Notes under the pieces: generated by a model
The model's database searches: none
Told to the model about the DNA's origin: nothing
The model's input: only the letters and a program-made list of their open reading frames with translations
Assembly: GCF_003254705.1 (NCBI RefSeq)
Contig: NZ_QFYR01000001.1
Location: forward strand, 1,240,001 to 1,304,000
Source of the DNA: Phenylobacterium deserti
Lineage (GTDB): Bacteria; Pseudomonadota; Alphaproteobacteria; Caulobacterales; Caulobacteraceae
Reading direction: 5' to 3'
DNA length: 64,000 nucleotides
Program-made: the position numbers and the translations under genes
Shown here: piece by piece, positions 1 to 64,000 of the stretch
How positions within the stretch are numbered: the first letter of the stretch is position 1
Layout of the letters: each line of letters opens with the position of its first letter

Positions 1-457
1 TGCGCCCCTGATAGACCGTCTGGCTAACCGGCTGGGAAAAGAGCGCGTGTTCCGCGCCGTGCCGGTCGAAAGCCACGTTCCGGAACTGGCCGTCAGGCCG
101 GCGCGGCCGCTCAATCCGGCTCATGGCAGGACGCCGGGCTGGGATCCGGAAACGCCACGTCCGGTGCGCCTTTTCCGCCGGCCCGAGCCGCTGGACGGGG
201 TGATCGCCCTGACGCCCGATGATCCGCCCAACCAGTTCCGCTGGCGCGGAAGAACCCATCGGGTCCGACGCGCTGAAGGGCCGGAACGCATCGCCGAAGA
301 ATGGTGGAAGGCGGACATCGAGGACATCTCGGTCGGTCATGTGCGCGACTACTACCGCGTTGAAGACCAGGACGGGGGCCGCTTCTGGCTGTTCCGCTCG
401 GGTCTCTACAAAGCCGGTCATCCTGCCCGCTGGTGGCTGCATGGATTGTTCGGATGA
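1..457 (+). CDS. imuB: ImuB-type Y-family polymerase-like protein, C-terminal part (5' truncated by window)
   Basis: The reading frame is open from the left edge (first full codon at base 2) and ends at the TGA at 455-457, so only the C-terminal ~151 residues are present. The stretch carries the W/R-rich end typical of ImuB ([40 protein letters not shown]), i.e. the DUF6504 tail. ImuB is a catalytically inactive Y-family relative that bridges DnaE2 to the beta clamp in SOS mutagenesis. The stop overlaps the ATG of the next gene (ATGA), so imuB and dnaE2 are translationally coupled. ImuA and the LexA-controlled promoter would lie to the left, outside the window. Family call is strong from the tail and from the neighbour. 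Confidence 0.9.
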
Positions 458-3400
458 CCCGCTACGCCGAACTGCAGGCGCGGACGAACTTCTCGTTCCT
501 CCATGGCGCGTCGCATCCATGGGAGCTGGTGGCCGGCGCCGACGCCTTGGGCCACGAGGCCATCGGCATCTGCGACAGCAACAGCCTGGCCGGGGTGGTG
601 CGCGCCTGGAGCCAGATGAAGAAGCAGCGGGAAGGCGGTTCGAAGATCCGCGCGCTGACCGGCTGTCGCCTGGACTTCGTGGACGAAACGCCCAGCCTGC
701 TGGTTTATCCATCCGACCGTGAGGCCTACGCCCGGCTCACCCGCCTGCTTACCGTGGGCCAGCTACGCGCAGGGAAGGGCGGCTGCGAGCTCGCCTGGTC
801 CGATTTCCTGGATCATGCCGAAGGCCAGTTGATCCTGGCGATCCCACCGGACCGGCTGGACGAGGCCTTCGCCAAGCAGCTTCGGGGCCTTAGTCGCGAG
901 CTGCCGGATCTTTGGCTGGCGGCCGCACGGCGTTACGGCGCGCGCGACCTCGAGCGGCTATCCAAGCTGGCGGCGCTGGCCCAGGAGACTGGCGCGCCCA
1001 TGGTGGCCACCAACGACGTCCTCTACCACGGGCCCGAACGGCGGCCGCTGCAGGACGTGCTGACCTGCATTCGCGAGAACTGCACCCTCCAGGAGGCGGG
1101 CCTGCGGCTCCAGGCCCACGCCGAGCGCCACCTGAAGCTTCCCGAGGAGATGGCGCGCCTGTTCGCCAAGTTCCCGGGCGTGGTCGAGCGCAGCGTTGAG
1201 ATCGTCGAGCGCATCGACTTCGATCTTTCCCAATTGCGCTACGAGTATCCGGACGAGCCTGTGCCGCGCGGCAAGACGGCCATCCAGCACCTGCGCGACC
1301 TGACGTGGGAAGGGGCGGCCTGGCGCTATCCAGACGGCGTGCCGGAGCGCGTGACCAGCCTGCTCGAGCACGAGCTCACGTTGATCGAGAAGCTCGATTT
1401 CCCGAACTACTTCCTGACCGTCCACGACATCGTCCGCTGGGCGCGCGAGCAGGACATCCTGTGCCAGGGGCGGGGCTCGGCCGCCAACTCCTCCGTCTGC
1501 TTCTGCCTAGGCGTGACCTCGGTGGATCCCACCAAGGCGGGCAAGGGCATGCTGTTTTCCCGCTTCATCTCCGAAAACCGGGGGGAGCCGCCGGACATCG
1601 ACGTCGATTTCGAGCACGACCGGCGCGAGGAGGTGATGCAGTACGTCTACCGGCGCTATGGGCGCGAGCGGGCCGCCATCGTCGCGACCATCATCCACTA
1701 TCGCCCGCGCATGGCCATTCGGCAGGTGGGCAAGGCGCTTGGTCTGACGGAGGACGTCACCGCCGCCCTGGCGGGCACGGTGTGGGGCTCCTATGGCGAT
1801 GGTGTGCCGGACGAGCACATCCGCCAGACCGGCCTTGATTCAAACGCGCCGGAAATCCGCCGGGCGACCACCCTGGCCCAGCTGCTGCTCGGCTTTCCCC
1901 GCCATCTGTCCCAGCACGTAGGCGGCTATGTGCTGACGCAGCGGCGGCTCGACGAGACCGTGCCGATCGGCAACGCCGCCATGAAGGACCGCACCTTCAT
2001 CGAATGGGACAAGGACGACATCGACGCCTTGGGCTTGATGAAGGTCGATATCCTGGCCTTGGGCATGCTCACCGCTCTGAGGAAGAGCCTGACCATCCTC
2101 GGCATCCCGGACATCGCCGACATCCCCCCGGAGGAGCCGGGCGTCTACCGGATGCTGTCGCGGGCCGATTCTGTGGGCGTCTTCCAGGTGGAGAGCCGCG
2201 CCCAGATGTCCATGCTGCCGCGCATGCAGCCCCGGAAGTTCTACGACCTGGTCATCGAGGTGGCGATCGTGCGGCCGGGCCCGATCCAAGGCGACATGGT
2301 GCACCCCTACCTTCGGCGGCGAGAGAAAAGGGATGAAGTGACCTATCCCGCGCCCGCGCCGGAGCACGGTCCGCCGAACGAGCTGCGCAAGATCCTGGAA
2401 AAGACCTTGGGCGTGCCGCTCTTCCAGGAGCAGGCCATGCAGATCGCCATCGACGCGGCCAAGTTCACGGCCGACGAGGCTGACGGGCTGCGTCGCTCCA
2501 TGGCCACCTTCCGTCACTACGGCAACGTCGGTGAGTACGGGGTCAAGTTCGTCGAGGGCATGATCCGCCGGGGCTACGATCCCGAGTTCGCCCAGCGCTG
2601 CTTCAAGCAAATCGAAGGGTTCGGCTCCTACGGTTTTCCGGAGAGCCACGCGATCAGCTTCGCCCTGCTGGTCTACGCCTCAGCCTGGGTGAAGTGGGCT
2701 CACCCGGACGTCTTCTGCGTCTCGCTGTTGAATAGCCAACCCATGGGCTTCTACCAGCCGGCCCAGCTGGTCCGAGACGCGCGCGAGCACAATGTGGAGA
2801 TCCGCCCGCCGGATATCCTGGCCAGCGAATGGGACTGCACCTTGGAGGAAGCCGCCGCCCTGAAGCGGTCTGAGAGCGACGCCGAGCTTCGCGCCGTCCG
2901 GCTGGGCTTTCGGCAGATCAAGGGGCTGAAGGAAGAGGAGATCAGGCGGCTGATCCAAGTGCGAGTGGAGGGCGCCCGCACGCTTGAGGACTTCGCCCTG
3001 CGCGGCGGGGTCACCCATCGGACCCTGGAGTTGCTGGCCGAGGCCGACGTGTTCCGCAGCTTGGGCTACGACCGAAGGCAGGCGCTTTGGGCCGTGAAAG
3101 GGCTGGCCAGCGAGGCAGGCGCCGAGGAGAGCGCCCCGCTGCTGGCGCGTGGACGGGCCAAAGAAGCCCAGGTCCTGCTGCCCTTCATGAGCGCCTCGCA
3201 GGAGGTGGCGGAGGACTACCGGACCACCAGTCTGTCCCTGAGGGCCCACCCGGTCAGCTTCTTCCGTGCGGACTTGCACCGCATGAGCGTGACCCGCTGC
3301 GAAGAGCTGAAACACAGGCGGGATCGCCAGCGGCTTTGCGTCGGCGGGCTTGTCCTGGTCCGCCAACGACCGGGCACGGCCAAGGGCGCGGTGTTCCTGA

Positions 3401-3657
3401 CCCTGGAGGATGAGACCGGCATCGCCAACGTTGTGGTTTGGAAGGACACTTTCGAAGCCAACCGCCGGCTGGTGATGAGCGCTTCCTTCCTGGTGGTGCA
3501 CGGCCAGCTTCAGCGCGCCGGCGAGGTCATCCACCTGATGGCCGAGCGGTTCGAGGATCTCACGCCGCGTCTTGGCCGACTACGCGAGGATGAAGCCCCC
3601 ATCCGCGCCCGCTCCAAGGTCAGCGGCCAGTTGATCCGAAGCCGCGACTTCCATTGA
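454..3657 (+). CDS. dnaE2: Error-prone DNA polymerase III alpha subunit DnaE2/ImuC
   Basis: A 1067-residue C-family polymerase that carries out translesion synthesis with ImuA and ImuB during the SOS response. The ATG at 454 overlaps the imuB stop and gives the usual DnaE2 N-terminus ([19 protein letters not shown]); a GTG 21 bases upstream would add unrelated residues. An N-terminal PHP domain is followed by the polymerase core with the catalytic aspartates in [12 protein letters not shown]. The C-terminal part holds an OB-fold ([20 protein letters not shown]...). Length agrees with DnaE2 (about 1,050-1,100) rather than the longer replicative DnaE1. Second gene of the imuAB-dnaE2 operon. Confidence 0.96.
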
Positions 3658-3689
3658 AGCCAAGTCTCGAACCATGAGGCCGCGCCCCC

Positions 3690-3715
3690 CGAACTGATTC
3701 GCGCGTCTCCGCGTT
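3690..3715 (+). promoter_or_regulatory. Candidate EcfG-type stress promoter of ku
   Basis: CGAAC at 3690-3694, 17 bases, then CGTT at 3712-3715, ending 32 bases before the ku start. The alphaproteobacterial general-stress sigma consensus is GGAAC-N16/17-CGTT, so there is one mismatch in the -35 element. Spacing and orientation fit. A one-mismatch match is not rare by chance, so this rests partly on similar sites before other stress genes in the window. Confidence 0.35.
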
Positions 3716-3747
3716 TCCAGACTCTGCAATTCCCGCGGAGACCGGTT

Positions 3748-4653
3748 ATGGCCACCCGTCCGACCTGGCAGGGCTACCTGCGCCTCAGCCTCGTGAGCTG
3801 CCCTGTGGCGCTCTACACGGCGACCTCACGCACGGGCGATGTGCACTTCAACATGCTGCACAAGGACACCCACAACCGAATCCGGATGATCCCAACCGAT
3901 CCGGAGACCGGGCCGGTGGACCGCTCCGAGATCGTCAAGGGCTACGAGATCGAGAAGGGCCGCTACGTCATCGTCACCGACGAGGAGATCAAGAACGTCC
4001 GCTTAGAGACGACCCGCACGATCGACATCGAGCGGTTCGTGGATGAGGAGGACATCGACCGTCTCTACTGGAACGACCCCTACTTCCTGGTGCCCGACGG
4101 CGACATGGCGGTGGAGGCCTTCACCGTCATCCGCGAGGCCATGACCAAGGCGGGGCAGGTGGCGCTTGGCCGGCTCGTCATGCACCAGCGCGAGCGGCTG
4201 ATGGCGCTGGAGCCACGCGGCAAGGGGATGGTTGCCTACTCCCTGCGGAACAATCGCGAGGTGAAGAGCGCGAGCGAGTTCTTCGACAAGATCCCGGACA
4301 TGAAGCCGAACGACCAGATGGTCGACATCGCCGCCCGGATCATCGAGCAGCAGGAGGGGCCGTTCGACCCCAGTAAGTTCACCGACCGCTACGAGGACGC
4401 CCTTCGAGCCCTGATCAAGGAGAAGGAGAAGGGCGCCAAGGTCACCGCCCCGGCCGAGCCCAAGGAGGCGGAGGTCATCGACCTCATGGAAGCCCTGCGG
4501 CGCAGCCTCGGCCAGACCGGCGGCGGCGAGCGGCGCAAACCGGCGGCCAAGGCGTCTTCGCGCAGCACGGCCGCCAAGCCTGCTGCAAAGAAGAGCGACG
4601 CGCCCGCCAAGAAGCCCGCTGCCCGCCGAGCCCCGGCCAAGAAGAGCGCCTGA
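3748..4653 (+). CDS. ku: Non-homologous end-joining protein Ku
   Basis: A 301-residue bacterial Ku, which forms a ring homodimer on double-strand DNA ends and recruits LigD. The N-terminus (TWQGYLRLSLVSCPVALYTA) and the central Ku beta-barrel motifs (IVKGYEIEKGRYVIVTDEEI, YFLVPDG) are diagnostic. After about residue 250 the protein turns into a Lys/Ala/Pro-rich tail, the basic extension known in many bacterial Kus to modulate DNA binding. ATG at 3748 follows GGAG in the sequence CGCGGAGACCGGTT. Its partner ligD is 0.4 kb downstream on the opposite strand with one lipoprotein gene between, so the pair is neighbouring but separately transcribed. Confidence 0.97.
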   Translation: MATRPTWQGYLRLSLVSCPVALYTATSRTGDVHFNMLHKDTHNRIRMIPTDPETGPVDRSEIVKGYEIEKGRYVIVTDEEIKNVRLETTRTIDIERFVDEEDIDRLYWNDPYFLVPDGDMAVEAFTVIREAMTKAGQVALGRLVMHQRERLMALEPRGKGMVAYSLRNNREVKSASEFFDKIPDMKPNDQMVDIAARIIEQQEGPFDPSKFTDRYEDALRALIKEKEKGAKVTAPAEPKEAEVIDLMEALRRSLGQTGGGERRKPAAKASSRSTAAKPAAKKSDAPAKKPAARRAPAKKSA

Positions 4654-4717
4654 CGCCGACGGAACCTACAGGCTGGGCTTTGGATTGCTTGCACGGCTGG
4701 GCGGCCAGGGAGCGGGT

Positions 4718-5077
4718 ATGAGGAAGCAGGCGCTGGTTCTGAGCGCCCTGGCGGTGACGCTGGGCGGTTGCGTGAGCTCTCCCAAGGAGACGGTTCTCAA
4801 CCTCGACACCACCGACAAACGGTGGACCAGCGCGCGATGCGTCGCCGCGCGAAAGGAAGTGGCGCTCTACAACGACAAGGCCGGTATGCGAGGTGTGGTT
4901 GGCGTGCTCGGCAACATCGCCGCGCCGTTCGCCGGTACAGCCACCAGCTTGGCCATGAGCAAGGCGCAGGACGACGAGCGCGCGCGCCTGAACCACAAGG
5001 TCCGCTCCGCCTGCATCTCGGATCCGCTTGCGAACCGGCGCGAGGCGGCGCGGACCACCCGGCAGGCGCGGCGCTGA
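4718..5077 (+). CDS. Small predicted lipoprotein, unknown function
   Basis: A 119-residue protein starting at ATG 4718; a TTG 33 bases upstream is possible but would bury the signal sequence. The N-terminus (MRKQALVLSALAVTLGGC) is a lipoprotein signal with lipobox LGGC, so the mature protein should be anchored at the envelope through Cys18. A glycine/alanine-rich stretch (GMRGVVGVLGNIAAPFAGTA) may form a short glycine-zipper helix, and the C-terminus is basic. No family recognised. The stop abuts the ligD stop (5078) with no spacer, so the genes are convergent. Confidence 0.7.
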   Translation: MRKQALVLSALAVTLGGCVSSPKETVLNLDTTDKRWTSARCVAARKEVALYNDKAGMRGVVGVLGNIAAPFAGTATSLAMSKAQDDERARLNHKVRSACISDPLANRREAARTTRQARR

Positions 5078-7750
5078 TTAGCGCTTCTTCTTCAGCTTCT
5101 CGATGGCAGGCGCGAGCGGCTCTTCCGCGTCGAAGTAATCGGCCCAGGCTTTGGTCTTCTTCAGCAGCCCGGGCGCCGTCCGGAGGGTCCACTTCTTGGG
5201 ATCGAGCCCCGGCTTCACCAAATCCCAGGTGATCGGGAAGGAGACGGGCGCCAGCGGTCGTCCACGCGGTGAAAGCGGCGCCACGGCCGTGGAGAGCCGG
5301 TCGTTTCGTAGGTAGTCGAGGAAGATGCGTCCGACCCGTTTGGCTTTGGCCATGTTCACGACGTAGCGGTCCGGTTGGTCGGCCGCGATCGCCAGGCAAA
5401 CGTCCTGGGCGAACTTCTTGGCCGTGGGCCAGTCCATCTTGCCTTTGCCGTCTTTGAGCGGCGTGACCACGTGCAGCCCCTTGCCTCCGGTGGTCTTGCA
5501 GAAGGCGTTGAGTCCGAGGCTCTCTAGTCGCGCCTTCACCTCCAGCGCGCCTTCGATGACGCGGGTGAACGGGATGTCCTCGTCCGGGTCGAGGTCGAAG
5601 ACCAGGCGACCGGGCACCTCCGGCTGGAACGGCTGGCAGTTCCAGGGGTGGTACTCGACAGCCCCAATCTGCGCCATGGCCGCCAGAGCCTCGATGCGGT
5701 CGAGCTGTTGGTACGGCTTGTGATCGCCGAAGACTGCGACCTCGGTGATCAGCGACGAAGAGCCCTTGCCGGCATGGCGCTGGAAGAAGCGTTGCGAGCC
5801 GTTGATGCCGTCCGGCATGCGGATGACCGAGCACGGCCGCCCCTTGATGTGGGGCATCATCCACTCGCCGACGGTCTCCAAATAGCGGGCGAGTTCGAGC
5901 TTTGTGACCGGCAGGCCCGTGCCATCGTCGGGCCAGAGCGGCTTGTCTGGATTGGAGATCACCACACCCAGGACGACGTTGTCGCCGGGGTTGGGCTTGG
6001 CCGCCGATTTCGCCGGCGCCTTGGTCCCAGCCTTCGGCTTGGCGGCGGCCGGCTTCGGTTCGGCAAGCGGCTCGTCAACGTTTGCGGGGATCTCCGCCTC
6101 GACCTCGTCGGCCGGCTTGTCCTCGCGCAGCGCCTTGAAAGCGCCCTGGCGCACCATGCCGGACCCGGTGAAGCCGGCGAACTCGATCTCGGCCACCAAC
6201 TCGGGCCGGGCCCAATGGACGTTGGCCTCCTTGCGCGGCGCCCCGGGGCCGCTGAAGGGGCTCTTCTCAGCCTCCACCTTCTCCAGACGCGGCAGAACGC
6301 GGGCAACCTTGTCACGGCCGAAGCCGGTGCCGACCCGGCCGACGTAGACCAGCTTGTCGCCACGGTGCACGCCGACAAGCAGGGACCGCAGCTGACCCGC
6401 CTCGCCCGTCCAGCCGCCGATAACCACCTCGTGCCCAGCGCGGCATTTCGACTTCAGCCAGGTCTCGCTCCGATCCGAGCGATAGGGCTGGTCCAGCCGC
6501 TTCGACACAATGCCCTCCAGGGACATCCTGCAGGCGGACTGCAGGACCGCATCGCCGGCAGTCTCAAAGTGATCCACGAAGCGGATGCGCGGCGCGATCT
6601 TCTTGCCCGCCGCCTCGACGATCTGCTGCAGGCGCGCCTTGCGATCTCTCAGCGACAATGAGCGTAGGTCCTGGCCCTCCGCGAACAGGCAATCGAAGAC
6701 AAAGAAGACGAGATCGGCGGTCTTGCCGTCCGAGAGCGCCGCCTGCAGCGCCGGGAAGTCGGGGGAGCCATTGTGATCAAGGGCGCAGGCTTCGCCGTCG
6801 TAGAGGCCGTCAGGAAGGTTTTGCCCGTCCTTGCCGATCTCCTTGAACTTCGCCGTCCAGTCCAGACCGGACCGCGTCTTCAGCGTCGCCTTGCCGTTCT
6901 CCACCCGGAGCTGCAGCCTATAACCGTCGAACTTGATCTCATGCGCCCAACCAGGTCCTGGCGGCGGCCGGTCCACGGATTTGGCGAGTTGAGGGGGCAC
7001 GAACCCCGGCAGGGCGGCGGCCTTGAGCTTCGGGGGCGGCGGAGCGCGCAGAGCTGCGGCGGCCGGCGTGCTCTCCGGCTCCGCCCGGTTGGATTGCCAG
7101 ACGGCTTTCCCTGATGCCCGCTTGGAGCCGCCGGTCATGAACGGCTTTGGGCCCTTACCTGTCCCGGCAGCGATTTCTTCCATGGTCCGGCCGGATGCGA
7201 TGGAGGTGAGCTCATCCTCGACAAGGGCTTCGCCGCGGCTGTCGGTGGCGAAGTCGTCATGATGCTTGATGAGCAGCCAGTTGGTTCGTTTCTCCCGCTC
7301 GCGCGGCTTCATGCGGACAAGGACGTAGCTGCCCTTCACCCGCTCGCCATGCATGACGATCTTGAAGTCGCCGCGTCGCAGGCCCTCGTGCGGGTCCGTG
7401 CCGGGTTCCGGCTCCCAGTATCCGCGGTCCCACAGCATCACCGAGCCGCCGCCGTACTGTCCCTTAGGGATCGTGCCTTCGAAGTCGCCGTAGTCGAGGG
7501 GGTGGTCCTCGACCTCGACGGCGAGGCGGCGGTCGTGCGGGTCGGTGGACGGACCCTTGGTCACCGCCCAGGACTTGAAAACGCCGTCGAGCTCCAGCCG
7601 GAAGTCGAAGTGCAGGCGCGTCGCCGCATGCTTCTGGATCACGAAGCGCAGGCGATTGGACGCCTTGACTTTGGCGTCGTCGCCGCTCGGCTCAGCCGTT
7701 AGCGAGAAGTCCCGCATCGACTGGTACTTGGCGAGCTTCTTTTCGGCCAA
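5078..7750 (-). CDS. ligD: Multifunctional ATP-dependent DNA ligase LigD (phosphoesterase-ligase-polymerase)
   Basis: An 890-residue NHEJ enzyme that trims, fills and seals ends held by Ku. Domain order is 3'-phosphoesterase (about 30-165; QKHAATRLHFDFRLE, HPLDYGDFEGTIPKGQYGGG), ATP ligase (about 250-550; adenylated Lys273 in EIKFDGYR, then EGIVSKR), a Lys/Ala/Pro linker (about 560-590) and the primase-polymerase domain (about 595-880; metal-binding DLDPDE at 719-724). The start is set at a TTG (7750-7748): the protein then begins MAEKKLAKYQSMRDFS as in other LigDs, and GAGGAG (7765-7760) lies 9 bases before it, overlapping the otsA stop. A longer frame into otsA exists but adds unrelated arginine-rich sequence. 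Third gene of otsB-otsA-ligD. Confidence 0.95.
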   Translation of the reverse strand: MAEKKLAKYQSMRDFSLTAEPSGDDAKVKASNRLRFVIQKHAATRLHFDFRLELDGVFKSWAVTKGPSTDPHDRRLAVEVEDHPLDYGDFEGTIPKGQYGGGSVMLWDRGYWEPEPGTDPHEGLRRGDFKIVMHGERVKGSYVLVRMKPREREKRTNWLLIKHHDDFATDSRGEALVEDELTSIASGRTMEEIAAGTGKGPKPFMTGGSKRASGKAVWQSNRAEPESTPAAAALRAPPPPKLKAAALPGFVPPQLAKSVDRPPPGPGWAHEIKFDGYRLQLRVENGKATLKTRSGLDWTAKFKEIGKDGQNLPDGLYDGEACALDHNGSPDFPALQAALSDGKTADLVFFVFDCLFAEGQDLRSLSLRDRKARLQQIVEAAGKKIAPRIRFVDHFETAGDAVLQSACRMSLEGIVSKRLDQPYRSDRSETWLKSKCRAGHEVVIGGWTGEAGQLRSLLVGVHRGDKLVYVGRVGTGFGRDKVARVLPRLEKVEAEKSPFSGPGAPRKEANVHWARPELVAEIEFAGFTGSGMVRQGAFKALREDKPADEVEAEIPANVDEPLAEPKPAAAKPKAGTKAPAKSAAKPNPGDNVVLGVVISNPDKPLWPDDGTGLPVTKLELARYLETVGEWMMPHIKGRPCSVIRMPDGINGSQRFFQRHAGKGSSSLITEVAVFGDHKPYQQLDRIEALAAMAQIGAVEYHPWNCQPFQPEVPGRLVFDLDPDEDIPFTRVIEGALEVKARLESLGLNAFCKTTGGKGLHVVTPLKDGKGKMDWPTAKKFAQDVCLAIAADQPDRYVVNMAKAKRVGRIFLDYLRNDRLSTAVAPLSPRGRPLAPVSFPITWDLVKPGLDPKKWTLRTAPGLLKKTKAWADYFDAEEPLAPAIEKLKKKR

Positions 7751-7763
7751 AGCGGGCGGCTCC

Positions 7764-9164
7764 TCAGCTGGCCAGCGCTTTGAGCTTCTCCGCCGTTCCG
7801 GCCAGGTCCGCCACAAAGGCGTCGCGCCAAGCGGTGACGTCCTCGCGCTGGACGTTCTCGAACAGAGCGCGCCAGCGGCGGATTCGCTCCGACTTGTCCA
7901 TGGCCAAGGCTTGCTTGAGGGCTTCGGCGATCTCTTCGGGGCTGTTGGGATTGACCAGCAGCGCCTCTTTCATCTGCCGCGCGGCGCCGGCGAAACGCGA
8001 CAGCACCAGAACCCCCGGATCTTCCGGGTTCTGAGCCGCGACATACTCCTTGCAGACCAGGTTCATGCCGTCACGAAGCGGCGTCACCAGTCCGACTTTG
8101 GAAGCGCAGTAGATGCCGGCCAGCTCGTCGCGCCGGTAGTTCTTGTTCACGTATCGGAACGGCGCCCAGTCGATGTCCGAGAATTCGCCGTTGATGCGGC
8201 CCGAAAGAGCGTCCAGGCGCGCGCGGATCTCCTGGTAGGCCTCGACGCCCTCCCGGCTCGGCGGCGCAATCTGCAGCATCAGGACTTCCCGGCGCAGGTC
8301 GGGGTTGTCGATCAGCAGGCGCTCGAAGCCAAGGAAGCGCTCTTCCAGGCCCTTGGAATAGTCCAGCCGATCAACGCCGACGATCAGCTGCCGGAACACC
8401 GTCGCGGCCGTCATCAGGTCGCGCATCCGCGCAGCGCGCGCGGACTTCATCATCTTGCCGAAGTCGGAGGCGTCCATGCCGATCGGATACGAGCCCACGT
8501 GCAGGGTGCGGCCGAACGCCTTCAGGCAGTGCGGCCCGACGTGCTCCCCGTCGGCTTCGCTGATCACATACTCTTCAAACGCCTGCTGGAATTCGGCTGT
8601 CTGGAAACCCACCAGGTCGTAGTCGAACAGCGCTTCCACCAGCGGCCGATGGCCGGGCAAGGTGGTGAAAAGCTGGTGCGCCGGCCATGGGATGTGGAGG
8701 AAGAAGCCGATGCGGTTCTCCACCCCCAGCTTGCGCAGCTCACGCGCCAGCGGGATCAGATGGTAGTCGTGGATCCAGACCATGTCGTCCGGCTCGATCA
8801 GCGGACGAAGGGTTTCGGCGAAGCGGCAGTTCACCCGCTCATAGCCCTCGCCGTACGCCCGGTCGTAGGCCGTCAGGTCAGCCCGGTAGTGGAACAGCGG
8901 CCACAGCGTCTTGTTGGCGTAACCGTTGTAGTACTCGTCGTAGTCGGCTTCCTCGAGGTCGACGGTAGCGACAGTCACCCCGTCGATCCGCTGCATCGCG
9001 AGTTGGCCGGTAAATTCCGGCGTCGTCTTGCCGCTCCAGCCGAACCACAGTCCCGAGTACTCGCGCAGGGCCGCAGCCAGCGCCATCGCCAGGCCGCCCA
9101 CGCTCTCGTCGCCCTTGCCGGTCGGCGGGTTGACCCGATTGGAGACGACGATCAGACGGCTCAT
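7764..9164 (-). CDS. otsA: Trehalose-6-phosphate synthase OtsA
   Basis: A 466-residue GT20 glycosyltransferase that joins glucose from UDP-glucose to glucose-6-phosphate, giving trehalose-6-phosphate. The N-terminus (SRLIVVSNRVNPP), the glycine loop (SVGGLAMAL), the VWIHDYHLI segment, the acceptor-site stretch RIGFFLHIPWP, and LRDGMNLVCKEYVA/DPGVLVLSRFAG near the C-terminus are all OtsA signatures. The ATG overlaps the otsB stop by four bases (ATGA) and the stop overlaps the ligD ribosome-binding site. Cytoplasmic; supplies the stress protectant trehalose. Confidence 0.97.
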   Translation of the reverse strand: MSRLIVVSNRVNPPTGKGDESVGGLAMALAAALREYSGLWFGWSGKTTPEFTGQLAMQRIDGVTVATVDLEEADYDEYYNGYANKTLWPLFHYRADLTAYDRAYGEGYERVNCRFAETLRPLIEPDDMVWIHDYHLIPLARELRKLGVENRIGFFLHIPWPAHQLFTTLPGHRPLVEALFDYDLVGFQTAEFQQAFEEYVISEADGEHVGPHCLKAFGRTLHVGSYPIGMDASDFGKMMKSARAARMRDLMTAATVFRQLIVGVDRLDYSKGLEERFLGFERLLIDNPDLRREVLMLQIAPPSREGVEAYQEIRARLDALSGRINGEFSDIDWAPFRYVNKNYRRDELAGIYCASKVGLVTPLRDGMNLVCKEYVAAQNPEDPGVLVLSRFAGAARQMKEALLVNPNSPEEIAEALKQALAMDKSERIRRWRALFENVQREDVTAWRDAFVADLAGTAEKLKALAS

Positions 9165-9910
9165 CTGGCGGCCTCGAGCCAGCTGAGCGCCTCCTCAACG
9201 CTTTCCAACCGGAAGCGGGCCTCAGTCCGGCGGGGCGGGCCGATCAGAACGCCCATGCCGCCTGACTTCTCGGCGGCTTCGAAGCCGTGCTCGTCGGTGC
9301 AGTCGTCTCCCAGGAAGACAGGCTGCGCGTTCCTGAAGGCAGGCTGAGCCAGGAACGCCCGAACGCTGTCGCCTTTGTTGGGGCCTGGCGTGCGCAGTTC
9401 CTCGACCATGTCGCCACGTTGGAGATTGAGGCCGGTCTCCTCGCAGATGGCGACCGCCAGCGCGTGCGCCTCTTCGCCATGTGCGCGCGCCAGTCGGTAG
9501 TGCAGGGCGACGCTTAAGCCCTTCTCCTCCACCAGGAGGCCTGAGTCGCGACCGGCAAACTCCCGAAGCTGGCGGGTGGCGTCGGCAAGCCGCGGATGGG
9601 GCGCCGCCTCGTGCGTGGACCCGTCCGGCTCGCGACGGACCAGGCCGTGCACCGCGGCGACCGAGGTGACCCGGCCCTCGAGAATGCGATCGACGTCCGC
9701 CAGGGTGCGCCCGCTGATCACCGCCAGACGACCTTCCAGAGCCTCGTTGAGACGCTCCAGCAAGCGGGTGCGACGCGGCTCGGGCCTCACATCCTGCGGT
9801 CGTGCGGCGATCGGCGCCAGGGTCCCGTCCAGGTCAAGGAACAGGGCGCATTCGGCCAAGCGCAGCGGCTTGGGTTTCGGCAAGCTAAGGGTCAGTTCGT
9901 CAAACACCAT
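9161..9910 (-). CDS. otsB: Trehalose-6-phosphate phosphatase OtsB
   Basis: A HAD-superfamily phosphatase (249 residues from ATG 9910) releasing trehalose from trehalose-6-phosphate. The nucleophile motif I (LFLDLDGTLAPIA) lies near residue 28; a serine/threonine motif (AVISGRT) and the C-terminal acidic motif (FLGDDCTDEHGF) follow in HAD order. A GTG at 9919 in frame is an alternative start three codons upstream; neither has a convincing Shine-Dalgarno at ideal distance. First gene of the otsB-otsA-ligD operon, with a candidate stress promoter 30 bases upstream, divergent from zwf. Confidence 0.95.
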   Translation of the reverse strand: MVFDELTLSLPKPKPLRLAECALFLDLDGTLAPIAARPQDVRPEPRRTRLLERLNEALEGRLAVISGRTLADVDRILEGRVTSVAAVHGLVRREPDGSTHEAAPHPRLADATRQLREFAGRDSGLLVEEKGLSVALHYRLARAHGEEAHALAVAICEETGLNLQRGDMVEELRTPGPNKGDSVRAFLAQPAFRNAQPVFLGDDCTDEHGFEAAEKSGGMGVLIGPPRRTEARFRLESVEEALSWLEAAR

Positions 9911-9940
9911 GAAAATCACTTTGCCCCTGGTCGCCGGCTG

Positions 9941-9966
9941 AACGCGTAAGCGGAAGGTAATGATCC
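9941..9966 (-). promoter_or_regulatory. Candidate EcfG-type stress promoter of otsB-otsA-ligD
   Basis: On the minus strand GGATC (9966-9962), 17 bases, then CGTT (9944-9941): one mismatch from GGAAC-N17-CGTT. The -10 element ends 22-31 bases before the possible otsB starts, a normal leader. Trehalose synthesis genes are known members of EcfG regulons in several alphaproteobacteria; assignment here is by pattern only. Confidence 0.35.
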
Positions 9967-10069
9967 GAGCTTAGCCATCCTAGGGTTGAACCAACCGTGG
10001 GGGCACTTGACGGCGCCCCCCTCCATCCGCGCTATGCGCGCTCCGATTCCAAGTTGGGGGATGAGGCCC

Positions 10070-11533
10070 ATGGCTCAGGCGCCGCAGGCAGATGCAATCG
10101 TGCTGTTCGGGGCGACCGGCGATCTTTCGAAGCGCATGCTTCTGCCGTCCCTCTACTTCCTGGACGCCGACGGCTTCCTGCCCGAAGGCTTCAAGGTCAT
10201 CGCCACGGCGCGGGCTGACCTGAGCCGCGAAGCGTTCCTGGCGGAGGTGCAGGAGATCCTGCAGGCGCGCTCGGAAGGCCTCGACGAGACGGTCTGGAAG
10301 CGGTTCTCGGCCCGTCTCGACTATGTGCCTGCCGACGCGACCACCGCGGAAGGCGCCCGGGCCCTGGCCCCGGCTCTGGCCGATCGCAAGCTGCCGTTCT
10401 TCTTCCTGGCTCTGTCGCCCAGCCTATACGGACGTGTCTGCGTCGCGCTCGCCGGCGCTGGCCTCGTGAACAAGGACACCCGGATCGTCCTGGAAAAGCC
10501 GATCGGTCGGGACCTGGAAACCAGCCGCGAGATCAACGTGGCCGTGGGCGCGGTGTTTGGCGAAGAGAGCATCTTCCGGATCGACCACTACCTGGGCAAG
10601 GAGACGGTTCAGAACCTGCTGGCGCTGCGCTTCGCCAACACCCTGTTCGAGCCGCTCTGGAACAACCTGACCATCGACCACGTGCAGATCACCGTGGCCG
10701 AAACCGAGGGCGTCGGCGATCGCTGGCCGTATTACGACGAGTACGGCGCGCTGCGGGACATGCTGCAAAACCACATGCTGCAGCTGCTGTGCCTGGTGGC
10801 CATGGAGCCGCCGGCCGACATGGACCCGGACAGCGTCCGCAATGAAAAGGTGAAGGTGCTGCGCTCGCTCCGTCGCTTCACGCGTCAGGACGTGCAGTCG
10901 GCCAGCGTTCGCGGCCAGTACACCGCCGGCGTGGTCAGCGGTCGCGAGTGCAAGGGCTATCTCGAGGAACGGGGCCAGGACACCGACACAGAAACCTTTG
11001 TCGCCCTGCGCGCCGACATCGACAACTGGCGTTGGGCCGGCGTTCCGTTCTTCCTGCGGACTGGCAAGCGTCTGCCAGAGCGGCGCACCCAGATCGCCAT
11101 CCAGTTCAAAGGCGTGCCGCACTCCATCTTCGGCGGCGAGGCCAAGCACGACCTCGTGGCCAATCGCCTGGTGATCGACCTGCAGCCGGACGAAGACATC
11201 GAACTGCTGCTGATGAACAAGTCGCCAGGCCTGAGCTCGGGAGGCATGCGCCTGCAGTCCCTGCCGCTGTCGCTGTCGCTGCTCGGCGCCTACTCGGGCC
11301 CGGGCGCCCGCCGCCGGATCGCCTACGAGCGCCTGCTGCTGGACGTTCTGAACGGCAACTCGACCCTCTTCGTTCGCAGAGACGAAGTGGAAGAAGCCTG
11401 GCGTTGGGTCGACGGCGTTGCGGAAGCCTGGAAGGACGCCGGGCTGAAGCCGAAGCCCTATGCCGCCGGTTCCTGGGGTCCGGCCGGCGCCTTCGCCCTT
11501 ATCGAGCGGGCCGGCCGCGGCTGGTACGAATAG
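10070..11533 (+). CDS. zwf: Glucose-6-phosphate 1-dehydrogenase Zwf
   Basis: A 487-residue enzyme oxidising glucose-6-phosphate to 6-phosphogluconolactone with NAD(P)+, the entry to the Entner-Doudoroff and pentose phosphate routes. The dinucleotide-binding loop GATGDLSKR is near residue 14, EKPIGRDL follows, and the active-site signature RIDHYLGKE is at about 170-178 (His173, Lys177). ATG 10070 (MAQAPQAD) gives the usual family length and follows GAGG; in-frame ATGs at 10061 and further upstream are possible. Divergent from otsB. In Caulobacter zwf directly precedes pgl-edd-glk; here it is separated from pgl by 3.9 kb. Confidence 0.96.
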   Translation: MAQAPQADAIVLFGATGDLSKRMLLPSLYFLDADGFLPEGFKVIATARADLSREAFLAEVQEILQARSEGLDETVWKRFSARLDYVPADATTAEGARALAPALADRKLPFFFLALSPSLYGRVCVALAGAGLVNKDTRIVLEKPIGRDLETSREINVAVGAVFGEESIFRIDHYLGKETVQNLLALRFANTLFEPLWNNLTIDHVQITVAETEGVGDRWPYYDEYGALRDMLQNHMLQLLCLVAMEPPADMDPDSVRNEKVKVLRSLRRFTRQDVQSASVRGQYTAGVVSGRECKGYLEERGQDTDTETFVALRADIDNWRWAGVPFFLRTGKRLPERRTQIAIQFKGVPHSIFGGEAKHDLVANRLVIDLQPDEDIELLLMNKSPGLSSGGMRLQSLPLSLSLLGAYSGPGARRRIAYERLLLDVLNGNSTLFVRRDEVEEAWRWVDGVAEAWKDAGLKPKPYAAGSWGPAGAFALIERAGRGWYE

Positions 11534-11540
11534 GCGGCGC

Positions 11541-11564
11541 GTTCCTCCTCGCCTGCGGAGGAAC
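11541..11564. terminator. Possible bidirectional stem-loop between zwf and the convergent small gene
   Basis: GTTCCTCC (11541-11548) and GGAGGAAC (11557-11564) are perfectly complementary around an 8-base loop. It sits 8 bases after the zwf stop and just past the stop of the opposing gene. There is no U-tract, so it is only a weak intrinsic terminator candidate. Confidence 0.35.
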
Positions 11565-11566
11565 GG

Positions 11567-11833
11567 TCACCCGGTGTTGTCGCCCGCGGCAGCGGGCGTC
11601 GGCTCGCCGAACCTGTGGGGATCCTGCCCCAGGGCCATGCGCACCTTGGCGATCTCCGGCGCGGTCTCGAGCGCTTCCACGACCTGGTAGAAGGCCTCCT
11701 TCTCGTCGAGCGCGTCCTTCTTGGACAAGTGGTCGGCGATCAGGTCTTCGATGCGGCTCAGGAGGGCGTCAGCCGCTTCCAGCGCCTCGTGCACCTTCTC
11801 CGGCGTCTGATGGTCTTTGGCGAAGTCGGTCAT
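11567..11833 (-). CDS. Small acidic protein of unknown function
   Basis: An 88-residue, mostly helical, acidic protein (MTDFAKDHQTPEKVHEALEAADALLSRI... with ALDEKEAFYQVVEALE and a Gly/Pro/Ala tail). The ATG at 11833 is chosen because the upstream extension is the antisense of the GH15 gene's end and reads as arginine/alanine-rich noise. It lies 35 bases after the GH15 stop on the same strand, so the two are probably cotranscribed. No signal peptide, no membrane segment, no recognised family. Confidence 0.6.
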   Translation of the reverse strand: MTDFAKDHQTPEKVHEALEAADALLSRIEDLIADHLSKKDALDEKEAFYQVVEALETAPEIAKVRMALGQDPHRFGEPTPAAAGDNTG

Positions 11834-11868
11834 ACCGGCTGGTACTCGCGACTTCGCCGAAGGTTCCG

Positions 11869-13785
11869 CTAGCGCACGCTGCTCCAGGGCTTCGACAGCA
11901 GGGCCGCGCAGTTGATCATGCCGACCAGCGAGTAGGTCTGCGGGTAGTTGCCCCACAGCTCCTTGCCGTCGAACGAGATGTCCTCGGAGAGCAGACCCGC
12001 GGCGGTGCGCCGGTTCAGCATCTCCTCGAATAGCTCCCGCGCCTCGTCCGTGCGACCGGACAGGTGAAGGGCTTCGATGAGCCAGAAGGTGCAGAAGTTG
12101 AAGGCCGTCTTGGGCGTGCCGAAGTCGTCGGGAATGGCGTAGCGCAGCATGAAGGAGCCGCGGCGCAGGCCTTCTTCCACCGCCTGCATGGTCGCCGCCA
12201 TCCGCGGGTCGTCCGGCGAGACGAAGCGGACATCAACGAGCTGCAGCAGCGATGCGTCCAGCTCTTCTCCTTCAAAGGTCGCCGCAAAGCGCCCGAGCTT
12301 CTCGTTGTAGGCGCGGCGCTCGATGGTGGCGCGCACCTGCTCCGCGCGCTCCGTCCAGAACTGCTGACGATCGGCCAGGCCGACGGCGCCAGCGGCGTTG
12401 GCAAGGCGATCGCAAGCGGCCCAGCACATGACCGATGAATAGGTGTGCACCGCCTCCCGGCCGCGGAACTCCCAAAGGCTGGCGTCCGGCTTGTCGTGCA
12501 GTTCGAACGCGCGGTGCCCGATCGGCTCCAGCGCCCGGAAATCCTCAACCGTGGCCGGCCGGAACAGGCGGGCGTCGAAGAAGGCCTGTACGGTGGACAG
12601 GACGATCTGCCCGTAGACGTCGTGCTGCAGATGCTCGTGCGCCTGGTTGCCGACGCGCACCGGACCCATGCCCCGGTAGCCGGGCAGGTTGGGCGCAATC
12701 CACTCTGTCAGCACAGGCTCAAGGCCGACGCCGTACACCGGCTGCACGTGCCCCGCCTGCGTATGGTCCAGCACCACGGTGCCCTGCTCGCCCAGCGGGC
12801 CGGGAAGGGCCAGGGCCGGCTCGGCCGTCTCGCCCCTCGGCGCCTCTGCGTGCGCCGCCACCTGCCCGCGGCTGGCCTGATCCACGAGGTTGCGCAGATA
12901 GCGGAGGTAGTTCTCCAGCATGTCGGCCGCGCCCAGGCGGTTCAGCGCCTGGACAACGTAGTAGGCGTCGCGAAGCCAGCAGTAGCGGTAGTCCCAATTG
13001 CGCGCCTGGCCCGTCTGGTCTTCGTGCTCAGGGATGGAAGTGGTCAGGGCCGCGACGATGGCCCCGGTCTCCTCGTAAGCGCAAAGCTTGAGGGTGATGG
13101 CCGAGCGGATCACCACATCCTGCCATTCCAGCGGGATCGACAGGGTGCGGACCCAGCCGCGCCAGTAGTCCGTGGTCTCGTGCAGCATCCGCTGGGCGGT
13201 GCCCATGACGTCGCCATTGAAGCTCTCGTCGGGGCCGAGGAACATCGCCACTGGTTCTTCCAGGCGGAACGTGCGCTCGGACGAGATGTGGCTGACCGGA
13301 GCGTCGGTGGTGAGGCGCAGGGTCGCCTCCTTGCCCACGAAGCGGATGTGGTTGGAGCCGACGGTGCGCGTGATCGGACGCGCGCCATAGTCGTCGGTTG
13401 GGCGCATGCGGATGGTGATGCGGGGGGTGCCGCCCACCGGCTTGATCATCCGGATGAAGGAAAGCGGGCGGAAGGTGCGCCCGAACTGGCGGAACCTGGG
13501 GCAGAAGTCGGTGATCTCCACCGCGGCGCCAGATGCCGTGGTGATGGTGGTCACCAGGATAGGCGTGTTGCGCAGGTAAGCCTGGCGGGTTTCCACCGCG
13601 TCCTCGACCACGATGTCCCACACGCCCTGCGCGTCCGCCTCGCCGGCGTCGCGCCCCTGCAGGAGCGCCGAGAAGAAGGGATCGCCGTCCACCCGCGGCA
13701 CGCAGGCCCACACAAAGCGGCCGGCGCGATCGACCAGAGCGCTGGCCGCGCAGTTGCCGATGGGGAACAGATCGAGTGTCTGCAT
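11869..13785 (-). CDS. Glycoside hydrolase family 15 protein (glucoamylase/trehalase-like)
   Basis: A 638-residue cytoplasmic protein with the two-part GH15 layout: an N-terminal beta-sandwich (starting QTLDLFPIGNCAASALVDR; ITDFCPRFRQFGR) and an (alpha/alpha)6 catalytic domain with WDYRYCWLRDAYYVVQAL and the C-terminal SYSLVGMINCA stretch. The family includes glucoamylases, glucodextranases and trehalases. The neighbourhood of otsAB and the glucose-catabolic genes makes trehalose or an alpha-glucan a reasonable substrate, but specificity cannot be read from the sequence. ATG 13785 is preferred over the TTG one codon upstream. Divergent from pyk. Confidence 0.88.
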   Translation of the reverse strand: MQTLDLFPIGNCAASALVDRAGRFVWACVPRVDGDPFFSALLQGRDAGEADAQGVWDIVVEDAVETRQAYLRNTPILVTTITTASGAAVEITDFCPRFRQFGRTFRPLSFIRMIKPVGGTPRITIRMRPTDDYGARPITRTVGSNHIRFVGKEATLRLTTDAPVSHISSERTFRLEEPVAMFLGPDESFNGDVMGTAQRMLHETTDYWRGWVRTLSIPLEWQDVVIRSAITLKLCAYEETGAIVAALTTSIPEHEDQTGQARNWDYRYCWLRDAYYVVQALNRLGAADMLENYLRYLRNLVDQASRGQVAAHAEAPRGETAEPALALPGPLGEQGTVVLDHTQAGHVQPVYGVGLEPVLTEWIAPNLPGYRGMGPVRVGNQAHEHLQHDVYGQIVLSTVQAFFDARLFRPATVEDFRALEPIGHRAFELHDKPDASLWEFRGREAVHTYSSVMCWAACDRLANAAGAVGLADRQQFWTERAEQVRATIERRAYNEKLGRFAATFEGEELDASLLQLVDVRFVSPDDPRMAATMQAVEEGLRRGSFMLRYAIPDDFGTPKTAFNFCTFWLIEALHLSGRTDEARELFEEMLNRRTAAGLLSEDISFDGKELWGNYPQTYSLVGMINCAALLSKPWSSVR

Positions 13786-13849
13786 CAAGCTTCCCTAGTT
13801 CCGGAGCAAAGTTTTTTCGCCGATCCCCGTATCCTGGCTCGGCGCGCTA

Positions 13850-13874
13850 AACGTCCCTTGATAAGTCTGGCTCC
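13850..13874 (-). promoter_or_regulatory. Weak EcfG-like promoter candidate upstream of GH15 gene
   Basis: On the minus strand GGAGC (13874-13870), 16 bases, CGTT (13853-13850): one mismatch from GGAAC-N16-CGTT. It is about 65 bases upstream of the GH15 ATG inside the 156-base gap shared with pyk. Listed as the weakest of the stress-promoter candidates. Confidence 0.2.
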
Positions 13875-13941
13875 ACAACACGACCTGACTCGTCGTCGCA
13901 AGCCCAACCCGCACACGAAACAGACAGACGGATAGACCCGG

Positions 13942-15354
13942 ATGATCCGAGCCCGCCGCGCACGCATCGTTGCGACCCTTGGCCCCGCCACCAGGTCGCC
14001 AGAAAAGATCCGTGAGTTGATCCAGGCGGGAGCCGACGTCTTCCGGGTGAACTTCAGCCACGGCTCGCACGAAGATCACGCCGAAACCATCCGCATGGTG
14101 CGGGAAGCGGAAGGCAAGGGCGACCGGCCGGTGGCCATCCTCGCCGACCTGCAGGGGCCGAAGCTGCGGCTCGGCAAGTTCGCCGAAGGCTCGGCCGAGC
14201 TGAAGGCCGGACAGAGCTTCCGCATCGACATGGACAAGACGCCCGGCGACACCGCCCGCGTGGGCGTGCCTCACCCCGAGGTCTTCGCCGCTCTTCGCGA
14301 GGGCTCGATCATCCTGCTGGACGACGGCAAGGTGCGCCTGCAGGTCACCGACCACGGCCCGGACTTCGCCGAGACGGTGGTGATTGCTGGCGAGAAGTTG
14401 TCCAACAACAAGGGCCTGAACCTTCCGGGCAACGCCATCCCGATCCCGGCGCTGACCGAGAAGGACCGCGCGGATCTGAAGTTCGCCCTGACTCAGAACG
14501 TCGACTGGGTGGCCTTGTCCTTCGTTCAGCGCGCCGCCGACATGGCCGAGCTGCGCAAGCTGGTCGAGGGGCGCGCCGCCGTCCTAGCCAAGATCGAAAA
14601 GCCGGCCGCGCTCGAGGCGCTCGATGAGATCCTGGACCTTTGCCAGGGCATCATGGTGGCCCGCGGCGACCTCGGTGTGGAGCTGAACCCCGAAGACGTT
14701 CCGGTGGTCCAAAAGCAGCTGGTCCGCATGGCGCGCAACCGCGGCATTCCGGTCATCGTCGCGACCCAGATGCTCGAGTCGATGATCTCATCGCCCACCC
14801 CGACCCGGGCCGAAGCCTCCGACGTCGCCAACGCGGTCTACGAGGGCGCCGACGCGGTCATGTTGTCGGCCGAGACTGCGGCTGGGGCCTATCCCGTCGA
14901 GGCGGTGTCGATCATGGACCGCATCATCACCCGCGTGGAGCACGATCCCCGCTGGCCTGAACTGATGCGCGCCGAGCACGTGATCGAAGAATCCGACGCG
15001 CTGGTCGCGGCCGCATTCCAGGCCGCCGAGGCCTCCTCCGCCGCCTGCGTGGTGACCTTCACCGCCACCGGCCAGACCGCCCTCCGGATGTCCCGCGAGC
15101 GTCCGACGCAGCCGACCCTCGCCCTGACTCCGCATCTGGGCACCGCGCGGCGGCTGGCGCTGGGTTGGGGTATCGAGCCGCGTGTGGTGCCGGATATCAA
15201 AGATCCGGAAGAGATGCCGCGGCTCGCCACCGAGCAGGCGCTGTCCACCGGCATCGCCGACCCGGGCGAGCGTGTGCTGATCCTGGCCGGCCTGCCCATG
15301 GGCTCGCCGGGCGCCGCCAACGTCCTGCGCCTCGCCCACACGCCGCGCCGCTAG
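13942..15354 (+). CDS. pyk: Pyruvate kinase
   Basis: A 470-residue glycolytic enzyme converting phosphoenolpyruvate and ADP to pyruvate and ATP. The N-terminal RRARIVATLGPATRSPEKIRELIQAGADVFRVNFSHG stretch is the family opening. The active-site lysine motif (LAKIEKPAALE) and metal-binding VARGDLGVEL follow at about 214-245, then the ATQMLESMI segment. The C-terminal regulatory domain is complete. It sits immediately upstream of pgl-edd-glk-eda, completing the lower end of the Entner-Doudoroff route in one place. Divergent from the GH15 gene. Confidence 0.97.
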   Translation: MIRARRARIVATLGPATRSPEKIRELIQAGADVFRVNFSHGSHEDHAETIRMVREAEGKGDRPVAILADLQGPKLRLGKFAEGSAELKAGQSFRIDMDKTPGDTARVGVPHPEVFAALREGSIILLDDGKVRLQVTDHGPDFAETVVIAGEKLSNNKGLNLPGNAIPIPALTEKDRADLKFALTQNVDWVALSFVQRAADMAELRKLVEGRAAVLAKIEKPAALEALDEILDLCQGIMVARGDLGVELNPEDVPVVQKQLVRMARNRGIPVIVATQMLESMISSPTPTRAEASDVANAVYEGADAVMLSAETAAGAYPVEAVSIMDRIITRVEHDPRWPELMRAEHVIEESDALVAAAFQAAEASSAACVVTFTATGQTALRMSRERPTQPTLALTPHLGTARRLALGWGIEPRVVPDIKDPEEMPRLATEQALSTGIADPGERVLILAGLPMGSPGAANVLRLAHTPRR

Positions 15355-15363
15355 AAGACGGCT

Positions 15364-15393
15364 CCGCTCATTCTGCTTTCGCGGGATGAGCGG
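15364..15393 (+). other. Weak inverted repeat between pyk and pgl
   Basis: CCGCTCAT (15364-15371) pairs with ATGAGCGG (15386-15393) across a 14-base loop in the 59-base pyk-pgl gap. It could uncouple expression of pyk and pgl, or mean nothing; no U-tract follows. Confidence 0.25.
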
Positions 15394-15413
15394 GGGTTGT
15401 ATCGGGGGCGCGC

Positions 15414-16079
15414 ATGAAGCTTGAGGTCTTTCCGTCCACCGACGCGCTCGCGGATGCCGCCGCCTTCGGCATCGAGACGCGTCTCGCCGAGGGGCTGAAG
15501 ACCCGCGGTCGCGCCAGCTTGGTCGGCACCGGCGGCCGCTCGCCGGGGCCGGTTTACGATCGGCTGCGCAATGCGAGGATCGACTGGGCCCGGGTTCTCG
15601 TGACCCTCTGCGACGAACGTTGCGTCGACCCGGAGGCGCCAGAGGCGAATGCGCGCACTGTGCGCGAGCGCCTGCTGGTCGGCGAGCCGGCCAAGGCGCA
15701 TTTCATTCCGCTCTGGCCGGAGCCGCCCGAAGACGCGCTGCGGGCGCTGTCGCCGTTTGACGCGGTGATGCTGGGCATGGGCGAGGACGGGCATGTGGCG
15801 TCCCTGATTCCTGGCGCGTCTAACCTGGCTGAGGGGATGGATCCGGCCAACCCGGCCATGACCCTGCCGATCCAGGCAGGCATCGGCACGCCGCCGGTCG
15901 CCCGCATCAGCCTGACGCTGTCCAGCTTGTTGAAATCACGTGCGATATTCATCTTGATCGCTGGGGACGCCAAGCGCGAGGTCATCGCGCGTGCGGACGC
16001 CGGGGCCGACTATCCCGTGCGCGCGCTCCTCGCTCAGGATCAGGTTCCTGTCCGAGTTCTTTGGTCCCCGACACACTAG
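15414..16079 (+). CDS. pgl: 6-phosphogluconolactonase
   Basis: A 221-residue hydrolase (DevB/NagB-like fold) converting 6-phosphogluconolactone to 6-phosphogluconate. Family motifs appear in order: GTGGRSPGPVY, LCDERCVDPEAPEAN and LGMGEDGHVASLIPG. It is followed 12 bases later by edd, so pgl-edd-glk-eda is one operon. The product feeds directly to Edd. Confidence 0.95.
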   Translation: MKLEVFPSTDALADAAAFGIETRLAEGLKTRGRASLVGTGGRSPGPVYDRLRNARIDWARVLVTLCDERCVDPEAPEANARTVRERLLVGEPAKAHFIPLWPEPPEDALRALSPFDAVMLGMGEDGHVASLIPGASNLAEGMDPANPAMTLPIQAGIGTPPVARISLTLSSLLKSRAIFILIAGDAKREVIARADAGADYPVRALLAQDQVPVRVLWSPTH

Positions 16080-16091
16080 GGTAAGGTTCCC

Positions 16092-17903
16092 ATGCATCCG
16101 GTCACGGCTGAAGTCACCCAACGCATCGTCGAGCGCAGCCGCGAGACCCGCGCCGATTATCTGGCCCGCATGGAAGCGGCCCGCCACTCCGGCCCCGGCC
16201 GCGCCAAGCTCTCCTGCGCCAACTGGGCGCACGCCTTTGCGGCGGTGGGCGAAGGCGACAAGCAGCGGATGCGGGATCCCACCGCGCCGAACGTGGCCAT
16301 CGTCTCGGCCTACAATGACATGCTCTCGGCCCACCAGCCGCTGGAGCGCTATCCCGAGATCATCAAGCGCGCGGCGCGCGAAGTGGGCGGGACGGCCCAG
16401 TACGCGGGCGGCGTGCCGGCCATGTGCGATGGCGTGACCCAGGGCCGCCCGGGCATGGAGCTGAGCCTCTTCAGCCGCGACGTGATCGCCATGTCGACCG
16501 CCATTGCGCTCAGCCATGACGCCTTCGACGCGGCCCTGATGCTGGGCATCTGCGACAAGATCGTGCCGGGCTTGGTGATGGGCGCCCTGACCTTCGGACA
16601 CCTGCCGACCATTTTCGTGCCGGGTGGGCCGATGACCTCGGGCATCTCGAACGCTGAAAAGGCGCGGGTTCGCGGCCTCTACGCAGAAGGCAAGGCGACT
16701 CGGGAAGAGCTGCTCGACTCCGAGATGAAGTCATACCACGGGCCGGGCACCTGCACCTTCTACGGCACGGCCAACTCCAATCAGATGATGATGGAGATGA
16801 TCGGCCTGCACCTGCCGGGCAGCGCCTTCGTTCAGCCGAACACGCCTCTGCGTGAAGCCCTGGTGGCCGCCGCGCCCAAGCGCGCGATCGAGATCCGCGA
16901 CGGCGGCAACGACTACATCCCCATGTCGGCGGTGGTGGACGAGAAGTCTATCGTCAACGCCTTGGCTGGGTTGATGGCGACGGGCGGATCGACCAACCAC
17001 ACCCTCCATCTGATCGCGATGGCCGCCGCGGCCGGCATCAAGATCACCTGGGAGGACTTCGACGACCTGTCCCAGGTCACTCCGCTGATCGCCCGAGTTT
17101 ATCCGAACGGCTCGGAAGACGTGAACGCCTTCCATGCGGCCGGCGGCATGGCCTATGTCACCCGCCAGCTGCTTGATGCTGGCCTCGCCCACGACGACGT
17201 GATGACGGTCGCCGGCCGCGGCCTGCGCCGCTACCAGCAGGAGCCGTTCCTGCAGGATGGCGAGCTGGTCTGGAAAGAAGGGACGGCCGTGTCCCTGAAC
17301 CCCGACATCCTGCGCCCCGTCAGCGACCCGTTCCAGCCCACCGGCGGCACCCGGCTGGTTCAGGGCAACCTCGGTCGGGCCGTCTTCAAGACGTCCGCGG
17401 TGAAGCCCCAGCACCGCATTATCGAAGCGCCCGCCCTGGTGTTCGACGATCAGGAGGAGCTGTTGGCCGCGCACAAGCGTGGCGAGCTCGCCCGCGATTT
17501 CGTGGCCATCGTCCGCTTCCAGGGTCCCAAGGCCAACGGCATGCCCGAGCTGCACAGCCTGACCCCGCCGCTGGGCGTTCAGCTGGACAAGGGCTTCCAG
17601 GTCGCCCTGGTCACTGACGGACGCATGTCTGGCGCTTCAGGCAAGGTCCCGGCTGCAATCCACGTGACGCCCGAGGCGGCCGACGGCGGCCCGCTGGCCT
17701 ACATTCAGAACGGCGACATCGTTCGTCTGGACGCTGACGCCGGCACGCTGGAGGTGAAGGTTCCGCGCGAGGAGCTGTTCAGCCGACCCCGCGCCCAATG
17801 CCCGCCGTCAGGCTTCGGGATGGGTCGTGAGCTGTTCGGGTGGATGCGTCAGGCCGCAGGCCCCGCCGACGCCGGCGCCTGCGCCCTGTTCGAGGCCGCC
17901 TAG
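16092..17903 (+). CDS. edd: Phosphogluconate dehydratase Edd
   Basis: A 603-residue IlvD/Edd-family Fe-S dehydratase turning 6-phosphogluconate into 2-keto-3-deoxy-6-phosphogluconate. The 4Fe-4S ligand cysteines are in [23 protein letters not shown] and [15 protein letters not shown], and the C-terminal [18 protein letters not shown] signature is intact. The length is standard for Edd. The stop is followed at once by the GTG of glk. Confidence 0.97.
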
Positions 17904-18872
17904 GTGAAACCCGTCTACGAGGGCTTGGTCGGGGATGTGGGCGGCACCAACGCCCGCTTCGCCCTGGTGGACGCCAAGGGCCACGTGCGCAACCCGCGCA
18001 GCTTCCCAGCCAAGGACTACCAGTCGCTGGCCCACGTCATCGAAGAGTATCTTGAGACCACCGCTGGCCGGAAGCGTCCGCCGCGAGCGGTGATCGCGGT
18101 CGCCGGCCCGGTTCTCGACGGCGAGATCGAGTTCACCAACCTCGACTGGCAGATTTCGGAAGGGGACCTGCTCGCCCACTTCGAGTTTGAAGCGGTCAAG
18201 CTGATCAACGATTTCGCCGCCCAGGCTCTGGCATGTCCCATGTTCGAGCCAGAGGACCTGAAGGCGATCGGCCCTGCGTTGAAGCCGGGCTCCGACTGCC
18301 CGCTCGTCGTGCTGGGCGCGGGCACCGGGTTCGGCGTCGCGGGGCTTGCGCGCACCGAGCGCGGCGATGTGGCCGTGGCGACCGAGGGCGGCCACTCCAG
18401 CTTCGCACCGCAAGACGAAGTCGAGGTGGAGATCTGGCGTCGGCTTAAGGCGCGCTTCGGGCGCGTGTCCAACGAACGCCTGCTCTCGGGACCTGGCCTG
18501 CACGACATCTACGAGATCGCGTGTGAGCTTAACCAGACGCCGGTCATGCTTTCGGACGAGAAGCAGGTGATCGAAAGCGCTGCGTCCGGTGATGAGATGG
18601 CCGAAAAGGCGGTGAACCGCTTCTGCGCGATCCTTGGCTCGGTCGCCGGAGATCTCGCCTTGAACTTCGGCGCACGCGGCGGCGTCTTCATTTCCGGCGG
18701 CATTGCCCCGCGCCTGGGCGATCGGCTCACATCGGGCTACTTCCGAGCCCGGTTCGAGGACAAGGGGCGCCTGTCCCCGTACGTCCAGCAGATCCCGACC
18801 TCGCTCGTGCTGCATCCCTATCCGGCGATCGTCGGCGCCGCGCGCGAGCTTCAGCAGATGGAACGGCTATGA
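17904..18872 (+). CDS. glk: Glucokinase
   Basis: A 322-residue ROK-unrelated, Glk-family hexokinase phosphorylating glucose to glucose-6-phosphate. The ATP phosphate-binding loop [12 protein letters not shown] is at the N-terminus; [15 protein letters not shown] and the second phosphate loop [11 protein letters not shown] follow. The GTG start is directly after the edd stop and yields the expected N-terminus. The 3' end overlaps eda by four bases (ATGA), so translation is coupled. Confidence 0.95.
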
Positions 18873-19507
18873 AAATCGAAGAGATCCTCGTCCAGGCTCC
18901 GGTCGTTCCGGTTCTGATCATCGATGACGTGGCCGACGCCGTACCGTTGGGACGTGCTCTGGTGGAAGGCGGCCTGCGGGTTCTCGAGATCACCCTGCGC
19001 ACGCCGGTTGCGCTCGAGTGCATCCGTCGCATGAAGGGCGAGATCGAGGGCGCCATTGTGGGCGCCGGCACGGTCATCAATCCCAAGATGCGCGAAGAAG
19101 TCGGCGCCGCCGGGGCGGAGTTCTGTGTGAGCCCAGGCCTGATCGAAGGCGCGACGCCCGACGATGGCGTGCCGCTGCTGCCCGGCGTTGCCACGGCCAC
19201 CGAATTGATGGCGGGCCTTGCGTCCGGGTTCACCCGCTTCAAGCTGTTCCCAGCCAATATTGCCGGCGGCGTTGGCGCGCTTCAGGCCTTCGCCAGCCCC
19301 TTCCAGCAAGCCAAGTTCTGCCCGACCGGCGGGGTCAACGCCAAGAACGCCGCCGACTACCTGGCGCTTTCCAACGTGGTCTGCGTGGGCGGCAGCTGGG
19401 TTGCGCCGACCGATGCGGTCAAGGCCGGCGACTGGGGACGGATCACCAGCCTGGCTCGCGAAGCTTCTGCTCTGGCGCCGCGCGCCCCGGCTCCTACCGA
19501 GGGCTGA
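18869..19507 (+). CDS. eda: KDPG aldolase (2-dehydro-3-deoxyphosphogluconate aldolase)
   Basis: A 212-residue class I aldolase that cleaves KDPG to pyruvate and glyceraldehyde-3-phosphate, the last step of the Entner-Doudoroff pathway. Catalytic residues match the family: Glu40 and Arg44 in VLEITLRTP and the Schiff-base Lys125 in TRFKLFPAN; the phosphate-binding FCPTGGV follows. ATG overlaps the glk stop. It is the last gene of pgl-edd-glk-eda. Confidence 0.96.
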
Positions 19508-19539
19508 TGCCATAGGCGTATCCTTGCGCTAAACCTGAC

Positions 19540-19558
19540 TTCGAACAGTTGTTTGAGG
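19540..19558 (+). promoter_or_regulatory. Palindrome-like operator candidate upstream of acyl-CoA synthetase
   Basis: TTCGAACAGTTGTTTGAGG ends 6 bases before the ATG at 19565 and overlaps the ribosome-binding region. It matches 15 of 19 positions of the sequence at 53794-53812 in the FadB-like/SDR intergenic region. The core resembles the C/GAAAC-N4-GTTTG/C form known for TetR-type fatty-acid regulators such as PsrA. The regulator is not in the window. Confidence 0.4.
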
Positions 19559-19564
19559 TCAGGA

Positions 19565-21118
19565 ATGGGCGCTCAGGACCTGCTCTTCGGCGACTTCGCC
19601 ACCTTACCCGAAATCCTGGGCGAACTTTTCCGGGACCAGCCTGACAAGCTTGCGGTGGTCGATGCGAGGCGCGCGCTCACCTATCGCGAGCTCGACGCGC
19701 TGTCGGGCCGGATCGCCGCGGGCTTGCAGCGCGACGGGATCGCGGTCGCGGACGCCGTCGCCATCTGCGCCAGTTCATCCGTGGAGTACGCCGCGGCGTT
19801 CATCGGCGTTCTGCGAGCCGGCGGGGTCGTGGCTCCGCTCGCGCCCTCATCGACACCTGAGAGCCTACGGATCCAGCTGGACGACTGTGGCGCCAAGCTC
19901 TTCTTCCTGGATGCCGGCGTGGCCGAAGCCATGGGACCGCAGCTGGACGGAGCCCCCGCGCGGCGGGTGACGCTCGATGGTTCGGCGGGTGGGACCCCGC
20001 TGGAGGCGTGGCTGCCGCGCGGGGAGGCTGCGCCAGCGCCCGTGACGATCAGGCCCGATCAAGGGTTCAACATCATCTATTCGTCAGGGACGACGGGCGC
20101 GCCGAAGGGGATCGTCCAGTCGCACCGAATGCGGTGGAGCCATATCCGGGGCGGCGTCTTCCCGCCGGATGCGGTGACGGTGGTCTCCACGCCCCTCTAT
20201 TCGAACACCACGCTGGTCTCGTTTCTACCCACCCTGTCGGCTGGCGGGACTGTGGTGTTGATGCCCAAGTTCGAAGCGGAGCAGTTCCTGGAACTGTCGC
20301 AGAGGCACAGGGCGACGCATGCCATGCTGGTTCCCGTCCAGTACCGTCGCTTGCTCGATCGGCCGGATTTTGACCGCTTCGATCTGTCGTCTTACCGCGT
20401 GAAGTTCTCCACCTCGGCCCCTTTCGCCGCCGAACTGAAGGCGGAGGTGCTCAGGCGCTGGCCAGGCGGGCTCGTGGAATTCTACGGCATGACCGAGGGA
20501 GGCGGCACCTGCGCGCTGCTCGCCCATGAGCACCCCGACAAGCTGCACACCGTGGGTCGTCCGCTTCCCGGACATGAGATCCGCCTGATCGACGAAGATG
20601 GCCGCGAGGTCGCGCCTGGCGAGATCGGGGAGGTGGTCGGTCGATCGCCTTCCATGATGAGCGGCTACCATGGCAAGCCGGAAAAGACGGCCGACGCCGA
20701 GTGGATCAGCCCACAGGGCGAGCGCTTCATCCGCACGGGCGATGTCGGCCGCTTCGATGAGGATGGCTTCCTCACCCTGATGGACCGCAAGAAGGACATG
20801 ATCATCTCGGGCGGCTTCAACATCTATCCGAGTGATCTTGAGGCCGAGCTCGCTCTCCATCCCGCAGTGGCGGAGGCGGCTGTCGTCGGGGTGGCGTCCG
20901 CCGCTTGGGGAGAGACCCCCGTGGCGTTCGTGGCTCTCAAGCCTGGCAAGCAGGCCAATGCCGGCGAGCTCAAGACCTGGCTGAACGGGCGGGTGGGCAA
21001 GACCCAGCGACTTACTGATCTGCGGATCGTAGCGGAGCTGCCGCGCAGCCACATTGGCAAGGTGCTGAAGCGCGAGCTGCGGGACACCTACCAGATGACA
21101 GAGGAGACGGGCCGTTGA
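19565..21118 (+). CDS. Class I adenylate-forming enzyme (acyl-CoA synthetase)
   Basis: A 517-residue AMP-binding enzyme that activates a carboxylic acid as an acyl-adenylate and transfers it to CoA. The ATP motif IIYSSGTTGAPKGIV, the YGMTEGGG adenylate motif, the hinge region TGDVGRFDEDGFLTLMDRKKDMIISGG and the C-terminal catalytic lysine in SHIGKVLKRELRD are all intact. ATG 19565 follows GAGG by six bases; a TTG at 19553 is less likely. The substrate is unknown; pairing with a thioesterase and the shared operator with beta-oxidation genes favour a fatty or aromatic acyl group. Confidence 0.9.
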   Translation: MGAQDLLFGDFATLPEILGELFRDQPDKLAVVDARRALTYRELDALSGRIAAGLQRDGIAVADAVAICASSSVEYAAAFIGVLRAGGVVAPLAPSSTPESLRIQLDDCGAKLFFLDAGVAEAMGPQLDGAPARRVTLDGSAGGTPLEAWLPRGEAAPAPVTIRPDQGFNIIYSSGTTGAPKGIVQSHRMRWSHIRGGVFPPDAVTVVSTPLYSNTTLVSFLPTLSAGGTVVLMPKFEAEQFLELSQRHRATHAMLVPVQYRRLLDRPDFDRFDLSSYRVKFSTSAPFAAELKAEVLRRWPGGLVEFYGMTEGGGTCALLAHEHPDKLHTVGRPLPGHEIRLIDEDGREVAPGEIGEVVGRSPSMMSGYHGKPEKTADAEWISPQGERFIRTGDVGRFDEDGFLTLMDRKKDMIISGGFNIYPSDLEAELALHPAVAEAAVVGVASAAWGETPVAFVALKPGKQANAGELKTWLNGRVGKTQRLTDLRIVAELPRSHIGKVLKRELRDTYQMTEETGR

Positions 21119-21540
21119 ACCCCGAGGAGAATAAGGCCGAGGGCTTCACCGCCTTCCAGAAGGGCACGCTTCCTGATGCGCTCGGACTTGAGTGGGACGA
21201 GGTGCGGCAAGGCCTGGTGCGCGGCCGCTTCACGGTGGAACAGCGCCACATGGCGCCGAACGGCTTCGTCCACGCAGCCTCCGTGATCGCGCTAACGGAC
21301 AGCGCCTGCGGCTACGGCTGTGTGGCGTCCTTGCCGGAAGGCGCGGCGAGCTTCACCACCATCGAACTGAAGTCGAATTTCCTGGGCACCGCGAAACAGG
21401 GCGAGACCGTGGTTTGCGAGGCGCGCCTGGTGCACGGCGGCCGCAACACGCAGGTGTGGGACGCCGAGGCGAAGAACACGGCGAGCGGCAAGACCATGGC
21501 GCTGTTCCGCTGCACGCAGATGATCCTCTATCCGCGCTGA
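21115..21540 (+). CDS. Hotdog-fold thioesterase, PaaI family
   Basis: A 141-residue acyl-CoA thioesterase-like protein. The central helix segment APNGFVHAASVIALTDSACGYG carries the asparagine/glycine and aspartate positions typical of PaaI-type hotdog enzymes, followed by the strand FTTIELKSNFLGTA. Translation is likely to start at TTG 21115, which overlaps the preceding stop (TTGA) and lies 8 bases after GAGGAG; no in-frame ATG is near. Coupled to the acyl-CoA synthetase, suggesting an activation/hydrolysis pair or CoA recycling. Confidence 0.85.
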   Translation: MNPEENKAEGFTAFQKGTLPDALGLEWDEVRQGLVRGRFTVEQRHMAPNGFVHAASVIALTDSACGYGCVASLPEGAASFTTIELKSNFLGTAKQGETVVCEARLVHGGRNTQVWDAEAKNTASGKTMALFRCTQMILYPR

Positions 21541-21625
21541 GGAAGCTCTTGCGCTGCCGTGGGCGGATGAGTAGGTTCCGCCCCTCGCTCAGTGGGCCGC
21601 CTTCGGACGGCCCTGCGCGCCGGCT

Positions 21626-21715
21626 GGAGAGGTGGCTGAGTGGTTGAAAGCACCGCACTCGAAATGCGGCATACTCGCAAGGGTATCGAGGGTTCGAATC
21701 CCTCCCTCTCCGCCA
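21626..21715 (+). tRNA. tRNA-Ser (CGA)
   Basis: The acceptor stem GGAGAGG (21626-21632) pairs with CCTCTCC (21705-21711); a discriminator G and an encoded CCA end follow. The D arm TGGCTGAGTGGTTGAAAGC, anticodon arm CGCACTCGAAATGCGG with CGA in the loop, a long variable arm (TACTCGCAAGGGTA) and GGTTCGAATCC T arm are all present. The long variable arm and anticodon identify serine, reading UCG codons. No integrase or duplicated 3' end is visible next to it. Confidence 0.96.
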
Positions 21716-21752
21716 CTGACGACCGACCGCGCCGCGGCTAAGCTCTCAAGAC

Positions 21753-23762
21753 ATGACGGCGTCTCGCGCGAAGCTGGAAGAAGCCCAGGCGTGCCTTCGG
21801 GCCGGCGATGCTGCGCAGGCGGCGAAGCTCTGCGAAGAGGTCCTGGGTCAGGAGCCTGAGGTCCTGGCGGCCTTGTTGATCCTCTCGGCTTCCGAACTTG
21901 CGTTGGCCCGAACGGATGAGGCGGTAACGGCCGCGACAAGGGCCGTCGCGGCGCACCCTGCTTCGGCCATGGCGCACCATCAGCTAGGTCTTGCCTACCG
22001 AGCGGCGGGCCGCCTGGATCAGGCCGCGCTTCACCTCGCGCGGGCCGCCTCCTCGCCCAACGCGTCGGCGCTGATGCACTTTGACAGCGCGATCCTCCAG
22101 CATCAGTTGGGGCGAAACGAGAGCGCATTGCAAAGCATTGATGTGGCTCTGGCGCAGAACCCGGGCTGGGCCGCCGCCTATGCAAACCGGGGCGTGATCT
22201 TGCGGGCGCTGGGCAGGCCGGAAGCGGCGCTCGACTGCTATGACAAGGCTCTGGCGCTGGAGCCTGGCCCGCCGCAGACGCGGCTCAACAAGGCCAACGT
22301 GCTTCTCCAGCTCGAGCGTTGGACTGAGGCCGACGAAGCCTTCGCCTCCGCACTTGCAGCTACGCCTGACAGCGCGGCCGCGCACTTCGGGCGCGGAGTG
22401 GCTCGTCGCAGGCTCGGTCGACTCCAACAGGCCGCCGAGAGCTTCGGCGCTGCCTGCGCTTCAGCGCCTGACTGGGCGGAGGCTCATGCAAACCTTGGCG
22501 TCACCTTTCGTGAGCTGGAGCGGCACGAGGATGCGCTCGCGAGCCTCGCCAAGGCGCTGGCCTTGTGTCCCGATCCTGACTTTCTCCTGAGCTGGCTCAA
22601 CGTCCTGTCTGACGTGCAAGGACCCGAGGCCGCGCTTGCCGAGGTTCAGGCGCGCTTGGCGACCGCACCGGAAGATCCCGCGCTTCTGGTGGCGCAGGGG
22701 CTTTGGCTTCAGGTAGTTGGCCAGCCGCCGGCGGCCTTGGAAAGCTTCGACAGAGCGTCCGAGCGCGGCGCCCTCAGTGGTCCAGCGCGGGTCAGTCGCG
22801 GCATCGCGCTCCTCTCCCTGAGGCGCTTTGAGGAAGGCTGGAGAGACTACGAACATCGATGGGACCCGCCGGCCTTCACGCCAACGGTTCCGGGGAAGAT
22901 GACCCACGACCTTCGGCGACGGCTGGTGCGCTGGCCAACGGCAGAAGTGTTCCGCGGCCGCCATGTCGTTCTGGTCTCCGAACAAGGTGTCGGGGACATC
23001 ATCATGTTCGCCAGCATCGTGCCGGATGTGCTGGGGCTGGCCCGCAGCGTCTCCATACGTTGCGAAGGCCGGCTGCGTGGCTTGTTGAGGGCGTCGTTCC
23101 CGCAGCTGGCAGCGGTTGGACCGGAGGTTTCCGCCGCGCCTGACGATCTGGTCGTCGCCATCGGGAGCCTTGGCTGCGCTTTCCGTAACCACAGCGCAGA
23201 GTTCCCTCGCGTCGCGTACCTTGCGGCCGGGGCGGCGGCTCGTCGACGGGCGTCGGAAGTCCTGGGCCGCAAGGATGGACGATCGCGCATCGCCCTATCC
23301 TGGCGTGGCGGCGCCCGGCACACTGGGGTCAGCCGGAGATCAATCCCGCTGGAGCTGATGCGCCCTCTTCTGGAGTTGGACGACTACGAGTTCGTGAGCC
23401 TGCAGTACGGCGACTGCCGCGCCGAGCTCGAAAGCGTGAACGCCACGCTTCGCCGTCCTGTGCGCGTTCTACCTCCAGATCTGCTGAACGACTTCGAGGG
23501 CATGGCTGCCGTTGTTCAGGAGCTGGACGGGGTGGTCTCTGTCCAGACCGCGCTCATTCACCTGGCAGGAGCAGTGGGAACGCCTTGCAGAGTCATGGTC
23601 CCGGCAGCTCCGGAATGGCGCTACGGTCATTCAGGGGCGCGGATGCCATGGTATCGCAGCGTACAGCTCGTCCGGCAGGGAGAAGATCTGGACTGGCGCC
23701 CCGTTGTCGCCGAAGTGGTGGCTCAGCTCAGCGCCGATGCGGCAGAACTACCGATCGTTTAA
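21753..23762 (+). CDS. TPR-repeat protein with C-terminal glycosyltransferase-like domain
   Basis: A 669-residue protein. Residues about 5-365 form roughly ten tetratricopeptide repeats (AAYANRGVILRALGRPEAAL, AHFGRGVARRRLGRLQQAAE, AHANLGVTFRELERHEDAL). The C-terminal half begins RHVVLVSEQGVGDIIMFA and ends with VQTALIHLAGAVGTP, the pattern of GT9/GT41-like B-fold domains seen in bacterial TPR-transferase fusions. It may glycosylate a protein or polysaccharide, or be a scaffold; no partner gene indicates the substrate. Codon use is less GC-biased at the 3' end. Monocistronic, just after tRNA-Ser. Confidence 0.75.
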   Translation: MTASRAKLEEAQACLRAGDAAQAAKLCEEVLGQEPEVLAALLILSASELALARTDEAVTAATRAVAAHPASAMAHHQLGLAYRAAGRLDQAALHLARAASSPNASALMHFDSAILQHQLGRNESALQSIDVALAQNPGWAAAYANRGVILRALGRPEAALDCYDKALALEPGPPQTRLNKANVLLQLERWTEADEAFASALAATPDSAAAHFGRGVARRRLGRLQQAAESFGAACASAPDWAEAHANLGVTFRELERHEDALASLAKALALCPDPDFLLSWLNVLSDVQGPEAALAEVQARLATAPEDPALLVAQGLWLQVVGQPPAALESFDRASERGALSGPARVSRGIALLSLRRFEEGWRDYEHRWDPPAFTPTVPGKMTHDLRRRLVRWPTAEVFRGRHVVLVSEQGVGDIIMFASIVPDVLGLARSVSIRCEGRLRGLLRASFPQLAAVGPEVSAAPDDLVVAIGSLGCAFRNHSAEFPRVAYLAAGAAARRRASEVLGRKDGRSRIALSWRGGARHTGVSRRSIPLELMRPLLELDDYEFVSLQYGDCRAELESVNATLRRPVRVLPPDLLNDFEGMAAVVQELDGVVSVQTALIHLAGAVGTPCRVMVPAAPEWRYGHSGARMPWYRSVQLVRQGEDLDWRPVVAEVVAQLSADAAELPIV

Positions 23763-23926
23763 TCCGCATCGCGAGCGCCGTTATTCCGCAACTGTGCTTC
23801 TGCCCCTGGCGCAACCCTGGGCGGGTCCGGGGATGTTGCTGATCGCGCGGCGCGATTTGCAGCTTCATCGGACTGCCGCTATGGCTTGTCCTTAACCGAG
23901 CGCCCGCACTTCCAACTATTGAAGCC

Positions 23927-24538
23927 TTGCCCAGCAAACTCCTGAGCCTCTCCGAACTTGAGCTGGATGCGCTCACCGAGTTGATCAACATCGGGGTCAG
24001 CCGGGCGGCGGCGAGCCTTGCCACCATGTGCCATGAGCCGGTCACCCTGACGGTGCCGGCGATCTCCACGGTCACTCCCGAACAGGCGTCGGAGATGATC
24101 GGCGGCGCCCGGGTCGGCAAGGTCGTGGCGGTTGAGCAGGCCTATGTGGGCGATGTCTCCGGCCGCGCCCTGCTGATCTTCCCGGAAGACAACAGCCTTG
24201 AACTCGCACGGGCGGTGGCTGGCGATGCGGAGCCTGAGGCGGCCGACATGGCCTCTGAGGCGGTGCTCGAGACGGGAAACGTTGTGCTGCAGACCTGCCT
24301 CAGCGCCATCGCCAATCTCCTGCAGCGCAATCTGCAGATTGCGACGCCGAAGCTGGTTGAGGGGCGTGCGCGCGAGCTGTTTCCGCGCGTCTCCCAGGAC
24401 GCCGTGCTGTTCGTCTACATCAACTTCAGCCTTCGCGGCCGTCGGATCCGCGGCTACATCGCCCTGCTGATGGACTTGGCGGCGCTCAAGGCGCTGAAGC
24501 GCCTGGTCAGCGAGTTCGTGGACCGCGAAGCGGGCTGA
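23927..24538 (+). CDS. CheC-type CheY-phosphate phosphatase, paralogue 1
   Basis: A 203-residue CheC/CheX-family protein. Both CheC active-site pairs are present: Glu18/Asn21 in TELINIG and Glu115/Asn118 in LETGNVV, so it should dephosphorylate a CheY-like protein. The TTG start at 23927 is supported because the first 16 residues then align in length and sequence with the paralogue at 26803-27450. It is convergent with the hybrid kinase (8-base gap) and outside the chemosensory operon, so its transcription is independent. Confidence 0.8.
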   Translation: MPSKLLSLSELELDALTELINIGVSRAAASLATMCHEPVTLTVPAISTVTPEQASEMIGGARVGKVVAVEQAYVGDVSGRALLIFPEDNSLELARAVAGDAEPEAADMASEAVLETGNVVLQTCLSAIANLLQRNLQIATPKLVEGRARELFPRVSQDAVLFVYINFSLRGRRIRGYIALLMDLAALKALKRLVSEFVDREAG

Positions 24539-24545
24539 GCGACGC

Positions 24546-26801
24546 TCAGCTGCCGATCATCGCGCGGATCTTGAGGGCCAGCGCGTCCACAGCGAACGGC
24601 TTGCTGATCATCTCCATGCCCGGCGCCAGGAACTCGGACCGGCGGGCGGCTCCAGCGGCATAGCCGGTAATGAACAGGACCGGCAGGTCCGGACGCGACT
24701 GTCGGGCGACGTCGGCCAGCTGGCGGCCGTTCAGCCCCGGCAGGCCCACATCGCTGATCAGCAGGTCGATCTGCCGGCTCGAGTGCAGGATCTTCAGGGC
24801 GCTGTCGGTGTCGGCGACTTCGAGGGTCTGGTAGCCGAGCTCGTTCAGCAGTTCGACGATCACGGCGCGCACCGCTGGCTCGTCCTCGACCACGAGCACG
24901 GTCTCGCCGGCGCCGCCCGGAGCCTCGCCGCGGTTGGACACCTGGGCTGCAGGCGTGTCGGCGAGGTGGCGCGGCAGGTACAGCTTCACGGTCGTGCCCA
25001 GTCCGGGCGCGCTGTAGATGCTGACGTGGCCGCCGGACTGGTGCGCGAAGCCGTACACCATAGACAGTCCTAGGCCTGTGCCCTGGCCCAGCGGCTTGGT
25101 GGTGAAGAAGGGGTCGAAGGCGCGGGCGATGACATGCTCCGGCATGCCGGTGCCGGTGTCGCTGACGCCGACCATGAGGTAGTCGCCGGGCGGCAGCTGA
25201 TCGGAGCCGGCGGCCAGAGGGCGGTCCAGGTGGATGTTGCTGGTTTCAAGCGTCAGCTTGCCGCCGTCGGGCATGGCGTCCCGGGCGTTGATGGCCAGGT
25301 TCAGCAGGGCGCTTTCCAGCTGGTTGGCGTCGATCAGGGCGGTCCAGAGGTCCGGCTGCAGCACGACGGCCAGATCCACCCGCTCGCCCAAGGTGCGGCG
25401 CAGCATGTCGGCCATCGAGGAGATGAGCTGGTTTACGTTGACCGCCTGGGGGTCCAGCGTCTGGCGGCGCGAGAAGGCCAGCAGGCGGTGGGTGAGGGCG
25501 GCGGCGCGTTCGGCGGAGGAGACGGCGGCGTCGATGAAGCGCTCAGCTTCGGCCACCCGGCCCTGGCCGATGCGGCGGCGGACCATGTCGAGGCCGCCCA
25601 ATACGCCGGTCAGCATGTTGTTGAAATCGTGAGCCAATCCGCCCGTCAGCTGGCCGACGGCTTCCATCTTCTGGCTTTGCCGCAGCTGGTCCTCGAGCTG
25701 CTTGCGCTCGTTGACGTCGCGGCCGGTGGCGTAGAAGTCGTTGCCGGCCGGAATGACGGTCCAGTTGAACCACCGCCAGCCGTGCTCCTTGCTGCGCATC
25801 CGCGCATCGCGGTCGGCCAGGACCGCGCGCTCGGTCCAGTGATCTTCAGCGCCCATTAGGTCATCGGGATGGACGAACTCGCTGAAGTGGCGCCCCACCA
25901 CCTCGTCCTCGCTCAGGCCCAGCAAGGCGCTCCAGGCCGGATTGACCGCCTGGTAGACGCCGGCGGGATTGAGGACGGCGAACAGGTCGCGCGAGTTGTT
26001 CCAGAGGCGATCCCGCTCCTGCGTGCGGGCTTCGACCCGCTGCTCCAGGGTGGCGGCCATCTCGCGCAGCTTGGCCTCGGCGGCCTTGGCGGCGGTGATG
26101 TCGTAGATGGCGCCGACAAAACTTACGCCGACACCGTCGCCGCTGGGGCGACGCTCGCCGCGCAGCGCCAGCCAGCGCTCCGCTCCCGTGTCGGCGCGGC
26201 GGATGCGCAGCTCCGCCTCGATCGGCGCGTCGACTTCGCTGGTGTAGGCGGAGATCAGCGGCGGATCGTGCGGATGGACGAGGCCGTTGATGGTGCGGAC
26301 AGGCAGGGCGTCCGCCGGATGCAGGCCCAAAAGCCGGCAGAACTGGTCCGAGACCGAGGCCGTTCCGAAGCCTTCGACATACTCGAAGGTGCCCACGCCG
26401 CCGGCGCTCTGCGCCACCCGGAGTCGCTCTTCGGTGCGCTTCTGCTCGCTGATGTCGATCAGCACGCCGGTGAAGCGGATCGGAGTGTCCGGCGTGTGTT
26501 CGGCCCTGCCCCGCGCGCTGAGCCAACGCACCCCGTCGGGAGCGGCCACGCGGAAGTCGCGAGCGAACACCTCAGCGCCGTGTCCCACAGCCGCGATAGC
26601 GATCCGCAGCCGCATGCGGTCTTCATGCAGCACACGCTGGAAGAAGCGCTCTGCAGCCAGCCCTGCCGCCGCTTCCGCGACGTCCAGCCCCATCAAGGCG
26701 GCGAAACGGGCGTCGCCCTGCACCTGGCCAGTGGCGAAGTCCCAGGCCCAGGCGCCGGTCGCTCCAGCCAGCGTGCTGGAGGTTTGAGCGGACGTGCTCA
26801 C
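24546..26801 (-). CDS. Cytoplasmic PAS hybrid histidine kinase with receiver domain
   Basis: A 751-residue sensor kinase without transmembrane segments. Three PAS domains occupy about 10-120, 130-240 and 263-370. A HisKA domain has the phospho-acceptor His391 in GGLAHDFNNML; the HATPase has NLAINARDAMP, GTGMP and GTGLGLSMV; a C-terminal receiver (about 632-750) has Asp684 in LISDVGLPGLNG. GTG start at 26801 lies one base after the upstream cheC stop with GGAGG six bases before it. Last gene of the chemosensory operon, so it probably feeds cytoplasmic or redox signals into the same CheY/CheC pathway. Confidence 0.92.
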   Translation of the reverse strand: MSTSAQTSSTLAGATGAWAWDFATGQVQGDARFAALMGLDVAEAAAGLAAERFFQRVLHEDRMRLRIAIAAVGHGAEVFARDFRVAAPDGVRWLSARGRAEHTPDTPIRFTGVLIDISEQKRTEERLRVAQSAGGVGTFEYVEGFGTASVSDQFCRLLGLHPADALPVRTINGLVHPHDPPLISAYTSEVDAPIEAELRIRRADTGAERWLALRGERRPSGDGVGVSFVGAIYDITAAKAAEAKLREMAATLEQRVEARTQERDRLWNNSRDLFAVLNPAGVYQAVNPAWSALLGLSEDEVVGRHFSEFVHPDDLMGAEDHWTERAVLADRDARMRSKEHGWRWFNWTVIPAGNDFYATGRDVNERKQLEDQLRQSQKMEAVGQLTGGLAHDFNNMLTGVLGGLDMVRRRIGQGRVAEAERFIDAAVSSAERAAALTHRLLAFSRRQTLDPQAVNVNQLISSMADMLRRTLGERVDLAVVLQPDLWTALIDANQLESALLNLAINARDAMPDGGKLTLETSNIHLDRPLAAGSDQLPPGDYLMVGVSDTGTGMPEHVIARAFDPFFTTKPLGQGTGLGLSMVYGFAHQSGGHVSIYSAPGLGTTVKLYLPRHLADTPAAQVSNRGEAPGGAGETVLVVEDEPAVRAVIVELLNELGYQTLEVADTDSALKILHSSRQIDLLISDVGLPGLNGRQLADVARQSRPDLPVLFITGYAAGAARRSEFLAPGMEMISKPFAVDALALKIRAMIGS

Positions 26802-26802
26802 C

Positions 26803-27450
26803 TCACGCCTCCGCGGCGGCGCCCTGGCCGAGGACGCGCTGGATGAACTCGCCCACCAGCGTCTTGAGCGCGTCCAGCGACGGCAGATCCATCAGGATGG
26901 CGATGTAGCCGCGGATGTCCCGCTCGGTGACGGCGAAGTTGATGTAGAGGAAGAGGACCACGCCATCGTCCTCGCCAGCGTCGATCTCAAAGAGAGCCGG
27001 GCCCGGATCACGCATGACGCCGGGCAGCGACATCTCCAGCGGGCGCTGCAGCATGTTGGCCATGGTGGCCAGGCAGTTGTTCAGAACGACGTTGCCGGTT
27101 TCAGCCAGCGCCTCGTCCTCAAGGTCGGCGGCTTCGGCTTCCGACAACTCATCGCCTGTGACGGCGCGAACCAGGGCCAGGCTGTTGGCCTCCGGAAAGA
27201 TCAACAGCGCCCGCCCGGCGAAGGCGCCGGTGAACTCCTGACGAACGGCGACCAAGGGGCCGATCTCGCGCTCAGCCATCAGAGTGGCGGCGTCGCGGCG
27301 GCTGATCACCTCGATGGAAGGGACGGAGAGGAACACCTGCCGCTGCACCATCTGGCGCAGGCTCGAAGCGGCGCGGCTGACGCCGATGTTCACCAACTCG
27401 GTAAGAGCGTCGACTTCCAGCTCGTCCAGAAAGCCCGAAGAGCCGCTCAT
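26803..27450 (-). CDS. CheC-type CheY-phosphate phosphatase, paralogue 2
   Basis: A 215-residue CheC-family protein, clearly paralogous along its whole length to the protein at 23927-24538. Active-site pairs are Glu18/Asn21 (TELVNIG) and Glu117/Asn120 (AETGNVV). ATG overlaps the cheY stop (ATGA), so phosphatase and response regulator are translated together, which fits a dedicated CheY-P sink. No CheD or CheZ gene is seen, so CheC is the only obvious phosphatase in the cluster. Confidence 0.87.
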   Translation of the reverse strand: MSGSSGFLDELEVDALTELVNIGVSRAASSLRQMVQRQVFLSVPSIEVISRRDAATLMAEREIGPLVAVRQEFTGAFAGRALLIFPEANSLALVRAVTGDELSEAEAADLEDEALAETGNVVLNNCLATMANMLQRPLEMSLPGVMRDPGPALFEIDAGEDDGVVLFLYINFAVTERDIRGYIAILMDLPSLDALKTLVGEFIQRVLGQGAAAEA

Positions 27451-27827
27451 GAATTTCCGGCGCGAAGCTTCAGGGCTGCGCCCGAGATGAAGCCGCGGAT
27501 GGCGTCTTCGGTGATCGGCTTGGGCACGAAGGTGGCGCCGGCCGCACGGGCTCTGCTGATGACTTCGTCCTGGACATTGGCGGTAGCGAGCGCGATCGGC
27601 ATCGAGGGGAAGCGAGCGCGCAGCTCCTCAGCAAGTTCCAGACCGTTCCGACCCGGCATATTGAAATCCAGGATCATCAGGTCGACCGATTGGCTTTCTA
27701 GAACGGCCGTGGCCTCGTCGGCGTTGCCCGCTTCCAGCCGGACCCACTCGGGTTGCAGAGCCGCGATGGCCTTGCCCACGACAATCCGTGCGAGCTTGCT
27801 GTCGTCGACGATCAGTACCGTGGCCAA
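27447..27827 (-). CDS. cheY: CheY-like single-domain response regulator
   Basis: A 126-residue receiver with acidic pocket (LIVDDSK), phospho-acceptor Asp54 (MILDFNMPGRNG) and conserved Lys103 (VPKPI). The TTG at 27827-27825 is chosen: AAGGAG sits 7 bases before it and the protein begins directly with the first beta-strand (MATVLIVDDS), whereas the longer frame adds an arginine-rich lead. There is no output domain, so it acts by protein binding. The stop overlaps the next cheC start. Confidence 0.88.
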   Translation of the reverse strand: MATVLIVDDSKLARIVVGKAIAALQPEWVRLEAGNADEATAVLESQSVDLMILDFNMPGRNGLELAEELRARFPSMPIALATANVQDEVISRARAAGATFVPKPITEDAIRGFISGAALKLRAGNS

Positions 27828-27898
27828 ATATCTACTCCTTACCGGCCTGCGAGCGCTCAAAGCTCCTCTTCAATAGACGGCGCAGCCTTGGATGTCGC

Positions 27899-28150
27899 CT
27901 ACGTGTTCGCCGCAGTTTGTCCACGAAGGGCCGGGAGCAACAGATCGCGCAGGAACTGATCATCCGGCTCACCGACCAGGCGCGGGGCGAAGGCGACCAA
28001 CACCTGTACCACCGCGCCGTGCACGGACTGGCACCGGCTCAGGTCCACGCCACGTTCACCGGCCTGCAGCAGGGCCACAAGCGTTTCGGCCTCTTCCACC
28101 CGGCACGGCCCTTCCAGTCGGACGATCTCGCCGTCGAGGCGTACCGTCAT
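27899..28150 (-). CDS. Small STAS-domain protein
   Basis: An 83-residue STAS-like protein (TVRLDGEIVRLEGPCRVEEAE..., VDLSRCQSVHGAVVQVLVAF). The usual phosphorylatable motif D-S-[SA]-G of anti-anti-sigma factors is replaced by V-H-G-A at about 43-46, so phospho-switching at that serine is unlikely. The ATG overlaps the cheA stop (ATGA), showing translational coupling with CheA. STAS proteins occur in several non-flagellar chemosensory clusters; the exact role is unknown. Confidence 0.75.
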   Translation of the reverse strand: MTVRLDGEIVRLEGPCRVEEAETLVALLQAGERGVDLSRCQSVHGAVVQVLVAFAPRLVGEPDDQFLRDLLLPALRGQTAANT

Positions 28151-30099
28151 CCGATCAACTCCGCGACATCGAGCACCATCAGCACGCGGCCGTCGCCAAG
28201 CAGCGTGGCGCCCGCCATCCCTGGGAGGCGCGAGAGAAGGCCGTCCATGGGCCGAAGCGGCGCCTCCAACCGCTCTCCGAAATCATCGACCGCCACTGCG
28301 GCCAGGTCTGCGCCCGCTTCGACGACCATCAGCTTCAACTCGTCGGGGCTGCCTGTTTGAGACGGCAGTCCCAGGAGGTCCGATAGTCGGAGCAGGGGCA
28401 GGGGACGGTCGCGCCAGACCAGCGCCTGCCCGGCGCGAACAGGCGTCAGGCTTGCGACGCGGACACGAGCTGTCTCGACAACAGCCTCCAGCGGCACGCC
28501 GAACGTCTCGCCGCCCGCCGAGACCTGCATCAGGCGCGCGAGCCGAACCCGCACAGGCAAGGTCAGGCTGACGCGGGCGCCTGCCCCTGGACGACTTTGC
28601 ACCTGCACGCGACCGCCCAAAGCCGTAACCGCGGCCCGAACAGCATCGAGGCCGACGCCGCGGCCGGACAGATCCGTAACCGCGCTGGCGGTCGAGAATC
28701 CAGGAGCGAAGATCAACTCGGCCACCTCGTCGTCGGACATGGCGGCGAGCCTCGCGGCGTCAGCGAGGCCTCTGGTCTGGGCGGTTGCGCGGATGCGAGC
28801 CAGGTCCAGGCCACGTCCGTCATCGGCGGCTTCGATGACCACCTCGTCGCCCACCGTGCGGGCGGAAAGCCGAAGGATCGCTTGTGCGGGCTTGCCGAGG
28901 CGTCGCCGTTCGGACGGCGGTTCGACGCCGTGATCGAGTGCGTTGCGCAGGAGGTGAAGCAGGGGTTCGAACAGACCGTCGGCGACACTCTTGTCGACTT
29001 CCACATCCTCGCCCGCGAGAACGAGATCGACGGCCTTACCCAGAGTCTCGGCCGTTTCAGCCACCAGGCGAGGAAAGCGGCGGAACAAGCCGGATAGGGG
29101 CGTCAGCCGCAGATTGGTGACGGCGCCATGCACCCGGGCGGTCAAGCGGTCCAAATCCGCCTGCGCCGTCGCCAGGGCGCGGGCGGTCGCCGGGTCGGCG
29201 AGTTCGGCCAGGGTGCGTCCGATGTGCGTCAGGGCGTTTTTAGCCACCACCAATTCGTCGACCGCGCTGGCCAGCGCGTCGATGCGGGCGCTGTCGACGC
29301 GAAGCGTGCGGGTGGCTGGACCGGCGAGGGGCGCCGCATCCATGGCGGCGGCTTCCGGCGGCGCCGCTTCGGCTGTCACCGTAACAGCCGCGAACTCCAC
29401 CTCGTCGGCGACGAAGCGGAAGGCGGCCTGCATCTGCGGCAGGGTCGAACCTGAGAGACCGCTGAGCTGCAGGTTGCAGGCGAAAGGGTCATAGGCCGCG
29501 AGATCGCCGAACGGCTCGCGTGGGGCGATGCTGAGGCGAGCGAGTTCGGGCGCGGCCTGCACTAAGCCGACGGGGTCGTGGCCGGCGAAATAGCTGTCGC
29601 GTCCCGGCGTGTAGCGGAACGCCACATAGCGGCCAGGCGGCAGGGGACCTGCGTCCGCCAAGGCCAGCGCCCAACCCGGCGTCGCGCCCGCCGGCGCGTC
29701 GAGGTCGGAAGCACCAGCCTCGCAGCGTTCGAGCCGCGAAAGCAGTGAGGATGTCCGCTGGGCGGCGTCGTCGGGCGCGACGCCCTCACGTTCTATGCGC
29801 TCGATCCACTCCTCGGCCTGCCAGAGCACGGCGCGAAGGACTTCCGCCTCGCCGGGTTCCAGAAGCGCGCCGCTCCGGCGCAGTTCGGCCAGCCGGTCCT
29901 CCGCGGCATGGAACAGCTCGCCCATCGGGGCGAAGCCGATCAGGCCGGCCGAGCCCTTGAGCGTGTGCACGGCCCGAAAGAGGCCTTCCAACGCAGAGCC
30001 GTCCTGCGGCGCACGGACGAGCGTCGACAGCTCCCGGTCCGCTTGTTCGAGAAGCTCGCGGCCCTCGGTGACAAAGACCTCCAGGAGCTCGTCGCTCAC
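28147..30099 (-). CDS. cheA: Chemotaxis histidine kinase CheA
   Basis: A 650-residue CheA. The Hpt domain (1-110) has the phospho-acceptor His45 in AVHTLKGSAGL. Residues about 135-240 form an extra domain (RYVAFRYTPGRDSYFAGHDP) in place of a classical P2. Dimerisation helices start near 258. The ATPase has LLHLLRNALDHGVEPPSER, DDGRGLDLARI and GRGVGLDAVRAAV, and a CheW-like P5 domain ends the protein. GTG start overlaps the cheR stop. No receiver domain is attached. It would phosphorylate CheY and CheB under control of the soluble receptor. Confidence 0.95.
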   Translation of the reverse strand: MSDELLEVFVTEGRELLEQADRELSTLVRAPQDGSALEGLFRAVHTLKGSAGLIGFAPMGELFHAAEDRLAELRRSGALLEPGEAEVLRAVLWQAEEWIERIEREGVAPDDAAQRTSSLLSRLERCEAGASDLDAPAGATPGWALALADAGPLPPGRYVAFRYTPGRDSYFAGHDPVGLVQAAPELARLSIAPREPFGDLAAYDPFACNLQLSGLSGSTLPQMQAAFRFVADEVEFAAVTVTAEAAPPEAAAMDAAPLAGPATRTLRVDSARIDALASAVDELVVAKNALTHIGRTLAELADPATARALATAQADLDRLTARVHGAVTNLRLTPLSGLFRRFPRLVAETAETLGKAVDLVLAGEDVEVDKSVADGLFEPLLHLLRNALDHGVEPPSERRRLGKPAQAILRLSARTVGDEVVIEAADDGRGLDLARIRATAQTRGLADAARLAAMSDDEVAELIFAPGFSTASAVTDLSGRGVGLDAVRAAVTALGGRVQVQSRPGAGARVSLTLPVRVRLARLMQVSAGGETFGVPLEAVVETARVRVASLTPVRAGQALVWRDRPLPLLRLSDLLGLPSQTGSPDELKLMVVEAGADLAAVAVDDFGERLEAPLRPMDGLLSRLPGMAGATLLGDGRVLMVLDVAELIG

Positions 30100-30938
30100 G
30101 TGCGACGCTCCGGCCGGCGATAGACCACGGCGTCTTCGAAACGGCAGGTGTCGAACCGGTCGCTGATCCGGGACATGGACTCGGTGTGACCGAGGCAGAT
30201 GAAGCCGCCCGGGCGAAGCGCGGTGTAGAGGTTGTCCACGGCGCGGGCGCGCGCGGCGTCATCGAAGTAGATCAGCACATTGCGGCAGAAGATCACCTCG
30301 AAACCGCCCTGATCGGCGACGCTGTCGCCCTCGATCAGATTGGCGGGCGTGAAGGCGACGGACTCCTTCAGGTCCTGAATGATCTCGTGCTCGCCGGGCC
30401 GCCGCTGCTCGAAGTAGCGCTGGATCACATCGGCCGGCAGCCGTTGAAGAGCGCGGTCGCCGAACCGGCCGAGGCGCGCCGCCTGCAGCGCCTCGGTGTC
30501 GATGTCGGAGCCGACGATTTCCACATTGTAGGCGTCCACCATCGGCCAGTTCTCCAGCAGCCAGATGGCGATGGAGTAAGGCTCTTCCCCAGTGGAGCAC
30601 GGAACCGACCAGATGCGGATCTTGTCGCCGGGCCCCTTGGTCCTGGCGATCGCCGGCAGGATGGAGCGCGACAGGGCGCGCAGCTGGTGGTCTTCCCGGT
30701 AGAAGTAGGTCTCGTTGACGGTGAAGGCGTTGATCATCGCCTCCAACTCGCCCGGCCGGTTTCGCAGAGTGGCGAACCAGTCTGAGAAATGTCCCGAGCC
30801 GGTGGCTTTCACCCGGTCGGCGATGCGGCGTTCAATATAGTAGCGTTTGCTCTCCCCGAAGACCATTCCGGTCCGCTGGTAGAGGAACTCGCAGAAGCGC
30901 TCGAGATCGGCGGGCTTGAGAGCCGGATCCTGGTTCAT
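30096..30938 (-). CDS. cheR: Chemoreceptor glutamate methyltransferase CheR
   Basis: A 280-residue SAM-dependent enzyme that methylates receptor glutamates for adaptation. Motifs include FTVNETYFYRE, the SAM-binding SVPCSTGEEPYSIA, IVGSDIDTEAL and FEVIFCRNVLIYFD. ATG 30938 overlaps the cheB stop (ATGA) and removes an upstream arginine-rich extension that is only antisense-like reading of cheB. Fourth gene of the operon. Confidence 0.95.
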   Translation of the reverse strand: MNQDPALKPADLERFCEFLYQRTGMVFGESKRYYIERRIADRVKATGSGHFSDWFATLRNRPGELEAMINAFTVNETYFYREDHQLRALSRSILPAIARTKGPGDKIRIWSVPCSTGEEPYSIAIWLLENWPMVDAYNVEIVGSDIDTEALQAARLGRFGDRALQRLPADVIQRYFEQRRPGEHEIIQDLKESVAFTPANLIEGDSVADQGGFEVIFCRNVLIYFDDAARARAVDNLYTALRPGGFICLGHTESMSRISDRFDTCRFEDAVVYRRPERRT

Positions 30939-32035
30939 CGCGGAAGACCGGAGATCAGTCGGCTGGCGAGATCTGGCAAGGGCGCCACGACGGCGGCTCC
31001 GCCTGCCCGAACCAGTTCGCCTGGCATGCCCCAGACCACCGCAGTCTCTTCCGCTTCGGCCAGAGTGTGGCCGCCGGCCTGGCGCAGGCGAGTCATGGCC
31101 GCAGCGCCGTCGTCCCCCATGCCGGTCATCAGCACGCCGGCGAGCCGCGCGGCGGGAATGCAGGCCATGGCGCTGTCCACCAGCCTGTCGACGCTGGGGT
31201 GCCAACGGTGCTCGGCGCTGGAGGGCGCGGCCACGGCGGTCAAGCCCTGAGGGCGAAGGGTTACGATCAGGTCCGCGTCGCCCCGTCCGATGTAGACTCG
31301 GCCTGGGGTGATCGGCGTCGGCTGCACCACCTCAACCACTTCGAGCGCGCAAAGCCCATCGAGGCGGCGGGCAAGCGGCCCGGTGAAGGCGCGCGGCATG
31401 TGTTGGGCGACCAGGATCGGCCAGGGGAAATCGGCCGGCAGAGGCTCCAGCAAGGCATCCAGCGCGGGCGGGCCGCCGGTGGAGCATCCCACGAGGACGA
31501 GACCCGGCGGCGCTTCCTCAGGCAGGTCGACAGGCGGCGTGGCGACGGGCGCCCCCGCCTTTGGTCGGCGTTTGGGCGCGACAAGCGCGCGCTCGCCGTG
31601 GAGCGTGCGGACCCGCTCCGCCAGCCGGTGCGTGCGGCGGATGCGTGCGCCGGCGGCGGCCCGGATCTTCTCCAGCAGCAACGGCGCCAGGTCCTCGATC
31701 TGCAGGGACACCGCGCCCGAGGGCTTTTCGACGAAGTCCACCGCGCCGAGCGCCAGCGCCTCAACCGTCTCGTCCGCGCCGTCGGCCGTCAGGGACGAGA
31801 CCATCACAACCGGCGTGGGCCGTTCGATCATGATCCGGTCGAGGCAGGTCAGACCGTCCATCTGCGGCATGTTCACGTCGAGGGTGATCACGTCTGGTGC
31901 GAAGCTGATCAGCTCGGACAACGCTTCCACGCCATTGCGGGCGAAGGCGACCTCGAACCCGCCGTCGTCCTGCAGGACTTCGCCCAGTAGGCGTCGCATC
32001 AGAGCAGAGTCATCGACAACCAGAACACGCGTCAC
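30935..32035 (-). CDS. cheB: Chemoreceptor methylesterase CheB
   Basis: A 366-residue response regulator-methylesterase. The N-terminal receiver has the acidic pocket VVDDSA and Asp53 (TLDVNMPQMDG); after a linker the catalytic domain has Ser185 (VGCSTGGPP), His212 (AQHMPRAFT) and Asp309 (GMGDDGAAA). It removes methyl groups from receptor glutamates and can deamidate glutamines. GTG start overlaps the triple-CheW stop. Confidence 0.96.
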   Translation of the reverse strand: MTRVLVVDDSALMRRLLGEVLQDDGGFEVAFARNGVEALSELISFAPDVITLDVNMPQMDGLTCLDRIMIERPTPVVMVSSLTADGADETVEALALGAVDFVEKPSGAVSLQIEDLAPLLLEKIRAAAGARIRRTHRLAERVRTLHGERALVAPKRRPKAGAPVATPPVDLPEEAPPGLVLVGCSTGGPPALDALLEPLPADFPWPILVAQHMPRAFTGPLARRLDGLCALEVVEVVQPTPITPGRVYIGRGDADLIVTLRPQGLTAVAAPSSAEHRWHPSVDRLVDSAMACIPAARLAGVLMTGMGDDGAAAMTRLRQAGGHTLAEAEETAVVWGMPGELVRAGGAAVVAPLPDLASRLISGLPR

Positions 32036-33447
32036 AGGTGGGCCGCCGTCCTTTGCGCCAGTTCCGCCACCAGGTCGGATTCCGCCCGGTCGAGAAGACC
32101 CCGCGGATCGACCAGCAAGATCACGCGCCCATCCTCCAGCTGCGCCACTCGATCGAAGACCTGGCCCGCGTCGGCGGTGAGGTCCGGCGTGGCCGCGATG
32201 CGCTCCGCCGGGATGGCCAGGATTTCCGTCACCCCATCGACGGCGAAGGCGGTGACCGCTCCGCCGATGCGCGTGACGACCGCGCGTCGGCGCCCCGCCG
32301 GCGCGTCGCCCTCCACACCGAAGCGGCGGCGCTGGTCAATCACGGGAGCGGCTTCACCGCGCAGGTTCATCACCCCGGCCACGAAGGCCGGCGCGTTGGG
32401 CACGCGGGTCAAGGGCTCGGGCAGGCGAGCGACTTCCTCCACCGCGCCGATCGGCAGGCCGTAGTGCTCCTGGCCCAGGGTGAAGATCAGGAAGCGTTCG
32501 CCAAGGTCGGCCTGTTGCGCGGTCATCTGGGCTCCCCTTTGTCGCCCGTCCTGGAGGATCTGGGCGACGCTGTCCTCGCGGAACAGCCGCTCAGGCGACA
32601 GAACCGAAACCAGACCACCGTCTGCCAGGCGCAGCATCGCGTCGATGTGCGCTTCGCCGGCGCCCCGGTTCAGCACCGCCGGCACCGGGCCAATGGCGGT
32701 GACGGGCGCGCGCAGGATCGAAGTCAACCGATCCACCACGAGCCCGACCCGCGCGTCGCCGATGGAGGCGACCACGACGCGGGCGCCTGGGTTCGTCGGC
32801 TCGGCCGGGAGGCCCAAGAGAGCGCGGCTGGAGACGACCGGCAGCAGGGCGCCGCGCAGGGACATGACGCCCAGCATGGCGGCGTCGGTTTTCGGCAGGG
32901 CGGCGATGTCCGCCGGAATGGCGAGGACCTCCCGCACCTGCTCCAGAGGCAGGGCGTAGGGCTGGCCGGCGAGCACGAACCCCAGCAGGGCGATGTCCGC
33001 GGCGCGTGGAAGCTCGGTCTTGCGGGCGGGGGCGGCCTGTGCGCCGGTCCGGGCGCGGGCGAAGCCGGCGAACTGGGCGGCGATAAGTTCATGCAGCGGG
33101 AGCACGCGCGCGCCGCCGGCTTCGGACAGATAGATCTCGCCGGACTGGGCTTCAGCCTGAGTCAGGCCCAGGACCTCGTCCACGGCCAAGGCCAACGGCC
33201 GCTCGCCCCCGATCACCACCAGGCGACCACCTGAAGCGGTCACAGCATCGTCACCGAGCAGACGGCCGAGCGCCACCACCGGAACCACTTCGCCCCGCAG
33301 GCTGGCCACGCCTGCCAGGGCGGGCGGCGAATGGGGCACGCGGGTGATGCGCGGCTGGCGCACGACTTCGAACACATCGGCGGCAGGCAAGCCCAGCCGC
33401 CGCTCGCCGACCCGGAAGGTGAGGACGTTCCCCTGGCCCGCGGCCAT
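32032..33447 (-). CDS. Triple CheW-domain coupling protein
   Basis: A 471-residue protein made of three consecutive CheW domains: about 5-135 (VLTFRVGERRLGLPAADVFEV), 150-300 (LLGFVLAGQPYALPLEQVREV) and 318-465 (FLIFTLGQEHYGLPIGAVEEV), each with its own LRG loop (ASLRGEVVPV, MSLRGALLPV, MNLRGEAAPV). Ordinary CheW has one such domain of about 150 residues. It could link several receptor tips or CheA P5 domains in one chain. It lies four bases after the receptor stop. Confidence 0.92.
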   Translation of the reverse strand: MAAGQGNVLTFRVGERRLGLPAADVFEVVRQPRITRVPHSPPALAGVASLRGEVVPVVALGRLLGDDAVTASGGRLVVIGGERPLALAVDEVLGLTQAEAQSGEIYLSEAGGARVLPLHELIAAQFAGFARARTGAQAAPARKTELPRAADIALLGFVLAGQPYALPLEQVREVLAIPADIAALPKTDAAMLGVMSLRGALLPVVSSRALLGLPAEPTNPGARVVVASIGDARVGLVVDRLTSILRAPVTAIGPVPAVLNRGAGEAHIDAMLRLADGGLVSVLSPERLFREDSVAQILQDGRQRGAQMTAQQADLGERFLIFTLGQEHYGLPIGAVEEVARLPEPLTRVPNAPAFVAGVMNLRGEAAPVIDQRRRFGVEGDAPAGRRRAVVTRIGGAVTAFAVDGVTEILAIPAERIAATPDLTADAGQVFDRVAQLEDGRVILLVDPRGLLDRAESDLVAELAQRTAAHL

Positions 33448-33451
33448 GACC

Positions 33452-35377
33452 TCAGGCCCCGGCGGTCTGCAGGGCGTCGGCGAGTTCGGCGATTTCCTCG
33501 ATGGCGGCGGCCAGGTCCTCGGAGCCTCGCGCCTGCTGGCGGGCGGCGGTCGCTGCCTGCGTGGCGGCGCCGCCGGCTTCTTCGGCCGCGGCGGCGATTT
33601 GCTGAGCGCCTCCGGCGACTTCGCGCACGGCGCGCAGGATGGCCGTAGCGCCTTGAAGGATTTCCTCCGCCGCGTGGCGCACGTCCTCCACGTCCTCGGC
33701 GATGCGGCCGAGCCGCTCGTCCAACGCCGAGCTGCGGGTCACCTCGCTTTCGGCGGTGAGGGCGATCTGGTCGAGATCGCGGCGAACGGTGGCGATCTCG
33801 TCCTGCAGGGCGCGCAGCACGTCCTTCACCTTGTCGGCGTTCTCGGCCGAGTCATGGGCCAGGGTGCGGATGTCGCCGGCCACGGTCGCAAAGCCTTGTC
33901 CGGCGTCGCCGGCGCGGGCCGCTTCCACGGCGCCCGAAACGGCGAGCATGGTGGTCTGCACCGCGATCAGGGCGATGGCGTCCACCTGCTTTTCGATTTG
34001 CCGGCTGGCGAGCGCCAGCTCGGCGGCGCGCTCGGCGCTGGCGTGAGTGTCCGTGAGGGCGGCGCCGACGCCGGTGGTGAGCTGGTTTACAGCCGTGCGG
34101 CTCGCGCCGAGCCGGGCCTGAACCGCTTCGGCGCGGGAAAGGGCGGCGGCGGCGGACTCGCGGGCGCGGGTGGCGGCCTGCTCAATCTGGGTCATGGCCG
34201 CGGTGGACTGCTGGGTCGCGGCGGCCTGGATCTGCGCGCCGCGGCTGATCTGTTCGATGGCGACCAGGATCTCGGCGGCGGCGCCCGACAGCTCCTGAAC
34301 GGCGGCCGACAGCTGTTCGGCGGCGGCGGCGATTTGCGGCGCCTGAGCCGCGCCGTCGTCCTCCTGCAGCACCTCGGCCATCTCGGCCAGGGCGTGGGCG
34401 GTGCGGTCGCTTTCCTCCAGGGAGCTTGCCTGCTGCTGGACGGCGCGCTGGGCCTCGGCGGCGGCGGCGGACTGCTCCTCCGCCGCGCTGGACACGCTTT
34501 CGGCGCCGCGCTGGGCCTCGCGGGCGGCGCTTTCCGCTTCCACGGCGGCCAGCAGAATGGCCTGGGCCCCCGCGCCGAGTTCGGCCATCTCCTGACGGAT
34601 GGCGCCCAGGGTTTGGGACACGGAGCGGGCGGCTTCGGCCTCGTCCGTCGCGCGGCTGGCCGCGCCGCGCACCCGGGTGGTCAGTTCGCGGACGGCCCCG
34701 GCGATCTCGCCCGCCAGCACGCCCACTTCGCGCGAGCGGCGCTCGGCGGTCTCAGCGAGGGCGCGGACCTCGTCGGCCACGACGGCGAAGCCGCGGCCGT
34801 TGTCGCCGGCGCGGGCGGCCTCGATGGCGGCGTTCAGCGCCAGGAGGTTGGTCTGGTCCGACATGTCGGCCACGGTTTGGGTGATCTCGCCGATCACGCC
34901 GGCGCGGGTCTCCAGGGAGCCGATGACCTCCACCGACCCGAGCTGGCGGGTCGCGTTGGCCTGAACGGCGTTGACGGAGGCCTCCACCAGGGCGGCGGTC
35001 TCCACCACGAAGGCCTGAAGCGCTTCGGTGCGGCGGCGGGAGGTTTCGGCGCGCTCGCGGGCCTGGGCGAAGTCGGCGCTCAGGGCGGTGACGGAGGCGA
35101 GAGACTCGTGGCTGGCGCCGGCGGCCTGCTCGGCGGCGGCCGCGATCTGCTCCAGGGCGCGGCGCAGCTCCTCGGCCGCGGAGGCCGCTTCGCTGACGCC
35201 GCTGGCCAGCTCGTGGGTGGCCGCGCCGATCCGCTCGGCGGCGGTGCGGCCACGGACGGGTCGGGACTTGCGCGGCTTGGCGGGGGTGCGGACCTCGGCC
35301 TCGGCGGCCGCTTCGGGCGCGGGCGTGGTCGCCGGGCGTCCCCGGCTGGCCAGGGTCGAACGCTTCACCAATGCCAT
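33452..35377 (-). CDS. Soluble methyl-accepting chemotaxis protein with two signalling tips
   Basis: A 641-residue, almost wholly alpha-helical, Ala/Glu-rich coiled-coil receptor. There is no transmembrane segment and no recognisable sensor domain; residues 1-45 are Pro/Ala/Lys-rich. A canonical hairpin tip lies at about 164-209 ([20 protein letters not shown]). A second divergent tip lies at about 462-509 ([20 protein letters not shown]), each flanked by long heptad helices. ATG 35377 ([13 protein letters not shown]) with AAGGA upstream is preferred to a start 32 codons earlier. First gene of the che operon. Architecture recalls the double-signalling-domain receptor DosM of Vibrio cytoplasmic arrays. 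Confidence 0.9.
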
Positions 35378-35545
35378 GGGCGGGATGTCCTTTCGGGCCG
35401 CTGCGAGCGGCTTCGCCGCGATGTAGGGCCGTGGACGGGCCGGGAGCAAGCGGTTGTCGCGCGCGCGAGCCAAGCATGGCCGTCGACACCCAGCAGCGGT
35501 CGTGCTTAGCCTTGGCTATCTGGAGTTGAGGCGGGGGCCCCGAAG

Positions 35546-36238
35546 ATGACCACGACGACGCTGCCTGACGACAAACTGGATATCGGCGGCGTGGTCCGCG
35601 AGATGATCGCCATCGTGCGGCGCAACCCGGCGCCGGTGCTGATCACCTCGGCGGTGCTGTCGGGCCTGCCGAGCGGCGTGCTGGCGGGGCTGGGCTTCGG
35701 GCCGGCGGCCGATCCGGCGCGGTTCATGTCCGGCGGCTTCGGCCTGGCGATCCTGGTGATGCTGGCGATCGGGGCGCTGGGCAACGCGGTGCTCTACCGG
35801 CTGCTGTTGGCGGACCTGGCCGGGGGCAAGCTTTCGCTGGGCGAGGCGTTCCAGGAGGGCCTGCGGATCTTCCTGCCGGTGCTGGGGGTCAGCATCCTGG
35901 TGGCCCTGGCGGCGGCGGTGGGCATGGTGCTGCTGATCGTGCCGGGCCTGATCATCATCACCGCCTGGTGCGTGTCCACGGTGGTGGTCGCCGCCGAAGG
36001 GACGGGCGTGATCGAGGCCATCAAGCGCAGCGCCTTCCTGACCCGCGGCAACCGCTGGCGGATCTTCGCCCTGTTCATCCTGTGGGCGGTGGCGAGCTGG
36101 CTGATCCAGCTGATCACGGCCGTGCTGGGACCGTTGGGCGCGTTCGTGAGCAGCACGGTGCTGGCGGCGTTCGGCGTGGCCGGCTTGGTGGTGCTCTACG
36201 ACCGGCTGCGGATCATCCGCGACGGCGCGGTGGCCTGA
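35546..36238 (+). CDS. Integral membrane protein, unknown function
   Basis: A 230-residue protein with about five hydrophobic segments (near 33-53, 67-90, 108-142, 170-195 and 198-217). The pattern, including VPGLIIITAWCVSTVVVAAEGTGVIEAIKRSAFLTRGNRW, resembles bacterial membrane proteins of the glycerophosphodiester-phosphodiesterase membrane-domain/YciC-like type. No catalytic domain is attached. Divergent from the chemoreceptor and convergent with the OmpA-like gene. Function is not assigned. Confidence 0.75.
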   Translation: MTTTTLPDDKLDIGGVVREMIAIVRRNPAPVLITSAVLSGLPSGVLAGLGFGPAADPARFMSGGFGLAILVMLAIGALGNAVLYRLLLADLAGGKLSLGEAFQEGLRIFLPVLGVSILVALAAAVGMVLLIVPGLIIITAWCVSTVVVAAEGTGVIEAIKRSAFLTRGNRWRIFALFILWAVASWLIQLITAVLGPLGAFVSSTVLAAFGVAGLVVLYDRLRIIRDGAVA

Positions 36239-36242
36239 GCCG

Positions 36243-36704
36243 CTACCAGCGGCGGCCTTCCGCCGCGATCAGCAAGACCTCGCGCTGGGGGTCCGGCGCG
36301 TCGGGCGCCGCCAGGGTGAGGCGCGCCTCCACGCCCTTGCCGATGAGGTAGGTCTGCACCGCTTGGGCGCGGCTGTTGGCCAGGGCGGTCTGGGCGGCGG
36401 CCGAGCCGTGGCCGTCCGCCGCGCCGCGGATCACCGCCCGGCCGTTCGGATGGCAAATCAGCCAAGCCAGGGCGCCGTCGGCGGCGCGCTGGCCCGCGGG
36501 GCTGAGCTCGGTCTCGCCGAAAGGAAACTGAACGGAGATCGGAGCCGGCTTAGCCGGTTGGCTCCCGCAGGCGTCGCCAGCGACGTCGCGTCCGGCGCGG
36601 GCGTCGAGCACGGCCTGGCTGATCTGCGGCTCCACGCGATGAGCGCAGGCGCTCAGCGAAGAGCTCAGGACAGCTAAGACGAGAAGAGCGCTTTGGCGAA
36701 GCAT
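36243..36704 (-). CDS. OmpA-like lipoprotein
   Basis: A 153-residue protein beginning MLRQSALLVLAVLSSSLSAC, a lipoprotein signal with a lipobox ending at Cys20. The C-terminal 90 residues follow the OmpA-like peptidoglycan-binding pattern (FPFGETELSPAGQRAADGALAWL, then ADGHGSAAAQTALANSRAQAV and YLIGKGVEA). It is probably outer-membrane anchored and interacts with the cell wall. It follows the Anbu gene by 31 bases on the same strand and may be cotranscribed with it. Confidence 0.8.
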   Translation of the reverse strand: MLRQSALLVLAVLSSSLSACAHRVEPQISQAVLDARAGRDVAGDACGSQPAKPAPISVQFPFGETELSPAGQRAADGALAWLICHPNGRAVIRGAADGHGSAAAQTALANSRAQAVQTYLIGKGVEARLTLAAPDAPDPQREVLLIAAEGRRW

Positions 36705-36735
36705 GGGCGCAGCTAACACCTTGGCTTTGAGGCGC

Positions 36736-37485
36736 CTAGATGGCGCCGGCGCGGTACGGCGGCTGCGGAATGGAGGCTTGGGCGGCGCGCAGGGCCGTGG
36801 ACCAGCGCTCGTTGAGATCGTGGTAGTACGGGTCGGTCTCGTCGATGCGGTGGACGAGCTCGGCTGTCGCCTGTCCGCTGCGGGCGATCAGCAGGTCGAT
36901 GGGCAGGCCGACGGCGAGGTTCGAGCGCATGGTCGAGGAGAAGGAGATCAGGCCGATCTTCACCGCCTCGTAGACATCGGTGTCGAAGGTCAGCGCGCGG
37001 TCGAGGATCGGCTTGCCGTACTTGGTCTCGCCGATCTGCAGATAGGGGGTGTCAGGGCCGCACTCGATGAAATTCCCGGCGCCATAGACCAGGAACAGGC
37101 GGGTCGGCTCGCCGCCGATGCTGCCGCCCACCAGAAGGGTGGCGTCGAAGTTGATGTCCGAGCCCTGGGTCAGGCCTTCCATGGCGGTGCGGGCCTGGCG
37201 CACGGCCTGGCCGATCAGCCAGGCGGCGCGGTGGATGGTGGGCGCGGTGTGGATCGACTCCATCTCGCCGGTGTCCGGCGCAAGGAAGCCGTGGGCCGCC
37301 TGCTCCAGGGCCGCCTGGGTGGTCGACAGGCTGCCCGCGGTGGCGACCGCCACCAGCCGCTCGCCGTCGTTCCCGAAGATCTGGAGCTTGCGATAGGTGG
37401 AGATGTTGTCGACGCCCGCGTTGGTGCGCGTGTCGGCCAACATCACAAGGCCGTCCTTCACGAGCAGTCCAACGCAGTAGGTCAC
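36736..37485 (-). CDS. Anbu proteasome-like peptidase (ancestral beta-subunit)
   Basis: A 249-residue Ntn-hydrolase. It begins (GTG start) M-T-Y-C-V-G, so removal of Met exposes the catalytic N-terminal threonine with no propeptide, and continues ADTRTNAGVDNIS as in Anbu proteins, with KLQIFG supplying the conserved lysine. Anbu forms open-ended helical or ring oligomers and lacks a proteasome ATPase partner. GGGGG seven bases upstream is the ribosome-binding site. It is the last enzyme gene of the ATP-grasp/alpha-E/transglutaminase/Anbu operon, a conserved set proposed to make and remove a peptide tag. Confidence 0.95.
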   Translation of the reverse strand: MTYCVGLLVKDGLVMLADTRTNAGVDNISTYRKLQIFGNDGERLVAVATAGSLSTTQAALEQAAHGFLAPDTGEMESIHTAPTIHRAAWLIGQAVRQARTAMEGLTQGSDINFDATLLVGGSIGGEPTRLFLVYGAGNFIECGPDTPYLQIGETKYGKPILDRALTFDTDVYEAVKIGLISFSSTMRSNLAVGLPIDLLIARSGQATAELVHRIDETDPYYHDLNERWSTALRAAQASIPQPPYRAGAI

Positions 37486-37497
37486 GACCGATCCCCC

Positions 37498-38313
37498 TTA
37501 TTCCTGCCGCTGGACGCCCGCCTGGTGAGCGCGGACCGTCACGCTTAGCCGCTCCTCGCCCCCGCCGCGGCGCGCCCCACGAAGCGGCGCAGCATCTAGG
37601 TAATCGAGTCCCACGGCGACGCGAAGGTAGAACGCGTCCGCGCACACGCCGTTGGCCGCGTCAAATGCGACCCATCCAAGGTCCGGCACGAAAGCTTCGG
37701 CCCAGGCGTGGGCCGCTTCCTGATCCGAGCTGTCGGCGCGCACCAGGTGGCCGGAGACGTAGCGGGCCGGCAGGCCAATGCAGCGGGCGGCGGCGATGAA
37801 GATGTGCGCGTAGTCCTGGCAGACGCCGCGGCCCTGGTCGAAGGCGTCCGCGGCGCCCGTGGCGACCACGGTGGCGGTGGTGTCGAACACCAGGCGTGCG
37901 TGAAGCCGTCCCATGAGCTCGTGCAAGCGGGCCAGGGGCGCTCCGTCCGGAATGGTGCGGGCGAACTCCAGCAAAGCCCTGTTGGGGGTCGTCAGCGGCG
38001 TGGTTCGAAGGAACACGTTGGGCGGCAAGGGCTCGACCGCCCCGCGCACCACGCCTGCGGTGTCTTCCGTCTTCACCTCTCCGGTCACGCGAAGGGTGAG
38101 TTCGCGCACGGGCTGGTCGACGTAGAACATGGTCAGGAGGTTGCCGAAGGCGTCGCGGCTGTCGCGCATCCGGCCGTCGACGTCGGCGTCCAGGCGCCAG
38201 CGCACCACGTGCTGGCCTTCGTGGTCGCCTGGCGTGAGGCGCAGCGCCTGGACCACCCCGTCGGCCGGGGCGGTGTAGCTGTAGGTCGTGGCGTGGCTGA
38301 CCTTGATGCGCAT
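37498..38313 (-). CDS. Transglutaminase-like peptidase of the Anbu operon
   Basis: A 271-residue papain-fold protein with an N-terminal bacterial transglutaminase beta-domain (MRIKVSHATTYSYTAPADGVVQALRLTP) and the core with the catalytic triad: Cys in GRGVCQDYAHIFIAA, His in AHAWAEAFVP and Asp in WVAFDAANG. In this operon type it is thought to act as a peptidase or amidase on the peptide made by the ATP-grasp partner. ATG 38313 overlaps the alpha-E stop; the longer upstream frame is antisense-like. Confidence 0.93.
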   Translation of the reverse strand: MRIKVSHATTYSYTAPADGVVQALRLTPGDHEGQHVVRWRLDADVDGRMRDSRDAFGNLLTMFYVDQPVRELTLRVTGEVKTEDTAGVVRGAVEPLPPNVFLRTTPLTTPNRALLEFARTIPDGAPLARLHELMGRLHARLVFDTTATVVATGAADAFDQGRGVCQDYAHIFIAAARCIGLPARYVSGHLVRADSSDQEAAHAWAEAFVPDLGWVAFDAANGVCADAFYLRVAVGLDYLDAAPLRGARRGGGEERLSVTVRAHQAGVQRQE

Positions 38314-39254
38314 CAGAACAGGAACTGCTCGGCCACGGCGGCTCCCAACTCGTTGTTGTCGCCCAGGAAGCCGGTGATGAACTCGTGAAGGCCGGAGGCG
38401 AACACGGTGTCGATATCGGTGTCGCCCAGCGCGAGAAGGGTGGCTGAGGCTAGACGGTGGGCCCGCCCGCGGCGGCCGCTGTCCTGCGCCAGGCTGTCCA
38501 ACAGGCCGGAGATCTCCTCGTAGCAGGCCGCCAGGGAGCGGGGCATCTCGGTGTTGAAGATCAGCAGGTCGGCTACGAGCCAGGGCTTCACCGCGTCCTT
38601 GTAGACCCAACGATAGGCCGTCAGGGCCGAGACGGTGCGCAGAATGGTCGCCCACTGGAAGTAGTCGAGGCTGCCTCCCACCGGCTCGGTCCGAGGCAGC
38701 AGCACGTGGTACTTCACATCCAGCAGACGGGCGGTGTTGTCGGCCCGCTCGATCGCCGCGCCCAGGCGCAGGAACCAGAAGGCGTCGCCGCGCAGCATGG
38801 TGCGCTGGGCTGCGCCGTCGAAGGCCAGCACGGCCCGGCGGACGGTCTCGATCAGTTCGGAAGCGCGGCTAGGTGACGGCGTGCCGACCCCAAAGCGCTC
38901 GACCTGCAACCAGCTGTCGTTCAGCGTTTCCCAGGCTTCAACGGTCAGGCCGGTCCGCACGGCGCGCGCATTGCTGCGGGCCCGCTCAAGGCAGTTGCGC
39001 ATGGAAGACGGGTTAGCTGGGTCCAGGCTCATGAAATGGACGGCGGCGTCGTCGCTCACCTCGCCATAGGCGTCGGCGAAGGCCTGGGCGACGCCGGCGG
39101 CCGCCAGGGCCGCCGACCAGGCCTGAGGGTCGCCGCCGTAATCGGCGGGCAGGCTGGACAGGCGCAGGGTCGCGTCCAGCAGGCGGGCGGTGAAGTCCGC
39201 GCGCTCGATGTAGCGACCGGTCCAGTAGAGGTTTGCAGCAGTACGGGAAAGCAA
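38313..39254 (-). CDS. Alpha-E domain protein (DUF403) of the Anbu operon
   Basis: A 313-residue all-alpha protein. It starts at TTG 39254 as MLSRTAANLYWTGRYIERADFTARLLDA, the near-invariant opening of alpha-E proteins; no ATG is close. The WFLRLGAAIERADNTARLLDVKYH repeat and C-terminal SGLHEFITGF fit the family. Alpha-E proteins are found with circularly permuted ATP-grasp ligases and are thought to support peptide synthesis. The start lies two bases after the ATP-grasp stop. Confidence 0.93.
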   Translation of the reverse strand: MLSRTAANLYWTGRYIERADFTARLLDATLRLSSLPADYGGDPQAWSAALAAAGVAQAFADAYGEVSDDAAVHFMSLDPANPSSMRNCLERARSNARAVRTGLTVEAWETLNDSWLQVERFGVGTPSPSRASELIETVRRAVLAFDGAAQRTMLRGDAFWFLRLGAAIERADNTARLLDVKYHVLLPRTEPVGGSLDYFQWATILRTVSALTAYRWVYKDAVKPWLVADLLIFNTEMPRSLAACYEEISGLLDSLAQDSGRRGRAHRLASATLLALGDTDIDTVFASGLHEFITGFLGDNNELGAAVAEQFLF

Positions 39255-39256
39255 GG

Positions 39257-40708
39257 TCAGTCGTCCGACACCCAGGTGTCCTTGGTGCCGCCCCCCTGGC
39301 TGGAATTGACCACCAGCGAGCCGGGCGTGAGCGCCACGCGCGTCAGGCCGCCCGGCACAACCCGAACGCCGTCGGCGCCCGTGAGCACAAAGGGGCGCAG
39401 GTCCACGTGGCGGGGCTCGATGCGGCCGTCGCAAAGGGTCGGGCAAGTGGAAAGGGCGAGCGTCGGCTGGGCGATGAACTTCTCGGGGGTGGCCAGCAGC
39501 TTGTGGCGGAAAGCCTCGATCTGCCCGCGGCTGGCGTGCGGCCCGACCAGCATGCCGTAGCCGCCCGAACCGTCGACTTCCTTGACGACCAGCTGGTCCA
39601 GCCTGCCCAGCACCTCGCGCAGGGCATCGGGCTCGCGGCAGCGCCAGGTCGGCACGTTCTTCAGGATCGGCTCCTCGCCCGTGTAGAACCGGACGATCTC
39701 GGGCATGTAGCTGTAGATGGCCTTGTCGTCGGCGACGCCCGTGCCCACCGCATTGCAGAGCGCCACGTTGCCGGCGAGGTAGGCGCTCATCAGGCCTGGC
39801 ACGCCCAGGGTCGAATCCGGCCGGAACGCCAGCGGATCGATGAAGGCGTCGTCCACCCGGCGGTAGATCACATCCACCCGACGCGGGCCTTCGGTGGTGC
39901 GCATGTAGACGATGTCGTCGCGCACGAAGAGGTCGACGCCCTCGACGAGCTCGACGCCCATCTTATCGGCGAGGAAGCTGTGCTCGAAGAAGGCCGAGTT
40001 GTAGTGGCCGGGCGTGAGGACCACGATCCCCGGATCCTCTTCCCGACCCTCCGGCGCCACCGAGCGCAGGGTCTGAAGCAGCAGGTCCGGATAGGTCTCC
40101 ACCGGGGCGACCCGGGCCCTGCCGAGCAGCTCGGGGAAGAGCCGCATCATCATCTCCCGGTTCTCCAGCATGTAGGAGACGCCGGAGGGCGTGCGGGCGT
40201 TGTCTTCCAGAACGTAGAAGTCGTCGCCGCCGGTGCGCACCAGGTCGATGCCAGCGATGTGGGTGAAGACGCCCTTGGTGGGGGCATGGCCGACCACTGC
40301 CAACTGGTACTGCGGGTTCAGCAGGACGAGGTCTTCCGGCACCACCCCGGCGCGCAGGATCTCGCGCGGTCCATAGACGTCGGCCAGGAAGGCGTTCAGC
40401 GCCTGCACCCGCTGAACGAGCCCGCGCTCCAGACGCGTCCACTCTGAGCGGGTGAGGACGCGCGGCACGATGTCGAAGGGGATCAGCCGCTCCGCGCCCT
40501 CGGCCTGGCCATAGACGCTGAAGGTGATGCCGGTGCGGCGGAACAGGTGCTCGGCTTGGGCGCCACGGGTCTGCAGGAGGTCCTGAGGCGTCTCCTCCAA
40601 CCAGCGGCGGACTTCGCGATAGGGCGTGCGCGCCTCGTTCCCGAAGCCGCTCATCTCATCGAAGGCGCCCGGCGTGCGGAACAGGTCGGACGACGCGTGG
40701 GAGTACAT
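39257..40708 (-). CDS. Circularly permuted ATP-grasp ligase of the Anbu operon
   Basis: A 483-residue ATP-grasp type 2 enzyme (DUF404/DUF407 region). Hallmarks are IPFDIVPRVLTRSEW near the N-terminus, VLEDNARTPSGVSYMLENR, VVLTPGHYNSAFFEH, VIYRRVDDAF, and the C-terminal LVVKEVDGSGGYGMLVGP and VNSSQGGGTKDTW loops. It should ligate amino acids through an acyl-phosphate, building a short peptide. ATG 40708 (MYSHASSDLF) is preferred; TTG 40798 is an alternative. First main gene of the operon, behind an exact EcfG-type promoter. Confidence 0.93.
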   Translation of the reverse strand: MYSHASSDLFRTPGAFDEMSGFGNEARTPYREVRRWLEETPQDLLQTRGAQAEHLFRRTGITFSVYGQAEGAERLIPFDIVPRVLTRSEWTRLERGLVQRVQALNAFLADVYGPREILRAGVVPEDLVLLNPQYQLAVVGHAPTKGVFTHIAGIDLVRTGGDDFYVLEDNARTPSGVSYMLENREMMMRLFPELLGRARVAPVETYPDLLLQTLRSVAPEGREEDPGIVVLTPGHYNSAFFEHSFLADKMGVELVEGVDLFVRDDIVYMRTTEGPRRVDVIYRRVDDAFIDPLAFRPDSTLGVPGLMSAYLAGNVALCNAVGTGVADDKAIYSYMPEIVRFYTGEEPILKNVPTWRCREPDALREVLGRLDQLVVKEVDGSGGYGMLVGPHASRGQIEAFRHKLLATPEKFIAQPTLALSTCPTLCDGRIEPRHVDLRPFVLTGADGVRVVPGGLTRVALTPGSLVVNSSQGGGTKDTWVSDD

Positions 40709-40712
40709 GAGC

Positions 40713-40838
40713 CTAGCCAACGTGAAATGCCGCTGGCCGGACAGGCGCGCGCCGCCCTGGATGGTCGCTGGCCGCTGCTGAGCCGCAGCCCTGCGCAATC
40801 CTTGTGCGACGGCGCCGAAAAAGCAGGCGTGCGGTCAT
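40713..40838 (-). CDS. Possible short leader ORF before the ATP-grasp gene
   Basis: A 41-codon frame (MTARLLFRRRRTRIAQ...) starts at ATG 40838, 3 bases after GAGGG, and stops 4 bases before the ATP-grasp ATG. It lies between the putative EcfG promoter (40866-40891) and the operon. It is arginine-rich and could equally be chance; translation might couple to the next gene, whose own ribosome-binding site is weak. Confidence 0.25.
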   Translation of the reverse strand: MTARLLFRRRRTRIAQGCGSAAASDHPGRRAPVRPAAFHVG

Positions 40839-40865
40839 GGTCCCTCTGACAAAGCTCGACATGGA

Positions 40866-40891
40866 AACGGCAGAGCTTCATGGGGTGTTCC
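40866..40891 (-). promoter_or_regulatory. Exact EcfG-type stress promoter upstream of the Anbu operon
   Basis: On the minus strand GGAAC (40891-40887), 17 bases, CGTT (40869-40866): a perfect match to the alphaproteobacterial EcfG/SigT consensus. It points at the ATP-grasp/alpha-E/transglutaminase/Anbu operon, with the -10 element about 158 bases before the annotated ATP-grasp start, so the leader would be long or contain a small ORF. Confidence 0.55.
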
Positions 40892-40961
40892 TCGCTCGCG
40901 CTCGCGCAGCCTCCGTCACCCCGCGCGTGCTTGATGACGGAGTGGCGCGTCATCCCCTGGA

Positions 40962-41828
40962 CTAGAGGATCGGCTTGCCGCCGGTGACCGCGACCGTCGC
41001 GCCGGACACATAACTCGCCTCGTCCGACGCCAGCATGACGTAGACGGGGGCCAGCTCCTTGGGCTGGCCAGGACGCTGCATCGGGACCTGCTTGCCGAAG
41101 TCCTTCACCTTCTCCTCCGGCATCGTCGAGGGGATCAGCGGGGTCCAGATCGGGCCCGGCGCCACACAGTTTGCGCGGATGCCCTTTTCGGCCAGCAGCT
41201 GGGCGAGGCCGGCGGTGAAGTTCTGGATCGCGCCCTTGGTCGTCGCGTAGGCGAGGAGTTGGGGCGAGGGCGTGTCGGCGTTGACGGAGGTGGTGTTCAC
41301 GATGGCCGAGCCGGGCTGCATGTGCGGGACCGCGGCCTTGGTCAGGTAGAACATGGCGTGGATGTTGGTGCGGAAGGTGTAGTCCCACTCCTCATCCGGG
41401 ATCTCGTCGATGGACTCGAAGGTCATCTGGTGGGCGGCGTTGTTCACCAGCACGTCGATGCGGCCGAATTCCTGGACGGCCTTGTCGATGATCGCGCGGC
41501 AGTGGGCTGCGTCGGAGATGTCGCCGGCCACCACGACCGCCTTGCGGCCAGCCTCCTCCACCAGACGACGGGTTTCCTCGGCGTCTTCGTGTTCGTTGAG
41601 GTAGCTGATCAGGACGTCGGCGCCTTCACGGGCGTAGGCGATCGCCACTGCTCGGCCGATGCCAGAGTCCGCGCCTGTGATGATCGTCTTCTTGCCCTCG
41701 AGGCGTCCCGAGCCCTTGTAGCTTTCTTCGCCGTGGTCCGGCCGCGGGTCCATCTCGCGCGTCAGGCCCGGCGGCTGGGTCTGGTCCTGACCCTCGAACG
41801 GCGGTTGGGGGAAGTCGTCGTCAGCCAT
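40962..41828 (-). CDS. Short-chain dehydrogenase/reductase, general-stress (YghA/GS39-like) type
   Basis: A 288-residue SDR with the extra ~45-residue N-terminus of this subgroup (DDDFPQPPFEGQDQTQPPG). Cofactor loop ITGADSGIGRAVA, NNAAHQ, the serine in NTTSVN and the YATTK catalytic pair are intact; the C-terminus ends VTGGKPIL. Substrate unknown. ATG 41828 overlaps the preceding small hydrophilic gene by 8 bases. Cotranscribed with it behind a stress-type promoter. Confidence 0.9.
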   Translation of the reverse strand: MADDDFPQPPFEGQDQTQPPGLTREMDPRPDHGEESYKGSGRLEGKKTIITGADSGIGRAVAIAYAREGADVLISYLNEHEDAEETRRLVEEAGRKAVVVAGDISDAAHCRAIIDKAVQEFGRIDVLVNNAAHQMTFESIDEIPDEEWDYTFRTNIHAMFYLTKAAVPHMQPGSAIVNTTSVNADTPSPQLLAYATTKGAIQNFTAGLAQLLAEKGIRANCVAPGPIWTPLIPSTMPEEKVKDFGKQVPMQRPGQPKELAPVYVMLASDEASYVSGATVAVTGGKPIL

Positions 41829-42114
41829 CGTTCGGCTCCTCTTTCTCGCTGGAGGCCCAGCGTTCCGGGTTGTCCTCGCCTTCGCCGTCATGGGCGACGC
41901 GAGGACCGTCGAAGGACGAGCCGGTGCGGTGGCCGTCCGGCGTGACGCCCGGCGCGTCCCAGTTGTTGGGTGGCGTGTCGCCTTGCCCGTGGTGGGCGCG
42001 GTCGCCGCCGGCCCCCAGGCCGCCTGGGCCATAGCCGGTCTTCAAGGCGGCGCCGTCGCCGCTGGCGCTGGTCGGTCCGGCGCGATTTTCGGTGCGGCGG
42101 ATGTCATCTGTCAT
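41821..42114 (-). CDS. Small hydrophilic, probably disordered stress protein
   Basis: A 97-residue protein rich in Gly, Asp, Arg and Asn (TDDIRRTENRAGPTSASG, PPNNWDAPGVTPDGHRTG), with no hydrophobic core and no signal peptide. ATG 42114 lies 7 bases after GGGAGA. The low-complexity, highly charged character resembles hydrophilin-like or GsiB-like desiccation proteins, but no family is certain. It overlaps the stress SDR and sits directly behind a GGAAC-N17-TGTT promoter candidate. Confidence 0.7.
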   Translation of the reverse strand: MTDDIRRTENRAGPTSASGDGAALKTGYGPGGLGAGGDRAHHGQGDTPPNNWDAPGVTPDGHRTGSSFDGPRVAHDGEGEDNPERWASSEKEEPNDG

Positions 42115-42139
42115 GGGAACTCTCCCTGTTCGCGGGGCC

Positions 42140-42165
42140 AACAGGCGAGGGCGGCGCGCCGTTCC
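42140..42165 (-). promoter_or_regulatory. EcfG-type stress promoter candidate of the small hydrophilic protein/SDR operon
   Basis: On the minus strand GGAAC (42165-42161), 17 bases, TGTT (42143-42140): one mismatch in the -10 element. It ends 25 bases before the ATG at 42114, a good position. Confidence 0.45.
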
Positions 42166-42181
42166 GGAGCCTCTCAAAACA

Positions 42182-42210
42182 AAAACCCCGCTCGAGCCGA
42201 GCGGGGTTTT
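42182..42210. terminator. Strong bidirectional intrinsic terminator
   Basis: AAAACCCCGCTCG (42182-42194) and CGAGCGGGGTTTT (42198-42210) form a perfect 13-bp stem with an AGC loop. Reading on the minus strand the hairpin is followed by TTTTTGTTTTG, so it ends the GlsB-type gene transcript (stop at 42235). It also separates that gene from the stress SDR promoter. Confidence 0.85.
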
Positions 42211-42234
42211 CGCCGTCCGGGCGGTGGCAAGACG

Positions 42235-42492
42235 TTAGAGCGTCCGGCGACGGGCCAGGGCGTGGTAGATGAACAGCACCACGACGGCGCCGATGGTGGC
42301 GACCAGGATGCTGTAGAGGTTCAGGCCGTCGACGCCGCGCGCGCCGAACTCGGTGAACAGGAAGCCGCCGACAAAGGCGCCGACGACGCCGAGGACGAGG
42401 TCGAGCACGAGGTTGCCGCCGCTGCGGTTCACGAGCTTGCTGGCGATGAAGCCAGCGATCAGGCCCAGTACGATCCAGGCAAGAATGGACAT
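42235..42492 (-). CDS. GlsB/YeaQ/YmgE-family small membrane stress protein
   Basis: An 85-residue protein with three hydrophobic helices (ILAWIVLGLIAGFIASKLV, LVLDLVLGVVGAFVGGFLF, LYSILVATIGAVVVLFIYHAL) and the NRSGG linker, the pattern of transglycosylase-associated proteins. It is an inner-membrane protein of unknown biochemical role often induced by stress. ATG 42492 follows GAGAGAG. Terminated by the hairpin at 42182-42210. Confidence 0.88.
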   Translation of the reverse strand: MSILAWIVLGLIAGFIASKLVNRSGGNLVLDLVLGVVGAFVGGFLFTEFGARGVDGLNLYSILVATIGAVVVLFIYHALARRRTL

Positions 42493-42698
42493 GTTTCTCT
42501 CTCCAAGCGCCGGCTGGGGGATGTTCGAGGGGGCGTGTCGATTTGTCGCCGGCGCCTCAAAAAAGCCAGCAGAGGCAAGTTGAGTTCCCACCGGGGGCGA
42601 ACGCTGGTCGGCGAGGGCGCATCCGAAGCCCTGCCGCAACCTCTAGCATGGTCAAGGGTTTAGGAGCCTGCGTGTCGGCTGCAGAAGGAGTTTGTGAC

Positions 42699-42995
42699 TT
42701 GCGCAACAAGATGATCGCCTCGGCGGCCCTGGCTTGCTCGGCGTTTGCGGTGGCTGCGGCGCCTATCGCCGCCGAAGCCCAATCCCGCCGGGTGCTGGTT
42801 TGCGAGAACACCCGCAAATCCGGCAACACCGGCACCGTAATCGGCGCCGTGGCCGGCGGCCTGCTCGGCAACGCGGTGGCGTCCAAGGGCGTGAAGACCG
42901 AAGGCACGGTGCTGGGCGCCGGCGTCGGCGCTGTGGCCGGCCACCAGATCGCGAAGAAGAAAGCCAAGAAGAACTGCCGCTACGTCTACCGCTAA
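42699..42995 (+). CDS. Glycine-zipper 2TM-domain envelope protein
   Basis: A 98-residue protein with a signal peptide (MRNKMIASAALACSAFAVAA...AEAQ) and a glycine-zipper hairpin (GTVIGAVAGGLLGNAVAS, VLGAGVGAVAGHQIAKK), as in the 17-kDa surface antigen/SlyB group. The C-terminus is Lys-rich and ends CRYVYR. TTG 42699 is the likely start since AAGGAG is 8 bases upstream; ATG 42711 is an alternative four codons in. No lipobox. Probably sits in the outer membrane. Confidence 0.82.
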   Translation: MRNKMIASAALACSAFAVAAAPIAAEAQSRRVLVCENTRKSGNTGTVIGAVAGGLLGNAVASKGVKTEGTVLGAGVGAVAGHQIAKKKAKKNCRYVYR

Positions 42996-43029
42996 GAGAC
43001 GTGCGCCGGGCGTTCAGCGCCCGGCGCGC

Positions 43030-44649
43030 TTAGCGTTTCAGGCAGACCCACCGTGCGCGGTGGAAGTTCTCGGCGTTGTCGACCCAGCCGGTCACCTTGG
43101 GGCTGACCAGGCCGCGGTTCACGATGAAGAAGACCGGGATCATCGCTTCCTCATCCAGCATCAGCTGTTCGGCCTGTCCGAGCAGGCGTGCGCGCCGGCC
43201 AAGATCGGCCTCGGCGTCGGCGGCCTCAAGGAGGCGGTCGAAGGCGGGGTTGCGGTAGCCGGTGTAGTTCTGCGTGCCCGTGTCGGACCTAAGGATGCCC
43301 AGGAAGCTGACGGGATCGTTGAAGTCGGCGTACCAGTTGGCGACGCCGACCTGGAAATCGCGATTGCGATAGGCGGCGAGGGTGACCGCATGCTCGGCCT
43401 GGGCGATGCGGGCCTGGACGCCGATGGCCTGCCAGTCGGCCTGCACCGCCTCCAGCATCAGGCCCATCTCGGGATTGTTCGACCCCTTGATCTCGATACG
43501 CAGCGGCCGATCAGGGCCGTAGCCGGCCTGGGTCAGCAGTTGGCGGGCTTGGGCCTGGCGGGCGGCATACGACTGTCCCGCCCAGCCGGAATGCACGCCC
43601 GGCACATAGTTCGCGGTGACGGTGGGGACGAAGCTGTAGGCCGGCGCCTGACCGGCCCGCAGCAGCTTGGCCGTGATGAACTCGCGATCCACGACCATCG
43701 ACAGGGCGCGCCGCACGCGAATGTCCTTCAGGGCGGGCAGGCCGTCCTGGTTAAAGGCGATGTAGGTGGTGGCCAGGGAGACGTGGGTGCGGACAAACCC
43801 CGGCATCTCCCGCTTCAGCCGCTCGATGCGGTTGGACTGGAAGTTGGTGTTGAGGTCCAACTCTCCAGACATCACCCGCCGCTCTGCGCTCACCAGGTCG
43901 ACGGTGGGGTAGTAGTTGATCCGGTCCAGGCACACGTTTGCGGCGTCGAAGAACAGCGGGTTCTTCACCGCGGTGACCTTGTCGCCCAGCCGCCAGGCCT
44001 GCAGCCGGAAGGGACCGTTGCCCACGAGCCGGCCGGGCTGGATCCAGCCGTCCCCGAAGCGGGCGACCACGTGCCGGGGCACGGGATAGAAGCTGGCGTG
44101 ACTGGCGAGCTGGGGCAGGTAGGGCGCGGGGTGCTCCAGCGTCAGCTCCAGGGTCTGCGGACCCAGCGCCCGGGCGCCAAGCGCCGCGGGTGCAAGCTCG
44201 CCCTCGCTGATGGCGCGGCCGTTGCGGATCACCTGGGCCAGGAAGGCGCTGGGCGAGCCGGTCTTGGGGTCGAGCACGCGCCGAAGGGCGAAGACGAAGT
44301 CCTCGGCGGTCACCGGCTGTCCGTCCGACCACCGCGCCGGGCGCAGGTGGAAGGTCCAGGTCAGGCCATCGGGACTGGTCTCCCAGCGCTCGGCCATGCC
44401 GGGCATGGGCCGGCCCTGGGCATCTTCCGTAGTCAGGCCCATGAAGAGGTCGCCGATCAGCCGCAGCTCCTGCGTGCTGGTGGCCAGGTGCGGGTCGAGG
44501 GTCGAGGGTTCGGCGTCGTTTCCGTACTCGAGGCAGGCCTGGCCGGCGGGGCACGCCGGGCGCTGGTCCTTGCCCTGGCAGGCGGAGAGGAGTGCAAGCG
44601 CGGCGAGCAGGCCCAAGGCGCGGCCGCCCCGTCGGCGTGTGGCGTGCAT
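43030..44649 (-). CDS. Peptide/oligopeptide ABC transporter substrate-binding lipoprotein
   Basis: A 539-residue SBP family 5 (OppA/DppA-like) protein. The signal ends at a lipobox (ALALLSAC). Family features are EPSTLDPHLATSTQELRLIGDLFMGL, WTFHLRPARWSDGQPVTAEDFVFALRRVLDP, VGNGPFRL, DIRVRRALSMVVDREFI and the C-terminal FFIVNRGLVSPKV. It should bind short peptides in the periplasm. No permease or ATPase gene lies next to it, so it is an orphan or serves a transporter encoded elsewhere. Confidence 0.92.
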   Translation of the reverse strand: MHATRRRGGRALGLLAALALLSACQGKDQRPACPAGQACLEYGNDAEPSTLDPHLATSTQELRLIGDLFMGLTTEDAQGRPMPGMAERWETSPDGLTWTFHLRPARWSDGQPVTAEDFVFALRRVLDPKTGSPSAFLAQVIRNGRAISEGELAPAALGARALGPQTLELTLEHPAPYLPQLASHASFYPVPRHVVARFGDGWIQPGRLVGNGPFRLQAWRLGDKVTAVKNPLFFDAANVCLDRINYYPTVDLVSAERRVMSGELDLNTNFQSNRIERLKREMPGFVRTHVSLATTYIAFNQDGLPALKDIRVRRALSMVVDREFITAKLLRAGQAPAYSFVPTVTANYVPGVHSGWAGQSYAARQAQARQLLTQAGYGPDRPLRIEIKGSNNPEMGLMLEAVQADWQAIGVQARIAQAEHAVTLAAYRNRDFQVGVANWYADFNDPVSFLGILRSDTGTQNYTGYRNPAFDRLLEAADAEADLGRRARLLGQAEQLMLDEEAMIPVFFIVNRGLVSPKVTGWVDNAENFHRARWVCLKR

Positions 44650-44708
44650 CGCTGTTTCGGCGTCCCCTCGCGAGTCGGCCGGATCAGACTACGGACGGGC
44701 GGCGGCGC

Positions 44709-44981
44709 CTAGTGGAGCCGGAACTCGCCGCTGACAGCCTTGAGTTCGGCAGGACGGATCAGCTTGCGGCAGGCCACGGTCACCTTGAACAAGGGGCCGT
44801 CCAGCGTGCGCTCCCAGAAATCGAGGAACTTCTTCAGGACGGGGAATTCCGGCGCCACGTCGTAGTCCTGCCAGATGTAGCTCTGCAGCAGGGCCGGGTG
44901 ATCGGGCATGCGGTAGAGGATTTCCGCCGTGGTGAGGCTGTAGCCTTCCATCTGCTTCCGGAACTCAGGCGACGCCAACAT
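44709..44981 (-). CDS. usg: Usg family protein
   Basis: A 90-residue cytoplasmic protein (MLASPEFRKQMEGYSLTTAEILYRMPDHPALLQSYIWQDYD...) recognisable as the Usg protein first described next to the trpFBA genes of Caulobacter. Its function is unknown. ATG 44981 follows GAGG by six bases; a TTG two codons upstream is the other option. No trp gene is visible here, so it is away from its classical neighbours. Confidence 0.85.
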   Translation of the reverse strand: MLASPEFRKQMEGYSLTTAEILYRMPDHPALLQSYIWQDYDVAPEFPVLKKFLDFWERTLDGPLFKVTVACRKLIRPAELKAVSGEFRLH

Positions 44982-45106
44982 GTGCAACCTCGCGACCGTT
45001 CATCCAGGCGCGGGCGCAAGCGGCGCCGCGCACCTCAAACTATGCGCGATTCGCAGAATAGTTCCTTAATAAGCAAGGGCTTAGCACTCAACGGCAAGCT
45101 CTGCTG

Positions 45107-45490
45107 CTAAGTCCCGAACCGCTTGGGGATCAGCGACACGGGGACAGGCTCGGCGAAGGGACGCCAGCCGCCTTCGCGGATCACGTCGTTGCTTTCCTTG
45201 GCCCGCCGCCCGGCCGCCAGGGACCAGGTGATGTGATAGGTCGAGCCGTCCGGCCGCTCCGTCGTCCCGCCGATCCGCACCACAAGCGCCTGCACGCCTC
45301 GGCCATCGTCCGCCTCGCCCATGATCTCGCCGGTTGTCTCGGTGGGCTCGCGCGCCTTGCGGTCCCCGAACTTAAGGGTGACGTGGTGGGCGACCACCTC
45401 GGGGTAGCGGGGCGCGAAGCGCTGGAGGAGCGCGTCGCGCTGGTCCGGATCCACCAGCCAGCCGACGTAGAAAGACCGCGGGTCGCTCAT
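45107..45490 (-). CDS. Hypothetical protein with two HxT motifs, possible 2H phosphoesterase-like
   Basis: A 127-residue protein of no certain family. Two H-x-T motifs lie in predicted strands, His36-Val-Thr38 (AHHVTLKFG) and His86-Ile-Thr88 (TYHITWSL), 50 residues apart, the spacing and form of the active-site pair in 2H phosphoesterases and RNA-repair phosphodiesterases. The N-terminus (FYVGWLVDPDQRDALLQRF) fits the first strand-helix of that fold. The protein is shorter than LigT/2'-5' RNA ligases. Divergent from the DUF418 gene. Confidence 0.6.
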   Translation of the reverse strand: MSDPRSFYVGWLVDPDQRDALLQRFAPRYPEVVAHHVTLKFGDRKAREPTETTGEIMGEADDGRGVQALVVRIGGTTERPDGSTYHITWSLAAGRRAKESNDVIREGGWRPFAEPVPVSLIPKRFGT

Positions 45491-45562
45491 TGGATTTGCT
45501 CCGGAATTAGACAGCGCCGCCTGTTTCGCACTAGTTTCCGAACAGGGTTGAGGGAAAACGCT

Positions 45563-46723
45563 TTGGAACGGCAACAGCGACTTGAGCTGGTGGACGCCTT
45601 GCGCGCGTTCGCGCTCTTTGGGCTCTTCATCGTCCACATGGTGGAGCAGTTCGAGCTCTACTGGCTCGATGCGCAGGGCGGCGACGTTCTGCACCTGGTG
45701 CTGGCGGTGTTCGGGGGCAAGGCTTTCGCCCTCTTCGCCCTCTGCTTCGGCCTCAGCTTCTTCATCATCATGGATCGGGCGTCGCAGCGGGGCGTCGATT
45801 TCCGGCGCCGGTTCGTGTGGCGGCTGACGCTGCTGTTCGGGCTGGGGCTGCTGCACACCGCGGTCTATCGCGGCGATGTGCTGACGGTGCTGGCTCCGCT
45901 GGGGCTTCTGCTGATCCCCTTCGACCGGATCCGGAACAACGCGGTCCTGATCGCGATCGCCGCCGTCTGCTTCCTGCAGCCGCAGCTGGTGGCCATGGCG
46001 CTGGCTGGCTACGACAAGCCGCCGGCTTTCACCAACGATCCCTCGCTGCCGATCCTGGCGACCAGCCGCAACCTGCTCGAGGTGGCGCGCCTGAACCTGA
46101 CGGACGGGGCGGCGGTGAAGTACCTCTACACGCTGGAAACCGGCCGAGTGGCGCAGATCATCGGCCTGTTCCTTACGGGCCTGGTGCTTGGGCGCAGCGG
46201 CTTCTTCGCCGATCAGGAGCGGTTCGCCCTGTCGCGGCGTCTCGGCTTTCTGGCGGCGCTGGCGGTCTACCTGGTCCTGCGGGAGGAGCGCGGCGCGCTG
46301 CTGGCGCTGTTCACGGCCGGCCAGGGGGCGACCTACATGGGCTTTGCCGTGGACAGCTGGATCAACCTGTCGCTGATGTTCGCCGAGATGCTGGCGTTCC
46401 TGGAGCTGTGCGTTTGGGTCCCGCTGGTCACGCGCCTGCTGGCGCCGGTCGGGCGGATGACGCTGAGCCTCTATGTCGGTCAGTCGCTGTTGTTCGTGCC
46501 GGTCTACTACGGCTTCGGGCTCGGCATGTACCGGACGCTGCCGCAGATCGCGTCGCTGGGGCTGGGCGTTGCGGCCTTCGCAGTGCAGATCGCCATCGCA
46601 CACCTGTGGTTCCGCCGGTTCCACTTTGGCCCGCTGGAGTGGGCCTGGCGCAGTCTGACCTACCTGTCGCGCGACGTGCCGTTCCTGCGCCGGCCCCAGC
46701 GAGCCCAGCCGGCGCCGGCCTAG
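45563..46723 (+). CDS. DUF418-family integral membrane protein
   Basis: A 386-residue polytopic protein with about ten hydrophobic segments. The opening RLELVDALRAFALFGLFIVHMVE, FALFALCFGLSFFIIMDRA and the C-terminal GRMTLSLYVGQSL/LGVAAFAVQIAIAHLWFRRFHFGPLEWAWRSLTY are characteristic of the DUF418/YeiB family. TTG 45563 gives the normal N-terminus and is 8 bases after GAGGG. Function unknown; fold related to acyltransferase-3 membrane proteins. Its stop overlaps the convergent pncB stop by four bases. Confidence 0.85.
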   Translation: MERQQRLELVDALRAFALFGLFIVHMVEQFELYWLDAQGGDVLHLVLAVFGGKAFALFALCFGLSFFIIMDRASQRGVDFRRRFVWRLTLLFGLGLLHTAVYRGDVLTVLAPLGLLLIPFDRIRNNAVLIAIAAVCFLQPQLVAMALAGYDKPPAFTNDPSLPILATSRNLLEVARLNLTDGAAVKYLYTLETGRVAQIIGLFLTGLVLGRSGFFADQERFALSRRLGFLAALAVYLVLREERGALLALFTAGQGATYMGFAVDSWINLSLMFAEMLAFLELCVWVPLVTRLLAPVGRMTLSLYVGQSLLFVPVYYGFGLGMYRTLPQIASLGLGVAAFAVQIAIAHLWFRRFHFGPLEWAWRSLTYLSRDVPFLRRPQRAQPAPA

Positions 46724-47988
46724 ACCTCCGGCTGGCGAGCCATGTGCTCGGGCCGGCCGAAGACCCGGATGTAGCGGGCGATCTCGTCGGGATCGCCCGT
46801 GGCCTTGGCAGGATTGTCCGACAGCTTGACCGCTGGGCGGCCGCCGGCCTCGGTGACCTTGCACACCAGCGAAATGGGATGAAGGCCAGGCGCTTCGGCG
46901 CAGCCTTCCAGGTCATTGGTGAGCTTGGTGCCCCAGCCGAAGCTCACGCCGGCGCGGCCGCGGAAATGGGCGTGCAGCTGTTCGATGTCGCCGATGTCCA
47001 GCGCGTCGGAGAAGATCAGGGTGCGGTCCAGCGGATCGCGGCCTTTGGCGCGCCACCAGTCGATCAGGGCCTCGCCGGCTTCTAGGGGCGGAGCGCTGTC
47101 GGGCCGAACGCCCTTCCAGTCGGCCACCCAGTCCGGCGCGTCGCGGAAGAAGGCGGCGGAGCCGAAGGTGTCCGGCAGGACCACCAGCAGGCCGCCGTCG
47201 TAGAGCTCGCGCCACTCCTCCAGCACTTGATAGGGCGAGCGCAGCAAGGCTTCATCCCTGTCCGCCAGGGCGGCAAGGACCATGGGCATCTCGTGGCCGT
47301 TGGTGCCGACGGCGGGCAGGCCGAGCTCCATGGCCAATCGCACATTGCTGGTGCCGCGGAAGGCGGAGCCGAGCCGGTCCTTGAAGGTCTGCACCACCAG
47401 TTTTTGCCAGGCGAAGCTGTGGCGGCGGCGGGTGCCGAAGTCGGTGAGCGCCAGGCCGTCGAGCGCCGACAGCCGCGCCGCCTTCTCCTCCACCCGGCCG
47501 ATTGCGCAGGCATAGAGGGTGTCGCGCTCGCGCTCGCTCATGGCGCCCACAGCCGCGTGGGCGCGACGGGCGGTGACGCAGGTGAGCGCCGGGATCTCCC
47601 ACAGAGTGACCTCGGCCCAGGAGCCGCGGAACTGCAGCTCCAGCTGCCCGTCGGCGACGGAGAGATTGTAGGGCGGCAGGCGCAGCGCCTCCAGCCAGTC
47701 GAGGAACTCCGGCGCGAAGCGACCGGCGCGGCCGTAGAACTCGGCGGTCTCCAGGTAGCGGCGCTCCTCGGCCGTGAGGCGTAGCGCCTGCACGGCGTCC
47801 AGACCCTGGCGCAGGGCGCTCAGATCCACTTCATCGGCGATGCGGACGCGGCGGGTGCGGTTCACCAGGGAGAAGGTCACCGGCACGTCACAGTGCTTCA
47901 GCCATATCAGCTGCAGCATGGCGAGCTTGTAGAAGTCGGTGTCCAGCAGGCCGTGGACCAGCGGCTCGCCGCGCCCGGAGTAGTCCAT
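46720..47988 (-). CDS. pncB: Nicotinate phosphoribosyltransferase PncB
   Basis: A 422-residue enzyme converting nicotinate and PRPP to nicotinate mononucleotide for NAD salvage. Motifs: LLDTDFYKLAMLQ at the N-terminus, TDFGTRRRHSFAWQ, FRGTSNVRLA, GTNGHEMPMVL, and WGTKLTNDL for phosphate binding. ATG 47988 is used; TTG 47997 (three codons earlier) would overlap the nudix stop (TTGA) and is possible. Second gene after the NUDIX hydrolase, which handles ADP-ribose or NAD-type substrates. Confidence 0.94.
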   Translation of the reverse strand: MDYSGRGEPLVHGLLDTDFYKLAMLQLIWLKHCDVPVTFSLVNRTRRVRIADEVDLSALRQGLDAVQALRLTAEERRYLETAEFYGRAGRFAPEFLDWLEALRLPPYNLSVADGQLELQFRGSWAEVTLWEIPALTCVTARRAHAAVGAMSERERDTLYACAIGRVEEKAARLSALDGLALTDFGTRRRHSFAWQKLVVQTFKDRLGSAFRGTSNVRLAMELGLPAVGTNGHEMPMVLAALADRDEALLRSPYQVLEEWRELYDGGLLVVLPDTFGSAAFFRDAPDWVADWKGVRPDSAPPLEAGEALIDWWRAKGRDPLDRTLIFSDALDIGDIEQLHAHFRGRAGVSFGWGTKLTNDLEGCAEAPGLHPISLVCKVTEAGGRPAVKLSDNPAKATGDPDEIARYIRVFGRPEHMARQPEV

Positions 47989-47993
47989 GCCGC

Positions 47994-48566
47994 TCAAGCC
48001 TCGAACAGCTCGGGCCGGCGGGCCCGCAGGGCATGGGCCAGCAGCAGAGTCTTCATGTCCTGGATCTCCTGGACCTGAACCTGCCGCCAGAGTTCGGCCA
48101 GGGGCATCTCGATCACGGTGATGTTCTCCTGCTCGCCCTCCACGCCGCCGCCCTGCTCGACCCGGTCGCTCTGGGCGTAGGGCGCGAGGAACAGGGTGAC
48201 CTTCTCGCTGGAGACGCCGGCCGAGGGAAAGGCCGCACCGATCTGCTCCATCTCGCCAAGCTGAGCGCCGACCTCCTCCAAAGCCTCGCGGCGGGCGGCC
48301 TCTTCGTGGGGCTCGTCGCCGTCCAGCATGCCGGCGGGCGCTTCGAGCAACTGGTTCGGACCCCCGGCCCAGATCACGGGCAGGCGGGGCAGGCGCACCA
48401 GCAGGGCGGTCCGCCGGTCGGGATCGTAGGGCAGAACGGCCACGGCCTGCCCATGGTCCTCGATCTCACGTTGGAAGGTCTCGCCGTCGGGCCCGCGGAC
48501 GGTGGCCTTGTAGAGCGTGGAGTAGCCTTCGTAGACGGTGTCCAGCTTCTCGATCTTCAGCGGCAT
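47994..48566 (-). CDS. NUDIX hydrolase, ADP-ribose pyrophosphatase-like
   Basis: A 190-residue NUDIX protein. The box G-x5-E-x7-R-E-x2-E-E-x-G is intact in AGMLDGDEPHEEAARREALE with EEVG following. The preceding LPVIWAGGPNQLLEAPAGM and flanking beta-strands resemble NudF/ADP-ribose or GDP-mannose pyrophosphatases. It is coupled to pncB, supporting a role in NAD-related nucleotide turnover. ATG 48566; the long upstream frame is antisense to the next gene. Confidence 0.92.
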   Translation of the reverse strand: MPLKIEKLDTVYEGYSTLYKATVRGPDGETFQREIEDHGQAVAVLPYDPDRRTALLVRLPRLPVIWAGGPNQLLEAPAGMLDGDEPHEEAARREALEEVGAQLGEMEQIGAAFPSAGVSSEKVTLFLAPYAQSDRVEQGGGVEGEQENITVIEMPLAELWRQVQVQEIQDMKTLLLAHALRARRPELFEA

Positions 48567-48590
48567 GGGCCCTCGCGTTTGGTGCAAACC

Positions 48591-48616
48591 GGAACTGCCC
48601 TGCGATGGGCGAGGTT
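48591..48616 (+). promoter_or_regulatory. EcfG-like promoter candidate before the erythromycin-esterase family gene
   Basis: GGAAC (48591-48595), 17 bases, GGTT (48613-48616): one mismatch in the -10 element. It lies only 11 bases before ATG 48628 and 20 before ATG 48637, so if used the leader would be very short and the second ATG more likely. Confidence 0.3.
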
Positions 48617-48627
48617 GCCAAGCGATC

Positions 48628-49971
48628 ATGTCCGAGATGCTGCAACCCGATGGCGGACGCGCCGCCTCCGCCGACCTCTCCGCCCTGATCGGCGCGGCCG
48701 CCGAGCCCTTGCCGGAGATCGACGATGCGGCGTTCGGGCGAATGTTCGACCGCTTCGCAGATGCGCGCGTGGTTCTGCTCGGAGAGGCGAGCCACGGCAC
48801 GAGCGAGTTCTACCGGGCCCGGGCGGCGATCACGCGTCGACTGATCGAGCAGCACGGCTTTTCGGTTGTCGCGCTGGAGGCCGACTGGCCGGACGCGCGG
48901 GTCTTCGACGCTCATGTGAGGCGCCGCCCCAGCCCCGTAGGCGCCGACGAGGCGTTCACCAGGTTCCCCACCTGGATGTGGCGCAACGAGGAGTTCGACG
49001 CCTTCCTGAGCTGGCTGCGAGAGCACAACCGGGATCTGGAGGACAGCGAGCAGGCCGGCGTCTACGGCCTCGACCTCTACAACCTGGCCGCCTCAATGCG
49101 CACGGTGATCCGGTATCTGGAGCAGGAGGATCCGGAAGCGGCGCAGGTGGCGCGCGAACGCTACGGATGCCTGGAGCCCTGGGCTGAGAACCCCGCGCGG
49201 TACGGCCGGCGGGCCCTGTCCGGCGGCTATTCGCGCTGCGAGCGGGCGGTGAACGCCATGCTGCGCGAGATGCTGGAGAAGCAGATGTCGGGCCGCGACG
49301 GCGAAGCGCTGCTCGACGCCGCCCAGAGCGCGCGGCTGGTTCGGGATGCGGAGGCCTACTACCGAGCCATGTACCTGGGTGGAGCGGAGAGCTGGAATCT
49401 GCGCGACCGTCACATGTTCGAGACCCTGGAGTCGCTGCTCGAGACGAAGGGCCCGAAGGCTCGGGCGGTGGTCTGGGCGCACAACTCCCACATCGGCGAT
49501 GCCCGGGCGACGGAGATGGGGACGGTGCGAGAGGAGCTGAACATCGGCCAGCTTTGTCGCGAAAAGTGGGGCGAACAGGCGCGGCTGATCGGCTTCGGCA
49601 CCCACACCGGGACGGTCGCCTGCGCGGACGACTGGGACGAGCCCACCCAGATCAAGAAGGTACGGCCTTCGATGGCCGGCAGTTTCGAGCGGCTGAGCCA
49701 CGACAGCGGCGCGGAGCGGTTTCTGCTCGACCTGCGACCCGGCGTGCACGAGGCCGCACGACAGGCGCTAGTCGAGCCGCAGCTGGAGCGGATGATCGGC
49801 GTGATCTACCGACCCGAAACAGAGCGGTGGAGCCACTATGTGGAGTGCCGGCTGTCGGAGCAGTTCGACGCCTGGGTCTGGTTCGACGAAACGCGCGCTG
49901 TGACGCCGCTGGCGACGAGGAGCGAAGAGCACGACGCCAGCGCGGATGAGACCTGGCCTTCGGGTCTCTAG
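48628..49971 (+). CDS. Erythromycin esterase family protein
   Basis: A 447-residue protein of the EreA/succinoglycan-biosynthesis-like esterase superfamily. Conserved catalytic-site segments are VVLLGEASHGTSEFY (His), VVALEADWPDARV (Glu), VYGLDLYN and VVWAHNSHIGDARA (His), matching the metal-independent Ere active site. Many chromosomal members are not resistance enzymes; the substrate is unknown. ATG 48628 is used; ATG 48637 is close. Divergent from the NUDIX gene. Confidence 0.88.
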   Translation: MSEMLQPDGGRAASADLSALIGAAAEPLPEIDDAAFGRMFDRFADARVVLLGEASHGTSEFYRARAAITRRLIEQHGFSVVALEADWPDARVFDAHVRRRPSPVGADEAFTRFPTWMWRNEEFDAFLSWLREHNRDLEDSEQAGVYGLDLYNLAASMRTVIRYLEQEDPEAAQVARERYGCLEPWAENPARYGRRALSGGYSRCERAVNAMLREMLEKQMSGRDGEALLDAAQSARLVRDAEAYYRAMYLGGAESWNLRDRHMFETLESLLETKGPKARAVVWAHNSHIGDARATEMGTVREELNIGQLCREKWGEQARLIGFGTHTGTVACADDWDEPTQIKKVRPSMAGSFERLSHDSGAERFLLDLRPGVHEAARQALVEPQLERMIGVIYRPETERWSHYVECRLSEQFDAWVWFDETRAVTPLATRSEEHDASADETWPSGL

Positions 49972-50192
49972 GCCACCGGCCGCCCGCCGTAACCGCGGTA
50001 GTGGCGGTGCGCCCGCACGGGCTGTCGAGCCGGAACCAGCCCGCGAAGCGCGACAACGATGCGCGTCAGGATGGCGGCGAACAAGCCGACGGCCAGGGCC
50101 GGACGAATATCGCCTGTAGCGGTAAAGGTGGCGAGCACCACGGCGATGAAGCCGATCAAGGCCAGAGCGAGGATCTGCAGACGGGTCGACAT
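49968..50192 (-). CDS. Small membrane protein, unknown function
   Basis: A 74-residue protein with two predicted helices (RLQILALALIGFIAVVLATF and RPALAVGLFAAILTRIVVAL) and a basic, Arg/His/Tyr-rich tail (RAHRHYRGYGGRP). ATG 50192 follows AAGG by 8 bases. Its stop overlaps the convergent esterase stop by four bases. No family recognised. Confidence 0.6.
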   Translation of the reverse strand: MSTRLQILALALIGFIAVVLATFTATGDIRPALAVGLFAAILTRIVVALRGLVPARQPVRAHRHYRGYGGRPVA

Positions 50193-50318
50193 GACCGAAA
50201 CCTTCTTGCGAACGGTTCTCAACATAGACCTTCACAATCGGAATTGGAAGATCGATAGAGAATGTTTCTGAACTGGTCAACGGCGGCCGGGTCACCCGGT
50301 TCCTGAATCCACAACGCA

Positions 50319-50346
50319 GAAGGGCCGCTCAGGTGAGCGGCCCTTC
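50319..50346. terminator. Stem-loop terminator downstream of the thiolase gene
   Basis: GAAGGGCCGCTC (50319-50330) and GAGCGGCCCTTC (50335-50346) form a perfect 12-bp stem with an AGGT loop. It lies 61 bases past the thiolase stop on the minus strand. No long U-tract follows, as often in high-GC genomes. Confidence 0.7.
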
Positions 50347-50407
50347 GCAATCGTGATTGCAGCTAAGCTCCGAAAATCTCGAAGCTTTGAGGCACCTGCC
50401 GTCGTGA

Positions 50408-51610
50408 TCAGAAGATCTCGAACAGGCCGGCTGCGCCCATGCCGCCGCCGACGCACATGGTGACGACGCCGTACTTGGCCCCGCGGCGCTTGCCCTCATA
50501 GAGCAGGTGCGTGGTGCAGCGGGCGCCGGTCATCCCATAGGGGTGCCCGATGGAGATCGAGCCGCCCGAGACGTTCAGCTTGTCGTTCGGGATGCCGAGC
50601 TTGTCGCGGCAGTACAGAACCTGGCTCGCGAAGGCCTCGTTCAGCTCCCAGATGTCGATGTCCTCGATCTTCAGGCTCGTGCGCTCGAGCAGCTTGGGGA
50701 TGGCGAACACCGGACCGATGCCCATCTCCTCCGGCCCGCAGCCAGCCACGGCCATGGCGCGATAGGCGCCGAGCGGCGTGAGGCCTCGACGTTCGGCTTC
50801 GGCGCGCTCCATCAGCAGCACGGCGGCCGCCCCGTCGGACAGCTGCGAAGCGTTGCCGGCGGTGATGAACTTGCCTTCCTGCACAAAGTTGCCGCCGCTG
50901 AAGACGGGCTTCAGGCGAGCGAGGTCTTCCAGGGTGGTCTGGGGTCGATTGCCTTCGTCACGGTCGAGGGTGATCTCCTTTTCGGAGGTCTCGCCGGTCA
51001 TCTTGTCGAAGGCCTTCATCACGGTGGTGAAGGGCACGATCTCCTGGTCGAAGCGGCCTTCCATCTGCGCCTGGGCGGTGCGCTGCTGGGACTGCAGGGC
51101 GTACTCGTCCTGGGCTTCACGGCTGACGCCGTATCGCTCGGCGACGATCTCGGCGGTCTCGATCATCGAGCACTGCAGGCCCGGCTGGTGCTCGCGCAAC
51201 CACGGATCGCCGCTCATGTAGAGGTTCAGCCGCTCGGTCTGGACGAGCGAGATCGACTCCACGCCGCCGCCGATGGCGATGGGAGCGCCGTCATGGATGA
51301 TCTGCTTGGCGGCGGTGGCGATGGCCATCAGCCCGGACGAGCACTGACGATCGATGGTCATGCCCGACACCGTGGTCGGCAGGCCGGCGCGTAGAGCGGC
51401 CTGGCGAGCGATGTTCTGGCCGGTGGTGCCTTGTTGCAGGGCGCAGCCCATGACCACGTCGTCGATCTCGCCCGGATCAACCCCGGCACGGTCGACGATC
51501 TCGCGGATCGGGTGGGCGGCAAGCGTCGCCCCATAGGTGTTGTTGAAGGCGCCGCGATAGGCCTTGCCGATCGGGCTTCGGGCGGCGGCGACGATGACCG
51601 CTTCACGCAT
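50408..51610 (-). CDS. Thiolase (acetyl-CoA C-acyltransferase)
   Basis: A 400-residue thiolase that cleaves 3-ketoacyl-CoA or condenses acetyl-CoA. The nucleophile Cys90 is in [10 protein letters not shown]; the histidine motif [13 protein letters not shown] and the C-terminal second cysteine in [10 protein letters not shown] are intact. It follows the FadB-like gene by 35 bases on the same strand, so together they make the last three steps of beta-oxidation. Confidence 0.95.
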
Positions 51611-51645
51611 GGCGTTTCTCTTCCTGTTTTCGAATTGGGTTGAGT

Positions 51646-53733
<2,088 letters not shown>

Positions 53734-53793
53734 CGGGCTCCCTCGGAAATGTGCGAGCGGAAAAGCGCTCGTTGAGAATGGCGGTCTTGGAAA

Positions 53794-53812
53794 TTCAAAC
53801 AGCTGTTATAGG
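53794..53812. promoter_or_regulatory. Palindromic operator candidate between the FadB-like gene and SDR
   Basis: TTCAAACAGCTGTTATAGG contains the perfect palindrome AACAGCTGTT (53798-53807). It matches 15 of 19 positions with the site before the acyl-CoA synthetase (19540-19558). Position in a divergent promoter region of fatty-acid genes suits a TetR-type repressor. Confidence 0.45.
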
Positions 53813-53898
53813 GCTGAGGTGTAGGCCCTCGCCGACAGCGGCGCAAGCGCGCGGCGGAGCCTCGAGAGGCGACAACGAACAAGGCGGAGGATGCGTCC

Positions 53899-54687
53899 AT
53901 GGCGCTCGATCTTTTTTCGCTGAAGGGCCGGACCGCCCTCGTCACCGGCGGCTCGCGAGGCATCGGCAAGATGATCGCGGCCGGGTTCATCGAGCAGGGC
54001 GCCAAGGTCTACATCTCCTCCCGCAAGGCCGATGCGTGCCACGCGACGGCGGCCGAGCTGGGCCCGAACTGCATCGCGCTTCCGCAGGACATCTCCACGG
54101 TCGAGGGCGTAAAGGCGCTGGTCGCGGCCTACGCGCAGCGTGAAGCGAGCCTGGACATCCTGGTGAACAACGCCGGCGCGGCGTGGGGCGCCAGCTTCGA
54201 GGACTTCCCGGAAAGCGGCTGGGACAAGGTCATGGACCTGAACCTGAAATCGCCGTTCTTCCTGACCCAGCAACTGCACGGCGCCCTGAAGGCGGCGGCC
54301 AGTGACGCCAGGCCAGCCAAGGTGATCAACATCGCCTCGATCGACGGCATCGCTCTCAATCCGCTGGAGACCTATTCCTACCACGCCTCCAAGTCGGCTC
54401 TAATCTACCTGACCCGCCGGATGGCTGCGCGCCTGGTGCGCGACCGGATCCTGGTCACGGCGATTGCGCCAGGCGCCTTTGCGTCCGAGATGAACCGCGC
54501 CGCCCGCGACAACGCCGATTTCATCGCAAAGCACATCCCGATCGGCCGCATCGGTCGGGACGAAGACATGGCAGCGGCGGCGGTCTACCTCGCCTCTCGC
54601 GCGGGCGATTACGTGGTGGGCGCGACCCTGCCAGTGGACGGCGGCGTCGCCTTGGCGAGCCTGCCGTTCGGCGCGATCGCAGGCTAA
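53899..54687 (+). CDS. SDR-family oxidoreductase (FabG-like)
   Basis: A 262-residue short-chain dehydrogenase. NAD(P)-binding TGGSRGIGK, NNAG, the serine in NIASIDGI and YHASK catalytic residues are all present; PVDGG closes the C-terminal strand. It is divergent from the FadB-like enzyme with a shared operator candidate, which suggests a hydroxyacyl or alcohol substrate in lipid metabolism. Specificity is not readable. Confidence 0.9.
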   Translation: MALDLFSLKGRTALVTGGSRGIGKMIAAGFIEQGAKVYISSRKADACHATAAELGPNCIALPQDISTVEGVKALVAAYAQREASLDILVNNAGAAWGASFEDFPESGWDKVMDLNLKSPFFLTQQLHGALKAAASDARPAKVINIASIDGIALNPLETYSYHASKSALIYLTRRMAARLVRDRILVTAIAPGAFASEMNRAARDNADFIAKHIPIGRIGRDEDMAAAAVYLASRAGDYVVGATLPVDGGVALASLPFGAIAG

Positions 54688-54755
54688 GGCGCCACCATCC
54701 GGCCCGGTTTGCGCTATTCAGCTTGACCTGAAGCGAAACGACGCCGTTCCGAGCC

Positions 54756-57752
54756 TTGAGCGAAGCCGAAGCAAAGCCGCACGCCCGCCGCCTGACATTG
54801 CGCCTGATCCTGGTGATCACGGGCGTGGTGCTGGCTGTAGCGGTCCTGGCCCTCTACGCCGCGCGGCGCATCATCGCCCGCGAGGCGCTGACCGGCTGGC
54901 TCCGGTCCAAGGGCATTGCGTCCGAAGCCGAGGTGAAGGATTTCGGCTTCAAGAGCTTCATCGGCCGTCTGCGCGTCGGAGACCCGCGCAATCCCGACTT
55001 CACGGCCGAGCAGGCGGAAGTAACCTATGGCCTGCGCGGCTTCGGCTTGGAGGTGACTTCGGTGACCCTGCGCCGGCCGGTGGTGCGCGCGCGGGTGCAC
55101 GATGGCAAGCTGTCCGTGGGCTCGCTCGATCCGCTGATCGAGGAGTTCCGTCGCCGGCCGCCCAAGCCGGGCGGCGCCAAGCCGCGCATCATCATCGACG
55201 ACGGGCAGCTTTTGCTCGCCACCGACTACGGCGCCGTGCGGCTGACGGCGGACGCCCGGGTGGAGCAGGAGAAGCTGGTCAGCCTCGACGCCAGCCTGGC
55301 GCCCACGCAGCTTAGCGGGCAGGGCTTCAAGGCGACGCTGGGGCCGAGCGTCGTCACGGCTCGGACGCGCGGGGATCGGGTGCTGGCGACCGTGGATGCG
55401 GCCATGCCCGAGGCCGAGGCTGGAGCGACCCGGACGCGCGGCGCGCGGCTGCGGATCACCGCCGATGCGCCCTATCCCGACCTGAAAAGACATCGCGGGG
55501 ATGGCGTGCTGAAGGTGCAGGCGCAGCTCAACGGCCGCGAGCTGGTGATCGGCGACCAGCGCTTGGGCGAGGCGCGCCTGAACGCCGGCTTCAACGGACA
55601 GTCCGCGGGGTGGATCAGCGATCTGCAGGTCACCGGACGCGCGGCGGCCGACCTGCAGGCCGGCTCTGGCGCGTTCGCCCAGGCCAAGGCGGGCGCCCTG
55701 CGCGCGGCGCTCACCGCCGAGAACCTGCGCTGGACCCGCAAGGGCGGGGATGCGGTGTCGGCGCAGGTGCGCGGCACGGGCCAGTTGGCGAACCTAGGCA
55801 TCGCCGACCTCAACCTGCGCGCCGTCGGCGTGGCGGTGCAGGGGGAGGCGGGCTTTGGGCCGCAAGGCGCCCGGGCCGACATCCTGGCCAGCGCGCAGGG
55901 CCGCGGCGCTTATGCGGGGCTGGGCGCGCCTGTGGCCACCGACAGCGACGACATGGCGGCGGTGAAGCGAGCCGCGGCGAACTTCGCCTTCTCGGCGCCC
56001 GGCGTGCGGCTGGGCCTGAGCGGCAAGGCCGCTTCGGCGAGCTTCGTGCAGCCCCTTCGGCTCAACCCACAGCGTGGCGGGACGGTGCTGCTGGCGAGCC
56101 AGGGTCGCGGCTGGCGGCTGACTGCGGCAGGCGGCGGCCTGCCCGAGGTTCAGGCGGACGTGGCGCGGTTCGCGTTCGTGGACGGGGAGGCGCGGGCAAG
56201 CGGCCGCATTCAGGCCAAGCTGTCGATCGGCCCGGTGGTGGACGGCGACTTCGACGCCGCCGGCGCCTTGCGGATCGCCGAAAGCGGAATCGAGTTCAGG
56301 GGCGAACGCTGCGCCGCCGTGCGGGCGCCGCGGCTGGAGCTCGGCGAGAACGACGTGGAGAACCTGGCCGCGCGGCTCTGCCCGTCCGGTGCGCCGCTGC
56401 TCAGCCTCAGGGACGGCGGCTGGCGCATCGCGGGGCGGGTCGAGGGCGCGTCCGGATCTGCGCCCTTCCTGCTGGCGCGGGCGGAGGACGGCGCAGGCCG
56501 CATGGATATGTCCGGCAAGGGCGAGCGCTTCCGGGCGCAGATCGACATCGCCGGGGCGCGGGTGATCGACGCGGCCCCGCAAACCCGTTTCCACCCGCTG
56601 CGCCTGACCGGGGTGGCGCGCGCCACGGACGACGTCTGGAACGCCGACCTCGCCTTGCACTCGGGCCAGACCCGGGTGGCGACCGCCGTGCTGCGCAACG
56701 AAGGCCGCACCGAAAGCGGCGGCGTGCAGATCGACACGGGCCTGCTGACCTTCGCGCAGGGCGGGCTGCAGCCTGAGCAGCTCTCGCCCATGGCGGCGGC
56801 GGTGGGCTCGCCCGTGGAAGGGCAGGCGCGGTTCACCGGAGCGCTCGCCTGGTCACCGGCGGCGGAAACCAGCTCGGGCACGCTGAGCATTCCCGGCCTG
56901 AGCTTCACCAGCCCAGCCGGGCGGCTGGAGGGCTTGTCGGGCGAGGTGGTGTTCACCAGCCTGACGCCGCTGGTGGCGGCGCCGGGGCAGGTTCTGAAGG
57001 CCGAGCGTCTCACCGCCATCGTGCCGCTCACCGGGGTGACGGCGACGTTCGGCATCGAGGGCGAGGCGCTGACGGTGTCGGGCGGCGAAGCCGAAGTCGG
57101 CGGCGGCACGATCAAGCTGGAAGCGCTGCGGGTGCCCTTCACGCCGGGCGCGCCGATGAGCGGCGTGCTGAGCGTCGAGGGCGTGCAGTTGCACGATCTG
57201 GTGGAGGCCTCGCCGTTCGGAGACCGCGTGGAGCTCGACGCCAAGGTGAGCGGCCGCATCCCCTTCGAGGTGCTGAACGGGGACGTGCGGGTTCGGGATG
57301 GCCAGCTGAGGGCGATCCAGCCCGGCCGCCTGTCGATCCAGCGCGAGGCGCTGACGGGGGTCAGCACGCCGGGCGCAGGCGCGGTGATTGAGAGCCCCGT
57401 CACGGGCGCGGCGGAGGAAGTCGCGCCGGGCGCCGACACCTTCACCGACTTCGCCTACCAGGCCATGGAGAACCTGGCGTTCGACACCCTGGACGCCACC
57501 ATCAACAGCCTGCCTGAAGGGCGGGTGGGGGTGCTGTTCCATGTGATCGGCCGGCACGACCCGCCGCAGCGCCAGCAGATCCGCCTGACGATCCTGGACC
57601 TGATCACCCGGCGGTTCATGAACAAGGAGCTGCCGCTGCCCTCGGGCACAGGGGTGAACCTGACCCTGGACACCACCCTCAACCTCGACCAGTTGCTGGC
57701 CGACTTCGCCGAGTATCAGCGGCTGCGCAATTCAGCCCCGGTTCAGCGATAG
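54756..57752 (+). CDS. ydbH: YdbH-family intermembrane lipid transport protein (AsmA-like)
   Basis: A 998-residue protein with one N-terminal membrane helix (about 13-35, LTLRLILVITGVVLAVAVLA) and a long repetitive beta-rich periplasmic part, as in AsmA-like bridge proteins that carry phospholipids between membranes. The C-terminal LPSGTGVNLTLDTTLNLDQLL signature is that of YdbH. The order ydbH-ynbE-ydbL confirms it. TTG 54756 is the only early start; an in-frame stop lies 27 bases before it, and no strong Shine-Dalgarno is seen. Confidence 0.88.
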   Translation: MSEAEAKPHARRLTLRLILVITGVVLAVAVLALYAARRIIAREALTGWLRSKGIASEAEVKDFGFKSFIGRLRVGDPRNPDFTAEQAEVTYGLRGFGLEVTSVTLRRPVVRARVHDGKLSVGSLDPLIEEFRRRPPKPGGAKPRIIIDDGQLLLATDYGAVRLTADARVEQEKLVSLDASLAPTQLSGQGFKATLGPSVVTARTRGDRVLATVDAAMPEAEAGATRTRGARLRITADAPYPDLKRHRGDGVLKVQAQLNGRELVIGDQRLGEARLNAGFNGQSAGWISDLQVTGRAAADLQAGSGAFAQAKAGALRAALTAENLRWTRKGGDAVSAQVRGTGQLANLGIADLNLRAVGVAVQGEAGFGPQGARADILASAQGRGAYAGLGAPVATDSDDMAAVKRAAANFAFSAPGVRLGLSGKAASASFVQPLRLNPQRGGTVLLASQGRGWRLTAAGGGLPEVQADVARFAFVDGEARASGRIQAKLSIGPVVDGDFDAAGALRIAESGIEFRGERCAAVRAPRLELGENDVENLAARLCPSGAPLLSLRDGGWRIAGRVEGASGSAPFLLARAEDGAGRMDMSGKGERFRAQIDIAGARVIDAAPQTRFHPLRLTGVARATDDVWNADLALHSGQTRVATAVLRNEGRTESGGVQIDTGLLTFAQGGLQPEQLSPMAAAVGSPVEGQARFTGALAWSPAAETSSGTLSIPGLSFTSPAGRLEGLSGEVVFTSLTPLVAAPGQVLKAERLTAIVPLTGVTATFGIEGEALTVSGGEAEVGGGTIKLEALRVPFTPGAPMSGVLSVEGVQLHDLVEASPFGDRVELDAKVSGRIPFEVLNGDVRVRDGQLRAIQPGRLSIQREALTGVSTPGAGAVIESPVTGAAEEVAPGADTFTDFAYQAMENLAFDTLDATINSLPEGRVGVLFHVIGRHDPPQRQQIRLTILDLITRRFMNKELPLPSGTGVNLTLDTTLNLDQLLADFAEYQRLRNSAPVQR

Positions 57753-57787
57753 AGCGCGATAGAAGGAGCCGCCAAGGAGATGACCGC

Positions 57788-57973
57788 ATGATCGCACCCC
57801 CTCGATCGCTGGCCATGGGCGCGCTCGCCCTGTTCGGCGCCGCCGCCTGCACGCCGACTGTCCGCGTGGACGTGCGGCCGATCACCATCTACGCCAAGCT
57901 GGACGCCAACGTCCGGCTGCAACTGGACGAGGACGTCAAGGCCTTGATCCAGCAGAACCCGAACCTCTTCTAA
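57788..57973 (+). CDS. ynbE: YnbE-family outer-membrane lipoprotein
   Basis: A 61-residue lipoprotein: signal ending GAAAC, then TPTVRVDVRPITIYAKLDANV, the YnbE core. In E. coli YnbE oligomerises by beta-strand addition to the C-terminus of YdbH to complete the lipid conduit at the outer membrane. AAGGAG and GAG lie shortly upstream. It is 35 bases after ydbH and 5 before ydbL. Confidence 0.88.
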   Translation: MIAPPRSLAMGALALFGAAACTPTVRVDVRPITIYAKLDANVRLQLDEDVKALIQQNPNLF

Positions 57974-57978
57974 GAGGC

Positions 57979-58347
57979 ATGAACATGCACACGCGAAACA
58001 TCCTGGGCGTGAGCGCAGCCGTCATGGCCGCCCTCGTCCTGCCGGTCGCCGCCGTTGCGCAGTCGGCCTCCGCCAAGGCGGCGGTGGACTCGGCCAAGGC
58101 CGCCGGCGTCGTCGGCGAGCAGGCGGACGGCTTCCTGGGCTTCGTCACCGGCGCCGCCGACCCGGCGGTCCGCTCGGCCGTGGCCGAGATCAACGCCGGG
58201 CGCGCGCAGCTCTACCGCGAAGCCGCCGCCAAGAACGGCGTGACGGCGGAAGCGGCGGGCGCTTCGGCCTTCAAGCAGGTGGTGGAAAGCCGCTTGCGTC
58301 CCGGCGAGTACTACAAGCCGGCCGGCGGCGGCTGGACCCGCAAGTGA
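57979..58347 (+). CDS. ydbL: YdbL-family periplasmic protein (DUF1318)
   Basis: A 122-residue protein with a signal peptide (about 1-29, ...VLPVAAVAQS) and the DUF1318 features AAKAAGVVGEQADGFLGFV, VAEINAGRAQLYREAAAKNG and RLRPGEYYKPAGGGW. YdbL is thought to act as a chaperone controlling YnbE oligomerisation. Last gene of the ydbH-ynbE-ydbL operon, followed by a strong stem-loop. Confidence 0.9.
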   Translation: MNMHTRNILGVSAAVMAALVLPVAAVAQSASAKAAVDSAKAAGVVGEQADGFLGFVTGAADPAVRSAVAEINAGRAQLYREAAAKNGVTAEAAGASAFKQVVESRLRPGEYYKPAGGGWTRK

Positions 58348-58352
58348 CAAGG

Positions 58353-58386
58353 GCGGCCCCTCTCCATTCTGGTGGAGAGGGGCCGC
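58353..58386. terminator. Stem-loop terminator between ydbL and malate synthase
   Basis: GCGGCCCCTCTCCA (58353-58366) and TGGAGAGGGGCCGC (58373-58386) form a perfect 14-bp stem with a 6-base loop in the convergent intergenic space. It can serve both genes. No U-tract. Confidence 0.75.
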
Positions 58387-58390
58387 TCCC

Positions 58391-59989
58391 CTAGAGCACC
58401 CGATAGGCCGGCAGGGTGAGGAATTCCTCGAACCGGTCGGAGAGGGACAGATCGGTGAAGATGCGGACCGCGTCGGCGAAGCGGCCCGTCTCGTAGGCGT
58501 CAGGCCCAAGCGTCTGGCGCAGGTTGTCCATCTCGTCGCTTAGCACCGCCCGCAGCAGCGCCTCGGTGACAGGGCGACCGTCATCCAGGGTGGCGGCGTG
58601 GCGGATCCACTGCCAGACCTGGGCCCGGCTGATCTCGGCCGTCGCGGCGTCTTCCATTAGGTTGTAGAGCGGCACGGCGCCTCGCCCGCGAAGCCACGCT
58701 TCGATGTACTGCACGCCGACCCGAATGTTTTCGCGCAGGCCCGCTTCGGTGCGCGGACCCTTGTGAACCTCGAGCATGTCCTCGCGGCTGACTTCGACGT
58801 CTTCGCGCTGGACGTGAAGCTGGTTGGGGGTGGGCATCAGGCGGTCGAACACCTCCATGGCGATCGGCACGAGGTCCGGGTGCGCAACCCAGGTGCCGTC
58901 GTGGCCGTCGGAAGCCTCCCGCTGCTTGTCGGCGCGGACCTTGGCGAAGGCCGCCTCGTTGGCGGCGGGATCGCCCTTTACCGGGATCTGGGCCGCCATG
59001 CCGCCCATGGCGAAGGCGCCGCGGCGGTGGCAGGTCTGGATCAGCTTCAGGGAGTAGGCGCGCAGAAAGGCCTGGCCCATGGTCATGACGCTGCGGTCAG
59101 GGGTCAAGGCGTCCGGATGAAGGCGCAGGCGCTTGATGAAGGAGAAGATGTAGTCCCAGCGGCCACAGTTCAGGCCCGCCATGTGCTCGCGCAGCTCGAA
59201 AAGGATTTCGTCCATCTCGAAAGCGGCGGGCAGGGTCTCGATCAGCACGGTGGCCTTGATGGTCCCCGCCGGGATGCCGAGGGCCTCCTGGGCGAACAGG
59301 AAGACCTCGTTCCAGAGCCGCGCCTCCAGATGGCTTTCCATCTTGGGCAGGTAGAAGTAGGGGCCAGAGCCGGCGGCGAGCGCCGCCCTGGCGTTGTGAA
59401 AGACGTAGAGCCCGAAGTCGAAGAGGGCGCCGCTCATCTCCCGTCCGTCCACGAGGGCGTGCGCCTCAGGCAGGTGCCAGCCGCGAGGGCGAACGACCAG
59501 GGTCGCGACCTGGTCTTTCAGCGCATAGCGCTTGCCGCTGGCGGGATCGATGAAGTCCAGGGCCCCGGCCCAGCGGTCCTTCAGGTTGATCTGGCCTTCG
59601 ATCATGTTGGCGAAAGTCGGCGAGGAGGCGTCCTCGAAGTCCGCCATGAACACCCTCGCCCCGCAGTTCAGGGCGTTGATGATCATCTTGCGGTCGACCG
59701 GTCCGGTGATCTCCACGCGACGGTCGAGCAGGTCGGCGGGAATGGGCGCGACCGTCCAGTCGCCCGCGCGGATGTGGGCCGTCTCGGGTAGGAAGTCGGG
59801 GCTTTCGCCCGCGTCGAAGCGGGCTTGCCGCGCTTCGCGGCGGCCGAGTAGTTCAAGGCGCCGGCCGTTGAAGCGGTGGTGCAGCTGCGCCAGGAAACCG
59901 AGCGCCTCGGGCGTCAGCACTTCGGCCGCGCGGCCTTCGATCGGGACGGTCAGCTGAACAGGGGGCTCGTGGGCGATGTCGAGAGGCAT
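58391..59989 (-). CDS. aceB: Malate synthase A
   Basis: A 532-residue enzyme condensing glyoxylate with acetyl-CoA to malate, the second step of the glyoxylate shunt. Motifs: [66 protein letters not shown] and [16 protein letters not shown]. The length is that of the AceB (not GlcB) form. It follows DUF4170 and isocitrate lyase on the same strand, with a stem-loop between DUF4170 and its start. Confidence 0.96.
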
Positions 59990-60020
59990 GCGGCGGCGCT
60001 CCGTTGAGGCGCGGACGGGC

Positions 60021-60043
60021 GCTCCCGGCTGGGAGCCGGGAGC
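60021..60043 (-). terminator. Stem-loop between DUF4170 gene and aceB
   Basis: GCTCCCGGCT (60021-60030) and AGCCGGGAGC (60034-60043) form a 10-bp stem with a GGG loop. It lies just after the DUF4170 stop and before the aceB ATG on the minus strand, so it could partly terminate, or set a lower level for, aceB. Confidence 0.45.
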
Positions 60044-60063
60044 TTAGACGAGGTTCTAGCCGA

Positions 60064-60270
60064 TCAGTTCGGCAGGGTGATCTGTTCGGAGGCGATCGCA
60101 TAGCGGGCGGTGGCGCAGCTGCGCGTCTCGTCCGACTTGCGCCGCCAGGCCAGGCGGGCTTCCTCGCGGTCTTCAAACGGGCCGATCACCTCCGGCTGGC
60201 CGGCCTTGAGCGCCTTGAAGCCGGTGCACTCGTACTCGCCGCCAACGATCCAGTAGCGTTCCTTGGTCAT
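60064..60270 (-). CDS. DUF4170-family small protein
   Basis: A 68-residue protein (TKERYWIVGGEYECTGF..., IGPFEDREEARLAWRRKSDET..., ARYAIASEQI) recognised as DUF4170, a short alphaproteobacterial family of unknown function. It lies 26 bases after aceA on the same strand and ahead of aceB. ATG 60270 follows AAAGGAG. Confidence 0.82.
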   Translation of the reverse strand: MTKERYWIVGGEYECTGFKALKAGQPEVIGPFEDREEARLAWRRKSDETRSCATARYAIASEQITLPN

Positions 60271-60296
60271 CGCTCTGCTCCTTTCAGGCCCGCCGA

Positions 60297-61889
60297 TCAG
60301 GCGAACTGGTTCATGGTGTTGTGGACGCCGCCGGCCTTCAGGGCCGCTTCCCCGGCGAAGTACTCCTTGTGGTCGTCGCCGATGTCGGAGCCCGACATGT
60401 TCTGGTGCTTCACGCAGGCGATGCCCTGGCGGATCTCCTGCCGCTGGACGCCCAGGACGTAGCCGAGCATCCCCTGCGCGCCGAAGTACTCGCGGGCCAG
60501 GTTGTCCGTGGAAAGGGCGGCCGTGTGGTAGGTCGGCAGGGTGATGAGGTGGTGGAAGATCCCCGCGCGCCGTGAGGCGTCGGCCTGGAAGGTGCGGATC
60601 TTCTCGTCCGCCTCGCGGGCCAGCTCCGTCGTGTCGTAGTCGACGCTCATCAGCCTGGCTCGATCGTAAGCGGACACGTCCCGTCCTGCGGCCTGCCAGG
60701 CGTCATAGACCTGCTGGCGGAAGTTCAGTGTCCAGTTGAACGAGGGCGAGTTGTTGTAGACCAGCTTGGCCTTCGGGAAGACCGCGCGGATCCGGTCCAT
60801 CATGCCGGCGATCTGCGCGATGTGCGGCTTCTCGGTCTCGATCCACAGCAGGTCGGCGCCGTTCTCCAGGGCGGTGATGCAGTCGAGGACGCAGCGGTCC
60901 TCGCCCGTGCCGGTGCGGAACTGGAAGAGGTTCGACGCCAGCCTCTTGGGTCGCAGCAGCTTGCCGTTGCGGTTGATCAGAACGTCGCCGTTCTTCAGGT
61001 CGGAGGCGGCGACCTCCTCGCAGTCGAGGAAGCTATTGTACTGGTCGCCAAGGTCACCGGCTTCAAGACTGACGGCGATCTGCTTGGTGAGCCCGGCGCC
61101 CAGGCTGTCGGTGCGCGCGACGATGATCCCGTTGTCCACGCCGAGCTCCAGAAAGGCGTAGCGGATGGCGCGGATCTTCTGGAGGAAATCCTCGTGCGGG
61201 ACCGTGACCTTGCCGTCCTGGTGGCCGCACTGCTTCTCGTCCGAGACCTGGTTCTCGATCTGGATGGCGCAGGCGCCCGCCTCGATCATCTTCTTGGCCA
61301 GCAGGTAGGTCGCCTCGGCGTTGCCGAAGCCCGCGTCGATGTCGGCGATGATGGGGACCACATGGGTCTCGTAGTTGTCGATCGCTTCGACCAGGGCGTC
61401 TTCGCGCGCCGCGTCGCCGGCCTTCCGGGCCGCCTCGAGGTCGCGGAACATCAGGCCGAGCTCGCGGGCGTCCGCCTGCCGCAGGAAGGTGTAGAGCTCC
61501 TCGATCAGCGCGGGGACGGAGGTCTTCTCGTGCATCGACTGGTCCGGCAGCGGGCCGAACTCCGAGCGCAGCGCCGCGACCATCCAGCCGGACAGGTAGA
61601 GGTATTTCCCTTTGGTCGTGCCGAAGTGTTTCTTGATGGAGATCAGCTTCTGCTGGCCGATGAAGCCGTGCCAGCAGCCCAGGGACTGGGTGTAGGCGGC
61701 GGGATCTGCGTCATAGGCCGCCATGTCCTTTCGCATGATGTCGGCAGTGTAGCGGGCGATCTCGAGGCCGGTCTTGAAGCGGTTCTGCAGGCGCATGCGA
61801 GCCACGGCTTCGGCGCTCACGCCATCCCACTTGCCGTCCTTGCTCCGGACGAGCTGGCTCATCTCGATGATGTGGTCCTGATAAGACAT
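60297..61889 (-). CDS. aceA: Isocitrate lyase, long form
   Basis: A 530-residue isocitrate lyase that splits isocitrate to succinate and glyoxylate. The catalytic cysteine is in SDEKQCGHQDGKVTVP; the metal-binding IIADIDAGFGNAEATY and C-terminal YNNSPSFNWTLNF are intact. At ~530 residues it belongs to the longer subgroup known from Pseudomonas and Caulobacter, not the ~430-residue E. coli form. ATG 61889 after GAGAGG is chosen; the longer frame runs into the regulator's gene. Divergent from the ScfR/RamB-type regulator. Confidence 0.96.
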   Translation of the reverse strand: MSYQDHIIEMSQLVRSKDGKWDGVSAEAVARMRLQNRFKTGLEIARYTADIMRKDMAAYDADPAAYTQSLGCWHGFIGQQKLISIKKHFGTTKGKYLYLSGWMVAALRSEFGPLPDQSMHEKTSVPALIEELYTFLRQADARELGLMFRDLEAARKAGDAAREDALVEAIDNYETHVVPIIADIDAGFGNAEATYLLAKKMIEAGACAIQIENQVSDEKQCGHQDGKVTVPHEDFLQKIRAIRYAFLELGVDNGIIVARTDSLGAGLTKQIAVSLEAGDLGDQYNSFLDCEEVAASDLKNGDVLINRNGKLLRPKRLASNLFQFRTGTGEDRCVLDCITALENGADLLWIETEKPHIAQIAGMMDRIRAVFPKAKLVYNNSPSFNWTLNFRQQVYDAWQAAGRDVSAYDRARLMSVDYDTTELAREADEKIRTFQADASRRAGIFHHLITLPTYHTAALSTDNLAREYFGAQGMLGYVLGVQRQEIRQGIACVKHQNMSGSDIGDDHKEYFAGEAALKAGGVHNTMNQFA

Positions 61890-61980
61890 GGGCCTCTCGC
61901 AGAAGTTCTGTCGGCCATCCGTTTGACAGCCTGTCGGATCCTCTAACGCTTGATTTTGCTGGTGAGATAGCCGTGCCGTG

Positions 61981-62022
61981 TTGGCAAAAGGCCATGCTGT
62001 CACAGGCGCACATTGTAAAAGG
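61981..62022. promoter_or_regulatory. Direct repeats in the aceA/regulator intergenic region
   Basis: TTGGCAAAAGG (61981-61991) and TTGTAAAAGG (62013-62022) are near-identical, 32 bases apart (three helical turns), in the 158-base gap between aceA and its divergent regulator. The A-rich TTGCAAA-like form is reminiscent of RamB-type sites. They are candidate operators only. Confidence 0.35.
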
Positions 62023-62047
62023 TGTAAAGCTATGACAACTTGACGGC

Positions 62048-63487
62048 ATGGCTTCGTTGACCGCCGATCGCAAGCTGTTCCTTGGCGCTCGCCTGAAGCG
62101 CCTGCGCCGCGACCTGGGCCTGACTCAAACCCGAATGGCCGAGGACCTGGGCGTTTCGCCAAGCTACCTGAACCTGCTGGAGCGCAACCAGCGGCCGGTC
62201 ACCGCCCAGGTGCTGCTCAGGCTGGCCGAGGCCTACGACGTCGATCTGAAGACGCTGTCGACGGATGCGGAATCGGCAGGCGCCACGGACCTGGGCGAAG
62301 TCTTCTCCGACCAGCTGTTCCGAGACCTTGGCATCGCACGACACGAAATCTCGGAACTGGCCGATCTCGCGCCCGGCGTCTCGGAGGCGGTGGTGCGCCT
62401 CTACCGCGCCTATCTCGACCAGCGGCGCCTGACCGACCTGGGCGCGATCGGCCGGCCGGAGGAGGGCGCCCTCGTCCAGCCGGTGGTCACGCCGTCAGAC
62501 TGGGTCCGCGACTTCATTCAGGGACACAAGAACCACTTCAGCGAGCTCGAAGAGGCGGCCGAGCGCCTGTCCGCCGAGCTGGAGGCCGAACCGCACGAGT
62601 TCGCCGTGGCCGGCCGTGCGCGGCTGGCTCAGCGCTGGGGCGTCCAGGTCAAGGTTGTGCCGGTGGAAGTGCTGCCGGAAAGCGTCCGGCGGTTCGATCA
62701 TCACCGCAAGCGGCTGTTCCTGTCCGAGCTGCTCACCGCCGAGGGGCGCGCGTTTTCAGTCGCCTATCAGCTGGCGCTGACCGAGCACCGCGACCTGCTG
62801 GAATTGCTCACCGATCGCGCAGGCACGCCCGACCGCCCGACGCGAAACCTTTTGAAGGTCAGCCTGGCCAACTACCTGGCCGCCGCCCTGCTGATGCCCT
62901 ACGGCGCGTTCCAGGAGGCGGCGGAGCGGACGGCCTATGACGTGGAGCTGATCCGCACGCGCTTCGGCGTCTCGTTCGAACAGGCCTGCCACAGGCTCAC
63001 GACGCTCAATCGGCCAGGTGCGCGTGGCGTGCCCTTCTTCATGGTGCGTACGGACTCGGCGGGGAACATCTCGAAGCGGTTCGCCGGTTCCAGCTTCCCG
63101 TTCTCGCGCTTTGGCGGCGCCTGTCCCCGTTGGAACATCCACTCGAGCTTCCGCACGCCTGGCCGGATCATCACCCAGATCATCGAGACGCCGGACGGGG
63201 CGCGGTATTTCACCTTCTCCCGCACCGTCGCACGCATCGCCGCGCCCTATGTGAGCGAGGACAGCGACCTGGCCATCGGCATGGGGTGCGAGCTGAAGTA
63301 CGCCGAGCGGCTGATCTACGCCCGGGGGCTCGAGCTGCGCGATCCAACCGCCACCGGCATCGGGCCAGCCTGCCGGATCTGCGAGCGCCCCGCCTGTCCC
63401 CAGCGCGCCGCCGAGCCCATCAGTCGGACGCTGATGGTGGACGACTTCACCAAAGCGATCACGCCCTACCCGTTCGCGGGCGGCTGA
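62048..63487 (+). CDS. ScfR/RamB-type XRE-family transcriptional regulator
   Basis: A 479-residue regulator. An XRE helix-turn-helix (about 12-66; RRDLGLTQTRMAEDLGVSPSYLNLLERNQ) is followed by an IrrE/ImmA-like domain and a C-terminal DUF2083 domain. The metallopeptidase HExxH is not preserved (QLALTEHRDLLE at the expected place), so it probably senses rather than cleaves. Three cysteines, Cys442, Cys445 and Cys450 (CRICERPAC), could bind metal or a cluster. Relatives (RamB, PrpQ, ScfR) control the glyoxylate shunt and short-chain acyl metabolism; divergence from aceA fits. Confidence 0.88.
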   Translation: MASLTADRKLFLGARLKRLRRDLGLTQTRMAEDLGVSPSYLNLLERNQRPVTAQVLLRLAEAYDVDLKTLSTDAESAGATDLGEVFSDQLFRDLGIARHEISELADLAPGVSEAVVRLYRAYLDQRRLTDLGAIGRPEEGALVQPVVTPSDWVRDFIQGHKNHFSELEEAAERLSAELEAEPHEFAVAGRARLAQRWGVQVKVVPVEVLPESVRRFDHHRKRLFLSELLTAEGRAFSVAYQLALTEHRDLLELLTDRAGTPDRPTRNLLKVSLANYLAAALLMPYGAFQEAAERTAYDVELIRTRFGVSFEQACHRLTTLNRPGARGVPFFMVRTDSAGNISKRFAGSSFPFSRFGGACPRWNIHSSFRTPGRIITQIIETPDGARYFTFSRTVARIAAPYVSEDSDLAIGMGCELKYAERLIYARGLELRDPTATGIGPACRICERPACPQRAAEPISRTLMVDDFTKAITPYPFAGG

Positions 63488-63491
63488 GACT

Positions 63492-64000
63492 CTACGAGCA
63501 GGTCAGCACGACCTTGCCGATGTGGGAGCCGCCTTCGAGGTAGGCATGGGCCGCCGCGGCCTCCGTCAGAGCAAAGGTGCGGTCCACCAATGGGCGCACC
63601 TTGCCCTCAGCGATCCACGGCCAGACCACGCGCTCCACCTCGCCCGCCAACCGCGCTTTCTCGTCGGCCGAGCGCGGGCGGAGGGTGGAGCCGGTCACTA
63701 CGACGCGCTTCTGCATGAGCTTGAAGATCGGCAGGGCGACTTCGCCGCCGGCCTGCGCGGCGATGAAGACGATGCGGCCGCCCGTGCGCACCGCCTCCAG
63801 ATCCTTGGCGAAGTAGTCGCCGCCGACCATGTCGAGCACCACGTCGGCGCCGCCCTCCCGGCGCGTCCCCTGGGCGAAGTCTTCGGCGGTCGCGTCCACC
63901 GCGACATCGGCGCCCAGGCGCAGGGCCGCGGCGGCCTTGTCGGCGCCTCGGGCGGTGGCGATCACCTTGGCGCCGGCGGCCTTGGCCATCTGTATAGCGG
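63492..64000 (-). CDS. NAD(P)H quinone oxidoreductase, zinc-independent MDR family (5' truncated by window)
   Basis: The C-terminal ~169 residues of a medium-chain dehydrogenase/reductase of the quinone-oxidoreductase type. The frame is open to the right edge (AIQMAKAAGAKVIATARG), the cofactor-binding fold. Then come ADVVLDMVGGDYF, GGRIVFIAAQ and the C-terminal AAAAHAYLEGGSHIGKVVL. No zinc ligands are seen in the visible part. Convergent with the regulator gene. The N-terminal half is outside the window. Confidence 0.9.
   Translation of the reverse strand, partial: AIQMAKAAGAKVIATARGADKAAAALRLGADVAVDATAEDFAQGTRREGGADVVLDMVGGDYFAKDLEAVRTGGRIVFIAAQAGGEVALPIFKLMQKRVVVTGSTLRPRSADEKARLAGEVERVVWPWIAEGKVRPLVDRTFALTEAAAAHAYLEGGSHIGKVVLTCS

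Follow-up and report, generated by a model that had tools for sequence, protein, structure and literature searches.

A minus-strand gene in the window, the 64,000-nucleotide stretch of Phenylobacterium deserti DNA that was analysed, is supported by sequence comparison as an alphaproteobacterial relative of DosM, the double chemoreceptor of class F9 chemotaxis systems, and the relationship is one of orthology and not mere resemblance. Proteins of this kind are already known; this analysis adds that their two signalling tips are consistently different from each other across phyla. The assignment to DosM rests on an adjoining CheW3 gene, a gene order collinear with that of Vibrio, a shared tip-to-tip spacing (300 residues), a common MALxK start and the grouping of all second hairpins into a single clade. 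It bears out an earlier sequence-only reading of this DNA, which had noticed the likeness to DosM and had given no strand for the gene. Each sequence-level mark of F9 and DosM that we tested for was found: tandem MCP domains, CheW3 within the cluster, neither transmembrane segment nor sensor domain, a full che set and common descent with Vibrio DosM. That the gene encodes an ordinary tandem receptor of some other class, with a CheW neighbour by chance and unrelated to DosM, is refuted for practical purposes. Such a receptor would account for the low identity to Vibrio DosM, which is expected for any pair of MCPs, and for nothing else, and the collinear operon, the spacing, the N-terminal motif, CheW3 and the tree all contradict it. 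The gene is located as follows.

33452..35377, minus strand: dosM, soluble chemoreceptor with two tandem MCP hairpins, 641 aa (translation, Pfam, self-comparison, AlphaFold)

To our knowledge, the structure of F9 arrays is known from one organism only and no function is known for them. A survey (PMC9321776) defines the class by DosM, with two tandem signalling domains, together with CheW3, with three concatenated CheW domains, and reports the full cluster in 64 of 2,781 species and a partial one in 8. The same survey states that 98% of DosM homologues are without a sensor domain and that the distribution is patchy with much horizontal transfer (PMC9321776). In V. cholerae, DosM is reported from cryo-tomography to be an elongated rod that carries signalling domains at both ends and spans two CheA/CheW3 plates; DosM is essential for this array, in which another receptor is present in alternate trimers (PMC7534058). 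The V. cholerae plates are 35 nm apart (PMC3964821).

Two tandem MCP hairpins in the dosM product

Translation of the minus strand of 33452-35377 from MALVK to the stop codon yields 641 aa and the coordinates are exact, with the start codon supported because orthologues begin at the same MALxK. MCPsignal is the sole Pfam domain of the product and is found in two stretches. When the halves were scored separately, the hairpin-1 half (residues 44-340) reached 91.4 bits and the hairpin-2 half (residues 345-641) 80.4 bits, both above the curated PF00015 family cut-off of 34.6 bits. Comparison of the product with itself gave a score of 356 at an offset of 299 residues, where 92 of 293 positions are identical. 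This is more than 6 s.d. above other offsets (mean -75, s.d. 65 for offsets 200-399), and the runner-up offsets are displaced by one heptad, as coiled coils predict. The dosM product is an internal tandem duplication with a constant offset of 299 residues, and its second copy is not due to chance. Methylation-type motifs are present in both hairpins.

The full-length AlphaFold model, run as a monomer with a five-sequence alignment, has a mean pLDDT of 88 and consists of a disordered tail to about residue 41-43, helix at 42-339, a break at 340-345 and helix at 346-640, with dips in pLDDT at both tips. The protein is divided into the following parts.

35249..35377, minus strand: disordered basic N-terminal tail starting MALVK, residues 1-43 (pLDDT about 33-35)
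34361..35254, minus strand: hairpin 1, residues 42-339, tip about D174-V199 with E186 (model, alignment, profile)
34343..34360, minus strand: non-helical break between the hairpins, residues 340-345 (full-length and junction-only models)
33455..34342, minus strand: hairpin 2, residues 346-641, tip about V473-T498 with E485 (model, superposition, profile)

The Thermotoga receptor hairpin 2ch7 can be overlaid on residues 338-641, with 304 residues aligned at 2.6 Å. Both tips are predicted to be located at hairpin turns, tip 1 by its sequence match to the hairpin family and tip 2 by sequence and model. Their central glutamates, E186 and E485, fall within the ranges where the sequence-only reading had placed a canonical (residues ~164-209) and a divergent tip (~462-509). 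That reading had also described the receptor as free of membrane helices and recognised sensor domains, and had staked itself on the second motif lying at a hairpin turn and on an N-terminus without a membrane or sensor domain; it stands on all these points. The Pfam search detected no sensory domain, residues 1-43 are predicted to be disordered and there is no credible membrane helix. The single 19-residue window scoring at least 1.6 on the Kyte-Doolittle scale (1.61 at residues 465-483) was rejected as a membrane helix, as it represents the conserved tip-2 helix and is found inside the hairpin in the model. Residues 1-48 carry a net charge of +7, and MALxK or a close variant together with a net-positive tail is found in nearly all family members with a recognisable start, including those from Vibrio and Acidobacteria. 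The full model also matched helical-bundle pore proteins and various other helical proteins, hits that were set aside because they reflect common long-helix bundles and are functionally meaningless.

Organization and distribution of the dosM operon

The genes of the dosM cluster encode CheA, CheY, CheB and CheR, with a single CheA in the operon.

32032..33447, minus strand: cheW3, three concatenated CheW domains, 471 aa (three PF01584 stretches)
30935..32035, minus strand: cheB methylesterase with receiver domain (Pfam)
30096..30953, minus strand: cheR methyltransferase (Pfam)
28147..30099, minus strand: cheA kinase with Hpt, dimerisation, HATPase and CheW domains (Pfam)
27899..28150, minus strand: small STAS-like protein, 83 aa (weak PF13466 match, E=0.0019, below the Pfam cut-off)
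27447..27860, minus strand: cheY-like single receiver protein (Pfam)
26803..27450, minus strand: cheC/cheX-family phosphatase (Pfam)
24546..26801, minus strand: PAS hybrid histidine kinase with C-terminal receiver (Pfam), common to several alphaproteobacterial relatives
23927..24538, plus strand: second cheC/cheX-family gene, convergent with the PAS hybrid kinase gene

Domains 2 and 3 of CheW3 are collinear with their counterparts in relatives, domain 1 less clearly so. A homologue of the STAS-like protein comes after cheA in most relatives; a literature search for STAS genes in F9 clusters returned nothing useful. CheC paralogues terminate the locus in several relatives as well. Elsewhere in the window, genes unrelated to dosM encode a proteasome-type protein, a transglutaminase-like protein, an alpha-E protein and a circularly permuted ATP-grasp protein (36736-40798, minus strand).

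Clear full-length DosM relatives are found in three of 35 congeners, which places a complete F9 system in an alphaproteobacterial genus with patchy carriage (4/36 genomes). Four other genomes among 385 sampled from the class also encode a full-length relative, as do seven more genomes from the order to which Bradyrhizobium belongs, at least one of which (identical coordinates) was already part of the class sample. Among 118 Vibrio genomes, the genus being taken from the named Vibrio record L084, two carry DosM. Relatives are also present in Microvirga, Bradyrhizobium, an acidobacterial MAG, a contig binned as Paenibacillus and Denitrovibrio, and in a Rhodoferax MAG in frame-shifted pieces. Since generic MCP tip words served as its patterns, the scan of the genome collection is of limited value. 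In one congener, dosM is split over three overlapping reading frames (L176 of G011, 12859-14919), reflecting either sequencing error or decay.

The gene order DosM-CheW3-CheB-CheR-CheA-STAS is common to the Microvirga, Bradyrhizobium, acidobacterial MAG and Vibrio loci, and many alphaproteobacterial relatives add a CheY-CheC-PAS kinase tail. The phosphatase and PAS kinase genes of this conserved tail hint at an input or output route. One Vibrio F9 locus (L170:13216-13860) encodes a HEAT-repeat protein between cheB and cheR that is absent from the operon in the window. In another locus (L180, about 3205-9758), the F9 cluster is reduced to DosM, CheW3, CheA and the STAS gene with no adjoining cheB or cheR, which suggests an array without methylation-based adaptation.

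Divergence of the two tips across the DosM family

Of 17 members drawn from several phyla, 14 have their tips 300 residues apart, among them Vibrio DosM; the spacing is 299 in two members including the one described here, and 402 in one member with a CZB insertion. This last protein, from Denitrovibrio (L047:9902-12139), contains a CZB zinc-binding domain (PF13682, residues 436-500) within the first arm of hairpin 2 and represents a rare sensor-bearing DosM.

For comparison of the tips, we numbered as position 0 the isoleucine or valine preceding the EAA motif (I185 and V484 here). Consistent differences between tip 1 and tip 2 across the 17 members are found at positions -11 (Asp versus Val/Ile), -7 (Leu versus Met), -4 (Leu versus Val), -2 (Ala versus Gly) and +18 (Glu versus Asp), while Glu at +1 and Arg at +4 are kept in both tips with one exception. 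Positions -11, -7 and -4 presumably correspond to F373, I377 and L380 of E. coli Tsr. In Tsr, a proline at I377 blocks the assembly of dimers into trimers, and determinants for CheA and CheW are likewise located in the tip region (PMC4692393). Tip 2 could have been a peculiarity of this gene, which was rejected on finding the same divergence in the 17 family members. Judged from these alignments, the divergence is a property of the whole family and suggests that the tips of DosM are not interchangeable.

When 34 hairpins were placed in one tree with eight other receptors of this genome, the second hairpins all grouped in a single clade (100/100), and the first hairpins did so in just 24% of bootstrap trees. 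No hairpin of the tip-2 type was found outside DosM in the nine genomes searched, where DosM hairpin 2 scores at least 104 bits and everything else at most 79.5 bits. Among all fetched loci, the tip-2 motif occurred without tip 1 in DosM fragments and in a single DosM with QTDLLALN, and nowhere else.

It is very improbable that tip 2 belongs to a decayed, non-coupling hairpin that serves as a structural spacer only, leaving CheW/CheA to be bound by tip 1 alone. Tip 2 does have MLAVSG where the near-universal LALNAA core is expected, as such a spacer might. However, the tip has a conservation pattern of its own that holds in Proteobacteria, Acidobacteria, Deferribacteres and Vibrio, with certain residues fixed and E485 and R488 retained, and it forms a single clade; decay would not give such conservation. 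In addition, both ends of DosM are found in plates by cryo-tomography (PMC7534058).

The sequence-only reading had suggested that the second tip perhaps contacts a partner different from that of the first. This may be so and is a candidate idea worth testing, as the divergence sits at positions of trimer and CheW/CheA contact. The location of these differences is not evidence for a second partner because a single CheA is encoded in the operon and the arrays of V. cholerae are described with a CheA/CheW layer on each side. The conserved tip difference poses a simple testable question on how two-plate arrays are built.

A candidate membrane-free sandwich array

Taken together with what is known of the Vibrio orthologue, the anatomy of the protein and the gene content make it likely that DosM of this complete class F9 operon is a dimeric rod, bearing kinase-coupling tips at its two ends, that staples two CheA/CheW3 plates into a membrane-free, cytoplasmic sandwich and acts in scaffolding and adaptation. 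Two chains would dimerise lengthwise, and tip 1 would insert into one plate and tip 2 into the opposite one. A sandwich of about the V. cholerae thickness (35 nm) is expected because the tip spacing is the same. As a receptor without a sensor domain, DosM would mainly be a scaffold and adaptation platform; it would be methylated by CheR and CheB of the operon, and the methylation-type motifs in both hairpins fit such adaptation. Other receptors, or else the operon's own PAS kinase or STAS protein, would supply the input, and output would pass via CheA to CheY and be damped by the CheC-type phosphatases. By gene position, the PAS kinase, the STAS protein and the CheC phosphatases are plausible partners in these input and output steps.

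A point against this arrangement is that the V. cholerae F9 array needs a second receptor in alternate trimers and no obvious partner is seen here. Besides DosM and its operon, the genome encodes flagellins, a second CheA-type cluster that has a CheW of its own, an additional CheW and nine MCP-containing proteins. None of these nine shares a DosM tip: eight have a tip type unrelated to either DosM tip, and the ninth protein is truncated and Cache-linked. In the latter (L011:673-1794, 374 residues), the MCP tip, MLAINAMITAARAGEAGRGFMVV, is truncated and degenerate and precedes a Cache-like domain whose PF02743 match is below the cut-off. Two soluble PAS-type receptors of the genome (L002 and L007) could still join array trimers.

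A second point, against a continuous rod in particular, is that the isolated junction folds antiparallel in AlphaFold, although a lone chain may be forced to do so. It is unlikely, though, that DosM forms a single-chain pseudo-dimer in which hairpin 2 folds back beside hairpin 1 as a four-helix bundle, with both tips at one end, one directed to the trimer axis and the other to CheA/CheW. Sandwiches would in this case arise by base-to-base contact, as reportedly occurs for truncated E. coli Tar. In favor of a folded-back chain, the short non-helical break at 340-345 appears in both full-length and junction-only models, and the junction hairpin is matched end to end by SMC 5xg2 (Z 15.5, 2.4 Å, 219 residues) and by MCP hairpins. 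Many structural matches of the full model cover both hairpins, which are of equal length and in register, and one tip facing inward with the other facing outward would yield a fixed tip difference. Engineered single-chain Tsr~Tsr receptors are functional (PMC4692393). Nevertheless, AlphaFold was given one chain and is biased to fold helices back when no partner is supplied, and V. cholerae DosM has been reported as an extended rod by cryo-tomography (PMC7534058). Baseplate spacing does not discriminate between the rod and the folded-back chain, since it equals two hairpin lengths under both.

More tentatively, the two tips of DosM may have split once, anciently, and been kept different at contact positions in every sampled phylum, leading either to a polar sandwich in which each plate has its own tip type or to a folded-back chain with trimer-contact and kinase-coupling tips at one end. 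If true, either outcome would alter the current picture of DosM as a symmetric staple. The rod spanning two plates is the arrangement we favor.

Comparison with known systems

The closest known system is cluster I/F9 of V. cholerae with its DosM (VC1403), and two Vibrio genomes provided the DosM used in the comparison (loci L146, L147 and L170). Both proteins consist of tandem, soluble, sensorless hairpins with MALxK and the same tip 1 and tip 2 types, a spacing of 300 residues in Vibrio corresponds to 299 here, and CheW3 adjoins DosM with CheB, CheR, CheA and a gene in the STAS position following in the same order. In contrast, Vibrio has a HEAT-repeat gene, and a CheY between CheR and CheA, both missing at these places from the alphaproteobacterial operon, and the latter continues after the STAS gene with CheY, CheC and the PAS hybrid kinase. 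No receptor matching the Vibrio partner is evident in this genome. The F9 clusters described in the survey (PMC9321776) are likewise built on DosM and CheW3 and patchily spread, and share with the present one its presence in a flagellated genome with another che cluster.

Engineered Tsr~Tsr receptors resemble DosM in that one chain joins two receptor hairpins; they differ in being artificial and membrane-bound and in having HAMP domains and two tips that are identical. FrzCD of Myxococcus is similarly a soluble receptor with a basic N-terminal tail, but has one signalling domain where DosM has two. The FrzCD tail binds the nucleoid, according to a study of that protein (PMC5716589).
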